Shown piece after piece: positions 1-43,704 of a stretch of DNA of 43,704 nucleotides; within the stretch, counting starts at the first letter, position 1, and every line of letters begins with the position of its first letter. The position numbers and the translations under genes were made by a program. The notes under the pieces are model-generated. The model saw only the letters and a list, made by a program, of their open reading frames with translations, did not search any database and was not told where the DNA came from. Source of the DNA: Acetobacteraceae bacterium (lineage in GTDB: Bacteria; Pseudomonadota; Alphaproteobacteria; Acetobacterales; Acetobacteraceae); NCBI GenBank assembly GCA_003137135.1, contig PLFB01000129.1, positions 1-43,704 of the forward strand, written 5' to 3'.

Positions 1-1
1 C

Positions 2-787
2 GAAAAGGACAGAACTACGGCACAATCATTGTGGACTGGAGCGACGGGCGCTGACATCGTTCGGGAGTTGGGTCTCAGCCGAAAGCGGGTCGACAATTGG
101 ATCCGTTTGCAGACGCTGCCGGCAAGAAATCCAATGGCGCCAAAACCGTGTTCGCCCGCATTCTATAAGTCGTATCTGGTCTCCCGATGGACGGAGGGTT
201 ATCAAAGCGGGCGCGGACTATTCGAAAAAATCAAGCGCCTTGGCTACAATGGTAGTTTCTCATACTTGGCGCGGTTCCTCTCGCCATGGCGCGATGCGAA
301 AAATTCTTCAATCGGAACCGTTGTGTCTCCCAACGAGGTGACCACGCCCGCCATATTTACCAGCGGGCAAACGACCTCTCAGCTGGTGGCCGCGGCGCTC
401 TGTATAAAGCCACGGCCTCTGCTGACGGCACGGCAGGCCGAAGAGGTCGAAGCACTCAAACCCGATAGTCCCGATTTTGCGGCAATGCGTAGCCTTGCGA
501 TGAAATTTAGGGGTATCTTGCGCGGCAGCAGTATCGAAAAGCTGGACCGCTGGACCGATTCCGTCAAGCAATCGGGCATCTACTCAATGAAGCGCTTCGC
601 GAAACAAATTTGCCGTGATATCGACGCTGTCAGAGTTGCAGTGACGGAAACTTGGAGCAATGGCCAGACAGAAGGACAGGTCAACCGCCTAAAAACACTC
701 AAACGGTCGATGTATGGCAGAGCGGGCGTCGACCTTCTCCGCGCTCGGATGTTGCCCCTCCCGATGATCGATTTGCACCAAGAATGA
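2..787 (+). CDS. ISL3-type transposase, C-terminal part (5' end outside window)
   Basis: The reading frame is already open at base 2, so this is the 3' part of a longer gene and not a protein starting at the TTG at 29. The first visible part carries a helix-turn-helix-like stretch (IVRELGLSRKRVDNWIR) followed by a segment typical of the C-terminal extension of ISL3 transposases. The end carries the family-typical block SNGQTEGQVNRLKTLKRSMY followed by GRAGVDLLRARML. ISL3 transposases are DDE enzymes that move the insertion sequence; the first catalytic residues would lie to the left of the window. The frame is intact to its stop at 787. I could not identify a terminal inverted repeat just downstream. 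Its position next to broken genes suggests it took part in rearranging this edge. Confidence 0.82.
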   Translation, partial: EKDRTTAQSLWTGATGADIVRELGLSRKRVDNWIRLQTLPARNPMAPKPCSPAFYKSYLVSRWTEGYQSGRGLFEKIKRLGYNGSFSYLARFLSPWRDAKNSSIGTVVSPNEVTTPAIFTSGQTTSQLVAAALCIKPRPLLTARQAEEVEALKPDSPDFAAMRSLAMKFRGILRGSSIEKLDRWTDSVKQSGIYSMKRFAKQICRDIDAVRVAVTETWSNGQTEGQVNRLKTLKRSMYGRAGVDLLRARMLPLPMIDLHQE

Positions 788-816
788 GGGAGACCCCAGA
801 AACCGCCGGGCGGGCG

Positions 817-1036
817 ATGATGGCGCAAACCCCAGCCCGCATCCTGGTGATCGACGACGCGGCGGTGGTGCGCCAATACCACCGCAAAATTCTCGAACAG
901 GCCGGCCACGCGGTGAGCGAGGCCGTGAACGGCATGGAGGCGATCGAAAAACTGCTGCAGGAACCATTCGATCTTTGCATCGTCGACGTCAACATGCCGG
1001 TGATGGACGGCTATTCGTTTCTGCGCGCCCGGCGGC
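817..1036 (+). pseudogene. Truncated response-regulator receiver (CheY-like) domain
   Basis: Starting at ATG 817 or 820, the frame encodes the first ~73 residues of a receiver domain: ARILVIDD with the acidic pair (Asp12/Asp13 counted from 820), then LCIVDVNMPVMDG with the phospho-acceptor Asp56. The fold needs about 120 residues; the conserved Thr/Ser and Lys of the second half are missing. After LRARR at about 1033 the frame continues only as arginine-rich non-homologous sequence, while a different gene becomes readable in another frame. I read this as a gene cut by a deletion or rearrangement and now non-functional. It lies 29 bp after the transposase stop. Confidence 0.7.
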
Positions 1037-1342
1037 GATCAGCTGACCTCGCTATGGCAGCAAAAGCTCAGCCAGCCTGGCCAGATTTCTGTCCTGACCA
1101 AAGGGGAAATCCACGGTGGCGGCGCGAAAGTCGCAACCACGTTCGGCCGGGAAACCCTGCACCGGCTGGTGCTGTTCGGCTTTATGCTGCTCGGGCTGTT
1201 CTTTTTTCTCCGGAATGGCGAGGAAGTGATCAAAAAATTGCGGGTGGGAAGCCGCCGCGCCTTCGGCGCCGCAGGTGAGGATATCGGCCGGCGGATCATC
1301 AAATCGGTTCCCGGCACGGTCAACGGCCTGGTTGAACCGCAA
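1031..1342 (+). pseudogene. Internal fragment of an AI-2E/PerM-family transporter gene
   Basis: In the frame starting at 1031 the translation reads through a soluble segment (KGEIHGGGAKVATTFGRETL) into a hydrophobic helix (LVLFGFMLLGLFFFLRNGEE) and then RIIKSVPGTVNGLV. This order is characteristic of the central part of AI-2E family (YdiK/PerM-like) permeases. The N-terminal helices are absent because the sequence joins the receiver-domain fragment at about 1031-1036, and similarity stops at about 1340 where the next helices should follow. It is therefore a remnant lacking both ends. Assignment is by recognising the motif order; an alignment would settle it. Confidence 0.55.
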
Positions 1343-1739
1343 AGGCGCGATAGACGAGGTGCGCGGGTCGGGAGGGAGACTGGCCGTGTTTACCGGCGAA
1401 AATGCAGCCCCAAAGTCGGTGACCGGGGCGCCACCATTTGGTTGCTGATGTCGGGGGATTTTCTCGCGAGCTCTATGAATGCCAGATCAGTTTCGAGCAG
1501 ATGAGTGCGCGTCATTGTCATATAGCAAAAAATAGTTTGTGGCCGCCCTCGAGATCCCGGCTAGGTTGCAAGCTGATTGGTTCTACACTGACTTGGTAGT
1601 TCGGGGGGTGCGGAACGTTCATTCGAAAATAAAATCCGCGCGGCGACGATTTGGTGGTGCAAGAGATGCCGTGCAGGCAGTGTGACGAGCACGCCGAGGT
1701 TGAACAAGCATAAAGCGACGCAAGCTAGGGAGGACGGAT
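1343..1739. other. About 400 bp without a recognisable gene
   Basis: No reading frame here looks like a real protein. A short frame continuing from the permease fragment ends near 1430 without recognisable similarity. The region is more AT-rich around 1510-1540 and 1620-1640 than its neighbours. A good ribosome binding site (AGGGAGGA, 1727-1734) closes it, serving the remnant that begins at 1740. I see no convincing promoter, terminator or RNA gene. Confidence 0.5.
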
Positions 1740-2003
1740 ATGCAAGGTGATATCGACAGGGGCCCGGTAAAGCGTTGGGCTGCGCCTCCAGCCGTTCCGG
1801 CCGGCGAGCCAAACCATCTGTGGGTTGGCGGCAACCCGGCCCCATCCTCTTCCGGCGAGACTTTTGCGGCGTTTGACCACGCCACCGAAGCTTCAGCGGC
1901 GTGCACGGCGAAACTGGCGCGTAGATCGGCGTCAACGCCGCAGACTTGGCCTGCTCGACCGGCCGCGCTGCCTGACTATACTGATTGTCTAATTTTATGT
2001 TAA
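1740..2003 (+). pseudogene. Possible remnant of an aldehyde dehydrogenase N-terminus
   Basis: The 87-codon frame has an unusually good ribosome binding site (AGGGAGGA five bases before ATG 1740). Residues ~29-50, LWVGGNPAPSSSGETFAAFD, resemble the first strand region of NAD-dependent aldehyde dehydrogenases (pattern L-x-x-G-G-x-x-x-x-x-S-S-G-E-T-F-x-x-x-D-x-A-T). Further on, a neighbouring frame reads IGVNAADLACSTGRAA, like the following helix of that family, which would imply a frameshift near 1910. Nothing of the remaining ~400 residues is present, because the MFS gene starts at 2016. The alternative is a chance small ORF or a short leader peptide. The family call is tentative. Confidence 0.3.
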
Positions 2004-2015
2004 ATAAGGTAACCA

Positions 2016-3260
2016 ATGATCTTCACCGAAAAGGCGTCTGATACGGATCCCGGAACAGCGCCGCGGCACGCGGCGGCCAAGCTTGCCATATTGGCCGGTG
2101 GCAATGTCATGATGACGCTGATGATCAGCTCGGTGCTGCCCGCCACCGGCGCGATCGCCGGGCATTTTGCCGCGATTGGCGACGCCGATCTGCGGGCGCA
2201 GTTCATTCTGATGGCCCCTTATATCTCCTTCATCTTCGCCTCGCCGCTCAGCGGCGTCATGCTTCAAAAATACGGGCGGCGCTGGCCCCTGCTGGCGGCT
2301 TGTGCGCTTTACGCGGTTGCCGGTGGCGCCGAGCTCTTTATCGAGAATTTCTGGCCGCTCGTTATTGCGCGCATCACGCTAGGTGCTGCAGGTGGCGCCA
2401 TCACCACGATTGTAATGACTCTCGCGGGCGATTATTTCACCGGCGCCAAGCGAACCTGGGCTGTCACCGTAGTTGGCCTGGCGCCGGCTGCCGGCGCGGT
2501 TGCCGTCATCGCGGTTTCAGGCATTCTGGTCGATCGGGGTGGGTGGCACATGGCCTTCGCGCCCTACCTCATTTCGATTCCTATTTTGATCGGCGCCTTC
2601 TTCATCATCAGCGAGCCTGAAAAGCCGGGCCACGCAGCCACCGGTTCCGGCGCCTTGCCGAAGAATTTCCTAGGTCTGTGCTTGATCACCATGGCGGTTG
2701 CGTGTCTCGCCGTCATGGGACCGGTGCAATTGCCGTTCCTGATGCGCGCAATCGGTGTGCACACCGCGATCGTGGCCTCGATGGTTCTGGTCCTTTCCAC
2801 CGTCGTGGCGGTCGCGACGGCCGTCATGTATCCGGTCATACGGCGCTATCTCTCTGTCAACGATGTTCTAGTCTTTATTCTGGGATGCGGAACGATTTGT
2901 TTCCTGCTGCTTTTTCTAGCGAATAGCCTGGCGATGGTGATGATCGCGCTAATGATCGGCGGTCCGCCTTCCGGGCTGATGATTACGCATTTCTCCGCCG
3001 TCACCATCGAGCGTGTGTCGCCCGAAGCGCGCGGGCGGGCGCTCGGATTGATCAACAGCGCGATTCCGCTGGGCCAGCTTTTGATCCCTTTTGTTTCGGG
3101 ACCGCTGCGCGAAGCACTCGGGATTCAGCCGATGTTCGGCGTGCTTGCCGCCATCGTGTTCACCGCCAGCGTCATCGCGTTCTTTGCGCCGCGGCTAGGC
3201 AGTGAACGACCAGCGATGATGTCGCTGGGCGGCCAGGGCAAACCGCCGGGGCGGGCATAG
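2016..3260 (+). CDS. MFS transporter
   Basis: The 414-residue protein is a polytopic inner-membrane carrier with about twelve hydrophobic segments, the usual size for the major facilitator superfamily. Between the second and third helices it has the cytoplasmic-loop motif of the family in altered form (GVMLQKYGRRW, residues ~80-90; the usual acidic residue is Gln/Lys here, the GRR part is kept). A charged middle loop (residues ~193-207, EPEKPGH) divides the two halves. The start ATG 2016 is preceded by TAAGGT at 2005-2010. The hydrolase gene follows after 9 bp, so the two are probably cotranscribed. Uptake or efflux of the pathway substrate is a reasonable inference; the sequence alone does not give the substrate. 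Confidence 0.9.
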   Translation: MIFTEKASDTDPGTAPRHAAAKLAILAGGNVMMTLMISSVLPATGAIAGHFAAIGDADLRAQFILMAPYISFIFASPLSGVMLQKYGRRWPLLAACALYAVAGGAELFIENFWPLVIARITLGAAGGAITTIVMTLAGDYFTGAKRTWAVTVVGLAPAAGAVAVIAVSGILVDRGGWHMAFAPYLISIPILIGAFFIISEPEKPGHAATGSGALPKNFLGLCLITMAVACLAVMGPVQLPFLMRAIGVHTAIVASMVLVLSTVVAVATAVMYPVIRRYLSVNDVLVFILGCGTICFLLLFLANSLAMVMIALMIGGPPSGLMITHFSAVTIERVSPEARGRALGLINSAIPLGQLLIPFVSGPLREALGIQPMFGVLAAIVFTASVIAFFAPRLGSERPAMMSLGGQGKPPGRA

Positions 3261-3269
3261 GTTCCCGCC

Positions 3270-4004
3270 ATGGCCAGTTTCCTGTTGATCCATGGCGCGA
3301 TGCATGGTGGTTGGTGTTGGGAGCGTGTTGTGCCGCTGCTGGTGAGCCAAGGCCACCACGTGGCTGCGCCGGACCTGCCGGGCATGGGCGCGGACTCTAT
3401 GGGCGCTCCTGGCATCACCCTGGAATCCTGGGGCCGATTTGCTGCCGATTTACTCGGACGGCAGCCGACAAAATCCATCCTGGTTGGCCATAGCCTCGGC
3501 GGCATGGTCATCAGCCAGGCCGCGGAATATGCACCGGCACAGATCACCGCGCTGGTCTATCTCACGGCGCTCCTGCCGCGGAACGGTTTGTCGGCACTTG
3601 AGATTACGCGCGGCGAGGACGTTCCAGACATGGGTGCCAGGATGGCGCTTCGGCCGACGGCGGATGGCGAAAGCATTATCGCCGCGCCGGAAGACGCGCG
3701 CGCCTATCTCTACGGCGAAACACCCGCCGAATGGGCCGAACGCGCCGTATCCCGCTTGGTGCCGCAGCCTCTGGCGCCGCTGCAAAATACCGCCGCCCTC
3801 ACGGAAACGAATTTCGGCTCGGTTCCACGCGTGTATATCGAATGTCTGCGCGACCGCATTCTGCCTGTGCTCCTGCAACGGACCATGCACGCCGCATCGC
3901 CTTGCGCGGCGGTGCTTTCCATCGATACCGATCACTCGCCGTTTTACGCGGCACCGGAAGCGCTAGCGGCGCACCTGCTTCAAATCGCGGCGCGGTTCGA
4001 TTAG
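3270..4004 (+). CDS. Alpha/beta hydrolase, EstC/hydroxynitrile-lyase-like esterase
   Basis: The 244-residue soluble protein has the alpha/beta-hydrolase fold signature. HGAMHGGWCW near the N-terminus supplies the oxyanion region, Ser75 sits in the nucleophile elbow GHSLGG (73-78), Asp195 lies in ECLRDRILP, and His222 lies in DTDHSPFYAAPE. The DHSPF ending and short length place it with the plant hydroxynitrile lyase/methylesterase and bacterial EstC (pyrethroid esterase) group. All triad residues are present, so it is probably an active esterase. It follows the MFS gene by 9 bp. Its stop codon (4002-4004) overlaps the stop of the convergent LysR gene (4001-4003), leaving no room for a separate terminator. 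Esterase substrate unknown. Confidence 0.85.
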   Translation: MASFLLIHGAMHGGWCWERVVPLLVSQGHHVAAPDLPGMGADSMGAPGITLESWGRFAADLLGRQPTKSILVGHSLGGMVISQAAEYAPAQITALVYLTALLPRNGLSALEITRGEDVPDMGARMALRPTADGESIIAAPEDARAYLYGETPAEWAERAVSRLVPQPLAPLQNTAALTETNFGSVPRVYIECLRDRILPVLLQRTMHAASPCAAVLSIDTDHSPFYAAPEALAAHLLQIAARFD

Positions 4005-4915
4005 GATTCCTGATTGGCAAGGCCGCGGCGCCGCCGATTGGCGTCTTCTCGTACCATGGCTGCATAGTGTTGCAGCGCCAGGGAGGGGTCGGCCTGGCGC
4101 CAGGCAATGTGAAAGTTGAATTTTGGGAGGGCTGGGCGGATCGGGCGAAATGCCACGGCCGATGCGGGCGGGTCGTGCAGGGCGGGCAGCACGGCGATTC
4201 CGAAACCGGCCGCCACCAGGCCGAATATGGTGGAACTGGTATCGGCTTCGTGGATGATTTTTGGCCGGAAGCCGGCGCCGGCGCAAAGTTTCTCCAGCCA
4301 GGCCTGGTAGTCGTAGAAAACCCCACCCAGCGAGACGAAGGGCTGGTCAGCGAGGTCCGCAAGGGCGAGGTGCCGGCGGGCGAGGAGGATATGGCCGGCG
4401 GGCAGGGCGGCGTGAATGGCCGCCTGCTGGATGCATTCGAAATGGATCTGCTCCTGCACGGCGGCAAGGCGCAGGCCTGCATAGGCGAGGTCGATTGTCT
4501 TGCGCTGCAGGGCTTCGATCTGCTGGCGCGGGTCGAGTTGCTGGATTTCAATTTTGACTTTCGGGAATTTTTCGCGGAACAGCTTCATCACCCGTCCCAG
4601 GGAGGGCTCGAAATACCCGAAGGAATACGCGATCCGTAGCCGGCCGGCGGCGCCACGCTGGACTTCCCTGACATCCTCGAGGGCCTGCGTGGCGCGGGCA
4701 AGGATTTGCCTGGCTTCGTTGAGGAAGATGTCTCCAGCCTCCGTCAGGGCAATGCCCCGCTTGCCGCGGGTTATGAGCGGGACGCCGGCTTCGCGCTCGA
4801 GGTCCTGTATCTGCCGGCTGAGGGGCGGATGGGAAATGTTCAGCCGCGCCGCGGCGCGCCGCAAATTCAACTCCTCGGCCACCGCGATGAAGTAGCGCAA
4901 ATGCCGTAATTCCAT
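4001..4915 (-). CDS. LysR-family transcriptional regulator
   Basis: The 304-residue protein begins at MELRHLRYFIAVAEELN (start codon 4913-4915). An upstream in-frame extension to 5311 overlaps the divergent thiolase and is rejected. Residues ~1-60 form the winged helix-turn-helix (AAARLNISHPPLSRQIQDLE, then ITRGKRGIALTEAG). Residues ~90-295 are the two-lobed inducer-binding domain. The N-terminal sequence is closest in style to the CatR/BenM subgroup, which binds small carboxylates or CoA esters. It is divergent from the thiolase operon across an 80-120 bp region with an inverted repeat, the classic arrangement for a LysR activator of the neighbouring operon. It is the only regulator gene in the window. 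Confidence 0.93.
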   Translation of the reverse strand: MELRHLRYFIAVAEELNLRRAAARLNISHPPLSRQIQDLEREAGVPLITRGKRGIALTEAGDIFLNEARQILARATQALEDVREVQRGAAGRLRIAYSFGYFEPSLGRVMKLFREKFPKVKIEIQQLDPRQQIEALQRKTIDLAYAGLRLAAVQEQIHFECIQQAAIHAALPAGHILLARRHLALADLADQPFVSLGGVFYDYQAWLEKLCAGAGFRPKIIHEADTSSTIFGLVAAGFGIAVLPALHDPPASAVAFRPIRPALPKFNFHIAWRQADPSLALQHYAAMVREDANRRRRGLANQES

Positions 4916-4931
4916 GTTCCGCCCGGGCTGT

Positions 4932-4952
4932 GTGGTACCTGAATAGTGCCAC
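4932..4952. promoter_or_regulatory. Inverted repeat in LysR/thiolase intergenic region
   Basis: GTGGTAC (4932-4938) and GTGCCAC (4946-4952) form a 7-bp inverted repeat with one mismatch and a 7-bp spacer, 17 bp upstream of the LysR start. The spacing fits a LysR-type T-N11-A dyad. Binding by the adjacent LysR protein is inference. Confidence 0.45.
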
Positions 4953-5032
4953 ATTGGCATAAAAACGGTAATTGTGAAAGTTTTTAGGTTGCAATAATGG
5001 TGCGGGCAACGGAATTCGGGAAGGAAATGAGG

Positions 5033-6199
5033 ATGCGGGCAGACCGTATGCCGGTGATCGTGGGGGTGGCCCTGAGCGATTATCCGAAGGCGCCGAACCT
5101 GACGAGCCACGGTCACCACGCCCAGGCGCTGCAGCGTGTGCTTGAGGAGTCTGGTGTGCGGTTGGAGGATGTTGATGGCTATATGTCGGTGGGAACCGGC
5201 GGCATGAATGTCGACGATGTCGCCACGATGGCGGAATATTTTCGTATCAAGCATCGATGGGCCGAGGGATCGCAGATCGGCGGCGCCGCATATCAGGGGT
5301 TTGTCGACCACGCGAAGACAGTTATTGAATCTGGTATTTGCGACACGGTGCTGATGACCTATGGGTCGGATCTGCGTTCGAATAAGCGCCGCTCGCTAGC
5401 ACCGCGGCTGGCTGATCAGTTCGTTGAATCGCCGCGCTGTTACGAGAATCCGTATGGGCCGACGATTCTGGGCAATTACGCGCTGGCGGCGCAGCGGCAC
5501 ATGCACGAATTTGGCACCACGCTTGAGCAACTGGCGGAAATTGCGGTTTCCACGCGGCTGCACGCGGCAAACAATCCGTTTGCGCTGAATCGCGAGCCGA
5601 TCACCATTGCGGATGTGGTGAACGCGCCACGCGTCGCCGACCCGCTGGGGAAACTCGATGCCTGCGTGGTGACGGATGGCGGCGCCGCGGTGATCATGAC
5701 GACGCTGGAGCGGGCACGCGACTTGCGGCAGAAGCCGATCTACCTGCTCGGCTCCGCGACGGCGCAGACCCATTGGAGCATCAACCAGATGCCCGATTAT
5801 ACGACGACGGCGGCGGCGGTGAGCGGCCCGGCGGCGTTTGCGCAGGCCGGGGTGACCCCGGCTGATATCGATACCGCGCAGCTCTATGACAGTTTCACCA
5901 TTACCGTGATGCTGCTGCTGGAGGGGCTGGGTTTTTGCAGGCGGGGTGAGGGCGGCGCGTTTGTGCGGGATGGCAAGCTGCGACCCGGCGGGCGGCTGCC
6001 GACGAATACGGATGGCGGCGGGTTGTCGGCCTGCCATCCGGGCATGCGCGGCGTTTTCACGTTGATCGAAGCGGTGCTGCAGCTGCGCGGGCAGGCCGGC
6101 GCGCGGCAGGTTCCGGATGCGAAGCTGGCAGTGGCGTGCGGGAGCGGCGGGATTCTGTCCTGCATCAGCACGCTGATTTTGGGAAAGGAGCAGCCGTGA
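5033..6199 (+). CDS. Ltp2/SCP-x-like thiolase-fold protein (probable retro-aldolase subunit)
   Basis: About 388 residues with the thiolase fold. The end has HPGMRG and ACGSGG, and there is an LYDSFT segment in the C-terminal half, as in the lipid-transfer-protein (Ltp2/SCP-x) group. Where degradative thiolases carry the nucleophilic cysteine, this protein has IGGAAYQGFVDHA with no Cys, as in the steroid retro-aldolase Ltp2, which cleaves beta-hydroxy acyl-CoAs. I chose ATG 5033 because AAGGA (5021-5025) lies 7 bp upstream; ATG 4997 and 5027 are in-frame alternatives. The next gene encodes DUF35 and overlaps the stop (GTGA), exactly the pairing seen for Ltp2 and its DUF35 partner. Retro-aldol function is inferred from fold, missing Cys and partner. 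Confidence 0.85.
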   Translation: MRADRMPVIVGVALSDYPKAPNLTSHGHHAQALQRVLEESGVRLEDVDGYMSVGTGGMNVDDVATMAEYFRIKHRWAEGSQIGGAAYQGFVDHAKTVIESGICDTVLMTYGSDLRSNKRRSLAPRLADQFVESPRCYENPYGPTILGNYALAAQRHMHEFGTTLEQLAEIAVSTRLHAANNPFALNREPITIADVVNAPRVADPLGKLDACVVTDGGAAVIMTTLERARDLRQKPIYLLGSATAQTHWSINQMPDYTTTAAAVSGPAAFAQAGVTPADIDTAQLYDSFTITVMLLLEGLGFCRRGEGGAFVRDGKLRPGGRLPTNTDGGGLSACHPGMRGVFTLIEAVLQLRGQAGARQVPDAKLAVACGSGGILSCISTLILGKEQP

Positions 6200-6639
6200 C
6201 GCTGCTTTCCGATGCGATCGCAGGCGAGCTGCCGGGGCGGCCGGTGCCGTTCGTGGATGCCGATAACAGGCCATTCTATGACGGCTGCGCGCGAGGCGAG
6301 TTGTGGATGCAGCGCTGCGTGGAGACCGGGAGATATCAGTTTTATCCCCGTCCATGCTCGGTTTATACCGGCGGGCGGGTTGAATGGGTGAAGTGCGTCG
6401 GCAAGGGCACGGTGCATACGTTCAGCGTGATCCGGCGCAATTATCCGGAGCCTTATTTCGAGGCGTTAACGCCTTACGTCGTTGCGATTATCGACCTTGG
6501 GGAGGGGGTGCGCATGATGTCGAATGTGACCGGATGCACGCCGGAAGAGGTGAAGATCGGGATGAAGGTGGAAGTTTATTTCAGTTGCGTCAGTGAGGCG
6601 CAGCGCGTTTTTCTGCCTTTCTGGCGGCCGGTGGGCTGA
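6196..6639 (+). CDS. DUF35 (OB-fold, Zn-ribbon-type) partner of the thiolase-like protein
   Basis: The 147-residue protein starts at GTG 6196, inside the thiolase stop codon (GTGA), with AAAGGAG at 6184-6190. It has the DUF35 layout: an N-terminal helix (FYDGCARGELWMQRC), a rubredoxin-like ribbon, then an OB fold (GKGTVHTFSVIRRNY, GVRMMSNVTG, GMKVEVYF). In the ribbon only Cys41 and Cys54 of the usual four cysteines remain: the second partner of each CxxC pair is Thr44 and Tyr57, so zinc binding looks lost. DUF35 proteins bind CoA substrates and form the obligate partner of Ltp2-type aldolases and some thiolases. The gene order strongly suggests a stable complex with the preceding product. Confidence 0.88.
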   Translation: MTLLSDAIAGELPGRPVPFVDADNRPFYDGCARGELWMQRCVETGRYQFYPRPCSVYTGGRVEWVKCVGKGTVHTFSVIRRNYPEPYFEALTPYVVAIIDLGEGVRMMSNVTGCTPEEVKIGMKVEVYFSCVSEAQRVFLPFWRPVG

Positions 6640-6652
6640 GGGGATTTTCGGT

Positions 6653-7846
6653 ATGGAACTGGCGCTGACCGCAGAAGAACTGTTATTTCAACGGGAAGTT
6701 CGGGAATTCCTCGACTCCGGGCTCAAGCCGGAATGGCGTGGCGTGTCGGACAGTGATAATCGCTCACAGCCGGAGGTGACCGCGCAATGGCAGGCGGTGC
6801 TGGCGACAAAGGGCTGGCTGACACCGGCCTGGCCTGCGGTGCATGGCGGGCTGGGCTGGAGCCCGATGCAGCACCATATTTTCAAGGAGGAATGCAGCAA
6901 AAGGCGCGCGCCGAAGCTATCGAGCATGTCGATTGGCATGATCGGGCCGCTGATCTGCCTGTATGGCACAACTGCGCAGCAGGCATATTATTTGCCGCGC
7001 ATCATCAGCGGCAATGATGTCTGGTGCCAGGGGTTTTCCGAGCCTGGCTCGGGATCGGATCTCGCCTCGCTGAAAACCGCGGCGCGGCGTGACGGGGATG
7101 AGTATGTTGTCGCGGGGCAGAAAATCTGGACGACCTATGCGCATTACGCAACGCACATGTTTTGCCTGGTACGGACCAACCCGCTCGCCGCGCGACCTCA
7201 GGCCGGGATCAGCATGCTGCTGATCGACATGAAATTGCCTGGCATTACCGTGCGTCCGATCAGGACGATTGATGGCGAGCACCATTTCAACGAAGTGTTT
7301 TTCGATGACGTCCGCGTGCCGGAGAGTTGCCTGCTGGGCGCTGAGAATCAAGGCTGGGATGTGGCGCGTTCGTTGCTCGCTTTCGAGCGTTCCGGCATTG
7401 CCGATGTGGTCGCCACCCGGCAGGCGCTGCATGATGTTTTGGCGATCGCGGCGGGAGAGGCGCGTGGCAATGGCAGCCTGCTGCAAGATGATGACTTTGG
7501 CGATCGTTTGGCACGGTTGGAAATCGCCTTGGATGCGCTTGAGACCTTTGAGTTGCGGGTAATGGATGCCGGGCCGCGCTGCGCGGGGCGAGCGCATGAT
7601 GCATCGATTCTGAAAATTCTTGGCTCAGAGGTCAGGCAGAAGATACATATGCTTGGCGTTGAGGCGCTGGGGCAGGTTGGCGCGGTTTGGCCGGATGATG
7701 CGGCGCCGGCGCATCCGTCGGGGGCCGGCCGGCATCTTGTGCAGGATGCACTATTTTTTCGGGCGGCATCCATTTATGGCGGCGCCAACGAAATCCAGCG
7801 CAATATTATTGCGAAATCGTTGTTAAAGTCACCTGTGGAGATTTAG
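6653..7846 (+). CDS. Acyl-CoA dehydrogenase, catalytic-type subunit of a probable heteromeric pair
   Basis: The 397-residue protein starts at ATG 6653 (MELALTAEEL). It has the acyl-CoA dehydrogenase signature SEPGSGSDLASLKT (129-142) and, near the C-terminus, YGGANEIQRNII. At the MCAD catalytic position (YEGT) it has Gly, but Glu245 in LAFERSG matches the catalytic Glu of isovaleryl-CoA dehydrogenase, so the active site is probably of the helix-G type. It oxidises an acyl-CoA to the 2-enoyl-CoA with FAD. The next gene, 9 bp downstream, is a diverged paralogue lacking these residues, as in the ChsE-type alpha2beta2 dehydrogenases of steroid side-chain degradation. It is in the same operon as the Ltp2-like/DUF35 pair. 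Confidence 0.92.
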   Translation: MELALTAEELLFQREVREFLDSGLKPEWRGVSDSDNRSQPEVTAQWQAVLATKGWLTPAWPAVHGGLGWSPMQHHIFKEECSKRRAPKLSSMSIGMIGPLICLYGTTAQQAYYLPRIISGNDVWCQGFSEPGSGSDLASLKTAARRDGDEYVVAGQKIWTTYAHYATHMFCLVRTNPLAARPQAGISMLLIDMKLPGITVRPIRTIDGEHHFNEVFFDDVRVPESCLLGAENQGWDVARSLLAFERSGIADVVATRQALHDVLAIAAGEARGNGSLLQDDDFGDRLARLEIALDALETFELRVMDAGPRCAGRAHDASILKILGSEVRQKIHMLGVEALGQVGAVWPDDAAPAHPSGAGRHLVQDALFFRAASIYGGANEIQRNIIAKSLLKSPVEI

Positions 7847-7855
7847 GCGTTAGCC

Positions 7856-8989
7856 ATGGAATTCAGTTTCACCGGCATTCAATCCGAATTTCGCGCGACG
7901 CTGCGGCGGTTTTTGAATGAGCGTGGCGCGCCAGCGGCGCAGGCAGGCGAACGCGAGATGGCGCGGCGGTGGCGGGCGGAACATTGGGCGGAGCTCGCGG
8001 AACTTGGCGCGTTGGCAGCGCTTCTGCCGGAAGATTGTGATGGACTGGGTGGCGACAGCGTCGATGCAATTGCAATGCTTGATGAGATCGGCCGTGCGCA
8101 GGCCGGGGCGCCGTTGATTGAGACCGCCATCGTCGCCGCGGGGTTGATCGGCAGGTTGGGCTCACCGGCGCAGAAGCGGGAATTTTTGCCCGCGATTGCG
8201 GCGGGGCGGCTAAAATGCGCGATCGCGGATGGCGGGATTCTGGCGCCGGGCGCATCGGGGTCATCGTTCGAGTTGCGTGCGCTGGATAATGGGGCGTACC
8301 GCGCCCAGGGTCGGCAGGCTTTGGTAACCGAAGCGCCGGACTGCGATTGGCTGCTGGTCGTGTGCGGAGGATCGCTGTCTGCGTTGAGCGTGTTTTTCGT
8401 CAAGCCAGGTCAGGCTGGAGCGCGGTTGCAGCCGTTCTGGACAATCGATGACCGGCCGGCGGCCAGTCTCAGCCTGGAGGCGGTGGCGCTTGAGGCGGCT
8501 TTGCGTTTGGGCGGCGTTGGTGAGGCAGGTGCAGCGCTTGCGGACGTTTTCGATTGTGCGGCTGTCGCGCAGTGCGCCGAAGCGGTGGGGCTGATGGCAA
8601 GTCTGTTGAACCAGACGATCGCGCATTTGAAGACGCGCACGCAGTTCAGCCAGCCCCTGGCGGAATTTCAGGCATTGCAGCATCGGCTTGTGGATATGTA
8701 TGCGGCTTATGAACTGAGCCTGTCACTGACGTACAAGGCGGCAATTCTGAGCAAGCAGGCCGCGACGGATGATCAGCGCGCCGCCGTTTCCGGCGCGAAA
8801 GTACAGACAGCTGAGGCCGCGCGCCTGATTGGGCACGAGGCGATTCAGATGCATGGGGCGATGGGCATGAGCTCGGAACTGCCAGTGGGAAGGGCGGTCA
8901 AGCGGCTGAAGGCGATGGAGCCGCAATACGGATTGCCCTCGTATCATCTGCGCCGCTACCGGGCGCTCCGCAGGAGCCACGCGGTGTGA
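7856..8989 (+). CDS. Acyl-CoA dehydrogenase-like, non-catalytic-type partner subunit
   Basis: The 377-residue protein keeps the overall dehydrogenase fold: an N-terminal helical domain (EFSFTGIQSEFRATLRRFL), FSQPLAEFQALQHRLVDMY, and HEAIQMHGAMGMSSE near the C-terminus for the FAD-binding helical part. The flavin/substrate signature of the middle domain is degenerate (AIADGGILAPGASGS) and neither catalytic Glu position is filled. This pattern fits the partner chain of an alpha2beta2 enzyme in which one active site is made per heterodimer. It starts 9 bp after the catalytic-type gene. Its stop overlaps the GTG start of the synthetase (8986-8989). Pairing is inferred from order and residue pattern. 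Confidence 0.9.
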   Translation: MEFSFTGIQSEFRATLRRFLNERGAPAAQAGEREMARRWRAEHWAELAELGALAALLPEDCDGLGGDSVDAIAMLDEIGRAQAGAPLIETAIVAAGLIGRLGSPAQKREFLPAIAAGRLKCAIADGGILAPGASGSSFELRALDNGAYRAQGRQALVTEAPDCDWLLVVCGGSLSALSVFFVKPGQAGARLQPFWTIDDRPAASLSLEAVALEAALRLGGVGEAGAALADVFDCAAVAQCAEAVGLMASLLNQTIAHLKTRTQFSQPLAEFQALQHRLVDMYAAYELSLSLTYKAAILSKQAATDDQRAAVSGAKVQTAEAARLIGHEAIQMHGAMGMSSELPVGRAVKRLKAMEPQYGLPSYHLRRYRALRRSHAV

Positions 8990-10560
8990 TCCAGGGCCGG
9001 CCCTCTGCGCGCTACAAAACCGCCGGGCAGATGCTTCAAGCCGCGGCCGCCACGTCGCCGGGGAAGACGGCGCTGGTGTTCGGAGATCGCAGGCGCAGTT
9101 ACCGGGAATTGGACGAGGCCAGTAACCGGATTGCCAGCGCGCTCCTCGCAAAACACCATGCGTGTGGCAGGACGATCGGAATTATCGGCAAAAACTCAGA
9201 TTATTTCGTGGAAATTCTGTTTGGCGCCGTCAAGTCGGGTGGCACGGCGGTGGTGCTGAACTGGCGCCTGGCGCCGCCGGAATTACTTGGAATCGTCGAG
9301 GATGCCGGCCTGGCCGTACTGTTTTATGACATCGCGTTTGCTTCAGCCGTTGAATTTTTGCGATCGGTCTTGCCGTCGATTGTGTATATTCCGTTCGACG
9401 TGGCGGGTGATGCGAACCCGGATTTTGGGATGCTGGTTGCAGGGCAACGCGCCGGGGCGCCGGAGGTTATGATCAGCCCGGATGATCCTGCTATCATGAT
9501 GTATACCAGCGGCACCACGGGACAACCCAAGGGGGTGCCGGCCAGCCATTATGCGATCTGTTTTGCACCGCAGAACATGCTGGCCACCGGCGAGCGCTGC
9601 GTGAGCCTTGAGCCGGATATCAATCTGCTCACCACGCCGTTGTTTCATCTGGCGGGGATCGGCTGGCTGTTTGGTTCGATTTTTGCGCGCGCGACTCTGA
9701 TTATTTTGCCTGCCGCCGATGTGCCGGCGATCGTTGCGACGATCGCCGCGCATCGGGTGACGCGCGCGACGGTGCTGCCGGCGTTGATGCCGGCGCTGCT
9801 GGATGCGGTGGCGCAGGGGGTCGATCTGTCAAGCCTGCGGCTGATCGTTTATGGCGCATCGCCGATTCCGGAAAGCCTGCTGGCGCGGATGCTGGAAAAC
9901 TTCTGCTGCGGCTTTCTGCAGAATTATGGAATGACCGAGAACAGTACGGCGGCGACCTATCTGGGACCGGAGGACCATTATCCCGGCAGCCCGTTTCTGC
10001 TGTCCTGCGGCCGGCCTTATCCGTATGTGAAGCTGCGCACGGTGAGAGCGGACGGGACGATCTGCGGCGCCGGTGAGATCGGTGAGATTGAGTTGCAATC
10101 CGCGACGTTATTTGCGGGCTATTGGCGGCGGCCGGGGGTGAGCGCGGAAGTGTTGCGGGATGGCTGGTACGCCACCGGCGATCTCGGGTATCTTGATACG
10201 AAGGGCTTTATTTTTCTTGTCGACCGCAAGAAGGACATGATTATTTCGGGCGCGGAGAACATCTACCCGGCGGAGGTGGAATCGGCGATCAGCGCGCATC
10301 CGGATGTCGTGCGCGCCGCCGTGATCGGCGTGCCGAGCGATAAATGGGGCGAAGAGGTCAAGGCGATCGTGATTCTGCGCGACGGCTCGGTGCTCGATGG
10401 CGCTGGGCTAATTACGTTTCTCCGCCCGATGATCGCCGGCTATAAATTGCCGAAATCGGTTGATTTCGTGTCCGAATTGCCGCTGACCGCGGTCGGTAAA
10501 ATCGCCAAGCCGGTACTGCGTGAACGTTATTGGCCGGCGCCGGGCCGGAGGATCAATTGA
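8986..10560 (+). CDS. AMP-forming acyl-CoA synthetase
   Basis: The 524-residue protein is an ANL-superfamily adenylating enzyme that converts a carboxylate, ATP and CoA to the acyl-CoA via an acyl-AMP. Visible motifs in order are YTSGTTGQPKG (173-183, phosphate loop), TPLFHLAGIGW, NYGMTEN (A5), YATGDLGYLD (395-404, A7), DRKKDMIISGAENIYPAEVE (A8 hinge) and the catalytic Lys505 in LTAVGKIAK. Length and motifs fit medium/long-chain or steroid/cyclic acid CoA ligases (FadD17/FadD3-like). It starts at GTG 8986 with CAGGAG upstream and overlaps the preceding stop by 4 bp, so it is translationally coupled. It is probably the entry enzyme for this operon's substrate. Confidence 0.93.
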   Translation: MIQGRPSARYKTAGQMLQAAAATSPGKTALVFGDRRRSYRELDEASNRIASALLAKHHACGRTIGIIGKNSDYFVEILFGAVKSGGTAVVLNWRLAPPELLGIVEDAGLAVLFYDIAFASAVEFLRSVLPSIVYIPFDVAGDANPDFGMLVAGQRAGAPEVMISPDDPAIMMYTSGTTGQPKGVPASHYAICFAPQNMLATGERCVSLEPDINLLTTPLFHLAGIGWLFGSIFARATLIILPAADVPAIVATIAAHRVTRATVLPALMPALLDAVAQGVDLSSLRLIVYGASPIPESLLARMLENFCCGFLQNYGMTENSTAATYLGPEDHYPGSPFLLSCGRPYPYVKLRTVRADGTICGAGEIGEIELQSATLFAGYWRRPGVSAEVLRDGWYATGDLGYLDTKGFIFLVDRKKDMIISGAENIYPAEVESAISAHPDVVRAAVIGVPSDKWGEEVKAIVILRDGSVLDGAGLITFLRPMIAGYKLPKSVDFVSELPLTAVGKIAKPVLRERYWPAPGRRIN

Positions 10561-10571
10561 GGGAGGTTGAA

Positions 10572-11351
10572 TTGGCTGACGAAAGGCGAATGGTGCGTTT
10601 TGAGCGGGATGGGCATATCGGCATCATCACCATCGACCGGCCCGAAGTCCGAAATGCGATTAACGGCGCGGTTTCGCGTGGGATCGAGGCGGCGATTGAC
10701 GAGATTGAAACCGATCCCTCGCTCTGGGTCGGCATTCTGGCCGGTAACGGACCGGTATTTTCCGCCGGTGCGGACTTGAAGGCGGCGGTGGAAGGGCGCG
10801 GTGAGCAAATTAGCACGGCGCGCGGCGGCTTCGGCGGGATCACGGCGCGGCAGCATGAGAAGCCGATCATCGCCGCGGTGGACGGCGCGGCACTTGCGGG
10901 CGGCTTTGAGATCGTGCTGGCCTGCGACATGGTGGTCGCCTCAAAGTCGGCACGGTTCGGGATTCCGGAGGTCAAGCGCGGGCTGATTGCTGGCGCCGGC
11001 GGTTTGTTCCGGCTGGCGCGGCATTTGCCGCCGAATATCGCGATGGAACTGGCGCTCACTGGCGATCCGATCGACGCTGCCAGCGCCGCGCAATGGGGCA
11101 TCGTGAATATTTTGACGGAACCTGGCGGAGCGCTGGCCGGCGCGCGGGATCTCGCGAACCGGATTATCGCCAATGCGCCGATGAGCGTGCGCTTAAGCCG
11201 CCGGACCATTCTGGAAACCAGGTTGCTGGACGACGCCGCGGCGTTCCGGAATTCAGCCGCGCGCCTGGCGGAGAATTGCGCGACTGCCGATTATGCCGAA
11301 GGCCCGAGGGCTTTTCTGGAAAAACGTGCGCCAGTGTGGCAGGGGCGCTGA
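10572..11351 (+). CDS. Enoyl-CoA hydratase
   Basis: The 259-residue crotonase-family protein has oxyanion-hole segments PVFSAGADLKA and ALAGGFEIVLACD. Both catalytic glutamates of true hydratases are in place: the Glu in GGFEIV and, 20 residues on, the Glu in FGIPE. It should hydrate 2-enoyl-CoA to 3-hydroxyacyl-CoA, the step between the dehydrogenase pair and the retro-aldolase encoded upstream. I chose TTG 10572 because GGGAGG (10561-10566) lies 5 bp before it; ATG 10590 is an in-frame alternative, and a start at 10530 would overlap the synthetase without a binding site. It is the last gene of the operon that begins at 5033. Confidence 0.9.
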   Translation: MADERRMVRFERDGHIGIITIDRPEVRNAINGAVSRGIEAAIDEIETDPSLWVGILAGNGPVFSAGADLKAAVEGRGEQISTARGGFGGITARQHEKPIIAAVDGAALAGGFEIVLACDMVVASKSARFGIPEVKRGLIAGAGGLFRLARHLPPNIAMELALTGDPIDAASAAQWGIVNILTEPGGALAGARDLANRIIANAPMSVRLSRRTILETRLLDDAAAFRNSAARLAENCATADYAEGPRAFLEKRAPVWQGR

Positions 11352-11728
11352 AACCCGGCAGCTTCCCGTTTCCGGCCAGTGTGTTAACGCTGTTGCCCGA
11401 TTTTGCCGCCGCGCCGCTGCCGCGCGGATTTCTGGTGACAGGCTGAAACAAGCTATGTCTTCAGGCTGGAAACATAAAATTTATTAGTGAGAAGCGTTAG
11501 CGCGCGCTGCGTATAATCAAGGGAAGATGGTTCAAGAAAGATGCCTTTCCTTCGGCGAAGAAGGCCCTTCAGCGTCGCAATATTCCCGTCTTGGTCGAAT
11601 TTTTGCCATCTATAGATGATATAAATTCACTGGGTGGTCCACGTGGCCTGTGCTTGATGATTGGATGAGGCGGCCAGGAATATGCTACACATGCGGGCGC
11701 CACCAATGCCGGGATAAGGGCAATATGC
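11352..11728. other. 377-bp intergenic region between two plus-strand operons
   Basis: No protein-like frame is seen. An imperfect stem-loop (11543-11565, GCCTT...AAGGC with CTTC/GAAG inside) is not followed by a T-run, so it is not a convincing intrinsic terminator. The stretch 11591-11630 is AT-rich and contains a 12-bp perfect palindrome (listed separately). A ribosome binding site AAGGG (11716-11720) precedes ATG 11729. The region probably holds the promoter of the amidohydrolase operon. Confidence 0.5.
11607..11618. promoter_or_regulatory. 12-bp perfect palindrome, candidate operator
   Basis: CATCTATAGATG reads the same on both strands and lies in an AT-rich stretch 111 bp upstream of the amidohydrolase start. 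It is a possible operator for an unlinked regulator; no regulator gene is adjacent. Confidence 0.35.
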
Positions 11729-13462
11729 ATGATTGATTTGGTGATTCGGCGGGCGCACGTGGTGGATGGAACCGGGCGGGACGGCTTTGAGGCCGACATC
11801 GCGATTGAAGGCGGTTTGATTGTTGAAGTCGGGCGGGTTGCGGGTACGGGGCGCGAGGAACTGGATGCGCATGGCCTGCTGGCGACGCCCGGTTTTGTCG
11901 ATATTCATACGCATTACGATGGGCAGGCAAGCTGGACTGACCGGCTGACGCCGTCATCCTGGCATGGCGTTACGACCGCGGTGATGGGAAATTGCGGGGT
12001 GGGCTTTGCGCCTTGCCGGCCGGGTGATCATGAACGGCTGGTGAACTTGATGGCCGGGGTTGAGGATATTCCCGAGGTGGTGATGGCGGAAGGCGTGCCG
12101 TGGCTTTGGGAAAGCTTTCCGGAATATCTCGATTTTTTAGGCGAACGGCGGTTTGATATAGACCTTGCGGGCTATGTGCCGCATGCGGCGCTGCGGCTTT
12201 TCGTGATGGGCAAGCGGGCCTGCGATCTGGAGCCGGCGAATGCGACTGACTGTGAGAGAATGGCCGGACTTTTGAAGGAGGCGCTGCGGGCTGGGGCGCT
12301 GGGGCTTGGCACGTCGCAGACGATCAATCACAAATCCAGCGATGGCACGCCGATCCCGACCTTACGGGCGGCCGAGGCGGAGCTGCTGGCGCTGGCGCTG
12401 GCGATGCGTGATGCCGGGCGCGGGGTGTTTCAGTACGTCACGGATTTGCAGGACCCGGACCGGATCGAGGAGCAGTTTCGCGTGCTTGAGCGGCTGGCGG
12501 AACGCTCCGGCCGGCCGGTGACATTTACCGTGACGCAGCAGCACGCGAACCCCGGCAATTGGAGCAGACTGCTGGACTGGACGGCTGCCGCGCAGCGCAA
12601 GGGGCTGGCGATGAGTGCGCAGATCTACCCGCGGGCGGTGGGTGTGATTTTGGGGCATGAGCTTTCACTGAACCCGTTTTTTTCAACGCCCACCTATCAG
12701 AAACTCGCCGCGCTGGATTTTGACGCGCGCATCCGGGAGCTGCATGTCCCGGCCATTCGGGACCGCATTCTGGCTGAAAAACTCGATCCGAATCCCGGCT
12801 CGTTGCTTGGGTTGCGCGTGGCCAATTATGATGAAATCTACCCACTAGGCGACCCGCCGGATTACGAACCGCTGCCGGAGACCAGCATCGCGCGGCAGGC
12901 GGCGTCGCGTGGCTTGGATCCTGCGGAATTTGCGTATGATTTGATGCTCGAAGATGGCGGGCGCACGCTGCTGTATATGGCGACAGCGAATTATGCGGCG
13001 CGCGATCTGGAGATGTGTGGTGATGCGATGCGCCATGAAGGCGGCGTGATCGGGCTGGGCGATGGCGGTGCGCATCTTGGGTCGATTTGCGACGCGAGCT
13101 ATCCGACTTTCATGCTGACGCATTGGGTGCGCGACCGCCGGCGCGGGGCGCGGTTGAAGCTTGAATTTGCCGTTGAAGCGATGACGCGGCGGACCGCGCG
13201 GGTGGTTGGGCTGAATGACCGTGGCGTGTTGGCACCTGGTTATCGGGCGGATGTCAACCTCATCGATTTTGCGGAGCTGCGGCTCGGCAAGCCATTCATC
13301 GCGCGGGATCTGCCATGCGGGGGGCGGCGCTTGCTGCAGCAGGCCCAGGGATATGTGGCAACCATCGTCAATGGTGCCGTAGTTTACCGCGAAGGCGTGG
13401 CGACCGGCGCGCTGCCTGGCCGTTTGGTGCGCGGCCCGCGGGAAAGTCAGGCGGGGGCATGA
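11729..13462 (+). CDS. N-acyl-D-amino-acid deacylase-type amidohydrolase
   Basis: The 577-residue protein belongs to the metal-dependent amidohydrolase superfamily. It begins with the small beta-sandwich strand pair (DLVIRRAHVVDGTG), then the metal motif FVDIHTHYDGQ (His60, His62) and GNCGVGFAP with Cys89, the metal-bridging cysteine typical of D-aminoacylases. Further metal/catalytic segments are TVTQQHANPGNW and GLGDGGAHLG. The C-terminal GVLAPGYRADVNLID closes the sandwich. The family hydrolyses N-acyl-D-amino acids, but many members in catabolic clusters have unknown C-N or lactone substrates. ATG 11729 has AAGGG 8 bp upstream. The next gene starts inside the stop (ATGA, 13459-13462), opening a four-gene coupled operon. 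Confidence 0.9.
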   Translation: MIDLVIRRAHVVDGTGRDGFEADIAIEGGLIVEVGRVAGTGREELDAHGLLATPGFVDIHTHYDGQASWTDRLTPSSWHGVTTAVMGNCGVGFAPCRPGDHERLVNLMAGVEDIPEVVMAEGVPWLWESFPEYLDFLGERRFDIDLAGYVPHAALRLFVMGKRACDLEPANATDCERMAGLLKEALRAGALGLGTSQTINHKSSDGTPIPTLRAAEAELLALALAMRDAGRGVFQYVTDLQDPDRIEEQFRVLERLAERSGRPVTFTVTQQHANPGNWSRLLDWTAAAQRKGLAMSAQIYPRAVGVILGHELSLNPFFSTPTYQKLAALDFDARIRELHVPAIRDRILAEKLDPNPGSLLGLRVANYDEIYPLGDPPDYEPLPETSIARQAASRGLDPAEFAYDLMLEDGGRTLLYMATANYAARDLEMCGDAMRHEGGVIGLGDGGAHLGSICDASYPTFMLTHWVRDRRRGARLKLEFAVEAMTRRTARVVGLNDRGVLAPGYRADVNLIDFAELRLGKPFIARDLPCGGRRLLQQAQGYVATIVNGAVVYREGVATGALPGRLVRGPRESQAGA

Positions 13463-14046
13463 TGTCGAAATCGCAACGGATGCCGTGGATACCGATGGAT
13501 CAGATGACCGCGGCGCAGCGCGGGACCGCCGCGATGCTGGGCCAGGTTTCCGGCGGGACGACCAGCGGGCCGCAGAGTTTTTTGCTGCGCAGCCCGGAGA
13601 TGGCGCTGCACCTGCATAAGTTGATCCATTACCTGCTGGGCAGCAGCCCGCTGCCCCGGCGGCTGGCGGAATTCGCAATTCTCATTCAGGCCAAATTATG
13701 GGATCAGGATTATGAATGGTGGGCGCATCATCATCTTGCGATCCGCCACGGGATTGACCCGTCTGTGCCGGATGATCTGAGGACCGGATGCCGGCCGGCA
13801 AAGATGCAGCCTGACGAAGCGCTGGTCTATGATTTCTGCATGGAGCTTTCGACGACGCACCGGGTTTCCGATGCGACATTCGCGGCGATTTCGGCGGCGC
13901 TGAGTGAGCAGGCGCTGGCGGATCTCACGGTGGTCACCGGAACTTATGTAACAATCTCGATGATTCTCAATGTTGCCGAGGCCGTGGCGCCGGTGGATGA
14001 TCCGCTGCCCTTCGCCGCCGGGCCGGAGGTGAGGCGGGAGGGATGA
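13459..14046 (+). CDS. Carboxymuconolactone decarboxylase-like (CMD/AhpD fold) protein
   Basis: The 195-residue helical protein resembles CMD-domain proteins: LPRRLAEFAILIQAKLWDQD, then YEWWAHHHLAIRHG, the Glu...His pattern used in CMD active sites in place of the AhpD CxxC pair. No CxxC is present, so peroxidase activity of the AhpD type is unlikely. Proteins of this kind often occur in catabolic operons without assigned function; ring-lactone decarboxylation is only the family namesake. The gene overlaps the amidohydrolase stop by 4 bp and is itself overlapped by the next start (ATGA at 14043-14046). It shares the operon with amidohydrolase, SnoaL-like protein and SDR. Confidence 0.8.
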   Translation: MMSKSQRMPWIPMDQMTAAQRGTAAMLGQVSGGTTSGPQSFLLRSPEMALHLHKLIHYLLGSSPLPRRLAEFAILIQAKLWDQDYEWWAHHHLAIRHGIDPSVPDDLRTGCRPAKMQPDEALVYDFCMELSTTHRVSDATFAAISAALSEQALADLTVVTGTYVTISMILNVAEAVAPVDDPLPFAAGPEVRREG

Positions 14047-14471
14047 CGAGCCGGGAGGAGGACGAAAATCTGATCCGCCGGCTGATGGAAGGCCAGGGCC
14101 GGCAGGATTGGGATGAGATTTTGCGGCTGCTCGCGGATGATGCGGTTTTTGAGATGCCTTTCATCGCTGAAAAATATCATGGCAAAGAGCTGATTTTAGA
14201 GCGCTGGCGGCCCGCGCTCACACGGATGGAGGGCGTTAATTTTTTTGACCTGGCGTTTTCACCCATGGCGGAACCGGGTTGGTATATCGCGACGTTCCGG
14301 AACCGGTGCAAGGTGAAGACGACCGGGATGGATTACGATCAGATGTATATCAGCCTGTTTCATGTCCGAAACCGCAAGATCGCCTATTTTGCCGAGTATT
14401 TTGACACGTTGCGGCTGGCGGTCGCGCAAAGGCGGGTTCGCCGGATTGAAGAGGTGGCGCGGCTTGACTGA
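14043..14471 (+). CDS. SnoaL/NTF2-like domain protein
   Basis: The 142-residue protein has the cone-shaped NTF2/SnoaL fold pattern: an N-terminal helix pair (EEDENLIRRLMEGQGRQDWD), LLADDAVFEMPF, a helix ELILERWRPAL, then beta strands ending YISLFHVRNRKIAYFAEYFD. The ending (strand, R-x-x-K-I-x-x-x-x-E-Y-F-D) is typical of SnoaL-like proteins. Members include polyketide cyclases, ketosteroid isomerases and limonene epoxide hydrolase; the sequence does not decide which. Its start overlaps the CMD-like gene by 4 bp and its end overlaps the SDR start by 8 bp, so it is part of a coupled four-gene unit. Confidence 0.8.
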   Translation: MTSREEDENLIRRLMEGQGRQDWDEILRLLADDAVFEMPFIAEKYHGKELILERWRPALTRMEGVNFFDLAFSPMAEPGWYIATFRNRCKVKTTGMDYDQMYISLFHVRNRKIAYFAEYFDTLRLAVAQRRVRRIEEVARLD

Positions 14472-15246
14472 CGGCGGACTGGCGGGCCGCGTGGCTTTGG
14501 TGACCGGCGCGGGGTCGGGCATCGGGCGCGGGGCCGCTCTCGCGCTGGCGGGGCTTGGCGTTGCGGTCGCGGTTTGTGACGTGAGCAATGAGGCGGCTTG
14601 CCGAACTGCCGGTGAAATGACCGCTGAAGGCGGACGCGCGCTGGCGGTGGCGATGGATGTGACTGATATCGCCAGCGTGACGGCCGGTTTTGCCGCGGCG
14701 GTGGCGGCGCTGGGCGATGCGGATATTCTGGTGCACAGCGCCGGCGGCAATGAAAGGTCGCCTGGCGGCGATACGGTTGCGAACATGGATCTGGCGGTCT
14801 GGGATCGCATAATCCGGCTTAACCTTTACGGCGCGGTGCATGCGTGCCGCGTGGCCGCCCCGGGCATGGTGGCGCGGGGCTGGGGGCGGATCATTATCGT
14901 GGGATCCGCCTCTGGGTACCGGCTGGCGGCGGGCGGGGGCGCCTATGCGGTCGCCAAGGCGGGGATTGGCGCGTTTACGAAAATTCTCGCGCGGGAAGTG
15001 GCGGCAAGCCAGGTGACGGTGAATTCAATCGTGCCGTTTTTTGTCGACACGCCGATGCTGCGCCGGCAGTTTCCGGACGATGCCGCGCTGGCGGCGGAAA
15101 TGCAGACCGGCAAGCTCGCCAACCCGATGCATGTGGTGCTGCAGGTTGCAGACCAGGTGGAGGCGATTTTGTATCTCTGCCGGGCGTCCGGCCGCTATGT
15201 GACCGGGCAGGCACTGCATGTGGACGGCGGCTCGATCATGCCATAG
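14464..15246 (+). CDS. Short-chain dehydrogenase/reductase (SDR)
   Basis: The 260-residue classical SDR has the NAD(P)-binding motif TGAGSGIG near residue 14, an NAG-type segment (HSAGGNE), a catalytic Ser in VGSASGY, and the active pair Tyr161/Lys165 in YAVAK. VDGGSIMP ends the chain. It oxidises an alcohol or reduces a ketone with NAD(P). I take TTG 14464 as the start because it yields the normal N-terminus (TDGGLAGRVALVTGAG) and overlaps the previous gene by 8 bp; the frame is open further upstream but that part lies inside the SnoaL-like gene. It is the last gene of the amidohydrolase operon and converges with the VOC gene, 15 bp apart. Confidence 0.88.
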   Translation: MTDGGLAGRVALVTGAGSGIGRGAALALAGLGVAVAVCDVSNEAACRTAGEMTAEGGRALAVAMDVTDIASVTAGFAAAVAALGDADILVHSAGGNERSPGGDTVANMDLAVWDRIIRLNLYGAVHACRVAAPGMVARGWGRIIIVGSASGYRLAAGGGAYAVAKAGIGAFTKILAREVAASQVTVNSIVPFFVDTPMLRRQFPDDAALAAEMQTGKLANPMHVVLQVADQVEAILYLCRASGRYVTGQALHVDGGSIMP

Positions 15247-15261
15247 CGCATCCGTGCCGGT

Positions 15262-15699
15262 TCAGGCCGCGCTAAGGGACTCAACGAATTCGATGGGCAC
15301 ACCGTCGGGATCCGCGATGTAGAAACTTCGTATTGTGCCGCTGGCGTTGGTGATGATGGACGAGGTGATCCGGACCTCGCCGTTGGATGTAAGTGATTGA
15401 TATTTCGCCGCGATGTCAGGCACGAAGAATGACAGATGCGGGCTGCCGATATTGTTGTGGGCAAGCTCAAGCGCGTTGCCCCTCTGCGTCAGATATTGCA
15501 GGAGTTGCAAGGTGATGCCATCCAGCGTGAGAAAGACGCTTTTGAGCTGAGCACCTGGCAGATTGACCAGGGCGGCGAACTGGGCGTTCGCGCTGTGCGC
15601 GCGCGCGCCCTCTTCCATGCCGACAATGTCACGATAAAAATTCGCGGATTTGTCGAGATCGGTGACTGTGAGGCCAACATGCCAGAATCGCGGCGTCAC
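15262..15699 (-). CDS. VOC (glyoxalase/dioxygenase-fold) protein
   Basis: The 145-residue protein is a single vicinal-oxygen-chelate unit: FWHVGLTVTDLDKSANFY with metal-ligand His7, SPHLSFFVPD with a second His, and DPDGVPIEFVES with the closing Glu. The three ligands suggest a divalent metal. Family members are glyoxalases, extradiol dioxygenases, epimerases and isomerases; a single short unit of this length is most often a lyase, isomerase or epimerase. It starts at GTG 15699, 6 bp after the P450 stop, without a clear ribosome binding site, so translation is likely coupled to the P450. Its exact reaction cannot be read from sequence. Confidence 0.85.
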   Translation of the reverse strand: MTPRFWHVGLTVTDLDKSANFYRDIVGMEEGARAHSANAQFAALVNLPGAQLKSVFLTLDGITLQLLQYLTQRGNALELAHNNIGSPHLSFFVPDIAAKYQSLTSNGEVRITSSIITNASGTIRSFYIADPDGVPIEFVESLSAA

Positions 15700-15705
15700 G
15701 ATGGA

Positions 15706-16983
15706 TCAGTTCAGCTTGGGCGGGCTCGCAGCCGGTGTGACGCGGACCGGCATGGATTTGAAGCCGGGAAACTGGTGGGAGGCGACGCGGCGGACCGGGC
15801 CGGTGAGTTCAATGTCCGCGACATGGTCCAGGAACACGCGCATGATGTGGCGAAGTTGCAGGCGCGCGATGAGGGCGCCAAGACAGAAATGGTCGCCGGC
15901 GCCGAACCCGACATGCGGGGTGGGCGGCCGGCCGATGTTGAATTCATCGGCCCCTGCAATCGCCAGAGTGTCGCGATTGGCCGAGCCGTTCCACAGCACC
16001 ACCCAGTCACCTTCGCGAATGGTCTTGCCGCCGAGTTCGGCATCCGCCGTTGCGGTGCGCAGCACATGGGTGACGGGGCTGATCCAGCGGACGAATTCGT
16101 CGGGCAGGGTGGTGAGCAGAGAACGATTATCCCGAAGCCGCGCCATCTCGGCCGGGCGGCGGATGAGTTCGAGCATGCCGCCGGTGAGCGAATTTCGTGT
16201 GGTTTCCTGCCCGGCGGCGATGAACATGAAACCGTTATAGCCGATCTCGTTTTCCGTGAAGGGCACACCGTCGATCTTGGCTTCGGAGAGAATCGTTATG
16301 AGACCGCCGCCGCCGCCGCCGCGGCGTTTTTTCGCCAGGTCCTGGACATAGGCGATGATGGTGCGGAGGGCGTGGGTGCGGGCTTCCAGCGCCTCGGCGG
16401 CGCCGTAATCCGCATCCGCCGGGGCGCTGCCCATGTTGGCCATCTCAAAAAGCATCGGCCAGTCTTCGCGGGGCAATTGCATGATTTCGAAAATCACGGT
16501 GGAGGGTAGCTTGGCGGCGATGTCGGTGACGAAATCGCATTCGCCGGTCTGGATGAGATCGCCGATGAGGTTGGTGGCGAGCTGGCTGACAAACGGGTCC
16601 ATGCGCGCCACAGCGTTAGGCAGGAAGCGGTGGTGCAGGACCTGGCGCATCTTGTTATGGCGCGGCGGGTCGTTGGAGGCCAGCATCGCGCCTTCAATCG
16701 CAAGGCGGATGCTGGGGGACCGGGCGGGGTCCGCAAACGCCGCGGTCAGCGGCAAAGTCGCGCCGGATTTCTGCGCGCTGTAGAGCACCGGGTCCGTATA
16801 GACGGTGCGGACATCCGGCAGGCGGGTGACCGACCAGTAGCCGCGGCCATAATTCGTCTCGGTCCAATGGACCGGGTCTTCCTCCCGCATCCGGCGCCAC
16901 AGGGCATGTGGATCGCCGCTGGCGAAGAATGCCGGATCGGTTAGGTTGAGGTCCTGGCTGGACAACGGGGATTCGGCTGACAT
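15706..16983 (-). CDS. Cytochrome P450 (A)
   Basis: The 425-residue soluble class I P450 starts at ATG 16983 (MSAESPLSSQD); an in-frame extension to 17022 lacks support. It has the I-helix motif AGQETT (257-262), the K-helix ExxR (Glu296...Arg299), SANRD, and the heme loop FGAGDHFCLG with proximal Cys367. Sequence style is close to P450 D at 24069 and to the CYP111/CYP125-like bacterial groups acting on terpenoids and sterols. A run of six glycines (222-227) comes from a (CCG)6 DNA repeat. It is probably followed in the same transcript by the VOC gene. Electron donors are not encoded nearby. Confidence 0.93.
   Translation of the reverse strand: MSAESPLSSQDLNLTDPAFFASGDPHALWRRMREEDPVHWTETNYGRGYWSVTRLPDVRTVYTDPVLYSAQKSGATLPLTAAFADPARSPSIRLAIEGAMLASNDPPRHNKMRQVLHHRFLPNAVARMDPFVSQLATNLIGDLIQTGECDFVTDIAAKLPSTVIFEIMQLPREDWPMLFEMANMGSAPADADYGAAEALEARTHALRTIIAYVQDLAKKRRGGGGGGLITILSEAKIDGVPFTENEIGYNGFMFIAAGQETTRNSLTGGMLELIRRPAEMARLRDNRSLLTTLPDEFVRWISPVTHVLRTATADAELGGKTIREGDWVVLWNGSANRDTLAIAGADEFNIGRPPTPHVGFGAGDHFCLGALIARLQLRHIMRVFLDHVADIELTGPVRRVASHQFPGFKSMPVRVTPAASPPKLN
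16304..16321. repeat. (CCG)6 trinucleotide repeat in P450 A
   Basis: Six perfect CCG copies on the plus strand encode Gly222-Gly227 of the minus-strand P450, in the loop before the I-helix. Length changes would stay in frame. Confidence 0.8.
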
Positions 16984-16994
16984 TTTTGATTCCG

Positions 16995-17023
16995 ATTGGT
17001 TAAGCCCAGTATCATAAGCCAAT
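16995..17023. promoter_or_regulatory. Inverted repeat ATTGGTT...AGCCAAT upstream of P450 A
   Basis: Arms 16995-17001 and 17017-17023 are 7 bp with one mismatch, just upstream of the P450 A start. The half-site ATTGG recurs in the larger inverted repeat next to it, so both may belong to one operator region. Confidence 0.35.
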
Positions 17024-17046
17024 AAGCACGGCCTGCATGGGATAAA

Positions 17047-17107
17047 ATCTCATTGGCGCGAAACGCTAAGTCGGTTGCAGTGGGCTTGAATTTCCCGCCA
17101 ATGAGAT
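17047..17107. promoter_or_regulatory. Perfect 12-bp inverted repeat between divergent P450 A and SDR
   Basis: ATCTCATTGGCG (17047-17058) and CGCCAATGAGAT (17096-17107) are exact reverse complements separated by 37 bp, inside the 170-bp divergent promoter region. Two oppositely oriented copies of one site suit a regulator binding both promoters or a looped dimer. The regulator is unknown. Confidence 0.55.
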
Positions 17108-17153
17108 GTCCGGCGTCTGGCGTCATGGATGCAGGTTGTAAAGGGAGCGGAAA

Positions 17154-17966
17154 ATGCAGCAGCGGCGTGCAGCTCTGGTGACGGGAAGCAGCCGCGGCAT
17201 CGGCAAAGCGGTGGCTTTGGCGCTGGCCGGTACGCATGACATCGTGCTGAATTACCGGGCGCGGGGCGATGAGGCCGAGGCGGCAGCCGAACTATTTCGC
17301 GCTGCCGGCGCCGGCGTGCTGATGCTGCAGGCGGATATTACCGACCCTTACTCGTTGATCAGACTTGCCGACGCCGGTCTCGAAAGATTTGGCCGGATCG
17401 ACACGCTGGTCACAAATGCCGCCACCGGGCTGCATTGGCCCATCAGCATTTCCGGATGGCAGCAGGTGCAGGATTCCGTTCAGGTGATTGCGGGTAGCTT
17501 CGCCACACTGGTCTCCCGGCTCAGCCCGGCAATGGTGGCGGGCGGCCGGATCGTGGCGATCAGCGGGCTGGACCGGGTTTTTGCCGTGGCGGATCATGGC
17601 CTGATCGGCGCCGGCAAGGCGGCGGTGGAATCTATGGTGCGCAACCTGGCGATGGAGCTGGGGCCGCGCGGGATCACCGCCAATGCGGTGGTGCCGGGCG
17701 CGTGCCGGACCGAATCCCTGGCGCGGGCGCTGGAGCGCCGGCCGGGCTTTGAGGAGAACCTGGTAAAAAGCATTCCGCTGGGAAGGATGGCGACGCCGGA
17801 GGATGTGGCAGGGGTGGTGGCTTTCCTGTGCTCGCCCGCGGCGGATTATGTGACAGGAGCCTCAATTTTGGTGGATGGCGGGTTCAGCGCGGGAAACTTG
17901 TGGACGGAGCGGCAGCGAATTTCAATGGCGGAGCAGCAATGGTCGGACAGAAAACTGGGGCAGTGA
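17154..17966 (+). CDS. Atypical SDR-family protein lacking the catalytic tyrosine
   Basis: The 270-residue protein has the SDR Rossmann motif TGSSRGIG (10-17), TNAATG, and the ending VDGGFSAGN. Ser137 (AISGLD) and Lys155 (GAGKAAVES) are present, but the Tyr normally four residues before the Lys is Ile151. FabL-type enoyl reductases use Tyr seven residues before the Lys; here that position is His148. So it is either an inactive or an unusual reductase. The overall C-terminal half (VVPGACRTESLA, PLGRMATPEDVAGVVAFL) is otherwise well conserved. A 20-residue tail follows the usual end. AAGGGAG (17141-17147) precedes ATG 17154. It is divergent from P450 A and converges with the flavin monooxygenase. 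Confidence 0.85.
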   Translation: MQQRRAALVTGSSRGIGKAVALALAGTHDIVLNYRARGDEAEAAAELFRAAGAGVLMLQADITDPYSLIRLADAGLERFGRIDTLVTNAATGLHWPISISGWQQVQDSVQVIAGSFATLVSRLSPAMVAGGRIVAISGLDRVFAVADHGLIGAGKAAVESMVRNLAMELGPRGITANAVVPGACRTESLARALERRPGFEENLVKSIPLGRMATPEDVAGVVAFLCSPAADYVTGASILVDGGFSAGNLWTERQRISMAEQQWSDRKLGQ

Positions 17967-17983
17967 AGCCGCAGGATCAGTCT

Positions 17984-19372
17984 TTACACCAAAACCGGTT
18001 GCCGGCGATAAGCGGCGGCCGGATGCGTCGCGGGCATTCTGCCATCGCCATGGCCAATTAGCTTCTGGCGCAGCGTGCCTTCGCGGTAGGCGGTTTTGAA
18101 CAGGCCGCGGTCTTGCAACTCGGGCACCAGCAAATCAGCAACATCCACGAACGTGCCGGGGGTGAAGGCGCGGCAGATATTGAACCCGTCAATGTCGGCT
18201 TGTTCTGCCCATGCGGCGAATTCATCGGCGACTTGGGATGGGGTGCCGACGATTGTGGAGCCGCGGCCGAGATGCAGGTCTTCGGCAATTAACCGTGGGG
18301 TCCAGATTTTGCCGGCGCTTTTTTTCGCCAGGCCATCGGCGGCCGAGCGGTTGGCTTCTGTTGGCTTGAAGGGGATCGGCTCGTCAGGGTCGAGTTTGGC
18401 GAGGTCAATGCCGATTGCCGCGGCAATCATCGCAAGGCCGCCTTCCGGCAGCACCGCGCGGCGATGGGCGGCCAGTTTGTCCTGCGCCTCGGCCTCAGTT
18501 GCGCCGAGGACGACAACGGCGTCCACAATCACTTTGACGTCGCTGGGATGGCGGCCGTTTTCCACCGCGCGCCTGCGAATGTCCGCAACCAGCGTGCCGG
18601 CCGCCTGCTTGTTGGACCCGCCGACGAAAATGCATTCGCAGTGCCTGGAGGAGAATTGCCGGCCGCGCTCCGACGAGCCGGCCTGGTAGAGGGTCGGCGT
18701 GCGCTGCGGCGAAGGCTCGCTGCGGTGAATGCCCTGCATCTTGTAGTATTTGCCGGAATGCGTCACTTCATGAACCATTTCCGGCTTCGCATAGATGCCG
18801 GCGGCGCGGTCGCGGATGACGGCGCCGTCCTCCCAACTGCCTTCCCATAATTTGTACACGACTTCCATGAATTCGTCGGCCGCCTCGTAGCGCTCGTCAT
18901 GCGGAAGCTGCCCGGTGCGGCCAAGGGCGCGGGCTGCGCTGTCGAGGTAGCCGGTGACGATGTTCCAGCCCATGCGACCGTTGGTGAGATGGTCGAGCGT
19001 GGAGAAGCGGCGGGCGAAGAGATACGGGTCTTCATAGGAAAGGTTGCCGGTGACGCCGAACCCGAGATGCTTGGTGACATAGGCCATGATGGGGATGACC
19101 ATCATCGGGTCGTTCTGCGGAAAATATGAGGCGCTGCGAATCGCGGCGTCCGCGTTGCCGCCATAAATGTCGAGGACGCCGACGAGGTCTTGCAGGAAGA
19201 TGCCGTCGAACAGGCCGCCCTCCAGTACGCGAGCGAGATTGGCCCAATATTCCATCGTGGTGTAGTTCATGGCGCGGTCACGCGGGTCAGTCCACTGGCC
19301 GGAAGGCGTGAAGCCCACGGCGTTGGTGTCGAAGGCATTCAGGATCAGTTGACGTGTCATGGGATTCATCAT
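17984..19372 (-). CDS. NtaA/SnaA/DszA-family FMN-dependent monooxygenase
   Basis: The ~462-residue protein belongs to the bacterial-luciferase-like group of reduced-flavin monooxygenases (nitrilotriacetate monooxygenase A, DszA). Key segments are MTRQLILNAFDTN at the start, LEGGLFDGIFLQD, YEDPYLFARRFSTLDHLTNG followed by RMGWNIVTG, YQAGSSERGRQF and IVGTPSQVADEFA. It hydroxylates or cleaves C-N, C-S or ketone substrates using FMNH2 and O2, and needs a separate flavin reductase, none of which is visible here. The frame is open to 19666, but the family N-terminus begins at RQLILNAF, so starts at 19372, 19360 or 19411 are plausible; none has a strong ribosome binding site. Baeyer-Villiger-type oxidation is possible. 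Confidence 0.88.
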   Translation of the reverse strand: MMNPMTRQLILNAFDTNAVGFTPSGQWTDPRDRAMNYTTMEYWANLARVLEGGLFDGIFLQDLVGVLDIYGGNADAAIRSASYFPQNDPMMVIPIMAYVTKHLGFGVTGNLSYEDPYLFARRFSTLDHLTNGRMGWNIVTGYLDSAARALGRTGQLPHDERYEAADEFMEVVYKLWEGSWEDGAVIRDRAAGIYAKPEMVHEVTHSGKYYKMQGIHRSEPSPQRTPTLYQAGSSERGRQFSSRHCECIFVGGSNKQAAGTLVADIRRRAVENGRHPSDVKVIVDAVVVLGATEAEAQDKLAAHRRAVLPEGGLAMIAAAIGIDLAKLDPDEPIPFKPTEANRSAADGLAKKSAGKIWTPRLIAEDLHLGRGSTIVGTPSQVADEFAAWAEQADIDGFNICRAFTPGTFVDVADLLVPELQDRGLFKTAYREGTLRQKLIGHGDGRMPATHPAAAYRRQPVLV

Positions 19373-19550
19373 CGGATTGCCGGAGCGCCGGATCAAGCGA
19401 GATTTGGTCATGCGGTGATGCGGGCGGCGGATTCGATCGTCATGTCCACGGTCAAGAATTTTCGTCATCCCCATATACGGAAAGCTGCCTTGTGATTGCG
19501 GCGGCCGAAGCGCAAGTTCCCGCCCTGGCAAAAAAGGATCTGGCGCGAGC

Positions 19551-20348
19551 ATGAATCGGTTGGCTGGGAAAGTGGCATTTATAACGGGTGCGGGAGCGGG
19601 CATAGGCAAGGAGGCTGCCTTGCTGTTCGCCAGCGAAGGCGCGCGGGTGATGGTTGCGGAACGCAACGCCGAGGCCGGCGAGGCAACGGCGGCGCTGGTC
19701 AGGCAGGCGGGCGGAGAGGCGCGATTTGTTCACACCGATGTTTCGGATGAGCCAAGCGTGGCCGCGGCGATTGCCGCAACGGTGGCGGCTTATGGCCAGC
19801 TGAACATTCTCTACAATAATGCCGGCGGCTCATCGGCTGACGATGGGACGGTGACGGATATCGACATCGCCGCGTTCTGGCGCCCGATGCAGGTTGATTT
19901 GTTTGGGACGTTTCTATGTTGCCGGCACGGGATTCCGGAACTGATCCGCGCCGGCGGCGGCGTGATTGTGAACACAACCTCGACAACAGCGCTGCGCGGT
20001 GTGCCGCATGTGGAGGCTTATAGCGCCGCGAAAGGCGGGGTGATCGCGCTGACGCAGTCTATGGCGATTGATTATGCCGGCGAGGGCATCCGCGTGAACG
20101 CGATTGCCGCGGGGGGAATCCGGACCGAGCGGACAGCCGCGCGAATTGCCGCGTCCCCGCATGCGGCCGCCACACAGGGGGCGCATCTGCTTGGCATCGG
20201 CCATCCGCGCGATGTCGCGAATGCGGCGCTGTTCCTGGCGTGCGAAGAATCTCGCTATATTACAGGCATCGTGTTGACGGTGGATGGCGGGTGGTGTGCG
20301 GCAAGCCCCGGCGTTACGGCGCGGCCAAAGCAAAACAAAGGGACCTAG
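19551..20348 (+). CDS. Short-chain dehydrogenase/reductase (SDR)
   Basis: The 265-residue classical SDR has TGAGAGIG near residue 13, NNAGG, a catalytic Ser in NTTSTTALRG, Tyr157/Lys161 in YSAAK and VDGGW near the end. Acidic/neutral residues at the end of the second strand (VAERNAEAG) suggest NAD rather than NADP, with moderate certainty. It ends 1 bp before the ATG of P450 B, so the two are cotranscribed. The likely job is to oxidise the alcohol formed by that P450. It is divergent from the flavin monooxygenase across ~180 bp. Confidence 0.9.
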   Translation: MNRLAGKVAFITGAGAGIGKEAALLFASEGARVMVAERNAEAGEATAALVRQAGGEARFVHTDVSDEPSVAAAIAATVAAYGQLNILYNNAGGSSADDGTVTDIDIAAFWRPMQVDLFGTFLCCRHGIPELIRAGGGVIVNTTSTTALRGVPHVEAYSAAKGGVIALTQSMAIDYAGEGIRVNAIAAGGIRTERTAARIAASPHAAATQGAHLLGIGHPRDVANAALFLACEESRYITGIVLTVDGGWCAASPGVTARPKQNKGT

Positions 20349-20349
20349 A

Positions 20350-21579
20350 ATGACTGAAGCGATGACGGACGGCGATATTCTCGACGTCGATCTCTACGGC
20401 GCGGTCAAGCAGGACCCTTATGAGCATTATGTCGCGTGGAACCGGCGGCCGCCATTTTTCATTCTGGCGGCGGGCCATAGGCAGGCGGTGTTCACGCGGC
20501 AGGCGGATACGAAAATCGTGCTCGAAGATTATGCGCGGTTCTCCAGCGTGAAGCGGCCTTATCCCGGCACTGAAGGTTTCTATTTTTTCAATTCCATGCC
20601 GAGCGTCACCGATTCCGACCCGCCAGTTCACACGCGCCGGCGCCGTCTGATGTCCCCCGCTTTGACGCCGCGCAAGCTGGTAAAAATTCAGGACGGGCTG
20701 AACGCGGCGGTCGACAAGCTGCTGGATGGACTCGAGGCGCAAGGCGGCGGTTTCGACCTGGTGGCGGATCTGGGCAAGCCGCTCTCGACAAAGGTCTTGC
20801 TGGGGCTGGTTTGCGATTTGCCGGAAGAAGATTGGCCTATATTCACTGATTTCATGCAGGCGCAGCGGGCGGCGTTCAACCAGCTTGCCGGCAATGAGGC
20901 CGGCCGTGCGGCGTTTGATCGTCATTGGAAGCTGGCGCGGGATTATTGCGAGGCTCTGATCGAGAGCCGCCGGGCGAATCCGGTTGACGATCTGGTCAGC
21001 AATATGCTGGCGGCTCAGAACCGTGACGAAAGCGCGCTGACGACTGAAGAAGTGTTCGCGACGCTGTTGATTATGTATTCGGCTGGCCTGGGCGGCACCG
21101 TGAACACGCCGGTCTGGACATTGTGGCGCCTGGCGCGGCACCGGGACCAGCTGGAATTGCTGCGGCGCGAGCCGGATTTGATTAACGGCGCGGTGACCGA
21201 AGCGCTACGTACGGACCCGTCTTCCTACGCATCCCTGCGCTATGCCACGGGGGATTTTGAATTTGCCGGACTCCGCTTGAGCGAGGGCATGCCGGTTCAT
21301 ACGCTGAGCGCCGGCGGCAATTTCGACCCCGACCGCTATGCCGACCCTTTACGTTTCGACATCACGCGGCCCACCGACTGGCTGGCGTTGAGCAGTTTCG
21401 GGCACGGCGTGCATCACTGCATCGGCAATGCCGTGGCCCGCATGGTTGGCCGCGTGGCGGTGGACAAGACCGTGCGGCGTTTTCCCAAGCTGCGGCTGGA
21501 GACCGAGGGTTTCGTGCCGCGAATTGAGGGCGTGCTGAAACAGCGCGCGCCGGTTTCGATTCCTGTACGGATTGACTGA
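20350..21579 (+). CDS. Cytochrome P450 (B) with atypical I-helix
   Basis: The 409-residue P450 starts at ATG 20350 (AAAGGGA upstream at 20337-20343), one base after the SDR stop. The heme loop is FGHGVHHCIG with Cys357; ExxR is Glu284...Arg287; PPVHTRRRRL matches the C-helix. The I-helix reads SAGLGGTVN (244-252): the acidic residue of the usual AGxD/ETT motif is replaced, and a Gly pair sits before Thr250. It resembles CYP199-type AGLDTV with D changed to GG. This may alter proton delivery to the iron-oxygen intermediate. It converges with P450 C, 5 bp apart. CYP199-like enzymes act on aromatic or cyclic acids; substrate here unknown. Confidence 0.92.
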   Translation: MTEAMTDGDILDVDLYGAVKQDPYEHYVAWNRRPPFFILAAGHRQAVFTRQADTKIVLEDYARFSSVKRPYPGTEGFYFFNSMPSVTDSDPPVHTRRRRLMSPALTPRKLVKIQDGLNAAVDKLLDGLEAQGGGFDLVADLGKPLSTKVLLGLVCDLPEEDWPIFTDFMQAQRAAFNQLAGNEAGRAAFDRHWKLARDYCEALIESRRANPVDDLVSNMLAAQNRDESALTTEEVFATLLIMYSAGLGGTVNTPVWTLWRLARHRDQLELLRREPDLINGAVTEALRTDPSSYASLRYATGDFEFAGLRLSEGMPVHTLSAGGNFDPDRYADPLRFDITRPTDWLALSSFGHGVHHCIGNAVARMVGRVAVDKTVRRFPKLRLETEGFVPRIEGVLKQRAPVSIPVRID

Positions 21580-21584
21580 AGGCT

Positions 21585-22826
21585 TCAGGCGGGATCGAAC
21601 TCGACATGAAGCTGCTTCAGGCCGCGAAGGATGGAGTTGGCTTGAAAGCGGAATTGGTTGCCCGGCGCGAGCCGTAGATTTTTCAATCGCGCGAGGCAGG
21701 CTTCCAGCGTGATGCGCATTTCCATGCGCGCGAGCGGCGAGCCGACGCAAAAATGCGGACCGTAGCCGAAGGCTAGCTGACCGGAAGGGTGCGGCCGTTC
21801 CTGGTCGAACGTATCAGGCTGATGGGTGAATTTGGTCTCATCCCGGTTGGCGGAACCCCAGTTGAGATAGACGCGTGAGCCGGCCGGTATTTTCACGCCG
21901 GCGAGTTCAGTGTCTTGTGGCGTTGTCCGGCCAGACCATTGCGTTGGTGATTCAAAGCGCAGGGATTCCTCGATAGTCCTTGGAATGAGCGATGCGTCTT
22001 CACGCAGGCGCGCGAATAATTCGGGCCGTTCAAGCAGCCGGTACATCATCGTGCCGATCGCCAGCGCCGTCGTCTCATTGCCGCCGATCAGGAAAATGCG
22101 GAGGATATCAACCAGAACGATATGCTCAACGGGTTCGGGTAGCGCGTTATTGGCTTTGATCAGGTCGCTGATCAGGTCATCGCCAGGTGCGGCCGAGCGT
22201 TCCTTGATTTTTTGCGAAAAAAAGAGCTGAAGATCGGTCAGGCTTTGGGCGCATTCGAGCACACGATGGCGCTTCATGGGCCGTGAGTTTGAGGCCATGG
22301 CCTCTGAATAGTCATCGGACCAGCTTTTCAGGTCCTTTGCGTCAGCGCGGTCAAGTCCCAGCAGGTCGACGATGACGATCAAGGGCAGCGGGGTGGCATA
22401 CTGGCTTTGTAGATCGGCTTTGCCGTCTGCGATAAACCCATCGATCAGGCTGTTGATAAGCGTGCGAATGCCAGGTTCCAGCGCCGCAAAACGGCGATTT
22501 GAGAGGACCTTCATCGAGAGGGCCCGAAGCCCGGAGTGCTCCGGCGGGTCGGTCGCGGTCAGGCTGTTGGAATCGGGGAAGCCTTTTGCTCTGATGGCTG
22601 CAACCTCGGGATCGTCGCTGGCCATCCAGACGCGTTTACTGGAGAAAAGCTCTGGGTGCTGGCTGGCGTAGACGACATCCTCGTAGCGGCTGACGACGTA
22701 AACATTGGTGCCCGGCACATAATAAACCGGCGCCTCGCTGCGCATCGCGGCGTAGAATTCATAAGGGTTTTCGAGAACTTCGTCAGCCGGATAGGCAAAC
22801 CGGTCAACCGGGCAAGATTCTTTCAT
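21585..22826 (-). CDS. Cytochrome P450 (C)
   Basis: The 413-residue class I P450 starts at ATG 22826 (MKESCPVDRF), preceded on its strand by AAGGGAC. Motifs are the C-helix segment TDPPEHSGLR, I-helix GGNETT (248-253), ExxR Glu287...Arg290, SANRDE, and heme loop FGYGPHFCVG with Cys360. All catalytic features are intact. It belongs to a different subgroup from P450s A and D (shorter N-terminus, GGNETT). It is monocistronic here, tail-to-tail with P450 B and divergent from an SDR. Substrate unknown. Confidence 0.93.
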   Translation of the reverse strand: MKESCPVDRFAYPADEVLENPYEFYAAMRSEAPVYYVPGTNVYVVSRYEDVVYASQHPELFSSKRVWMASDDPEVAAIRAKGFPDSNSLTATDPPEHSGLRALSMKVLSNRRFAALEPGIRTLINSLIDGFIADGKADLQSQYATPLPLIVIVDLLGLDRADAKDLKSWSDDYSEAMASNSRPMKRHRVLECAQSLTDLQLFFSQKIKERSAAPGDDLISDLIKANNALPEPVEHIVLVDILRIFLIGGNETTALAIGTMMYRLLERPELFARLREDASLIPRTIEESLRFESPTQWSGRTTPQDTELAGVKIPAGSRVYLNWGSANRDETKFTHQPDTFDQERPHPSGQLAFGYGPHFCVGSPLARMEMRITLEACLARLKNLRLAPGNQFRFQANSILRGLKQLHVEFDPA

Positions 22827-22954
22827 GTCCGTCCCTTTTTTCGAGAAGGATGATTTGGCGCGCGGCGGCAACCGGTGTCGACCGAAAAATGCTCATTTTG
22901 GGATGAGGAGGACTCGTTTTCTGGCGCGGTCGGGAGGGTTTATCGCTTTGCTTG

Positions 22955-23785
22955 ATGAAAAAATGGTTCATTACAGGCGTTTCCAGCGGGCTGGGCCGCG
23001 CCTTGGCCATCGCGGCACTCGGCGCCGGCGACTGCGTCGCGGGCTCGGTACGGCACGAAGGCGCACGCGATGAATTCAACGCACTGCATCCGGATCGCGC
23101 CCAAGCCTTCATCATGGATGTGGCAGATTTTGATGCTGTGACTCGAAACATCCAGCAAGCGGATGAAGCATCCGGCGGGATCGACGTGCTCGTAAATAAT
23201 GCGGGTGTGAGTTTGGAAGGCACGCTGGAGGAGACTGGTTGGGCGGAGATTTACGAGCAGTTTCGGGTGAATGTTTTCGGGCCGGTCGCGGTGATGAAAG
23301 CGGTGTTGCCGGCAATGCGGGCACGGCGGCGCGGGCTGATTGTCAACGTCACCTCGCTCGCGGGCTATGCCACCGGCGGCGGCACGGGGTTTTACGGCGG
23401 GGCCAAGCTGGCGCTTGAGGGAGTTTCGAAATCCCTCGCCAAGGAATGCGCGCCGTTTGGGATTGAGGTGATGACCGTGATCCCCGGCGCGTTCCGGACT
23501 GATCTGGGTTCCAACCGGCGCTCCGCCCGCGACAGCATCGCCGATTACGCGGCGCAGAATGCAGCCAGGCGGGCACGGCTCGCCGCTTTGTCAGGGCATC
23601 AGCGGGGGGACCCCGCGCGGGCGGCGCAGGCCATTGTCATGGCGGTGAACACCGCGCCGCCGCCGCGGCGGCTGGTGCTCGGCGTAGATGCCGCGGATTC
23701 CGTCGCCGCCGATCTGATGGCGTTCGGCGAAGAGATGAGGCAATGGGAAAGCGTGTCGCGCGCCACCGATTTCTTGCAGAATTAG
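22955..23785 (+). CDS. Short-chain dehydrogenase/reductase (SDR)
   Basis: The 276-residue SDR has TGVSSGLG near the N-terminus, NNAGVS, catalytic Ser in VTSLAGY and Tyr147/Lys151 in YGGAK. It lacks the VDGG ending and has instead a longer C-terminal part (PPPRRLVLGVDAADSVAADL), typical of the oxidoreductase group sometimes annotated as DltE/3-ketoacyl reductase-like. NADP preference is suggested by VRHEGAR after the second strand. ATG 22955 gives the normal start; GGGAGGG lies 16 bp upstream, rather far. Its end overlaps the convergent 94-aa gene by 4 bp. Confidence 0.87.
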   Translation: MKKWFITGVSSGLGRALAIAALGAGDCVAGSVRHEGARDEFNALHPDRAQAFIMDVADFDAVTRNIQQADEASGGIDVLVNNAGVSLEGTLEETGWAEIYEQFRVNVFGPVAVMKAVLPAMRARRRGLIVNVTSLAGYATGGGTGFYGGAKLALEGVSKSLAKECAPFGIEVMTVIPGAFRTDLGSNRRSARDSIADYAAQNAARRARLAALSGHQRGDPARAAQAIVMAVNTAPPPRRLVLGVDAADSVAADLMAFGEEMRQWESVSRATDFLQN

Positions 23786-24066
23786 GGAGCACGTTCAATA
23801 TGCGCCCGCACGCCGCCGCTATCGTCCAGCCATCCGGCGCCTTTTGCGTAGCTAAGCATCTTGTCCAGTCCCGCTAGCCAGCTCGCATCATCGGAGCGGC
23901 CATTGGCTTTGAGCCATGCGGTGCTGACCCAGACATGATCGCCATCGAGGCGGCCGATCTCCGCAAACGCGGCCGGCGCGGCGCCGGCGGCGACCACTTT
24001 GAACGCCTTAAAATTATCAACGTCTTCGAGCGTTGCCGGTCCGGATGGTGGGATTTCAATGAACAT
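23782..24066 (-). CDS. Unrecognised 94-aa protein coupled to P450 D
   Basis: I do not recognise a named family. The 94-residue protein is soluble, without signal peptide, membrane segment or cysteine pairs. It begins MFIEIPPSGPATLEDVDNF and contains GRLDGDHVWVSTAWL, then a helix around LAGLDKMLSYAKGAGW and a short acidic end. The look is of a small alpha/beta domain. Its ATG lies 2 bp after the stop of P450 D on the same strand, so translation is very likely coupled. It has no Fe-S ligands and is therefore not a ferredoxin. A structural or binding partner of the P450 is a guess from position only. Confidence 0.7.
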   Translation of the reverse strand: MFIEIPPSGPATLEDVDNFKAFKVVAAGAAPAAFAEIGRLDGDHVWVSTAWLKANGRSDDASWLAGLDKMLSYAKGAGWLDDSGGVRAHIERAP

Positions 24067-24068
24067 GA

Positions 24069-25343
24069 TCAGACTGAAATTTTGTCGCGGGGGGTGAAAG
24101 AAATCGGCATGCGCTTGATGCCGGGAAACAGATTGGAGGCTGAGATTTCCGGCGTTGCCGTGAGCGTGATGTCGTTCATGGCGCCGAGCAAATATTCGAG
24201 CATGACCTGCATTTCGAGCCGTGCTAGATGCGCGCCGAGGCAGAAATGCTTGCCATAGCCGAAGCCGAGATGGACGTTCGGCGTGCGCTGCACATTGAAG
24301 CGATACGGCTCGGGAAATTGATCCTCGTCCCGGTTTGCCGAGACGTTCCAGACGACAACACGATCACCCTTGCGGATCGTTTTATTGCCTAGGGTGGTGT
24401 CCTCGGTCGCGGTGCGCATCTGGTGGTTCAGCGGCGTCATCCAGCGCACGAATTCCTCAACCGCGGTTTTCAGCGCGGCCGGGTCGCCGCGCAGTTCGCG
24501 CAGGCGGGCGAGTTCCGCCGGCTGGCGGGTGAGTTCGGCAAGGCCGGCGCAAAGCGTGTTGCGCGTGGTTTCATGGCCGGCGTTGAAAAACATCAGGCCG
24601 TTGAACGCCAACTGCTCATCGGTCAGTTTCTTGCCGTTCACCTCGACCGTCGCCATCGTGCTGATCAGGTCATCGCCCGGCGCGTTGCGCCGTTCATGTG
24701 CCAGTTGCAGGCAGTAGCCGTTGATTTTTTGTAGGCCGAATGTGGTGGTTTCCAGCGGCGTGCCGATCGAAAATTCCGGGTCGTCCGGAGAGGCGAACAT
24801 GTTCGTCCAGTGGTAAAGCTCGTCCCACGCCTCGCGTGGAATGCCCATGATATGGGCGATCACCATCAGCGGCAGCTTGGCCGCAACATCGATGGCGAAA
24901 TCGCAGGAACCGCGGGGCAGCACATCGTTGAGAATTTCCATTGTGATATTGCGTATGAGGTCCTGCAGGCTGGCCACACCGGCTGGAGCAAAACGTGCGT
25001 TGAAAGCCTGGCGCAGCACGGTGTGCGGCGCGCCGTCCATTGCTGAAAGGTTTGCCCCCTCACGGGTGAGACGGTTGAATTCCATATTCGGATCTTCGAA
25101 TTCCGGATGCGCCGGCAGCACGTTGCCGCCTTCCTGGATGCTGAAAATCCGGTTGTCACCGGCATAAACCTGCTGGGCGTCCTTGTATTTGAAGACCGAC
25201 CAAAAACCGAAGGTGAGCCGCCCCTTGGTCCAGTGAACCGGGTCCTCCCGGCGCATCGTGCGATAGGCGGCGTCCGGGTCGCCATTGGCGAAAAACATCG
25301 GGTCGGTCAGGCTGGTGTCAATTTCCTGGAACATATAGTCCAT
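24069..25343 (-). CDS. Cytochrome P450 (D)
   Basis: The 424-residue class I P450 has ATG 25343 with GGAGGGAG about 7 bp upstream on its strand. Motifs are MDGAPHTVLRQ (C-helix), NAGHETT (254-260), ExxR Glu297...Arg300, VSANRDE, and the heme loop FGYGKHFCLG with Cys368. It shares a common plan with P450 A (TDP-x-FFA-GDPD/H start, EDPVHWT, EFVRW), so the two are probably paralogues with related substrates, close in style to CYP125/CYP111-like enzymes. The unrecognised 94-aa gene follows in the same transcript. It is divergent from the membrane protein at 25559. Confidence 0.93.
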   Translation of the reverse strand: MDYMFQEIDTSLTDPMFFANGDPDAAYRTMRREDPVHWTKGRLTFGFWSVFKYKDAQQVYAGDNRIFSIQEGGNVLPAHPEFEDPNMEFNRLTREGANLSAMDGAPHTVLRQAFNARFAPAGVASLQDLIRNITMEILNDVLPRGSCDFAIDVAAKLPLMVIAHIMGIPREAWDELYHWTNMFASPDDPEFSIGTPLETTTFGLQKINGYCLQLAHERRNAPGDDLISTMATVEVNGKKLTDEQLAFNGLMFFNAGHETTRNTLCAGLAELTRQPAELARLRELRGDPAALKTAVEEFVRWMTPLNHQMRTATEDTTLGNKTIRKGDRVVVWNVSANRDEDQFPEPYRFNVQRTPNVHLGFGYGKHFCLGAHLARLEMQVMLEYLLGAMNDITLTATPEISASNLFPGIKRMPISFTPRDKISV

Positions 25344-25558
25344 ATTTTTGCTCCCTCCGCCGCTGCAGGCTCAACCACTTTTGCTACGCGCACCACGCCG
25401 GTACGAGTGAATTTTGTTGATGCGGCGATGAGTGCGGGTCATCGCCCGGCGCATCCCTTTACAGCCTGGGCAAACTGGGGATTATGCTGGGCGGGCGTGA
25501 AGATTTTCGTTTTCGCGCGCGGCCGGCACGCCGGAGAAAAAGCATTTTAGGAGCGTTC

Positions 25559-26392
25559 ATGCCGGATCAAACCCTGTTGCCACCCCCGCCATTCGCGGCT
25601 GCCGTCAGCGCCCCGGTGGAACTTGTCGTCACCGTGTTGTTCGCGGCGTTCGCGTTGGCGGCGCTGGTTTACGCGCTCATCGATTGGCGGCGCTCAGGCA
25701 AGCCATCCTTTTTGCTGATGTTTATCAGCGGCGGGGCGATGTTCATCGTCGAGCCGATGATCGATACGGTCGGCGGTTGCTGGTTCCCGGCAAATTCATT
25801 TGTTGCCTTCACAGCCTATGGACGGCCGATGCCGGTCTGGCTGTGCCTGACCTATTTCTGCTATTTCGGCATCGGCGTGGGTGTAGTCTGGCGCATGATG
25901 AATCGCGGCCTCAGCCGGGCGCGGCTCTGGTCATTTTATCTTGGCGCGATCGCGGCGGATGTGGCGGAGGAAATTCTGCTCCTGCATTTCAAGGTCTATA
26001 TGTATTATGGTCCGCAGCCGCTGGAGGTGTTGAACTTTCCCTTGTGGTGGTGCGCCGTTAACGGGTTGACGACGATGGCGGCGGCGGCTGTGGTTTACCG
26101 CTATCAAGCGTATTTGATGACGGGTTGGCGGCAGTTGCAGATTATTCCGGTTGTGCTGACTGTTAGCACCGCCGTTAATTGCATGGTGGGCTGGCCGTCC
26201 TGGATGGCGATCAACACGCCGGTCAGCCCGGTGGTCACACAGTTTGCGGGGATTGGCAGTTTTTGCCTTTCCTTGTGGTTCATGTCGCTGGTGGTGAAAG
26301 CGGTAGCGGCGGATGCAGTGCCGGGCAGCGCGCGCCTGGCCGGGCAGGCGGGCAGCGCGCGCCTGGCCGGGCAGGCCGTGCGGGCGACGTAA
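25559..26392 (+). CDS. Seven-helix membrane protein of uncertain family
   Basis: The 277-residue protein starts at ATG 25559 (TTTAGGAG 5 bp upstream). Hydrophobic segments lie at about 19-41, 51-66, 92-111, 123-142, 160-180, 194-212 and 224-246, so it is an inner-membrane protein with seven helices. Conserved-looking polar positions in or near helices are EPMIDTVGGCWFP (65-77), DVAEE (134-138), YMYYGPQP and WWCAVNG. The layout faintly resembles AveC/spirocyclase-like membrane proteins, but I would not assign it. The C-terminus contains a tandem duplication (GSARLAGQA twice). It is divergent from P450 D. Function unknown; a lipid- or terpenoid-modifying role is speculation. Confidence 0.75.
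   Translation: MPDQTLLPPPPFAAAVSAPVELVVTVLFAAFALAALVYALIDWRRSGKPSFLLMFISGGAMFIVEPMIDTVGGCWFPANSFVAFTAYGRPMPVWLCLTYFCYFGIGVGVVWRMMNRGLSRARLWSFYLGAIAADVAEEILLLHFKVYMYYGPQPLEVLNFPLWWCAVNGLTTMAAAAVVYRYQAYLMTGWRQLQIIPVVLTVSTAVNCMVGWPSWMAINTPVSPVVTQFAGIGSFCLSLWFMSLVVKAVAADAVPGSARLAGQAGSARLAGQAVRAT
26323..26376. repeat. Two identical 27-bp direct repeats
   Basis: Copies 26323-26349 and 26350-26376 are identical and adjacent. They add nine codons (GSARLAGQA) to the C-terminus of the membrane protein. Probably a recent slippage or unequal recombination event. Confidence 0.9.
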
Positions 26393-26413
26393 CGGGTAAG
26401 GAAATACGTCGAT

Positions 26414-27184
26414 TTATTTGATGAAGTCGGGCGGCCGTTTTTCCTTGAAGGCAGCGTAGCCTTCGACGAATTCCGGGCCGGTGAGGCAGGCGACCTGAGC
26501 CTCGGCTTCCAGCGCCAGATTTAACGGATCCGTTCCGGAACTTTGCCGAAGCAAATGTTTCAGCCGCGCGAAAGCCTGTTGCGGCAGTGCTGCCAGGCGC
26601 TCGGCGTCCTCGATGGCGCGCGTCATCACTGTGCCATCTTCAACATCCAAATCCGCCAGGCCGGCGGCGACGGCGGCCTCGGCCGAAACGGGCTTCCCAT
26701 CAAGAAATATCTGTGTGGCGCGCGCTTGGCCGGCACGGAGACAAACTGACCGCACCAGACCCCAGTCGGGCACCAGGCCCAGACGCAGAAACGGAAACAG
26801 CAGCGTCGCGCCGCTTCCCATGACGACCCGGTCGGCGAGCAGCGCGATTCCGGCGCCGGCGCCGGCCGCCGCGCGCTCCACCGCCGCGATGACGGGCTTT
26901 GGAAACATCCATAGCAAGTCAACGATTCTATGGCCGTCCGCCATGCGCGCCTGGGCCGCTGCCGGCGCGATTCCAACCATGCTCGGCAAATCGCCGCCGG
27001 CCGAAAAAAAACCGCCCGCGCCGCCAATGATGACAGCGCGAACCGAATGATCGTCGGACGCCGCGATCAGCGCCGTACACAGCGCATCACGCACCGCGGC
27101 GTTGATGGCGTTTCTGGCTTCCGGCCGGTTGATGAGCAAACGGCGAACATGCGGTGCCGGATGGTCCATCAGAAGCTCGCTCAT
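26414..27184 (-). CDS. Enoyl-CoA hydratase/isomerase-family protein lacking both hydratase glutamates
   Basis: The 256-residue crotonase-fold protein keeps the oxyanion-hole elements GGFFSAGGDLP and AAGAGAGIALLADR. At the two positions where hydratases have catalytic Glu, it has Gly (AGIALL) and Phe (FPFLRLG). It is therefore unlikely to be a simple 2-enoyl-CoA hydratase; isomerase, thioesterase-like or retro-Claisen activity of the crotonase family are the alternatives. ATG 27184 overlaps the stop of the preceding dehydrogenase gene by 4 bp, so it is the last, coupled gene of the minus-strand beta-oxidation operon. Confidence 0.87.
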   Translation of the reverse strand: MSELLMDHPAPHVRRLLINRPEARNAINAAVRDALCTALIAASDDHSVRAVIIGGAGGFFSAGGDLPSMVGIAPAAAQARMADGHRIVDLLWMFPKPVIAAVERAAAGAGAGIALLADRVVMGSGATLLFPFLRLGLVPDWGLVRSVCLRAGQARATQIFLDGKPVSAEAAVAAGLADLDVEDGTVMTRAIEDAERLAALPQQAFARLKHLLRQSSGTDPLNLALEAEAQVACLTGPEFVEGYAAFKEKRPPDFIK

Positions 27185-28677
27185 GCCCGTGGCGCCTCAT
27201 GCAGCAGCGACAGGCCGAGCATCGCGCGGCGGCGCAGCCAAAGGCTGGGACGGTAGCGCAAATCGCCGGTGATCTTTTGGATCGTCTCCAGAATCTCAAG
27301 AATTTTCTTGGGGCCGATTTGATCACCCAGTTCCAGGGGCCCAGCCGGATAGCCGAGGCCCAGGCGGATCGCGGGGTCGATCTCGGCGGCGCGCGCGATG
27401 CCGCGCTGGGCGATTTCGCAGCCGATATTGACGATCATCGCGATGACGCGCTGGCTGACGAAGCCGGGGCTATCCGCAAGTACGGTAACCTTGGCGCCAT
27501 TCGCCGCCAGCAAGGCATGCGCCGCCTCGGCCACGCGTGGCGCGGTGGCCGGGGAAAGCATCAGCGCAAGGCGGCGAGTCCATTGCATAAGCGGATCGAC
27601 GCCGAGGCTTCGCAACGGATCAAGCCCAAGCCGAAGGCAGGCCGTGGTGATGTCCTCGCCCCAGGGCAGCAGAAAGTTAATCTCGGCGGCTTGAGAGTCG
27701 TCGATGATGTTCGCACCGGAGCGGGCTAGAAGATCAGCCAGCTCGTCACGTCGTTCGCCGGCCTGCACGAAGACGGAGATGCCAGACCGCCGCTCTGGTG
27801 GATGCGGTTCTTCCGGTTCCAGCTTGCGTGCGCCATCATAATTGTAAAACCCGGTGCCGGTTTTGCGGCCGAACAGGCCTGCCGCCAGGCGCGGCGGCAC
27901 GAGCGAGGAGGGGCGGTAGCGCGGCTCATGCTGGAACTGATCGAATATGGACTGCATCACCTTGCCCGAAACGTCGAGCCCGGTCAGGTCCATCAGCTCG
28001 AACGGTCCCATGCGGAAGCCGCTGCCATCGCGCATGATGCGGTCGACGCCGGCAAAATCCGTCACGTTTTCTTCCACCACGCGAAAGCCTTCGCCGTACA
28101 GGCCGCGCCCGGAATGGTTGATCAAAAAACCCGGCTGGTCCGCCGCAATGACCGGGCGGTGGCCGGTTGCCTCGATCAGTCTGCGAAGCTCTTCCACGAC
28201 CTCTGGCGTGGTCTGGATGCCGGGGATGATTTCCGCGATTTTCATCAATGGCACCGGGTTGAAAAAATGCAGCCCGGCGACGCGGGACGGGGTTGCGCAT
28301 AACGCCGCGATGGCGCTGACGGTAAGCGAGGACGTATTGCTGGCCAGGATCGTTTCCGGTCCGGTGATCGTTTCAAGCTCTTGAAACAGTGCCTGCTTCG
28401 CCGCCAGGTCTTCGATGATAGCCTCGACGATGACGGCGCAAACGGACAGGTCCTCTATGGACACGCAAACCAGCAGATTTTCCAGGCAGGACGCCAAAGC
28501 CGCTTGGGAAAGACTGCCCTTCGCGGCCAACCGTTCCAGCACGGCGGCGACGGACGTTTTGGCTTCCGCCGCGGCGCCGGGGCGGGCGTCGAAAAGGCGG
28601 ACGATGTGGCCGCCCTGCACGAAAAGCTGGGCAATCCCGCGTCCCATCACGCCGGCGCCGACAACACCGATCAGCAT
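27181..28677 (-). CDS. 3-hydroxyacyl-CoA dehydrogenase (two-C-domain, PaaH-like)
   Basis: The 498-residue soluble enzyme oxidises 3-hydroxyacyl-CoA to 3-ketoacyl-CoA with NAD. The N-terminal Rossmann domain has GAGVMGRGIA (7-16), followed by ASNTSSLTVS and the active-site HFFNPVPLMK. Two C-terminal 3HCDH domains follow (about 185-280 with FGRKTGTGFYNYD, and about 395-490 with DSPGFVSQRV and GLGYPAGPLELGD), as in PaaH/PaaC-type enzymes rather than the 280-residue FadB2 form. The segment where most members have FIVNR reads FLINH. It starts 1 bp after the acyl-CoA dehydrogenase stop and overlaps the next gene by 4 bp. Confidence 0.93.
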   Translation of the reverse strand: MLIGVVGAGVMGRGIAQLFVQGGHIVRLFDARPGAAAEAKTSVAAVLERLAAKGSLSQAALASCLENLLVCVSIEDLSVCAVIVEAIIEDLAAKQALFQELETITGPETILASNTSSLTVSAIAALCATPSRVAGLHFFNPVPLMKIAEIIPGIQTTPEVVEELRRLIEATGHRPVIAADQPGFLINHSGRGLYGEGFRVVEENVTDFAGVDRIMRDGSGFRMGPFELMDLTGLDVSGKVMQSIFDQFQHEPRYRPSSLVPPRLAAGLFGRKTGTGFYNYDGARKLEPEEPHPPERRSGISVFVQAGERRDELADLLARSGANIIDDSQAAEINFLLPWGEDITTACLRLGLDPLRSLGVDPLMQWTRRLALMLSPATAPRVAEAAHALLAANGAKVTVLADSPGFVSQRVIAMIVNIGCEIAQRGIARAAEIDPAIRLGLGYPAGPLELGDQIGPKKILEILETIQKITGDLRYRPSLWLRRRAMLGLSLLHEAPRA

Positions 28678-28678
28678 G

Positions 28679-30376
28679 TCAGTTCTTGCCGGTCAGCAGG
28701 CCGCGGGCGATGACCTGCGCCTGTATTTCGCCGGCGCCTTCGAAGATGTTCAAAATCCTGGCATCGCACAGCACGCGGCTGATCGGGTATTCCAGGGCGA
28801 AGCCATTGCCGCCATGAATTTGCAGCGCATTATCGGCATTGGACCAGGCCGTGCGCGCCGCCAGCAATTTCGCCATGCCCGCCTCGATATCGCAACGTTT
28901 ATCCAAATCCTTTTCACGCGCCGCGAAATAGGTGAGCTGCCGCGCCACCATCGTCTCAACGGCCATCCAGGCCAGCTTGCCGGCAACGCGGGGGAATTCG
29001 TAAATCGGCTGGCCGAATTGCGCGCGGTCAAGCGCATAGCCCAGGCCCAGCTCCATCGCGTTCTGCGCCACGCCAACCGCGCGGGCGGCGGTCTGAATTC
29101 GGGCACTTTCGAAAGTTTCCATCAGCTGCTTGAAACCCTGGCCGCCCACGCCCCCCAGAAGCGCGTCTTCGGGCACTTCAAAACCCTCGAACCGGATTTC
29201 ATATTCCTTCATGCCGCGATAGCCCAGCACCTCGATCTCGCCGCCGCTCATGCCAGGTGCCGGGAATGGGTCGGCGTCGTCGCCGCGCGGCTTCTCCGCC
29301 AGCAGCATGGACAGGCCTTTATAGCCGGCGGCCGGCTCAGTGCGGACCAGCAGCGTCATCACATCCGCGCGCGCGGCATGGGTGATCCAGGTTTTGTTGC
29401 CGGTGACGCGGAAGATCACGGCGCCATCCGGCCCGGTCACGCGCTCGGCCCGGGTTGCCAGGCTGGCAAGGTCGGAGCCGGTATTCGGCTCGGTGAACAC
29501 CGCGGTCGGCAAAATTTCACCGGCGGCGATTGCCGGCAGGTATTTTGCCTTCTGCGCCGCCGTGCCGCCAAGCCGGATAAGTTCCGCTGCGATCTCCGCC
29601 CGCGTGCCGAGAGAGCCGATGCCGATATAGCCGCGTGAGAGTTCTTCGGAGGCGATGCACATGGCAAGCTTGCCGAGGCCGGAACCGCCCCATTGCTCGG
29701 GCACGGTCAGGCCAAAGATTCCAAGCGCCGACATCTCCTCAATGATCGGCATCGGGATGTATTCATTGCGGCAATGCCAGCCATGGGCGTCGGGCGCGAT
29801 TCGGTCCTCGACGAAGCTGCGCAGCTCGCCGGCGATCTGATCGAGTGCGGCGTCACCCCGGCAAATCGCGCCGAAACTCCCATGCCTGACCAGATCGGCG
29901 ATCCGCGACCGCGTGGCCGTGTTAAAACCCTCGCGCCGCAGCAGGTTGCAGGCTTTGGTATCGAATATGCGCGCGGACTCATCCTGCAGGCCGAAATCGG
30001 CGGGCCGCACGGTTTCAACCTGTGACATCGGCAGGCCGCCGGCGATCTGGTTCAGATATTCGCCGAATGCCGCGCCAAGAATAAGTTTTTCCAGCGCGCC
30101 GAGTTCATTTGTTTCATGCAGGCAAGCGGCCCAGCCCAGAAGCGCGCGCAGGCCGGCTGCGTAGGTCGCCAGCCATGCCACGCCATGCAAAGCATGCTGA
30201 TGCTGCGTGGCTTTGGCGTTGTCCCAACGGCCTTCCGGCGAGACAAGATCCGCGATTGCCCCGCGGGCCAGCGCCACGAAGGAGTCGACAGCGCCGAGAC
30301 CGGCTTCACACACCGCCAGAATTCTGTCTCCGCTTTGCTCATGCAGAGGACTGGCGGGAACGGGCCGGTCCAACAC
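28679..30376 (-). CDS. Acyl-CoA dehydrogenase with ~150-residue N-terminal extension
   Basis: The 565-residue flavoenzyme has an extra N-terminal helical region (about 1-165, including TQHQHALHGVAWLATYAAGL) before the usual dehydrogenase core. The core shows TEPNTGSDLASLATRAE, NKTWITHAARAD, FGQPIYEFPRVAGKLAWM and the C-terminal IFEGAGEIQAQVIARGLL, where Glu546 occupies the MCAD-type catalytic position. The length matches the ~560-residue AcdA-like alphaproteobacterial group whose extension resembles a degenerate second dehydrogenase helical domain. It starts at GTG 30376, directly abutting the stop of the preceding hydratase, and is followed after 1 bp by the hydroxyacyl dehydrogenase. Confidence 0.92.
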   Translation of the reverse strand: MLDRPVPASPLHEQSGDRILAVCEAGLGAVDSFVALARGAIADLVSPEGRWDNAKATQHQHALHGVAWLATYAAGLRALLGWAACLHETNELGALEKLILGAAFGEYLNQIAGGLPMSQVETVRPADFGLQDESARIFDTKACNLLRREGFNTATRSRIADLVRHGSFGAICRGDAALDQIAGELRSFVEDRIAPDAHGWHCRNEYIPMPIIEEMSALGIFGLTVPEQWGGSGLGKLAMCIASEELSRGYIGIGSLGTRAEIAAELIRLGGTAAQKAKYLPAIAAGEILPTAVFTEPNTGSDLASLATRAERVTGPDGAVIFRVTGNKTWITHAARADVMTLLVRTEPAAGYKGLSMLLAEKPRGDDADPFPAPGMSGGEIEVLGYRGMKEYEIRFEGFEVPEDALLGGVGGQGFKQLMETFESARIQTAARAVGVAQNAMELGLGYALDRAQFGQPIYEFPRVAGKLAWMAVETMVARQLTYFAAREKDLDKRCDIEAGMAKLLAARTAWSNADNALQIHGGNGFALEYPISRVLCDARILNIFEGAGEIQAQVIARGLLTGKN

Positions 30377-31213
30377 CTACACGCCTTGCGTCTGGTTCGT
30401 CTGCTTCTTCAGGCGTTGCCGCTCGCGCCAAGCGGTCATCAGCCGGCGCGGCTCATCGGTCGTGTGGGACAGGCCCACGGCCCGGACGCCCGCCTGTACG
30501 GCGTCGGTGATCGACATGCGTTCCCAGTCGCCGATCAGCTGCTTTTGAATCCGGATGGAGCGCGGCCCGGCGCTGCAAATCGAATGCACCCATTTCTCAA
30601 CCTGCTCGTCCAGCGCCTCTGGCGCCACCAGCTTTTCCATATAGCCAAAATGGTAGGCCTCGGCGGCATCGATGATATCTCCGGTGAATACCAGCTCGCG
30701 GGCCTTGCCCCAGCCGACGATCAGCGGGATCAGGCAGGCCTCCATGCCCGAAGGCACGCCGTAGCGGACTTCGGGCATGCCAAATTTCGCGTTGGTGGAT
30801 GCCACGCGCATATCGCAGGATGTGGCGATTTCCATTCCGGCACCCAGGCAATAGCCGTTGATGCGGGCGATGACCGGCACCGGCACGCGGCGGATGCTGT
30901 CGCAGGCCGCATGCGTCGTGGCGCTGCCGCTCTCCGCGATATGCGGGTCGGGAAATTCCGACATTTCGGAAATGTTCGCGCCACCGATAAAAGATTTTGA
31001 ACCGGCCCCGGTCAGCACCACACAGCGCAATTCCGGATTCCGCGAAAGCTCCTTCATCGTTTTCGCCAGCAGGGAACGTCCCTCCACCGGCAGGGCATTG
31101 TGTTTCTCTTCGTTATTGATAGTGACGTAAGCGACCTGGCCGCCTTCCGAGCGGTCTTCGATACGGACCGATATCAATTCGTCCGGTAGATGCGCATGGC
31201 GCGCAGAAGTCAT
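30377..31213 (-). CDS. Enoyl-CoA hydratase
   Basis: The 278-residue crotonase-family protein has oxyanion segments SKSFIGGANIS and CLGAGMEIATSCD. Both hydratase glutamates are present: GMEIAT and FGMPE, 20 residues apart. It should hydrate the enoyl-CoA produced by the downstream-encoded dehydrogenase. ATG 31213 has GAGGT 6 bp upstream on its strand. It is the first gene of a four-gene minus operon (hydratase, acyl-CoA dehydrogenase, 3-hydroxyacyl-CoA dehydrogenase, crotonase) with junctions of 0, +1 and -4 bp, a nearly complete beta-oxidation cycle lacking only the thiolase. Confidence 0.91.
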   Translation of the reverse strand: MTSARHAHLPDELISVRIEDRSEGGQVAYVTINNEEKHNALPVEGRSLLAKTMKELSRNPELRCVVLTGAGSKSFIGGANISEMSEFPDPHIAESGSATTHAACDSIRRVPVPVIARINGYCLGAGMEIATSCDMRVASTNAKFGMPEVRYGVPSGMEACLIPLIVGWGKARELVFTGDIIDAAEAYHFGYMEKLVAPEALDEQVEKWVHSICSAGPRSIRIQKQLIGDWERMSITDAVQAGVRAVGLSHTTDEPRRLMTAWRERQRLKKQTNQTQGV

Positions 31214-31350
31214 GACTTACCTCACAAATAAAATTCTGTTGCCAAGCCGGCGTGCTTCAGAATATTTCCAGCAGTTGCATCTTAAGAGGCGGCGAAAAAT
31301 ATATGAATACGTACCATGGGGAATTTTCATGCGGTTGCGATGAGGAACGC

Positions 31351-32307
31351 TCAACGGGCGCCGGTTTGCGCTTCGGCGTATTCGCGGGCCAGCCGCGCGC
31401 ACAGGTCAGCGGCCGTTGGCAAGTCCTGGATTGCGCCCACCCCCTGCCCGGCGGACCACACATCGCGCCAGACTTTTCCGCTCCGATCACCCTGCCGCAC
31501 CGTCCTGGTCGCGCAATCAATGGCGGCCGTCGCGAGGTTGTTGGCGTCGAGTCCCCATTCCGCCAGGCTGGGGCGCAGAAAATTCGCATGAACGCCGGTT
31601 AAATGCGGCGAGTAAATGATGTCCTGGGCACGGCTGGCGCAAACCATGGATTTATAGGCGTCAGGTACGCCGCTCTCGGCGGTGGCCAGAAAGCGGGTGC
31701 CGATCGAGACCATGTCCGCGCCCATCAGCCTTGCTGCGGCAATTTGCCGGCCGTTGGTAATCCCGCCTGCCAACACAATCGTGCCACCGAACCAGCCGCG
31801 CAGCTCTGCCACAAAGGCGAAAGGGTTCAGCGCGCCGCCATGGCCGCCGGCGCCGGCTGCCACCGCGATCAGACCATCCGCCCCGGCGGTGGCAGCTTTT
31901 TCCGCGAATTTCAGGTTGACGACGTCGTGGAAGAGCAACCCGCCATAGGCATGGACGCGCTCCACGATCTCGCGCGACAGCCCGAGCGAGGTAATCACGA
32001 GCGGGGTTTGATGTGCGATTGTACTGCGTAGGTCTTCGTTAAGCCGGGGATTGCCTTTGCGAAGGCTTAGATTCACGCCATGCGGGGCGCAGCGCTTGCC
32101 GTCCCGCCGCAGCGCCGCCAGCCGTGCCTCGACCTCAAGCAAATATTGTTCGAAGCCGGCGTTATCCCGGAAATTCAGCGCCGGGCAGGTGCCGATAACT
32201 CCGCCCTCGCAGCACGCTAGCGTCAACGCCGCGTTGGAGGCCAAAAACATCGGCGCGGCGATGGCCGGGGCCGCCAGAGTCTCAGACCATCCGTCTGGCA
32301 TCGCCAT
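31351..32307 (-). CDS. Nitronate monooxygenase-family FMN protein
   Basis: The 318-residue TIM-barrel flavoprotein begins at ATG 32307 (MAMPDGWSET; a second ATG at 32301). An in-frame extension to 32490 overlaps the alcohol dehydrogenase and is rejected. It shows PMFLASNAALTLACCEGGVIG, the FMN/active-site segment AGAGGHGGALNPF with His156, and LAGGITNGRQIAAA and GADMVSIGTRFLAT for phosphate binding. The family covers nitronate monooxygenases and FabK-like enoyl reductases. In fatty-acid-type catabolic clusters these proteins may reduce or isomerise enoyl-CoA intermediates; no nitro-compound chemistry is otherwise suggested here. It follows the alcohol dehydrogenase by 14 bp. Confidence 0.88.
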   Translation of the reverse strand: MAMPDGWSETLAAPAIAAPMFLASNAALTLACCEGGVIGTCPALNFRDNAGFEQYLLEVEARLAALRRDGKRCAPHGVNLSLRKGNPRLNEDLRSTIAHQTPLVITSLGLSREIVERVHAYGGLLFHDVVNLKFAEKAATAGADGLIAVAAGAGGHGGALNPFAFVAELRGWFGGTIVLAGGITNGRQIAAARLMGADMVSIGTRFLATAESGVPDAYKSMVCASRAQDIIYSPHLTGVHANFLRPSLAEWGLDANNLATAAIDCATRTVRQGDRSGKVWRDVWSAGQGVGAIQDLPTAADLCARLAREYAEAQTGAR

Positions 32308-32321
32308 GAGACGCGAACCTT

Positions 32322-33353
32322 TCAGGGAAACAGCAGGACTTTCGAGGCTTCGCGAGAATGCGCAAGCTGAAATCCGGCCACGGCTTCGGCAAGCGGCAGG
32401 CGATGCGTGATCATCGGCCGGAAGGCGGCGGGGTCTTGCACCAGCGCGTCGATCACTGTCCGCCACGCGCTGTCCGGCGCGCGGGAGCAACCGATCATAC
32501 GATGGCGGCCGCGCACGATGAGCATGACATCCAGGCTGGCTTCGCGCTCCGGCATTCCGGCCAGGACGAAGGTTCCGTAGGGGCGCAAGCAGGAGAGGCC
32601 GGTATTGATGACCGGCGGCGCGCCGGAGGCTTCCAGCGCGACATCGAAGCCGGCGCCGGCGAGGCGGGTGAGCCGCGCCGCGCCATCGGGCTCGGCAAGG
32701 TCGATGAGCGTATCGAACCCCAGGCGGCGCAAAGTTGCAAAGCGCGCAGTGTCACCATGGCCGATCACGGCCACCTCCGCGGCGCCGGCCCTGCGCGCGA
32801 AAATCGCCGCACCCTGGCCGATCGGGCCGGGGCCGAACACCACCACGCGCGCGCCAGGGCCGATTTCGCCCAGTGCGACGGCATGGGCCGAGGTGGTGAG
32901 CGGTTCGATCAGCGCGCCGAGTTCGGCGTCGATTTCCGGGGGCACATGCAGGCAGTGCTTGGCCGGTGCGAACACATGGCTGGCGAAGCCGCCGGAAACC
33001 TGCATGCCGAGGCCGATGCGGTTGAGGCAGTCATGGTGCCGTCCGGCGGCGCAATAGATGCAGACTCCGCAGGAGAGCGCCGGCTGCACGACGACGCGGT
33101 CGCCAAGGGCAAAGCCTGAGACCTCGGCGCCGATGGCGATGACCTCGCCGGTGAATTCATGGCCCAGAGTGACGGGCAGTAGCGGCGCGATGAAGCGAAA
33201 CCCTTCCGCCCAGTGGTCCAGATGCAGATCGGTGCCGCAGATGCCCGCCGCCGCGACCTTGATCAGAAGTTCGTGGGGCGCTGGCGCGCCAGGGTCGCTC
33301 GCCTGCGCCAACGCGACGCCTATTTCCGCGCGGATTTTCTGTAACGCCAGCAT
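32322..33353 (-). CDS. Zinc-dependent alcohol dehydrogenase (MDR family)
   Basis: The ~343-residue medium-chain dehydrogenase has catalytic zinc ligands Cys39 (GICGTDLH), His65-Glu66 (GHEFTGE) and the Glu150 region (IEPLTTSAHAV). Four structural-zinc cysteines are at 95, 98, 101 and 109 (CGVCIYCAAGRHHDC). The nucleotide site is VVFGPGPIGQGAA. It would oxidise an alcohol to aldehyde or ketone with NAD(P). I prefer ATG 33353 (MLALQKI), with GGGGAAG just upstream on its strand; ATG 33365 is an in-frame alternative. It is the first gene of a two-gene unit with the nitronate-monooxygenase-family gene and is divergent from the thiolase. Confidence 0.92.
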   Translation of the reverse strand: MLALQKIRAEIGVALAQASDPGAPAPHELLIKVAAAGICGTDLHLDHWAEGFRFIAPLLPVTLGHEFTGEVIAIGAEVSGFALGDRVVVQPALSCGVCIYCAAGRHHDCLNRIGLGMQVSGGFASHVFAPAKHCLHVPPEIDAELGALIEPLTTSAHAVALGEIGPGARVVVFGPGPIGQGAAIFARRAGAAEVAVIGHGDTARFATLRRLGFDTLIDLAEPDGAARLTRLAGAGFDVALEASGAPPVINTGLSCLRPYGTFVLAGMPEREASLDVMLIVRGRHRMIGCSRAPDSAWRTVIDALVQDPAAFRPMITHRLPLAEAVAGFQLAHSREASKVLLFP

Positions 33354-33523
33354 AATCTTCCCCATTCCAACGCAATGTGTTCAGAACGACATGGAAGGTG
33401 CCGTCAAGCGCAACCATCGAATGTTGCCATGAGGATTTTTCGGCCCGTCCTGGCGTTTGGCGCCTTCTATGCCATGACAGGCGGTGCAATGAGATGAGGC
33501 GATGGACCCGGGAGCAGAAAATC

Positions 33524-34732
33524 ATGCGTGATGCCGTTATATGTGAGCCTTTGCGCACCGCTGTTGGGCGGTTTGGCGGGCAGTTTCGCGGGCTTTCGGC
33601 GCAGCATCTGGGCATGGCGGTGGTCAAGGCGCTGCTGGCGCGCACCGGGTTTCCGGCGGCGCTGATCGAGGACGTGCTGTTCGCGCAATGCTACCCGACG
33701 ATGGACGCGCCGGCGCTTGGCCGCGTGGTGGCGCTGGATGCAGGGCTGCCGGTGGCAACCGGGGGGCTGCAGATTGACCGGCGCTGCGGCTCCGGCCTGC
33801 AGGCGATCATCTACGCCTCCATGCAGGTCGCGACCGGTGCTTCGGATGCGGTGATTGCGGGTGGTGCGGAATCCATGAGCAACGCACCGTTTTATTCGAC
33901 CTCCGCGCGCTGGGGCATCACCGGCAACGCGCTGACCCTGCATGACGCGCTGGCGCGCGGGCGGGTGACGGCGGGCGGGGCGCATTACCCCGTGCCCGGC
34001 GGCATGCTGGAGACCGCGGAAAACCTGCGCCGCGATTTTTCAATCCCGCGGGAGGAGCAGGATGAATTCGCCTGCGAATCCCATCGCCGCGCCGTCGCCG
34101 CCCAAAACGATGGTATTTTCGCGCAGGAGATCGTGCCCGTCGCCGTGCCGGGCAAGAAGGGCGAGGTTGTTATCGACCGCGATGAGCATCCGCGCCCGGA
34201 AACCACGCTGGCGAGCCTCGCCGCGCTGCAGCCGATCATGCTGCGGGAAGATCCGCAGGCCACGGTCACCGCCGGTAATGCCAGCGGCCAGAACGATGGC
34301 GGCTCGGCCTGCCTGGTGACCACGGCCGATCTTGCGGCCGAATACGGGTTGAAGCCCCTGGCGCGGCTGAAGGCGTGGGCGGTGGCCGGCGTGCCGCCGA
34401 AGACGATGGGGTTTGGGCCGGTGCCGGCGACCGCGAAAGCCCTGGCGCGCGCTGGGCTGCGGCTGGCGGAGCTGGACCTGCTGGAAGTCAACGAGGCGTT
34501 TGCCGCGCAGGTTCTGGCCTGCACCCGCGCCTGGGAATTGGCGCCGGCTGATTTCGCGCGGCTGAATGTGCATGGTTCCGGCATTTCGCTCGGACACCCG
34601 GTGGGCGCGACGGGGGGGCGGATTCTGGCGACGCTGCTGCGGGAGATGGACCGCCGCGCTGTCCGCTACGGGTTGGAGACGATGTGCATCGGCGGCGGCC
34701 AGGGGCTGGCGGCGATTTTCGAAAGGGCATGA
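33524..34732 (+). CDS. Thiolase (acetyl-CoA acyltransferase)
   Basis: The 402-residue enzyme is a complete degradative thiolase: nucleophile Cys88 in DRRCGSGLQAI, NEAFAAQ, NVHGSGISLGHPVGATGG and the second cysteine in TMCIGGGQG. It cleaves 3-ketoacyl-CoA with CoA to acetyl-CoA (or propionyl-CoA) and a shortened acyl-CoA. In contrast to the thiolase-fold protein at 5033, all catalytic residues are present. ATG 33524 is chosen over upstream in-frame starts because GGGAG (33510-33514) precedes it and the family N-terminus (MRDAVICEPLRTAVG) begins there. It probably completes the beta-oxidation cycle encoded at 26414-31213. It converges with the CoA-transferase gene. Confidence 0.94.
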   Translation: MRDAVICEPLRTAVGRFGGQFRGLSAQHLGMAVVKALLARTGFPAALIEDVLFAQCYPTMDAPALGRVVALDAGLPVATGGLQIDRRCGSGLQAIIYASMQVATGASDAVIAGGAESMSNAPFYSTSARWGITGNALTLHDALARGRVTAGGAHYPVPGGMLETAENLRRDFSIPREEQDEFACESHRRAVAAQNDGIFAQEIVPVAVPGKKGEVVIDRDEHPRPETTLASLAALQPIMLREDPQATVTAGNASGQNDGGSACLVTTADLAAEYGLKPLARLKAWAVAGVPPKTMGFGPVPATAKALARAGLRLAELDLLEVNEAFAAQVLACTRAWELAPADFARLNVHGSGISLGHPVGATGGRILATLLREMDRRAVRYGLETMCIGGGQGLAAIFERA

Positions 34733-34758
34733 AGAGGCAGAACATTCCAGCTGCCAAA

Positions 34759-35976
34759 TCAACGCGCCATGCCTGCCACGATTCCTTTATCGTGCAATTC
34801 GCCAATTTGGCGGCTCGACAGCTTCAGGACGTCGAGCAGAACTTCGTCGGTATGCTGGCCGAGAATCGGCCCCACCCCCGGCGGCACCGGTTCGCAGGCC
34901 GCGAAATCGATCGGGCTGCGCGCGGTGAGCGTGGTGCCGATGCCTGGATGCTGAACCGCCGCGAAAAGTGAGCTTGCCGCCGAGCAGCGCGAATCCTCGT
35001 GAACAAGTTGCGAAAACGATTGGTATACGCCCCAGCAGGCTTTTGCCCGGTCCAGGCTGGCCGCCGCCTGCGCCAGTGTGCGGGCCGCGAACCACGGCGT
35101 CAGCAGCGCCGCGAGTGCGTGGCGCGCGGCAAACCGGTCGCCCTCGCGCGACATATCCAGCCCTTCCGCCTGTTCAAGCGCGGTCACCGCCTCGCCGATA
35201 CCCGTCGCCTTGCAAAGTGTTTTCCACTGGCCGATGCTGACCGCCGCCACCATCACGCGCCTTGCGTCCGCGGTCTCGAAATCATGGCCGAAGGCGCCAA
35301 AAATATGGTTGCCGTGGCGCGCGCGGTCTTCGCCATTGATCTGCACTTCGGCGATGAAACCCAGATCGCCCACCACCGCGAGGGCGATGTCCGACAGGGC
35401 TATTTTCAATAACTGTCCCGCGCCGTGCCGGCGGCGATGCCGTTCGGCCGCCAGCAGGCCGGTCGCCGCGGTCATCCCGCACAGCAAATCCCAGGCCGGG
35501 AGCACGTGATTGGTCGGCGCCGCATCTCCCGGCGCTCCGGTGACCAGCGGAAACCCGACGGCGCAGTTCACGGTATAATCCAGCGCGGTTGAACCATCGC
35601 GGTTGCCCAAAATATTCGCCATGATGAGATCACCACGCATCTGCTTCAGAGTTTCGTAATCGAGCCAGCCGGTGGCGGGAAAATTGGTGATGAAGACGCC
35701 GGCATCCTCGCCGGGTGCCGTGATGATCGCCTGCGCCAGTTCGCGCCCCTGCGGTGACCGCAAATCGATGCTGACCGATTTTTTGCCCTTGTTCAGCCCG
35801 GCCCAATAAAGACTGCGGCCGGCTTGCGTGACCGGCCAGCGGTGGTAATCGAGGCCGCCCTCCAGCGGGTCGATCCGGATGACCTCGGCGCCGAGGGCGG
35901 CGAGCGACATGGTGGCGAATGGCCCCGCGATGAACGCCGCGCATTCCGTTATTCTGAGTCCTGAAAGAATTGCCAC
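34759..35976 (-). CDS. Class III (CaiB/BaiF-type) CoA-transferase
   Basis: The 405-residue protein starts at GTG 35976, giving the family N-terminus (ILSGLRITECAAFIAGPFAT). Next come LGAEVIRIDPLEGGLDYHRW, LNKGKKSVSIDLR and the expected catalytic Asp163 in LPAWDLLCGM, which forms the aspartyl-CoA anhydride. The C-terminal ending VPPGVGPILGQHTDEVLLDV is typical. These enzymes move CoA between carboxylates; BaiF-like members act on bile acids, and others include alpha-methylacyl-CoA racemases, which are distinguished by different catalytic residues. GAGGCAGG lies just upstream of the GTG. An in-frame extension to 36069 lacks family similarity. It is divergent from the HSL-type hydrolase. Confidence 0.92.
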   Translation of the reverse strand: MAILSGLRITECAAFIAGPFATMSLAALGAEVIRIDPLEGGLDYHRWPVTQAGRSLYWAGLNKGKKSVSIDLRSPQGRELAQAIITAPGEDAGVFITNFPATGWLDYETLKQMRGDLIMANILGNRDGSTALDYTVNCAVGFPLVTGAPGDAAPTNHVLPAWDLLCGMTAATGLLAAERHRRRHGAGQLLKIALSDIALAVVGDLGFIAEVQINGEDRARHGNHIFGAFGHDFETADARRVMVAAVSIGQWKTLCKATGIGEAVTALEQAEGLDMSREGDRFAARHALAALLTPWFAARTLAQAAASLDRAKACWGVYQSFSQLVHEDSRCSAASSLFAAVQHPGIGTTLTARSPIDFAACEPVPPGVGPILGQHTDEVLLDVLKLSSRQIGELHDKGIVAGMAR

Positions 35977-36070
35977 GCGCCTGCCTCGCCAGAGTTTTGC
36001 GAGACGCTCTATAACAGCTAAATGATTGTGACTCTTATGTGTTTTTCTTGGCCGGCAATGAGAAACCATG

Positions 36071-36080
36071 TTGCGCGCAA
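36071..36080. promoter_or_regulatory. 10-bp palindrome in CoA-transferase/hydrolase divergent region
   Basis: TTGCGCGCAA is a perfect palindrome 40 bp upstream of the hydrolase start, in the 143-bp divergent region. It could be an operator; GC-rich decamers of this kind also occur by chance. Confidence 0.25.
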
Positions 36081-36119
36081 GGTTGATTATGAACGGATTC
36101 GGAATATGGTGGTGAGCAT

Positions 36120-37052
36120 ATGAACCAGCCCGCCGACATCGATCCCGAAATTCTCGCGGTGCGCGCGCTGCAGGCCGCGGTGACGCCTGGCCTGGATGTG
36201 ACGGCGCTCGAACCGGCGGCGGCGCGGCTGCTGCTCAACCAGATGGTCGCTTCGCTGAATGACGGGCAGCCGGAACTGCCGAAGGTGGAGACATTTTTCA
36301 TCGAAGGTCCCGCCGGTAAACTGCGGGCGCGGCTCTATCAGCCGGCGGCGGAAGCCGGGCAGGGCGTGATTTATTACGTGCACGGCGGCGGCTGGTTCGC
36401 CTGCGATGTGGATACGCATGACCGGCTGCTGCGCGTGCTGGCGGTGGAAAGCGGGCTTGCCGTTTTCGCGATCGATTACCGGCTTTCGCCCGAACATGAG
36501 TTTCCCGCCGCACTTGAAGATTGCCTGGCCGGCTGGCGATGGCTGCGGGGGCGGGGCGTTGGTGAAAACATCGCTGTGGCGGGGGATAGCGCCGGGGCAA
36601 ATCTGGCGCTGGCCGTCATGCTCACGCAACGCGATGCGGGGCAAAAGCTGCCGGCGGCGGCGGCGCTGCTCTATGGCTGCTTCGCGCCGAATCTGCGCAC
36701 CGCCAGCCGGGAACGCTATGGCAGCGGCGCCTACGGGCTAACTGGACCCAGAATGGACTGGTACTGGGCCAACTACCTGGGGACCCATGCCGCGGCGCCG
36801 CCAGTTCTGGCCGCCCCGCTCCATGCCGATTTTCGTGGCCTGCCGCCCTGTTACATCGGCACCGGCGCCTGCGACGTGCTGGCCGATGACAGCCGCTTGC
36901 TCGCCGAACGCATGCGCGAGGCCGGCTTGGACGTAACGCTCGACGTCTGGCCGGGTTTGACGCATGGCGTGCTCCAGATGACGCGCGACGTGCGGGCCGC
37001 GCGGGAGATCGTTACGCAGATCGCCCGCCGTCTGGCGGGGTGGACCGCCTAA
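36120..37052 (+). CDS. HSL-type alpha/beta hydrolase (carboxylesterase)
   Basis: The 310-residue esterase belongs to the hormone-sensitive-lipase group. HGGGW (88-92) forms the oxyanion hole; Ser157 sits in GDSAGAN (155-161), the Asp in GACDVLADD and the His in GLTHGVLQM complete the triad. IDYRLSPEHEFPAALED is the usual connecting segment. It hydrolyses esters or lactones of hydrophobic acids. The N-terminal ~50 residues form the cap region. ATG 36120 is preceded by GGTGGTGAG. It converges with the crotonase gene at 37059 (6 bp) and is divergent from the CoA-transferase. A role in opening a lactone produced by the flavin monooxygenase is possible but unproven. Confidence 0.93.
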   Translation: MNQPADIDPEILAVRALQAAVTPGLDVTALEPAAARLLLNQMVASLNDGQPELPKVETFFIEGPAGKLRARLYQPAAEAGQGVIYYVHGGGWFACDVDTHDRLLRVLAVESGLAVFAIDYRLSPEHEFPAALEDCLAGWRWLRGRGVGENIAVAGDSAGANLALAVMLTQRDAGQKLPAAAALLYGCFAPNLRTASRERYGSGAYGLTGPRMDWYWANYLGTHAAAPPVLAAPLHADFRGLPPCYIGTGACDVLADDSRLLAERMREAGLDVTLDVWPGLTHGVLQMTRDVRAAREIVTQIARRLAGWTA

Positions 37053-37058
37053 ACCGGA

Positions 37059-37949
37059 TCAGTCCTCAAAAGCCCTGATTCTGACAACATCGCCTTCATA
37101 CGCGGCGTCGCGCATTCGGATCGCTTTTCGCACGCCATGGGCGGCGACGTTTTCGCGCCAGGCGCGGCGGCCGGGGCCTTTCGAGAGATGCGCGCGGGCA
37201 TCCATGTCGGTTGCAAGTTTCTGCAGGGTGCGCGCGCCGGCCAGCTCCATCGCCATGTTGACGATGCGTTTTTGGGTGGCGGCGATTTCCGGATCGATGA
37301 TCGCGATGCGCATGGCGAGCTTGTGGACTGCCTCGTCCAGCTCCGCCGCCGGCACGCTATCCATCACCAAGCCAAGCCGCGCGGCGTCCTTGCCGGTGAG
37401 GCGGTCGCCGGTGAGGAGCAAGCGCTTCGCCCATTGCGGGCCGACATGGTAGAACCAGAAATTGATCGGCGGCGTGCCCAGGCCGCGCACGCCGGGATGG
37501 CCAATCTGCGCGTCATCCGCCATGATGATCATATCGCAGGCCAGCACCATTTCTGCGCCGCCGGCCAAAGCGCGGCCCCGTACCTTGCCGATCACCGGCT
37601 TGTGGATGTCCGGAATGATCAGCATCTGGTGCATCTTGCGCGTCATGGTCCAGATATCGTCATCCATGCTGCCCATACGGGTGCGGTATTTGCCGGAATC
37701 GTCCTGCTGGTTGGCCGGGTTGTAGCCGTAGCCAAGGTCATAGCCCGCGCAAAAATCATCTCCGGCTCCGGTCAGCACGATGGCGTGCACTTCGGTGAGG
37801 TCATCGGCTTCCAGCATCGCGTCGTGAATTTCCTTGATCAGCTCGGGCGAAAGCGCGTTGCGCTTCTCCGGCCGGTTCAGGGTGACGTAGGCGATTTGGT
37901 CCCGGATTTCGAAGGTAATGAAATCCTGCGTTTTCAGCCATTTGCCCAT
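37059..37949 (-). CDS. Enoyl-CoA hydratase/isomerase-family protein, one catalytic Glu missing
   Basis: The 296-residue crotonase-fold protein has GDDFCAGYDLGYG and ALAGGAEMVLACD for the oxyanion hole. The first hydratase Glu is present (GGAEMV) but the second, 20 residues later, is Gly (IGHPGVRG). It also has an insertion around NPANQQDDSGKYRTRMG. This mixed pattern is seen in crotonase members with other chemistry, for example ring-hydrolase or dehydratase types, so I call only the superfamily. Its ATG lies 1 bp after the stop of the NDP-forming synthetase (GGAG within the end of that gene serves as binding site), making it the last gene of the minus operon from 42518. Confidence 0.88.
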   Translation of the reverse strand: MGKWLKTQDFITFEIRDQIAYVTLNRPEKRNALSPELIKEIHDAMLEADDLTEVHAIVLTGAGDDFCAGYDLGYGYNPANQQDDSGKYRTRMGSMDDDIWTMTRKMHQMLIIPDIHKPVIGKVRGRALAGGAEMVLACDMIIMADDAQIGHPGVRGLGTPPINFWFYHVGPQWAKRLLLTGDRLTGKDAARLGLVMDSVPAAELDEAVHKLAMRIAIIDPEIAATQKRIVNMAMELAGARTLQKLATDMDARAHLSKGPGRRAWRENVAAHGVRKAIRMRDAAYEGDVVRIRAFED

Positions 37950-37950
37950 G

Positions 37951-40116
37951 TCACGTCTCCGTTGGTTGGTTGCGTCTGATGATCAGGCCATCGACCGCGA
38001 TGGTGCGGCCGGGGGTGCAGATGATCGGGTTGACGTCGATCTCGGCGATGTCATCGGCGAGATCGGATGCCAGTTCGGATATCGCCACGATGATCCCGGC
38101 CAGTGTTTCGATCTGCACCGGCGGCGCGCCGCGAAAGCCGGTGAGGAGCGCATAACCGCGCAGCCGGGCGAGCATGGCGCGGGCCTGCCGCAAATCGACC
38201 GGGGCGAGTTCCGCCGCCGAATCCTGCAGCAATTCGACCATCACGCCGCCCATGCCGACCACCACCATCGGGCCGAATGTGGGGTCTAGCTGGCTGCCGA
38301 TCACGAGCTCCGTGCCGGCGGAAATCATCGGCTGGACCAGCACGCCGGCGATACGGGGTTTTGCCGCGACGCGGTCCGCCGCCGCCATGATTTCGGCAAA
38401 AGCGATGCGAACCGCCTGCGCATCACCGAGGCCGAGGCGCACGACACCGGCTTCGGTCTTGTGCAGAATATCGGGCGATTCGATTTTCAGCACGACCGGG
38501 TAACCGCAGGACTCGGCGGCTTCCACCGCCTGTAGGGATGTCTGCACGACCGTATCGCTCACCACCGGCACGGCATAGGCGGCGAGGATTTGCTTGGCTT
38601 CGCGTTCCGTCAGCTGCGGGCCGGAAGCCACCAAAAATTTTCGCGCGGTGCAAGCGGCTTGGTTGGCCGGCCCGGTCCGCAAGCGCGGCTTTGGCTGGCC
38701 GGCGGTGCGCGCATAGGCGTGCCAGGCGGCAAGGACGCGGAAGGCGGCTTCGGTGGAGCGGAATCGCGCGACATGCGGGTCCGCCTCGCATTGCGCCGCA
38801 CCCGGCCCGTCCTTCCATTCGGAAATCCAGGAAATGCAGACCGGCTTGCCGGCGCGCGCGGCGAGGCCAGAGAACATTTCGACATTGCGCGGCGTGACCG
38901 CCGGGTTGATGCTCGGCGCCATGACGACCAGCGCGCCGTAGCCCGGGTCCGCCAGCAGCGCTTCGGCACAGGCGGCATAGGTGGCCGGGTTGGTGGCGAC
39001 CTGGGCGGTGACGTCGCACGGGTTATTGGGCGCGCCGAAATCCGGCACATTGGCGTCCAGCACCGCTTGCGTTGGCGGCGAGGGCGGCGGCAGGCTGACG
39101 CGAAAAGCCTCCGCCTTGTCCAGCGTGATGATGCAGGCGCCGCCGGAGGCCGCGACCACCGCGACACCTTCGGCCTTCGGCCGGCCGGCCTTGGCGAGAA
39201 AACTCGCGGTTTCGTAGATATCCTCGATATTGTTGACCTTGACGATGCCGAGCCGGCGATACGCCGCGTCAAACGCCGCGTTGGCACCGGCCAGGGTGCC
39301 GGTATGCGACATCGCCGCCCGCGCGGCGGCGGCACCGGTCGCGATTTTATACATCACGATCGGCTTGCCCGCGGCAAGCGCCCGTTCACCGGCTTCCAGC
39401 AGGCGTTCGCCGTCGGCAAGGCCCTCCGCGATGCAGGTGATGACCTGGCATGATGGATCCCCCGCGAGGTAGCTGACATAGTCGCACACATCGACATCGC
39501 AGCTATTGCCGGCGGCCATGTAATGGCTGTAGGCGCCGCCGCGCTCGGCGGCCTGGGCGATGGCCTGGCCGAGACCGCCGGATTGCGAGGCGATGCCGAT
39601 ATTGCCGGTGCGCGGCAGGCGAACGGCGTAGCTGGACGAGAAGCTCAGGCCCGCTTTCGAAACATTGTTGATCAGCCCGATGCAGTTCGGCCCGACGATA
39701 CGCAATCCGCAGCTGCGCGCGATTGCCGTGAGCCGCGCCTGCAGCGCCTGCCGTTCCGGCCGCCCGGTTTCGGCGAAGCCGGAGGCATAGATGATGCAGC
39801 CGCCAATGCCCGCGGCGGCGCATTCCTCGACCAGCGCCTCCACCGCTTCCACTGGTACCGCCAGCACGGCGCAATCGACCGTTTCCGGCAACGCGCTGAT
39901 CGCGCCGAAGCAAGGAATGCCGTAAAGCGAATCCGATTTCGGGTTGACGCCGAAAACCTTGCCTTTGAAGAATTCGAGGTTCCTCGCGGTGCGCGCGCCA
40001 AAGGACTGTTCATTGCGCGACAAGCCCACCACGGCGACGGATCGCGGGTCAATCAGCCGCTTCAGGTCGTCATAGGTGTAGGCAGGACGATGACGGTCAG
40101 GCGCGGGCACGGCCAC
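37951..40116 (-). CDS. NDP-forming acyl-CoA synthetase (acetate-CoA ligase family)
   Basis: The 721-residue fused synthetase has, in order, an N-terminal CoA-binding Rossmann domain (SVAVVGLSRNEQSFGARTAR, about 20-145), two succinyl-CoA-synthetase-like domains with GNIGIASQSGGLGQA (about 171-186) and the phospho-His271 in SHTGTLAG, and a C-terminal ATP-grasp domain (about 500-715) with VVLKIESPDILHKTEAGVV and IAEIDVNPI. It makes acyl-CoA from a carboxylate, CoA and ATP with release of ADP and phosphate. The start is GTG 40116 or GTG 40110. It lies 43 bp after the dehydrogenase pair and 1 bp before the crotonase gene. Feruloyl-CoA-synthetase- and pimeloyl-CoA-ligase-like members show that substrates vary. 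Confidence 0.93.
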   Translation of the reverse strand: MAVPAPDRHRPAYTYDDLKRLIDPRSVAVVGLSRNEQSFGARTARNLEFFKGKVFGVNPKSDSLYGIPCFGAISALPETVDCAVLAVPVEAVEALVEECAAAGIGGCIIYASGFAETGRPERQALQARLTAIARSCGLRIVGPNCIGLINNVSKAGLSFSSSYAVRLPRTGNIGIASQSGGLGQAIAQAAERGGAYSHYMAAGNSCDVDVCDYVSYLAGDPSCQVITCIAEGLADGERLLEAGERALAAGKPIVMYKIATGAAAARAAMSHTGTLAGANAAFDAAYRRLGIVKVNNIEDIYETASFLAKAGRPKAEGVAVVAASGGACIITLDKAEAFRVSLPPPSPPTQAVLDANVPDFGAPNNPCDVTAQVATNPATYAACAEALLADPGYGALVVMAPSINPAVTPRNVEMFSGLAARAGKPVCISWISEWKDGPGAAQCEADPHVARFRSTEAAFRVLAAWHAYARTAGQPKPRLRTGPANQAACTARKFLVASGPQLTEREAKQILAAYAVPVVSDTVVQTSLQAVEAAESCGYPVVLKIESPDILHKTEAGVVRLGLGDAQAVRIAFAEIMAAADRVAAKPRIAGVLVQPMISAGTELVIGSQLDPTFGPMVVVGMGGVMVELLQDSAAELAPVDLRQARAMLARLRGYALLTGFRGAPPVQIETLAGIIVAISELASDLADDIAEIDVNPIICTPGRTIAVDGLIIRRNQPTET

Positions 40117-40159
40117 GCCTTACTAGCAGGCTCGCGATGACAAGGCGTTGTTGCACCAT

Positions 40160-41392
40160 CTAACGCGGGCCGGCCGGAATTTTGTTGAACGGCATGTCCT
40201 TATCCACCCGCATATCGGCCGGCATTTTCAGCACGCGTTCGGCGATGATGTTGCGCAGAATTTCATCCGTGCCGCCGGCGATGCGTTTTCCTGGGGCGTA
40301 GAGCAGGGCGTTCTGGAACCAGGCGTCGAAGGGCGCGGTTTCGCTGTCCATCACGGCGCCGGCCTGGCCGAGCAGGTCGACGCCGAACGCGGCGATTTCC
40401 TGCAACTTGGTCGCGCTGACCAGCTTGGCGATGGAAGCTTCCGGCCCCGGCGTTTTGCCGCGCGACAAGGCGGTCTGCATGCGAAGCCGCGTGTATTTCA
40501 GCCCTTGCGCCTGACAGAACCAGTTGACGAGTTTTTCGCGCACCGCGGCATCGTTCACCGCGGGCGCGTCATCCAGCATGACCAGCTTCGCCAGCCGGAA
40601 AATATCGTCGAAATCCGGCCCTTCCGCTTGGCCGACGGTAAAGCGTTCATTGGCCAGCATCGTCATCGCCACTTTCCACCCATCGCCCACCGCGCCAAGG
40701 CGCTGCGAATCAGGAATGCGCACATCTGTCAGAAACACCTCGCAGAAATTCGAGGTGCCGGAAATTTGCTTGATCCGCCGCACGTCCACGCCCGGTGTCG
40801 CCATGTCGAGAATGAAAAATGTCAGCCCCTGGTGCTTCGGCACATCCGGGTTGCTGCGCGCGACCAGCATCGCGAATTGCGAAAAATGCGCGTTGGAGGT
40901 CCAGACTTTCTGGCCATTCACCACCCAGTCATCGCCATCCCGCGCACCCCGCGTCCGCAGGCCGGCGAGGTCCGATCCCGCCGCCGGTTCGGAGAAAAGC
41001 TGGCACCAGACCTCCTCGCCAAACAGCGCCGGGCGCGCATAGCGGTCAATCTGCGCCTGGGTGCCGCAGCTCATGATCGTGGGCAGCGCCATGCCGACGC
41101 CCTGGTTGAAAATGCCGGGCGGCACGAGGTATTTTTCTTCTTCCTGGGCGAAGATGATCGCCTGCATCTGCGTGCCTTCACGGCCGCCATATTTTTTCGG
41201 CCAGTGGAATCCGGCGAAGCCGGCTTCGGCCTTTTTGCCCTGCCAGGCTTTTGAAAGCGCGACATCTTCAGCATTGAAGGCGCGGCTCCCGCTGGTCCGG
41301 CTATGTTCGGATTTCAGGACGGCATTGGCATTGAGAAACGCGCGGGCCTCGGCGCGGAAAGCGGCTTCTTCGGGCGTGTCGTTGAAATCCAT
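40160..41392 (-). CDS. Acyl-CoA dehydrogenase, catalytic-type subunit of second heteromeric pair
   Basis: The 410-residue flavoenzyme has SEPAAGSDLAGLRT (134-147), NGQKVWTSNAHFSQFAMLVA and GGTDEILRNIIAERVL near the C-terminus. The MCAD catalytic position is Gly, but Glu249 in MLANERFTVG matches the helix-G catalytic Glu of isovaleryl-CoA dehydrogenase, as in the subunit at 6653. The overall layout (FHWPKKYGGREGTQMQAIIF) is typical of FadE26/FadE17-like dehydrogenases of steroid and cyclic-substrate degradation. The partner-type gene ends 4 bp upstream. It is followed by the NDP-forming synthetase in the same operon. Confidence 0.92.
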   Translation of the reverse strand: MDFNDTPEEAAFRAEARAFLNANAVLKSEHSRTSGSRAFNAEDVALSKAWQGKKAEAGFAGFHWPKKYGGREGTQMQAIIFAQEEEKYLVPPGIFNQGVGMALPTIMSCGTQAQIDRYARPALFGEEVWCQLFSEPAAGSDLAGLRTRGARDGDDWVVNGQKVWTSNAHFSQFAMLVARSNPDVPKHQGLTFFILDMATPGVDVRRIKQISGTSNFCEVFLTDVRIPDSQRLGAVGDGWKVAMTMLANERFTVGQAEGPDFDDIFRLAKLVMLDDAPAVNDAAVREKLVNWFCQAQGLKYTRLRMQTALSRGKTPGPEASIAKLVSATKLQEIAAFGVDLLGQAGAVMDSETAPFDAWFQNALLYAPGKRIAGGTDEILRNIIAERVLKMPADMRVDKDMPFNKIPAGPR

Positions 41393-41396
41393 ATTG

Positions 41397-42518
41397 TTAA
41401 GCCGCCGCGGTTTGGTTTTGGGTCATGAGACGATCGATCAAGCGGTTGCGCCAATAGCGGGCGCTGCCGAGATTGCCGGAGAGTTGCTTTGCGCGCCGAT
41501 AATAAAGGTGACAATCCGACTCCCAGGTGAAGCCCATTCCGCCATGGATCTGAATGTTTTCCTTTGCCGCCTCAAAAAAGGCTTCGTTGGCGGAAATCCT
41601 GGCGGCGGCGGCGGCGGCGGGAAGTTCCGGCGCGTTCGCCTCCAGCGCCCAGGCGCCGAAATACGCGTTGGAGCGCGCCAGCTCGGTCGCCACGTAAATA
41701 TCCGCGAGCTTGTGCTTGAGCGCCTGCAAGGCGGCGATGGGCCGCCCGAAGGCGTAGCGGGATTTGGCGTAATCCAGCGCCATCGCCGCCGCGGCTTGCG
41801 CCCCGCCGACTGCCTCGAACGCAAACAAGATCGCGGCCTGGTCCAACAGCCGTGTGACCGCACTCCAATTGCCGGCCTGCGGCAAGGCCTCCGCGGCGAC
41901 GCAAGTGAATGTGACCGTTGCCGCCGGCCGGCCGATATCCAGAGTCGCGAGGGTTTCACGCGCAATCCCCTCAGCGTCGAAACCCGCGATAAAAAGCCCG
42001 ATCTCGCCGCTGCCGGAGCGCGCCGCGACGACCGCGAAATGCGCGGCGGCGGCCTCGAACACCGGCAGTTTCCGGCCGGTCAACTGGCCGCTTGCGAATT
42101 CGGTCCGCACGGCATCAGGCGAGGGATCGCCCGCACCCTCGGCCAGCGCAAACGTGCCGATCAGCGACCCATCGGCCAATCCGGGCAAATATTTCTGCTT
42201 CTGCGCCTCGCTCCCGAACTCCAGGATTGCCTGCGCGGCCAGAAAAATTGATGACGAGAATGGCACGAAGGGCAGGGCGCGGCCAATCTCTTCGGCGATC
42301 ATGCACAGCGCCTCATGGCCCAGTCCGGCGCCGCCATAGGCTTCGGGGATCGCCACGCCCAGCCAGCCCATGCCCGCCAGCTCCGGCCATAGCTCACGGT
42401 CGAACGCATCCCCGGTTTCAATCTGGTGGCGCACAGCCCCCGTGGGCAAGCGCTTGGTCAGGAAGCGTTTGACCTCCTCGCGCATCGCCGTCACGTCTTC
42501 GGAAAACTCGAAATTCAT
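41397..42518 (-). CDS. Acyl-CoA dehydrogenase-like, non-catalytic-type partner of second pair
   Basis: The 373-residue protein has the dehydrogenase fold (MNFEFSEDVTAMREEVKRFL at the start, RYAFGRPIAALQALKHKLAD, IQIHGGMGFTWESDCHLYYR near the end). The middle-domain signature is degenerate (FALAEGAGDPSPDAV) and no catalytic Glu is found at either known position. This mirrors the gene at 7856 and suggests the partner chain of an alpha2beta2 enzyme. A (GGC)6 run encodes alanines around residues 300-305. It starts at ATG 42518 with TAGAGG upstream on its strand, and is the first gene of the operon that runs to 37059. Confidence 0.9.
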   Translation of the reverse strand: MNFEFSEDVTAMREEVKRFLTKRLPTGAVRHQIETGDAFDRELWPELAGMGWLGVAIPEAYGGAGLGHEALCMIAEEIGRALPFVPFSSSIFLAAQAILEFGSEAQKQKYLPGLADGSLIGTFALAEGAGDPSPDAVRTEFASGQLTGRKLPVFEAAAAHFAVVAARSGSGEIGLFIAGFDAEGIARETLATLDIGRPAATVTFTCVAAEALPQAGNWSAVTRLLDQAAILFAFEAVGGAQAAAAMALDYAKSRYAFGRPIAALQALKHKLADIYVATELARSNAYFGAWALEANAPELPAAAAAARISANEAFFEAAKENIQIHGGMGFTWESDCHLYYRRAKQLSGNLGSARYWRNRLIDRLMTQNQTAAA

Positions 42519-42841
42519 ATGCCTCTACCCAAACCGCTCGCCCGCATCCTTTTGAGAAAAAATATCACAACCGCTCGTAGATGTTTTTGCGGCGCGCAGA
42601 CAATCCAAAACGGCGCGATTTTATTTGATTGCGGGATGGCAAACGCTCATGACGGCCGAGGCAGCGGCGCCGCCGATGCGGCCGAGTTTGCAAAAACCAT
42701 TGATATAAAAAGGTTATTGCACACGCGCTCGCGCGCGGTTGCAGATGCGGGCGCAAAAAAATGCCGGCTCGGCTGGCCTTGCGCGCGGGGGCGACGCGCG
42801 CCTATGCCAGAACAAATCCGGGACCTCGACAGCGCAAAACC
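42519..42841. other. 323-bp divergent intergenic region
   Basis: No protein-like frame is supported. It should carry promoters for the minus operon starting at 42518 and the plus-strand aldehyde dehydrogenase. An AT-rich stretch at 42687-42718 contains TATAAA (42704-42709), but no matching -35 hexamer at normal spacing is seen on either strand. A second AT-rich part is at 42552-42570. No clear operator repeat is found. Confidence 0.5.
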
Positions 42842-43704
42842 ATGGAAAAAGCACCAAATTATCCAGAGCTTAAAATGTTCATCGGCGGGAAATGGATCAC
42901 ATCCGATGCCGGCGAGCCGGTGATCAATCCCGCCGATGGCTCGGTGCTCGGCCATCTGCCGCATGCGAACCGCGCCGATCTCGACGCGGCGCTCGCCGCC
43001 GCTGCCGCCGGCTTTGCGGCATGGCGGCGCTTCACGCCGGCCGCGCGCGAGCGTATCCTGCTGAATGCCGCGGAGAATTTGAAGGCGCGCGCTGAGGAAA
43101 TCGCCATCGGGCTGGTGCTGGACCAGGGCAAGACCATCCAGGAAGCCCGTACCGAGGTGCAGATCGCCCAGGATCGCATCGCCTGGGACGCAACGGAAGG
43201 CCGCCGAATTTATGGCCGCATCATTCCCGCGGGGCCAGCGCTGCGCAAGACGGTGACACGCCATCCGCTGGGCGTGGTTGCCGCGTTTACGCCCTGGAAC
43301 TACCCGCTGGCCTCGCCCACCCGCAAGGTCGCCGGCGCGCTGGCCGCCGGCTGCTCCATCATCCTGAAGGGGGCCGAGGAAACGCCCTCCGGCCCGGTGT
43401 CGCTGGTGCGCGCCTTCGCCGAGGCCGGCGTGCCGGACGGGGTGGTTAATCTGGTGTTTGGGAAACCCGCCGAAATCTCGGCCTATCTCATCCCCAACCC
43501 AATTGTGCGGCTTGTAACCTTCACCGGCTCGGTCCCGGTTGGCAAACATCTCGCGGCCTTGTGCGGCCAGCATATGAAGCCCGCGATCATGGAGCTCGGC
43601 GGCAACTCGCCGGTAATAATCTGGCGCGACGCCGATCCACGCGCGGCGGGGCAACTCGCCGTCACCGGCAAGTCCCGCAATGCCGGCCAGGTCTGCGTCT
43701 CGCC
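42842..43704 (+). CDS. NAD(P)-dependent aldehyde dehydrogenase, 5' part (3' end outside window)
   Basis: The first 287 codons are visible and run off the right edge. The N-terminus (MFIGGKWITSDAGEPVINPA), TPWNYPLASPTRKVAGALAA, TFTGSVPVGK, general-base Glu251 in MELGGNSP and nucleophile Cys285 in NAGQVC (34 residues later, the standard spacing) identify an active-site-complete aldehyde dehydrogenase of the succinate-semialdehyde/betaine-aldehyde-like group. It oxidises an aldehyde to the acid. The start is ATG 42842; ATG 42875 (MFIGGKW) is equally plausible by homology. Neither has a strong ribosome binding site. The usual KPAE segment reads KGAE. It could finish the alcohol to acid conversion begun by the alcohol dehydrogenase at 32322. 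Confidence 0.93.
   Translation, partial: MEKAPNYPELKMFIGGKWITSDAGEPVINPADGSVLGHLPHANRADLDAALAAAAAGFAAWRRFTPAARERILLNAAENLKARAEEIAIGLVLDQGKTIQEARTEVQIAQDRIAWDATEGRRIYGRIIPAGPALRKTVTRHPLGVVAAFTPWNYPLASPTRKVAGALAAGCSIILKGAEETPSGPVSLVRAFAEAGVPDGVVNLVFGKPAEISAYLIPNPIVRLVTFTGSVPVGKHLAALCGQHMKPAIMELGGNSPVIIWRDADPRAAGQLAVTGKSRNAGQVCVS

Follow-up and report, generated by a model that had tools for sequence, protein, structure and literature searches.

What does a thiolase-fold protein without the nucleophilic cysteine do when its gene is followed by those of a DUF35 protein and two acyl-CoA dehydrogenases? The question arises from a locus in the window (the whole stretch of DNA analysed here, 43,704 nucleotides), which a preliminary description likened to the steroid side-chain module. 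From open reading frames and start codons, we recognised a tightly packed run of six genes, all on the + strand, between positions 5033 and 11351. The first four lie coupled as first described: a thiolase-fold aldolase-type protein (5033-6199, hereafter the 5033 protein), a stand-alone DUF35 protein with a degenerate zinc ribbon plus an OB fold (6196-6639), a PimC-like, catalytic-type acyl-CoA dehydrogenase subunit (6653-7846) and a PimD-like, non-catalytic-type subunit (7856-8989), with junctions of -4, +13 and +9 bases. The acyl-CoA synthetase and true hydratase said to lie downstream were also found there. The AMP-forming synthetase gene (8986-10560; PF00501 and PF13193) overlaps the 7856 gene by 4 bases, and a crotonase-type enoyl-CoA hydratase gene (10590-11351, with its ATG at 10590 and profile scans started from 10596) follows after a gap of 29 bases. 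The hydratase scores over the NF006100 cut-off and, in alignments to solved hydratases, keeps both glutamates of the crotonase site, which we take to be the catalytic ones. A LysR-type gene on the - strand (4001-4915, start codon at 4915; Pfam HTH_1 and LysR_substrate, scanned from 4816 down) is transcribed divergently from the operon and likely encodes its regulator.

The 5033 protein exceeds the curated cut-off of NF004811 (PRK06158; 450 bits against 421) and matches PF22691 at 210 bits, and its matches to the structures 4u4e (E-value 5e-99) and TcLtp2 (6ok1; 8e-47) are not due to chance. Its nucleophile region, where cysteine-dependent thiolases have their cysteine, reads SQIGGAAYQGF, and the site that in those enzymes reads NEAF or HDxF (such as HDCF) is YDSF. 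The label "Cys-less" given to it earlier thus applies to the catalytic positions only, since the whole protein has seven cysteines. Cys334 and Cys369 were considered as catalytic thiols and rejected, as cysteine occurs there in only 50 and 6 of 120 proteins, respectively. Tyr285 (of YDSF) and His335 (followed by Pro336) are invariant in all 21 rows of one alignment (A4) and all 14 of another (A1). Among 156 proteins compared, the HP motif is kept in 120 of the 125 with YD[A/S]F, which is the fair count, the 120/120 obtained for Tyr285 and His335 coming from proteins picked by that very motif; the other five have histidine but no proline (three) or tyrosine (two).

The protein had been called Ltp2-like, and in the strict sense this name had to be given up. 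Against the Ltp2-type model NF005892 (PRK07855) it scores 230.7 bits, with a cut-off of 469; YDHF and the second catalytic tyrosine of Ltp2 (Tyr344) are replaced by YDSF and His335; and it lies outside the Ltp2 branch. That NF005892 stands for Ltp2 is our own reading, made because the two proteins that pass its cut-off (L135 and L136) both show YDHF and the tree gives L135 as the sister of TcLtp2. The residues of Sal (YDCY, Cys304 and Gln352) are likewise missing. What the protein does share with Ltp2 is a DUF35 partner gene, which overlaps its own.

In a tree built from 80 of 157 sequences, the 5033 protein falls with TcLtp2, CtSal and IpfD in a Tyr-type clade of 63 rows (support 100/99), and the NEAF rows and HDCF/HDAF rows fall outside it. 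Grouping with cysteine-dependent thiolases, the outcome that would have spoken against the original description, is therefore not what the tree gives. Within the clade, the protein sits on a separate branch defined by YD[S/A]F plus the histidine of the thiolase HP motif. The nearest assayed branch is that of CtSal (96/84), itself on a long end branch, as are IpfD, L118, L068 and L120, and the Tyr-type clade as such is more secure than the order among the Ltp2, Sal and HP branches. The predicted fold agrees with the sequence in placing the 5033 protein nearest the CtSal and TcLtp2 aldolases, behind the unassayed 4u4e, though the model is uncertain around His335 (pLDDT under 50 at residues 333-338). 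No protein of the YD[S/A]F-plus-HP branch with a published assay turned up in our literature search. In the plasmid records listed, such proteins carry the annotation acetyl-CoA acetyltransferase or thiolase, and their residues argue against it. Judged by its sequence, the 5033 protein is probably a carbon-chain-cutting enzyme from a branch of the steroid-degrading enzyme family. Among the matches listed from 147 related genomes none exceeds 53% identity, the window itself aside; plasmid matches, in 576 records, all stay below 60%; and the best matches elsewhere (Acidimicrobiia and related MAGs, and Nonomuraea) reach 58-61%. A shared orthologous operon was rejected on account of these low identities.

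The DUF35 protein is over the cut-offs of PF01796 (79 bits) and PF12172 (29 bits), and its predicted structure is nearest to the DUF35 proteins of CtSal and TcLtp2 (6ok1). A DUF35 gene lies next to 78 of 80 related thiolase-fold genes, in loci from a collection scan that searched for YD[A/S]FT among other patterns and so favours that motif; the 6196 product is the expected partner of the 5033 protein. Its C4 zinc ribbon (CxxC...CxxC) has decayed to CVET...PCSVYT, with the second and fourth cysteines lost and the third matched in one alignment and displaced by one residue in another. We rejected the idea that a zinc-poor DUF35 is unique to the window, as 48 of the 127 DUF35 open reading frames in the loci, including IpfE, have none or one of the four ligand cysteines, a count that depends on one alignment.

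Both dehydrogenases exceed the Pfam acyl-CoA dehydrogenase cut-offs, and their description as a catalytic and a non-catalytic subunit held up. In the column of IVD Glu254, the 6653 protein and 28/28 of its aligned relatives have glutamate, and the 7856 protein has alanine, with glutamate absent from 21/22 of its relatives (in both cases, relatives were selected for their likeness to the 6653 and 7856 proteins). Adjacent genes with the glutamate on one subunit only show the sequence pattern expected of an alpha2beta2 enzyme. That the two proteins instead form independent homo-oligomers with different substrates seems to us very unlikely. Their scores do miss the pimC and pimD equivalog cut-offs (355 of 624 bits and 160 of 653 bits), and in a Nonomuraea locus (L036) the two types are encoded on opposite strands. 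Nevertheless, the 7856 protein has no glutamate at either known catalytic position and the 6653 protein has one, the split at the 254 column runs through their relatives, the genes are 9 bases apart, and PDB entries 4x28 and 6wy8/6wy9 contain two distinct chains that correspond to the two subunits. Among the matches listed from 289 genomes of the class, own genome aside, none is over 39% identical to the 7856 subunit.

The claim that the aldolase-type module is joined to such a pair is true of the window and only partly conserved among the five closest relatives. In the Nonomuraea locus, the homologue shares its strand with genes for a synthetase and a Glu-bearing dehydrogenase, the Glu-less one lying opposite; L034 has a single catalytic-type gene, on the strand opposite its homologue; and no dehydrogenase lies near the homologue in the flanking DNA examined of L035, L037 and L038. 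Both types are thus nearby in one relative of five.

The operon likely acts on a CoA-activated acid, whose acyl side chain it would shorten through a retro-aldol reaction and not by thiolysis. The synthetase would form the CoA thioester, a 6653/7856 alpha2beta2 dehydrogenase would yield the alpha,beta-enoyl-CoA, and the crotonase would hydrate this to the beta-hydroxyacyl-CoA, whose C-alpha/C-beta bond a complex of the 5033 and DUF35 proteins would cut, releasing acetyl- or propionyl-CoA and a ketone or aldehyde. Tyr285 would act as the base on the beta-hydroxyl, a role for which mutation evidence exists in CtSal and, as cited there, for TcLtp2 (available text of PMC12329534), and His335, at the place of Ltp2 Tyr344, would be the likely acid for the enolate. 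Changing Cys304 of CtSal to serine abolished activity (same partial source), and Ser287 occupies that place in the 5033 protein, so that its proton donor must differ. A retro-aldol route would suit a beta-branched or ring-attached beta-carbon, because a tertiary alcohol cannot be oxidised. This reading rests on the run's supply of ligase, dehydrogenase pair and hydratase, on the nearness to CtSal and TcLtp2, on the Tyr-type clade, on the invariance of Tyr285 and His335, on the frequent DUF35 neighbour, and on the Nonomuraea locus with its synthetase and both dehydrogenase types. We counted against it the inactive CtSal with serine for Cys304, the failure of our search to turn up an assayed member of the branch, the four relatives lacking the pair and the low pLDDT at 333-338. 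Gene order, protein families, residue pattern, place in the tree and fold are what the analysis shows; the reaction with its direction, the roles of the residues, the complexes and the substrate are inferred from them. The six-gene run itself has no 3-hydroxyacyl-CoA dehydrogenase or cysteine thiolase; both occur elsewhere in the window (27181-28677 and 33527-34729, respectively), so thiolysis would be available as a route too.

Ordinary thiolases conserve the histidine of His335 as well, so that it could have been kept for a different Claisen-type activity. Cysteine-less acyl transfer or decarboxylation of a malonyl-type CoA by the 5033 protein would fit the kept His335-Pro336, the fact that DUF35 proteins also partner cysteine thiolases and acyltransferases (e.g. 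benzoylsuccinyl-CoA thiolase and PhlABC), and the very slow malonyl-CoA decarboxylation by TbSLP (available text of PMC12329534). We nevertheless regard such an enzyme as quite unlikely, given the missing nucleophile, a tyrosine in place of the Asn/His of NEAF/HDxF, the grouping with proven aldolases and, in the same partial source, the lack of malonyl-CoA decarboxylation by CtSal. A second alternative leaves the aldolase chemistry in place and concerns the substrate: the module could serve steroid or bile-acid side-chain degradation, with ring-cleaving genes that the markers overlooked or that fall outside the genome as assembled. The likeness to the steroid module is real as far as the aldolase-type protein, DUF35 and hetero-type pair go, the same enzyme logic as in igr/ORF40-44 (available part of PMC12502768), and it stops at the MaoC hydratase of that module (ChsH1/ChsH2 N-domain), in whose stead the operon has a crotonase. 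P450s, SDRs and CoA enzymes are numerous in this genomic island, and the window also has a second dehydrogenase pair (40160/41397), the small subunit of which scores 161 bits for IpdE2, short of the 450 required. The preliminary description saw no steroid-ring genes, and none of the three steroid markers tried gave a passing match: in the host genome, 83.8% complete, KshA_C was unmatched and FadD3 and IpdE2 stayed under cut-off, with no control genome over cut-off for any of the three. Additionally, the genome yielded one Tyr-type protein, against two in the bile-acid pathway, Sal and Ltp2 (available text of PMC12329534), and the 5033 active site matches neither. We judge a steroid origin unlikely, and keep it as a rival because no control passed, the markers were few and part of the genome is missing.

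More tentatively, and with slightly more doubt than belief, we propose a third catalytic type of thiolase-fold CoA aldolase, represented by the YD[S/A]F-plus-HP branch, which would use tyrosine and the old thiolase histidine as its acid/base pair. The branch would extend across Proteobacteria, Actinomycetota, Bacillota and Chloroflexota, in many cases with DUF35 partners whose zinc site is gone, and would serve non-steroid beta-branched or cyclic acids, the window member having a dehydrogenase pair, ligase and hydratase of its own. Overall this is a variant of known chemistry, and what makes it interesting is the altered active site and how widely that occurs. Should these proteins be aldolases, the final step of many gene clusters would become readable as the retro-aldol loss of two or three carbons where beta-oxidation is blocked. 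A third acid/base arrangement on the one fold would, moreover, shed light on the change from thiolase to aldolase, and new catalysts forming C-C bonds would be on offer.

Among known systems, Ltp2-ChsH2(DUF35) (TcLtp2, 6ok1) shares with the 5033 protein the thiolase fold, the lack of a nucleophile cysteine, the YDxF tyrosine and a DUF35 partner, and steroid clusters also have a neighbouring dehydrogenase pair (available part of PMC12502768). In contrast, TcLtp2 has YDHF and Tyr344 where the window protein has YDSF and histidine, it belongs to a separate clade, and its system uses a MaoC hydratase where the window has a stand-alone DUF35 and a crotonase. Sal-Shy(DUF35) (CtSal, 9myr) likewise has the fold, the position of the tyrosine base and the DUF35 partner in common with the window; as far as the available description of this system goes, CtSal differs in YDCY, a catalytic Cys304 and Gln352, against YDSF and His335, and Shy in its MaoC domain and C3H1 zinc site, whereas the window DUF35 stands alone. 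The nearest solved structure, 4u4e, a putative thiolase of Sphaerobacter thermophilus for which our literature search found no paper, is of the same YDSF-plus-HP branch. PimC/PimD and the steroid ChsE-type alpha2beta2 dehydrogenases have Glu-bearing and Glu-less subunits in adjacent genes, as in the window. IpfD/IpfE, from ibuprofen degradation in Rhizorhabdus wittichii MPO218 (pIBU218), is a non-steroid retro-aldolase of thiolase-type/DUF35 composition like the one proposed here, with an adjoining AMP-binding protein gene and an IpfE that, like the window DUF35, lacks the zinc cysteines. IpfD differs in having tyrosine at the place of His335, in its grouping with the Ltp2 side of the tree, inside which its placement is weak, and in receiving its substrate from a ring dioxygenase, where a dehydrogenase and hydratase are proposed for the window. 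The HBC operon atf1-chsH4-chsE6 of Mycolicibacterium neoaurum combines an aldolase, a stand-alone DUF35 and an acyl-CoA dehydrogenase-type gene; it acts on the sterol side chain, its single dehydrogenase-type gene is of unsettled role, and we liken it to the window by gene content. By analogy, IpfDE and the mycolicibacterial atf1-chsH4-chsE6 are precedents for the putative module of the window.

The six-gene run at 5033-11351 (+ strand) encodes a thiolase-fold protein, a DUF35 protein, two acyl-CoA dehydrogenases, an AMP-forming acyl-CoA synthetase and a crotonase, with successive junctions of -4, +13, +9, -4 and +29 bases. A LysR gene (4001-4915, - strand) is divergent from the run, and the next + strand gene after it encodes an amidohydrolase (from 11729). 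The set of thiolase-fold, DUF35 and paired dehydrogenase genes reported in the preliminary description was confirmed in its genes, order and families. The window spans the first 43.7 kb of a 109,765-base contig (C247), from a genome of 285 contigs with a completeness of 83.8%.

The top curated model for the thiolase-fold protein encoded at 5033 was NF004811 (450 bits, cut-off 421), while the Ltp2-type model NF005892 gave 231 bits, below its cut-off of 469. The best solved relatives, in descending order, were 4u4e, a putative thiolase of Sphaerobacter thermophilus (5e-99), the bile-acid aldolase CtSal (9myr_A, 5e-53) and the steroid aldolase TcLtp2 (6ok1_A, 8e-47), and the same three entries were the best matches in fold comparison of the predicted structure. 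This model has a mean pLDDT of 82.7, with residues 119-141 and 333-338 under 50, and is thus unfit for detail around His335. The sequence reads SQIGGAAYQGF at the thiolase nucleophile region and YDSF at the NEAF/HDxF site, and retains the thiolase HP motif within CHPG. PMC12329534 gives Tyr294/Tyr344 for TcLtp2 and Tyr302/Cys304 for CtSal; Tyr285, Ser287 and His335 of the 5033 protein stand at matching places. By the features tested, the protein is neither Ltp2 nor Sal.

A tree built from 80 of the 157 collected sequences, drawn with a midpoint root and containing several long branches, placed the Tyr-type rows (n=63) on one side of a single branch (support 100/99). The preliminary description had named a position of 5033 among Cys-dependent thiolases as contrary to its reading; this was not seen, since the NEAF rows (100/100) and the HDCF/HDAF rows fall outside the Tyr-type side, among whose rows 5033 lies. 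Within that side, TcLtp2, IpfD (weakly placed), YENF rows and others form a 12-row group (98/94), and CtSal falls with the HP side (50 rows, 96/84), which numbers 49 rows (98/86) when CtSal is left out. Of these 49, 47 carry HP and two (L033, L140) have His without Pro, and the window sequence clusters with those of its five closest relatives, L034-L038 (7 rows, 100/97). Members bearing YD[S/A]F and HP were confirmed in Actinomycetota, Proteobacteria, Bacillota (L044, L053, L056, L061, L065) and Chloroflexota (L049, L102). Other active-site variants in the Tyr-type clade carry YDGF and YENF motifs (L112:6759, L099:5942; L137-L139).

Among the best 80 of at least 592 stretches confirmed in the collection scan, a same-strand DUF35 gene adjoins the thiolase-fold gene in 78 and is not found adjoining in 2 (L099 and L112, both Pseudomonas). 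In both Pseudomonas loci, crotonase-type genes adjoin the thiolase-fold gene, which belongs to this branch. A same-strand catalytic/non-catalytic dehydrogenase pair, counted at thresholds of 150 and 40 bits, occurs in 13 of the same best 80, and within 450 bases in six (L055, L059, L075, L081, L100, L108), five of them titled Betaproteobacteria or genera thereof and L081 titled Pseudomonadota only. The excess of pairs near the gene is modest, because pairs per available flank number 6/139 at 0-3 kb, 6/127 at 3-6 kb and 1/112 at 6-9 kb. In L036 (Nonomuraea), a Glu-bearing dehydrogenase gene lies directly upstream on the same strand, preceded by a synthetase gene, and a Glu-less one lies on the opposite strand; L034 has a single Glu-bearing dehydrogenase gene, on the opposite strand, and the available flanks of L035 (short downstream), L037 and L038 contain no dehydrogenase of either type. 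The aldolase-DUF35 coupling is therefore near constant, and the dehydrogenase pair recurs as a partner, though not commonly.

The window DUF35 protein (147 residues; predicted structure pLDDT 87.9) is closest by both sequence and fold to the DUF35 proteins of 6ok1 (ChsH2) and 9myr (Shy). Its second and fourth zinc Cys are gone; for the third, one alignment gives a match and another an offset of one residue. All four are present in the partners of L034-L038, which points to a recent loss in the lineage of the window. Across the fetched loci, four ligand Cys remain in 79 of 127 DUF35 ORFs and at most one in the other 48, and a zinc-less group seems common. A TGR...YPR-like loop is kept in many of these 48. 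The accessible text of PMC12329534 describes four Cys ligands in the DUF35 homologues compared there, Shy excepted; in our alignment, IpfE, the ibuprofen DUF35 partner, has none of the four.

We take Glu254 and Glu376 to be the residue numbers of the dehydrogenase catalytic Glu columns. The protein encoded at 6653 has Glu at the IVD Glu254 column; in the one encoded at 7856, Ala takes this place and Tyr stands at the 376-type column. In relatives chosen by similarity, Glu occupies the 254 column in 28/28 of the 6653 kind, and is absent from the 254 column in 21/22 and from the 376 column in 22/22 of the 7856 kind. The IVD stretch aligned stops short of the 376 column; another window dehydrogenase (28679-30376), included to check the columns, has Glu there. 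A second pair, 40160/41397 (40160-42518), shows the same catalytic/non-catalytic pattern, and its small subunit matches IpdE2 at 161 bits, below cut-off.

A steroid substrate is less likely, because neither a KshA_C domain nor any FadD3 or IpdE2 match over cut-off was found in the 83.8% complete host genome, for markers on which no control genome passed the cut-off either. From the chemistry, we infer a beta-branched or ring-attached acid. The window also encodes SDRs, a luciferase-type monooxygenase, beta-oxidation enzymes, a Cys thiolase, an ADP-forming CoA ligase and four P450s, two of which were scanned by Pfam and all four of which match NCBIfam P450 models below cut-offs. Within the P450/SDR stretch, a membrane-looking protein (25559-26389) matched nothing in Pfam or NCBIfam at the thresholds applied. 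Elsewhere on the contig, coenzyme F420 biosynthesis-like genes (FO synthase, FbiB/CofD/CofC-like) were recognised by eye at about 94.3-100.7 kb (L116, L117), and several luciferase-type monooxygenases are encoded on the same contig. MMPL/RND transporter-like genes with DUF1302 and DUF1329 proteins, also seen by eye, lie at about 63.0-68.7 kb (L115); hydrophobic-substrate transport is a possible role.

Our literature search, mostly at title level and with little coverage of subscription journals, recognised no assay of an enzyme with YD[S/A]F and HP, an absence that is unproven. Ibuprofen is a known non-steroid case of retro-aldol cleavage (PMC9195938, PMC11347016). An AMP-binding protein gene lies beside the IpfD and IpfE genes. 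Published gene clusters also include the HBC operon, in which a stand-alone DUF35 accompanies an aldolase and a dehydrogenase-type gene (PMC10398937), the estrogen edc cluster, with a lipid-transfer protein gene adjoining a ChsH2-like gene (PMC7793797), and an acetone-related cluster in Desulfotomaculum that contains a DUF35 gene (PMC8084838). The preliminary interpretation was supported in part: a mode of action like that of the steroid aldolase modules is probable, but identity with Ltp2 fell on the model score (231 against 469) and the active site. The window module is an active-site variant within a known kind of module, and its breadth and active site deserve testing.
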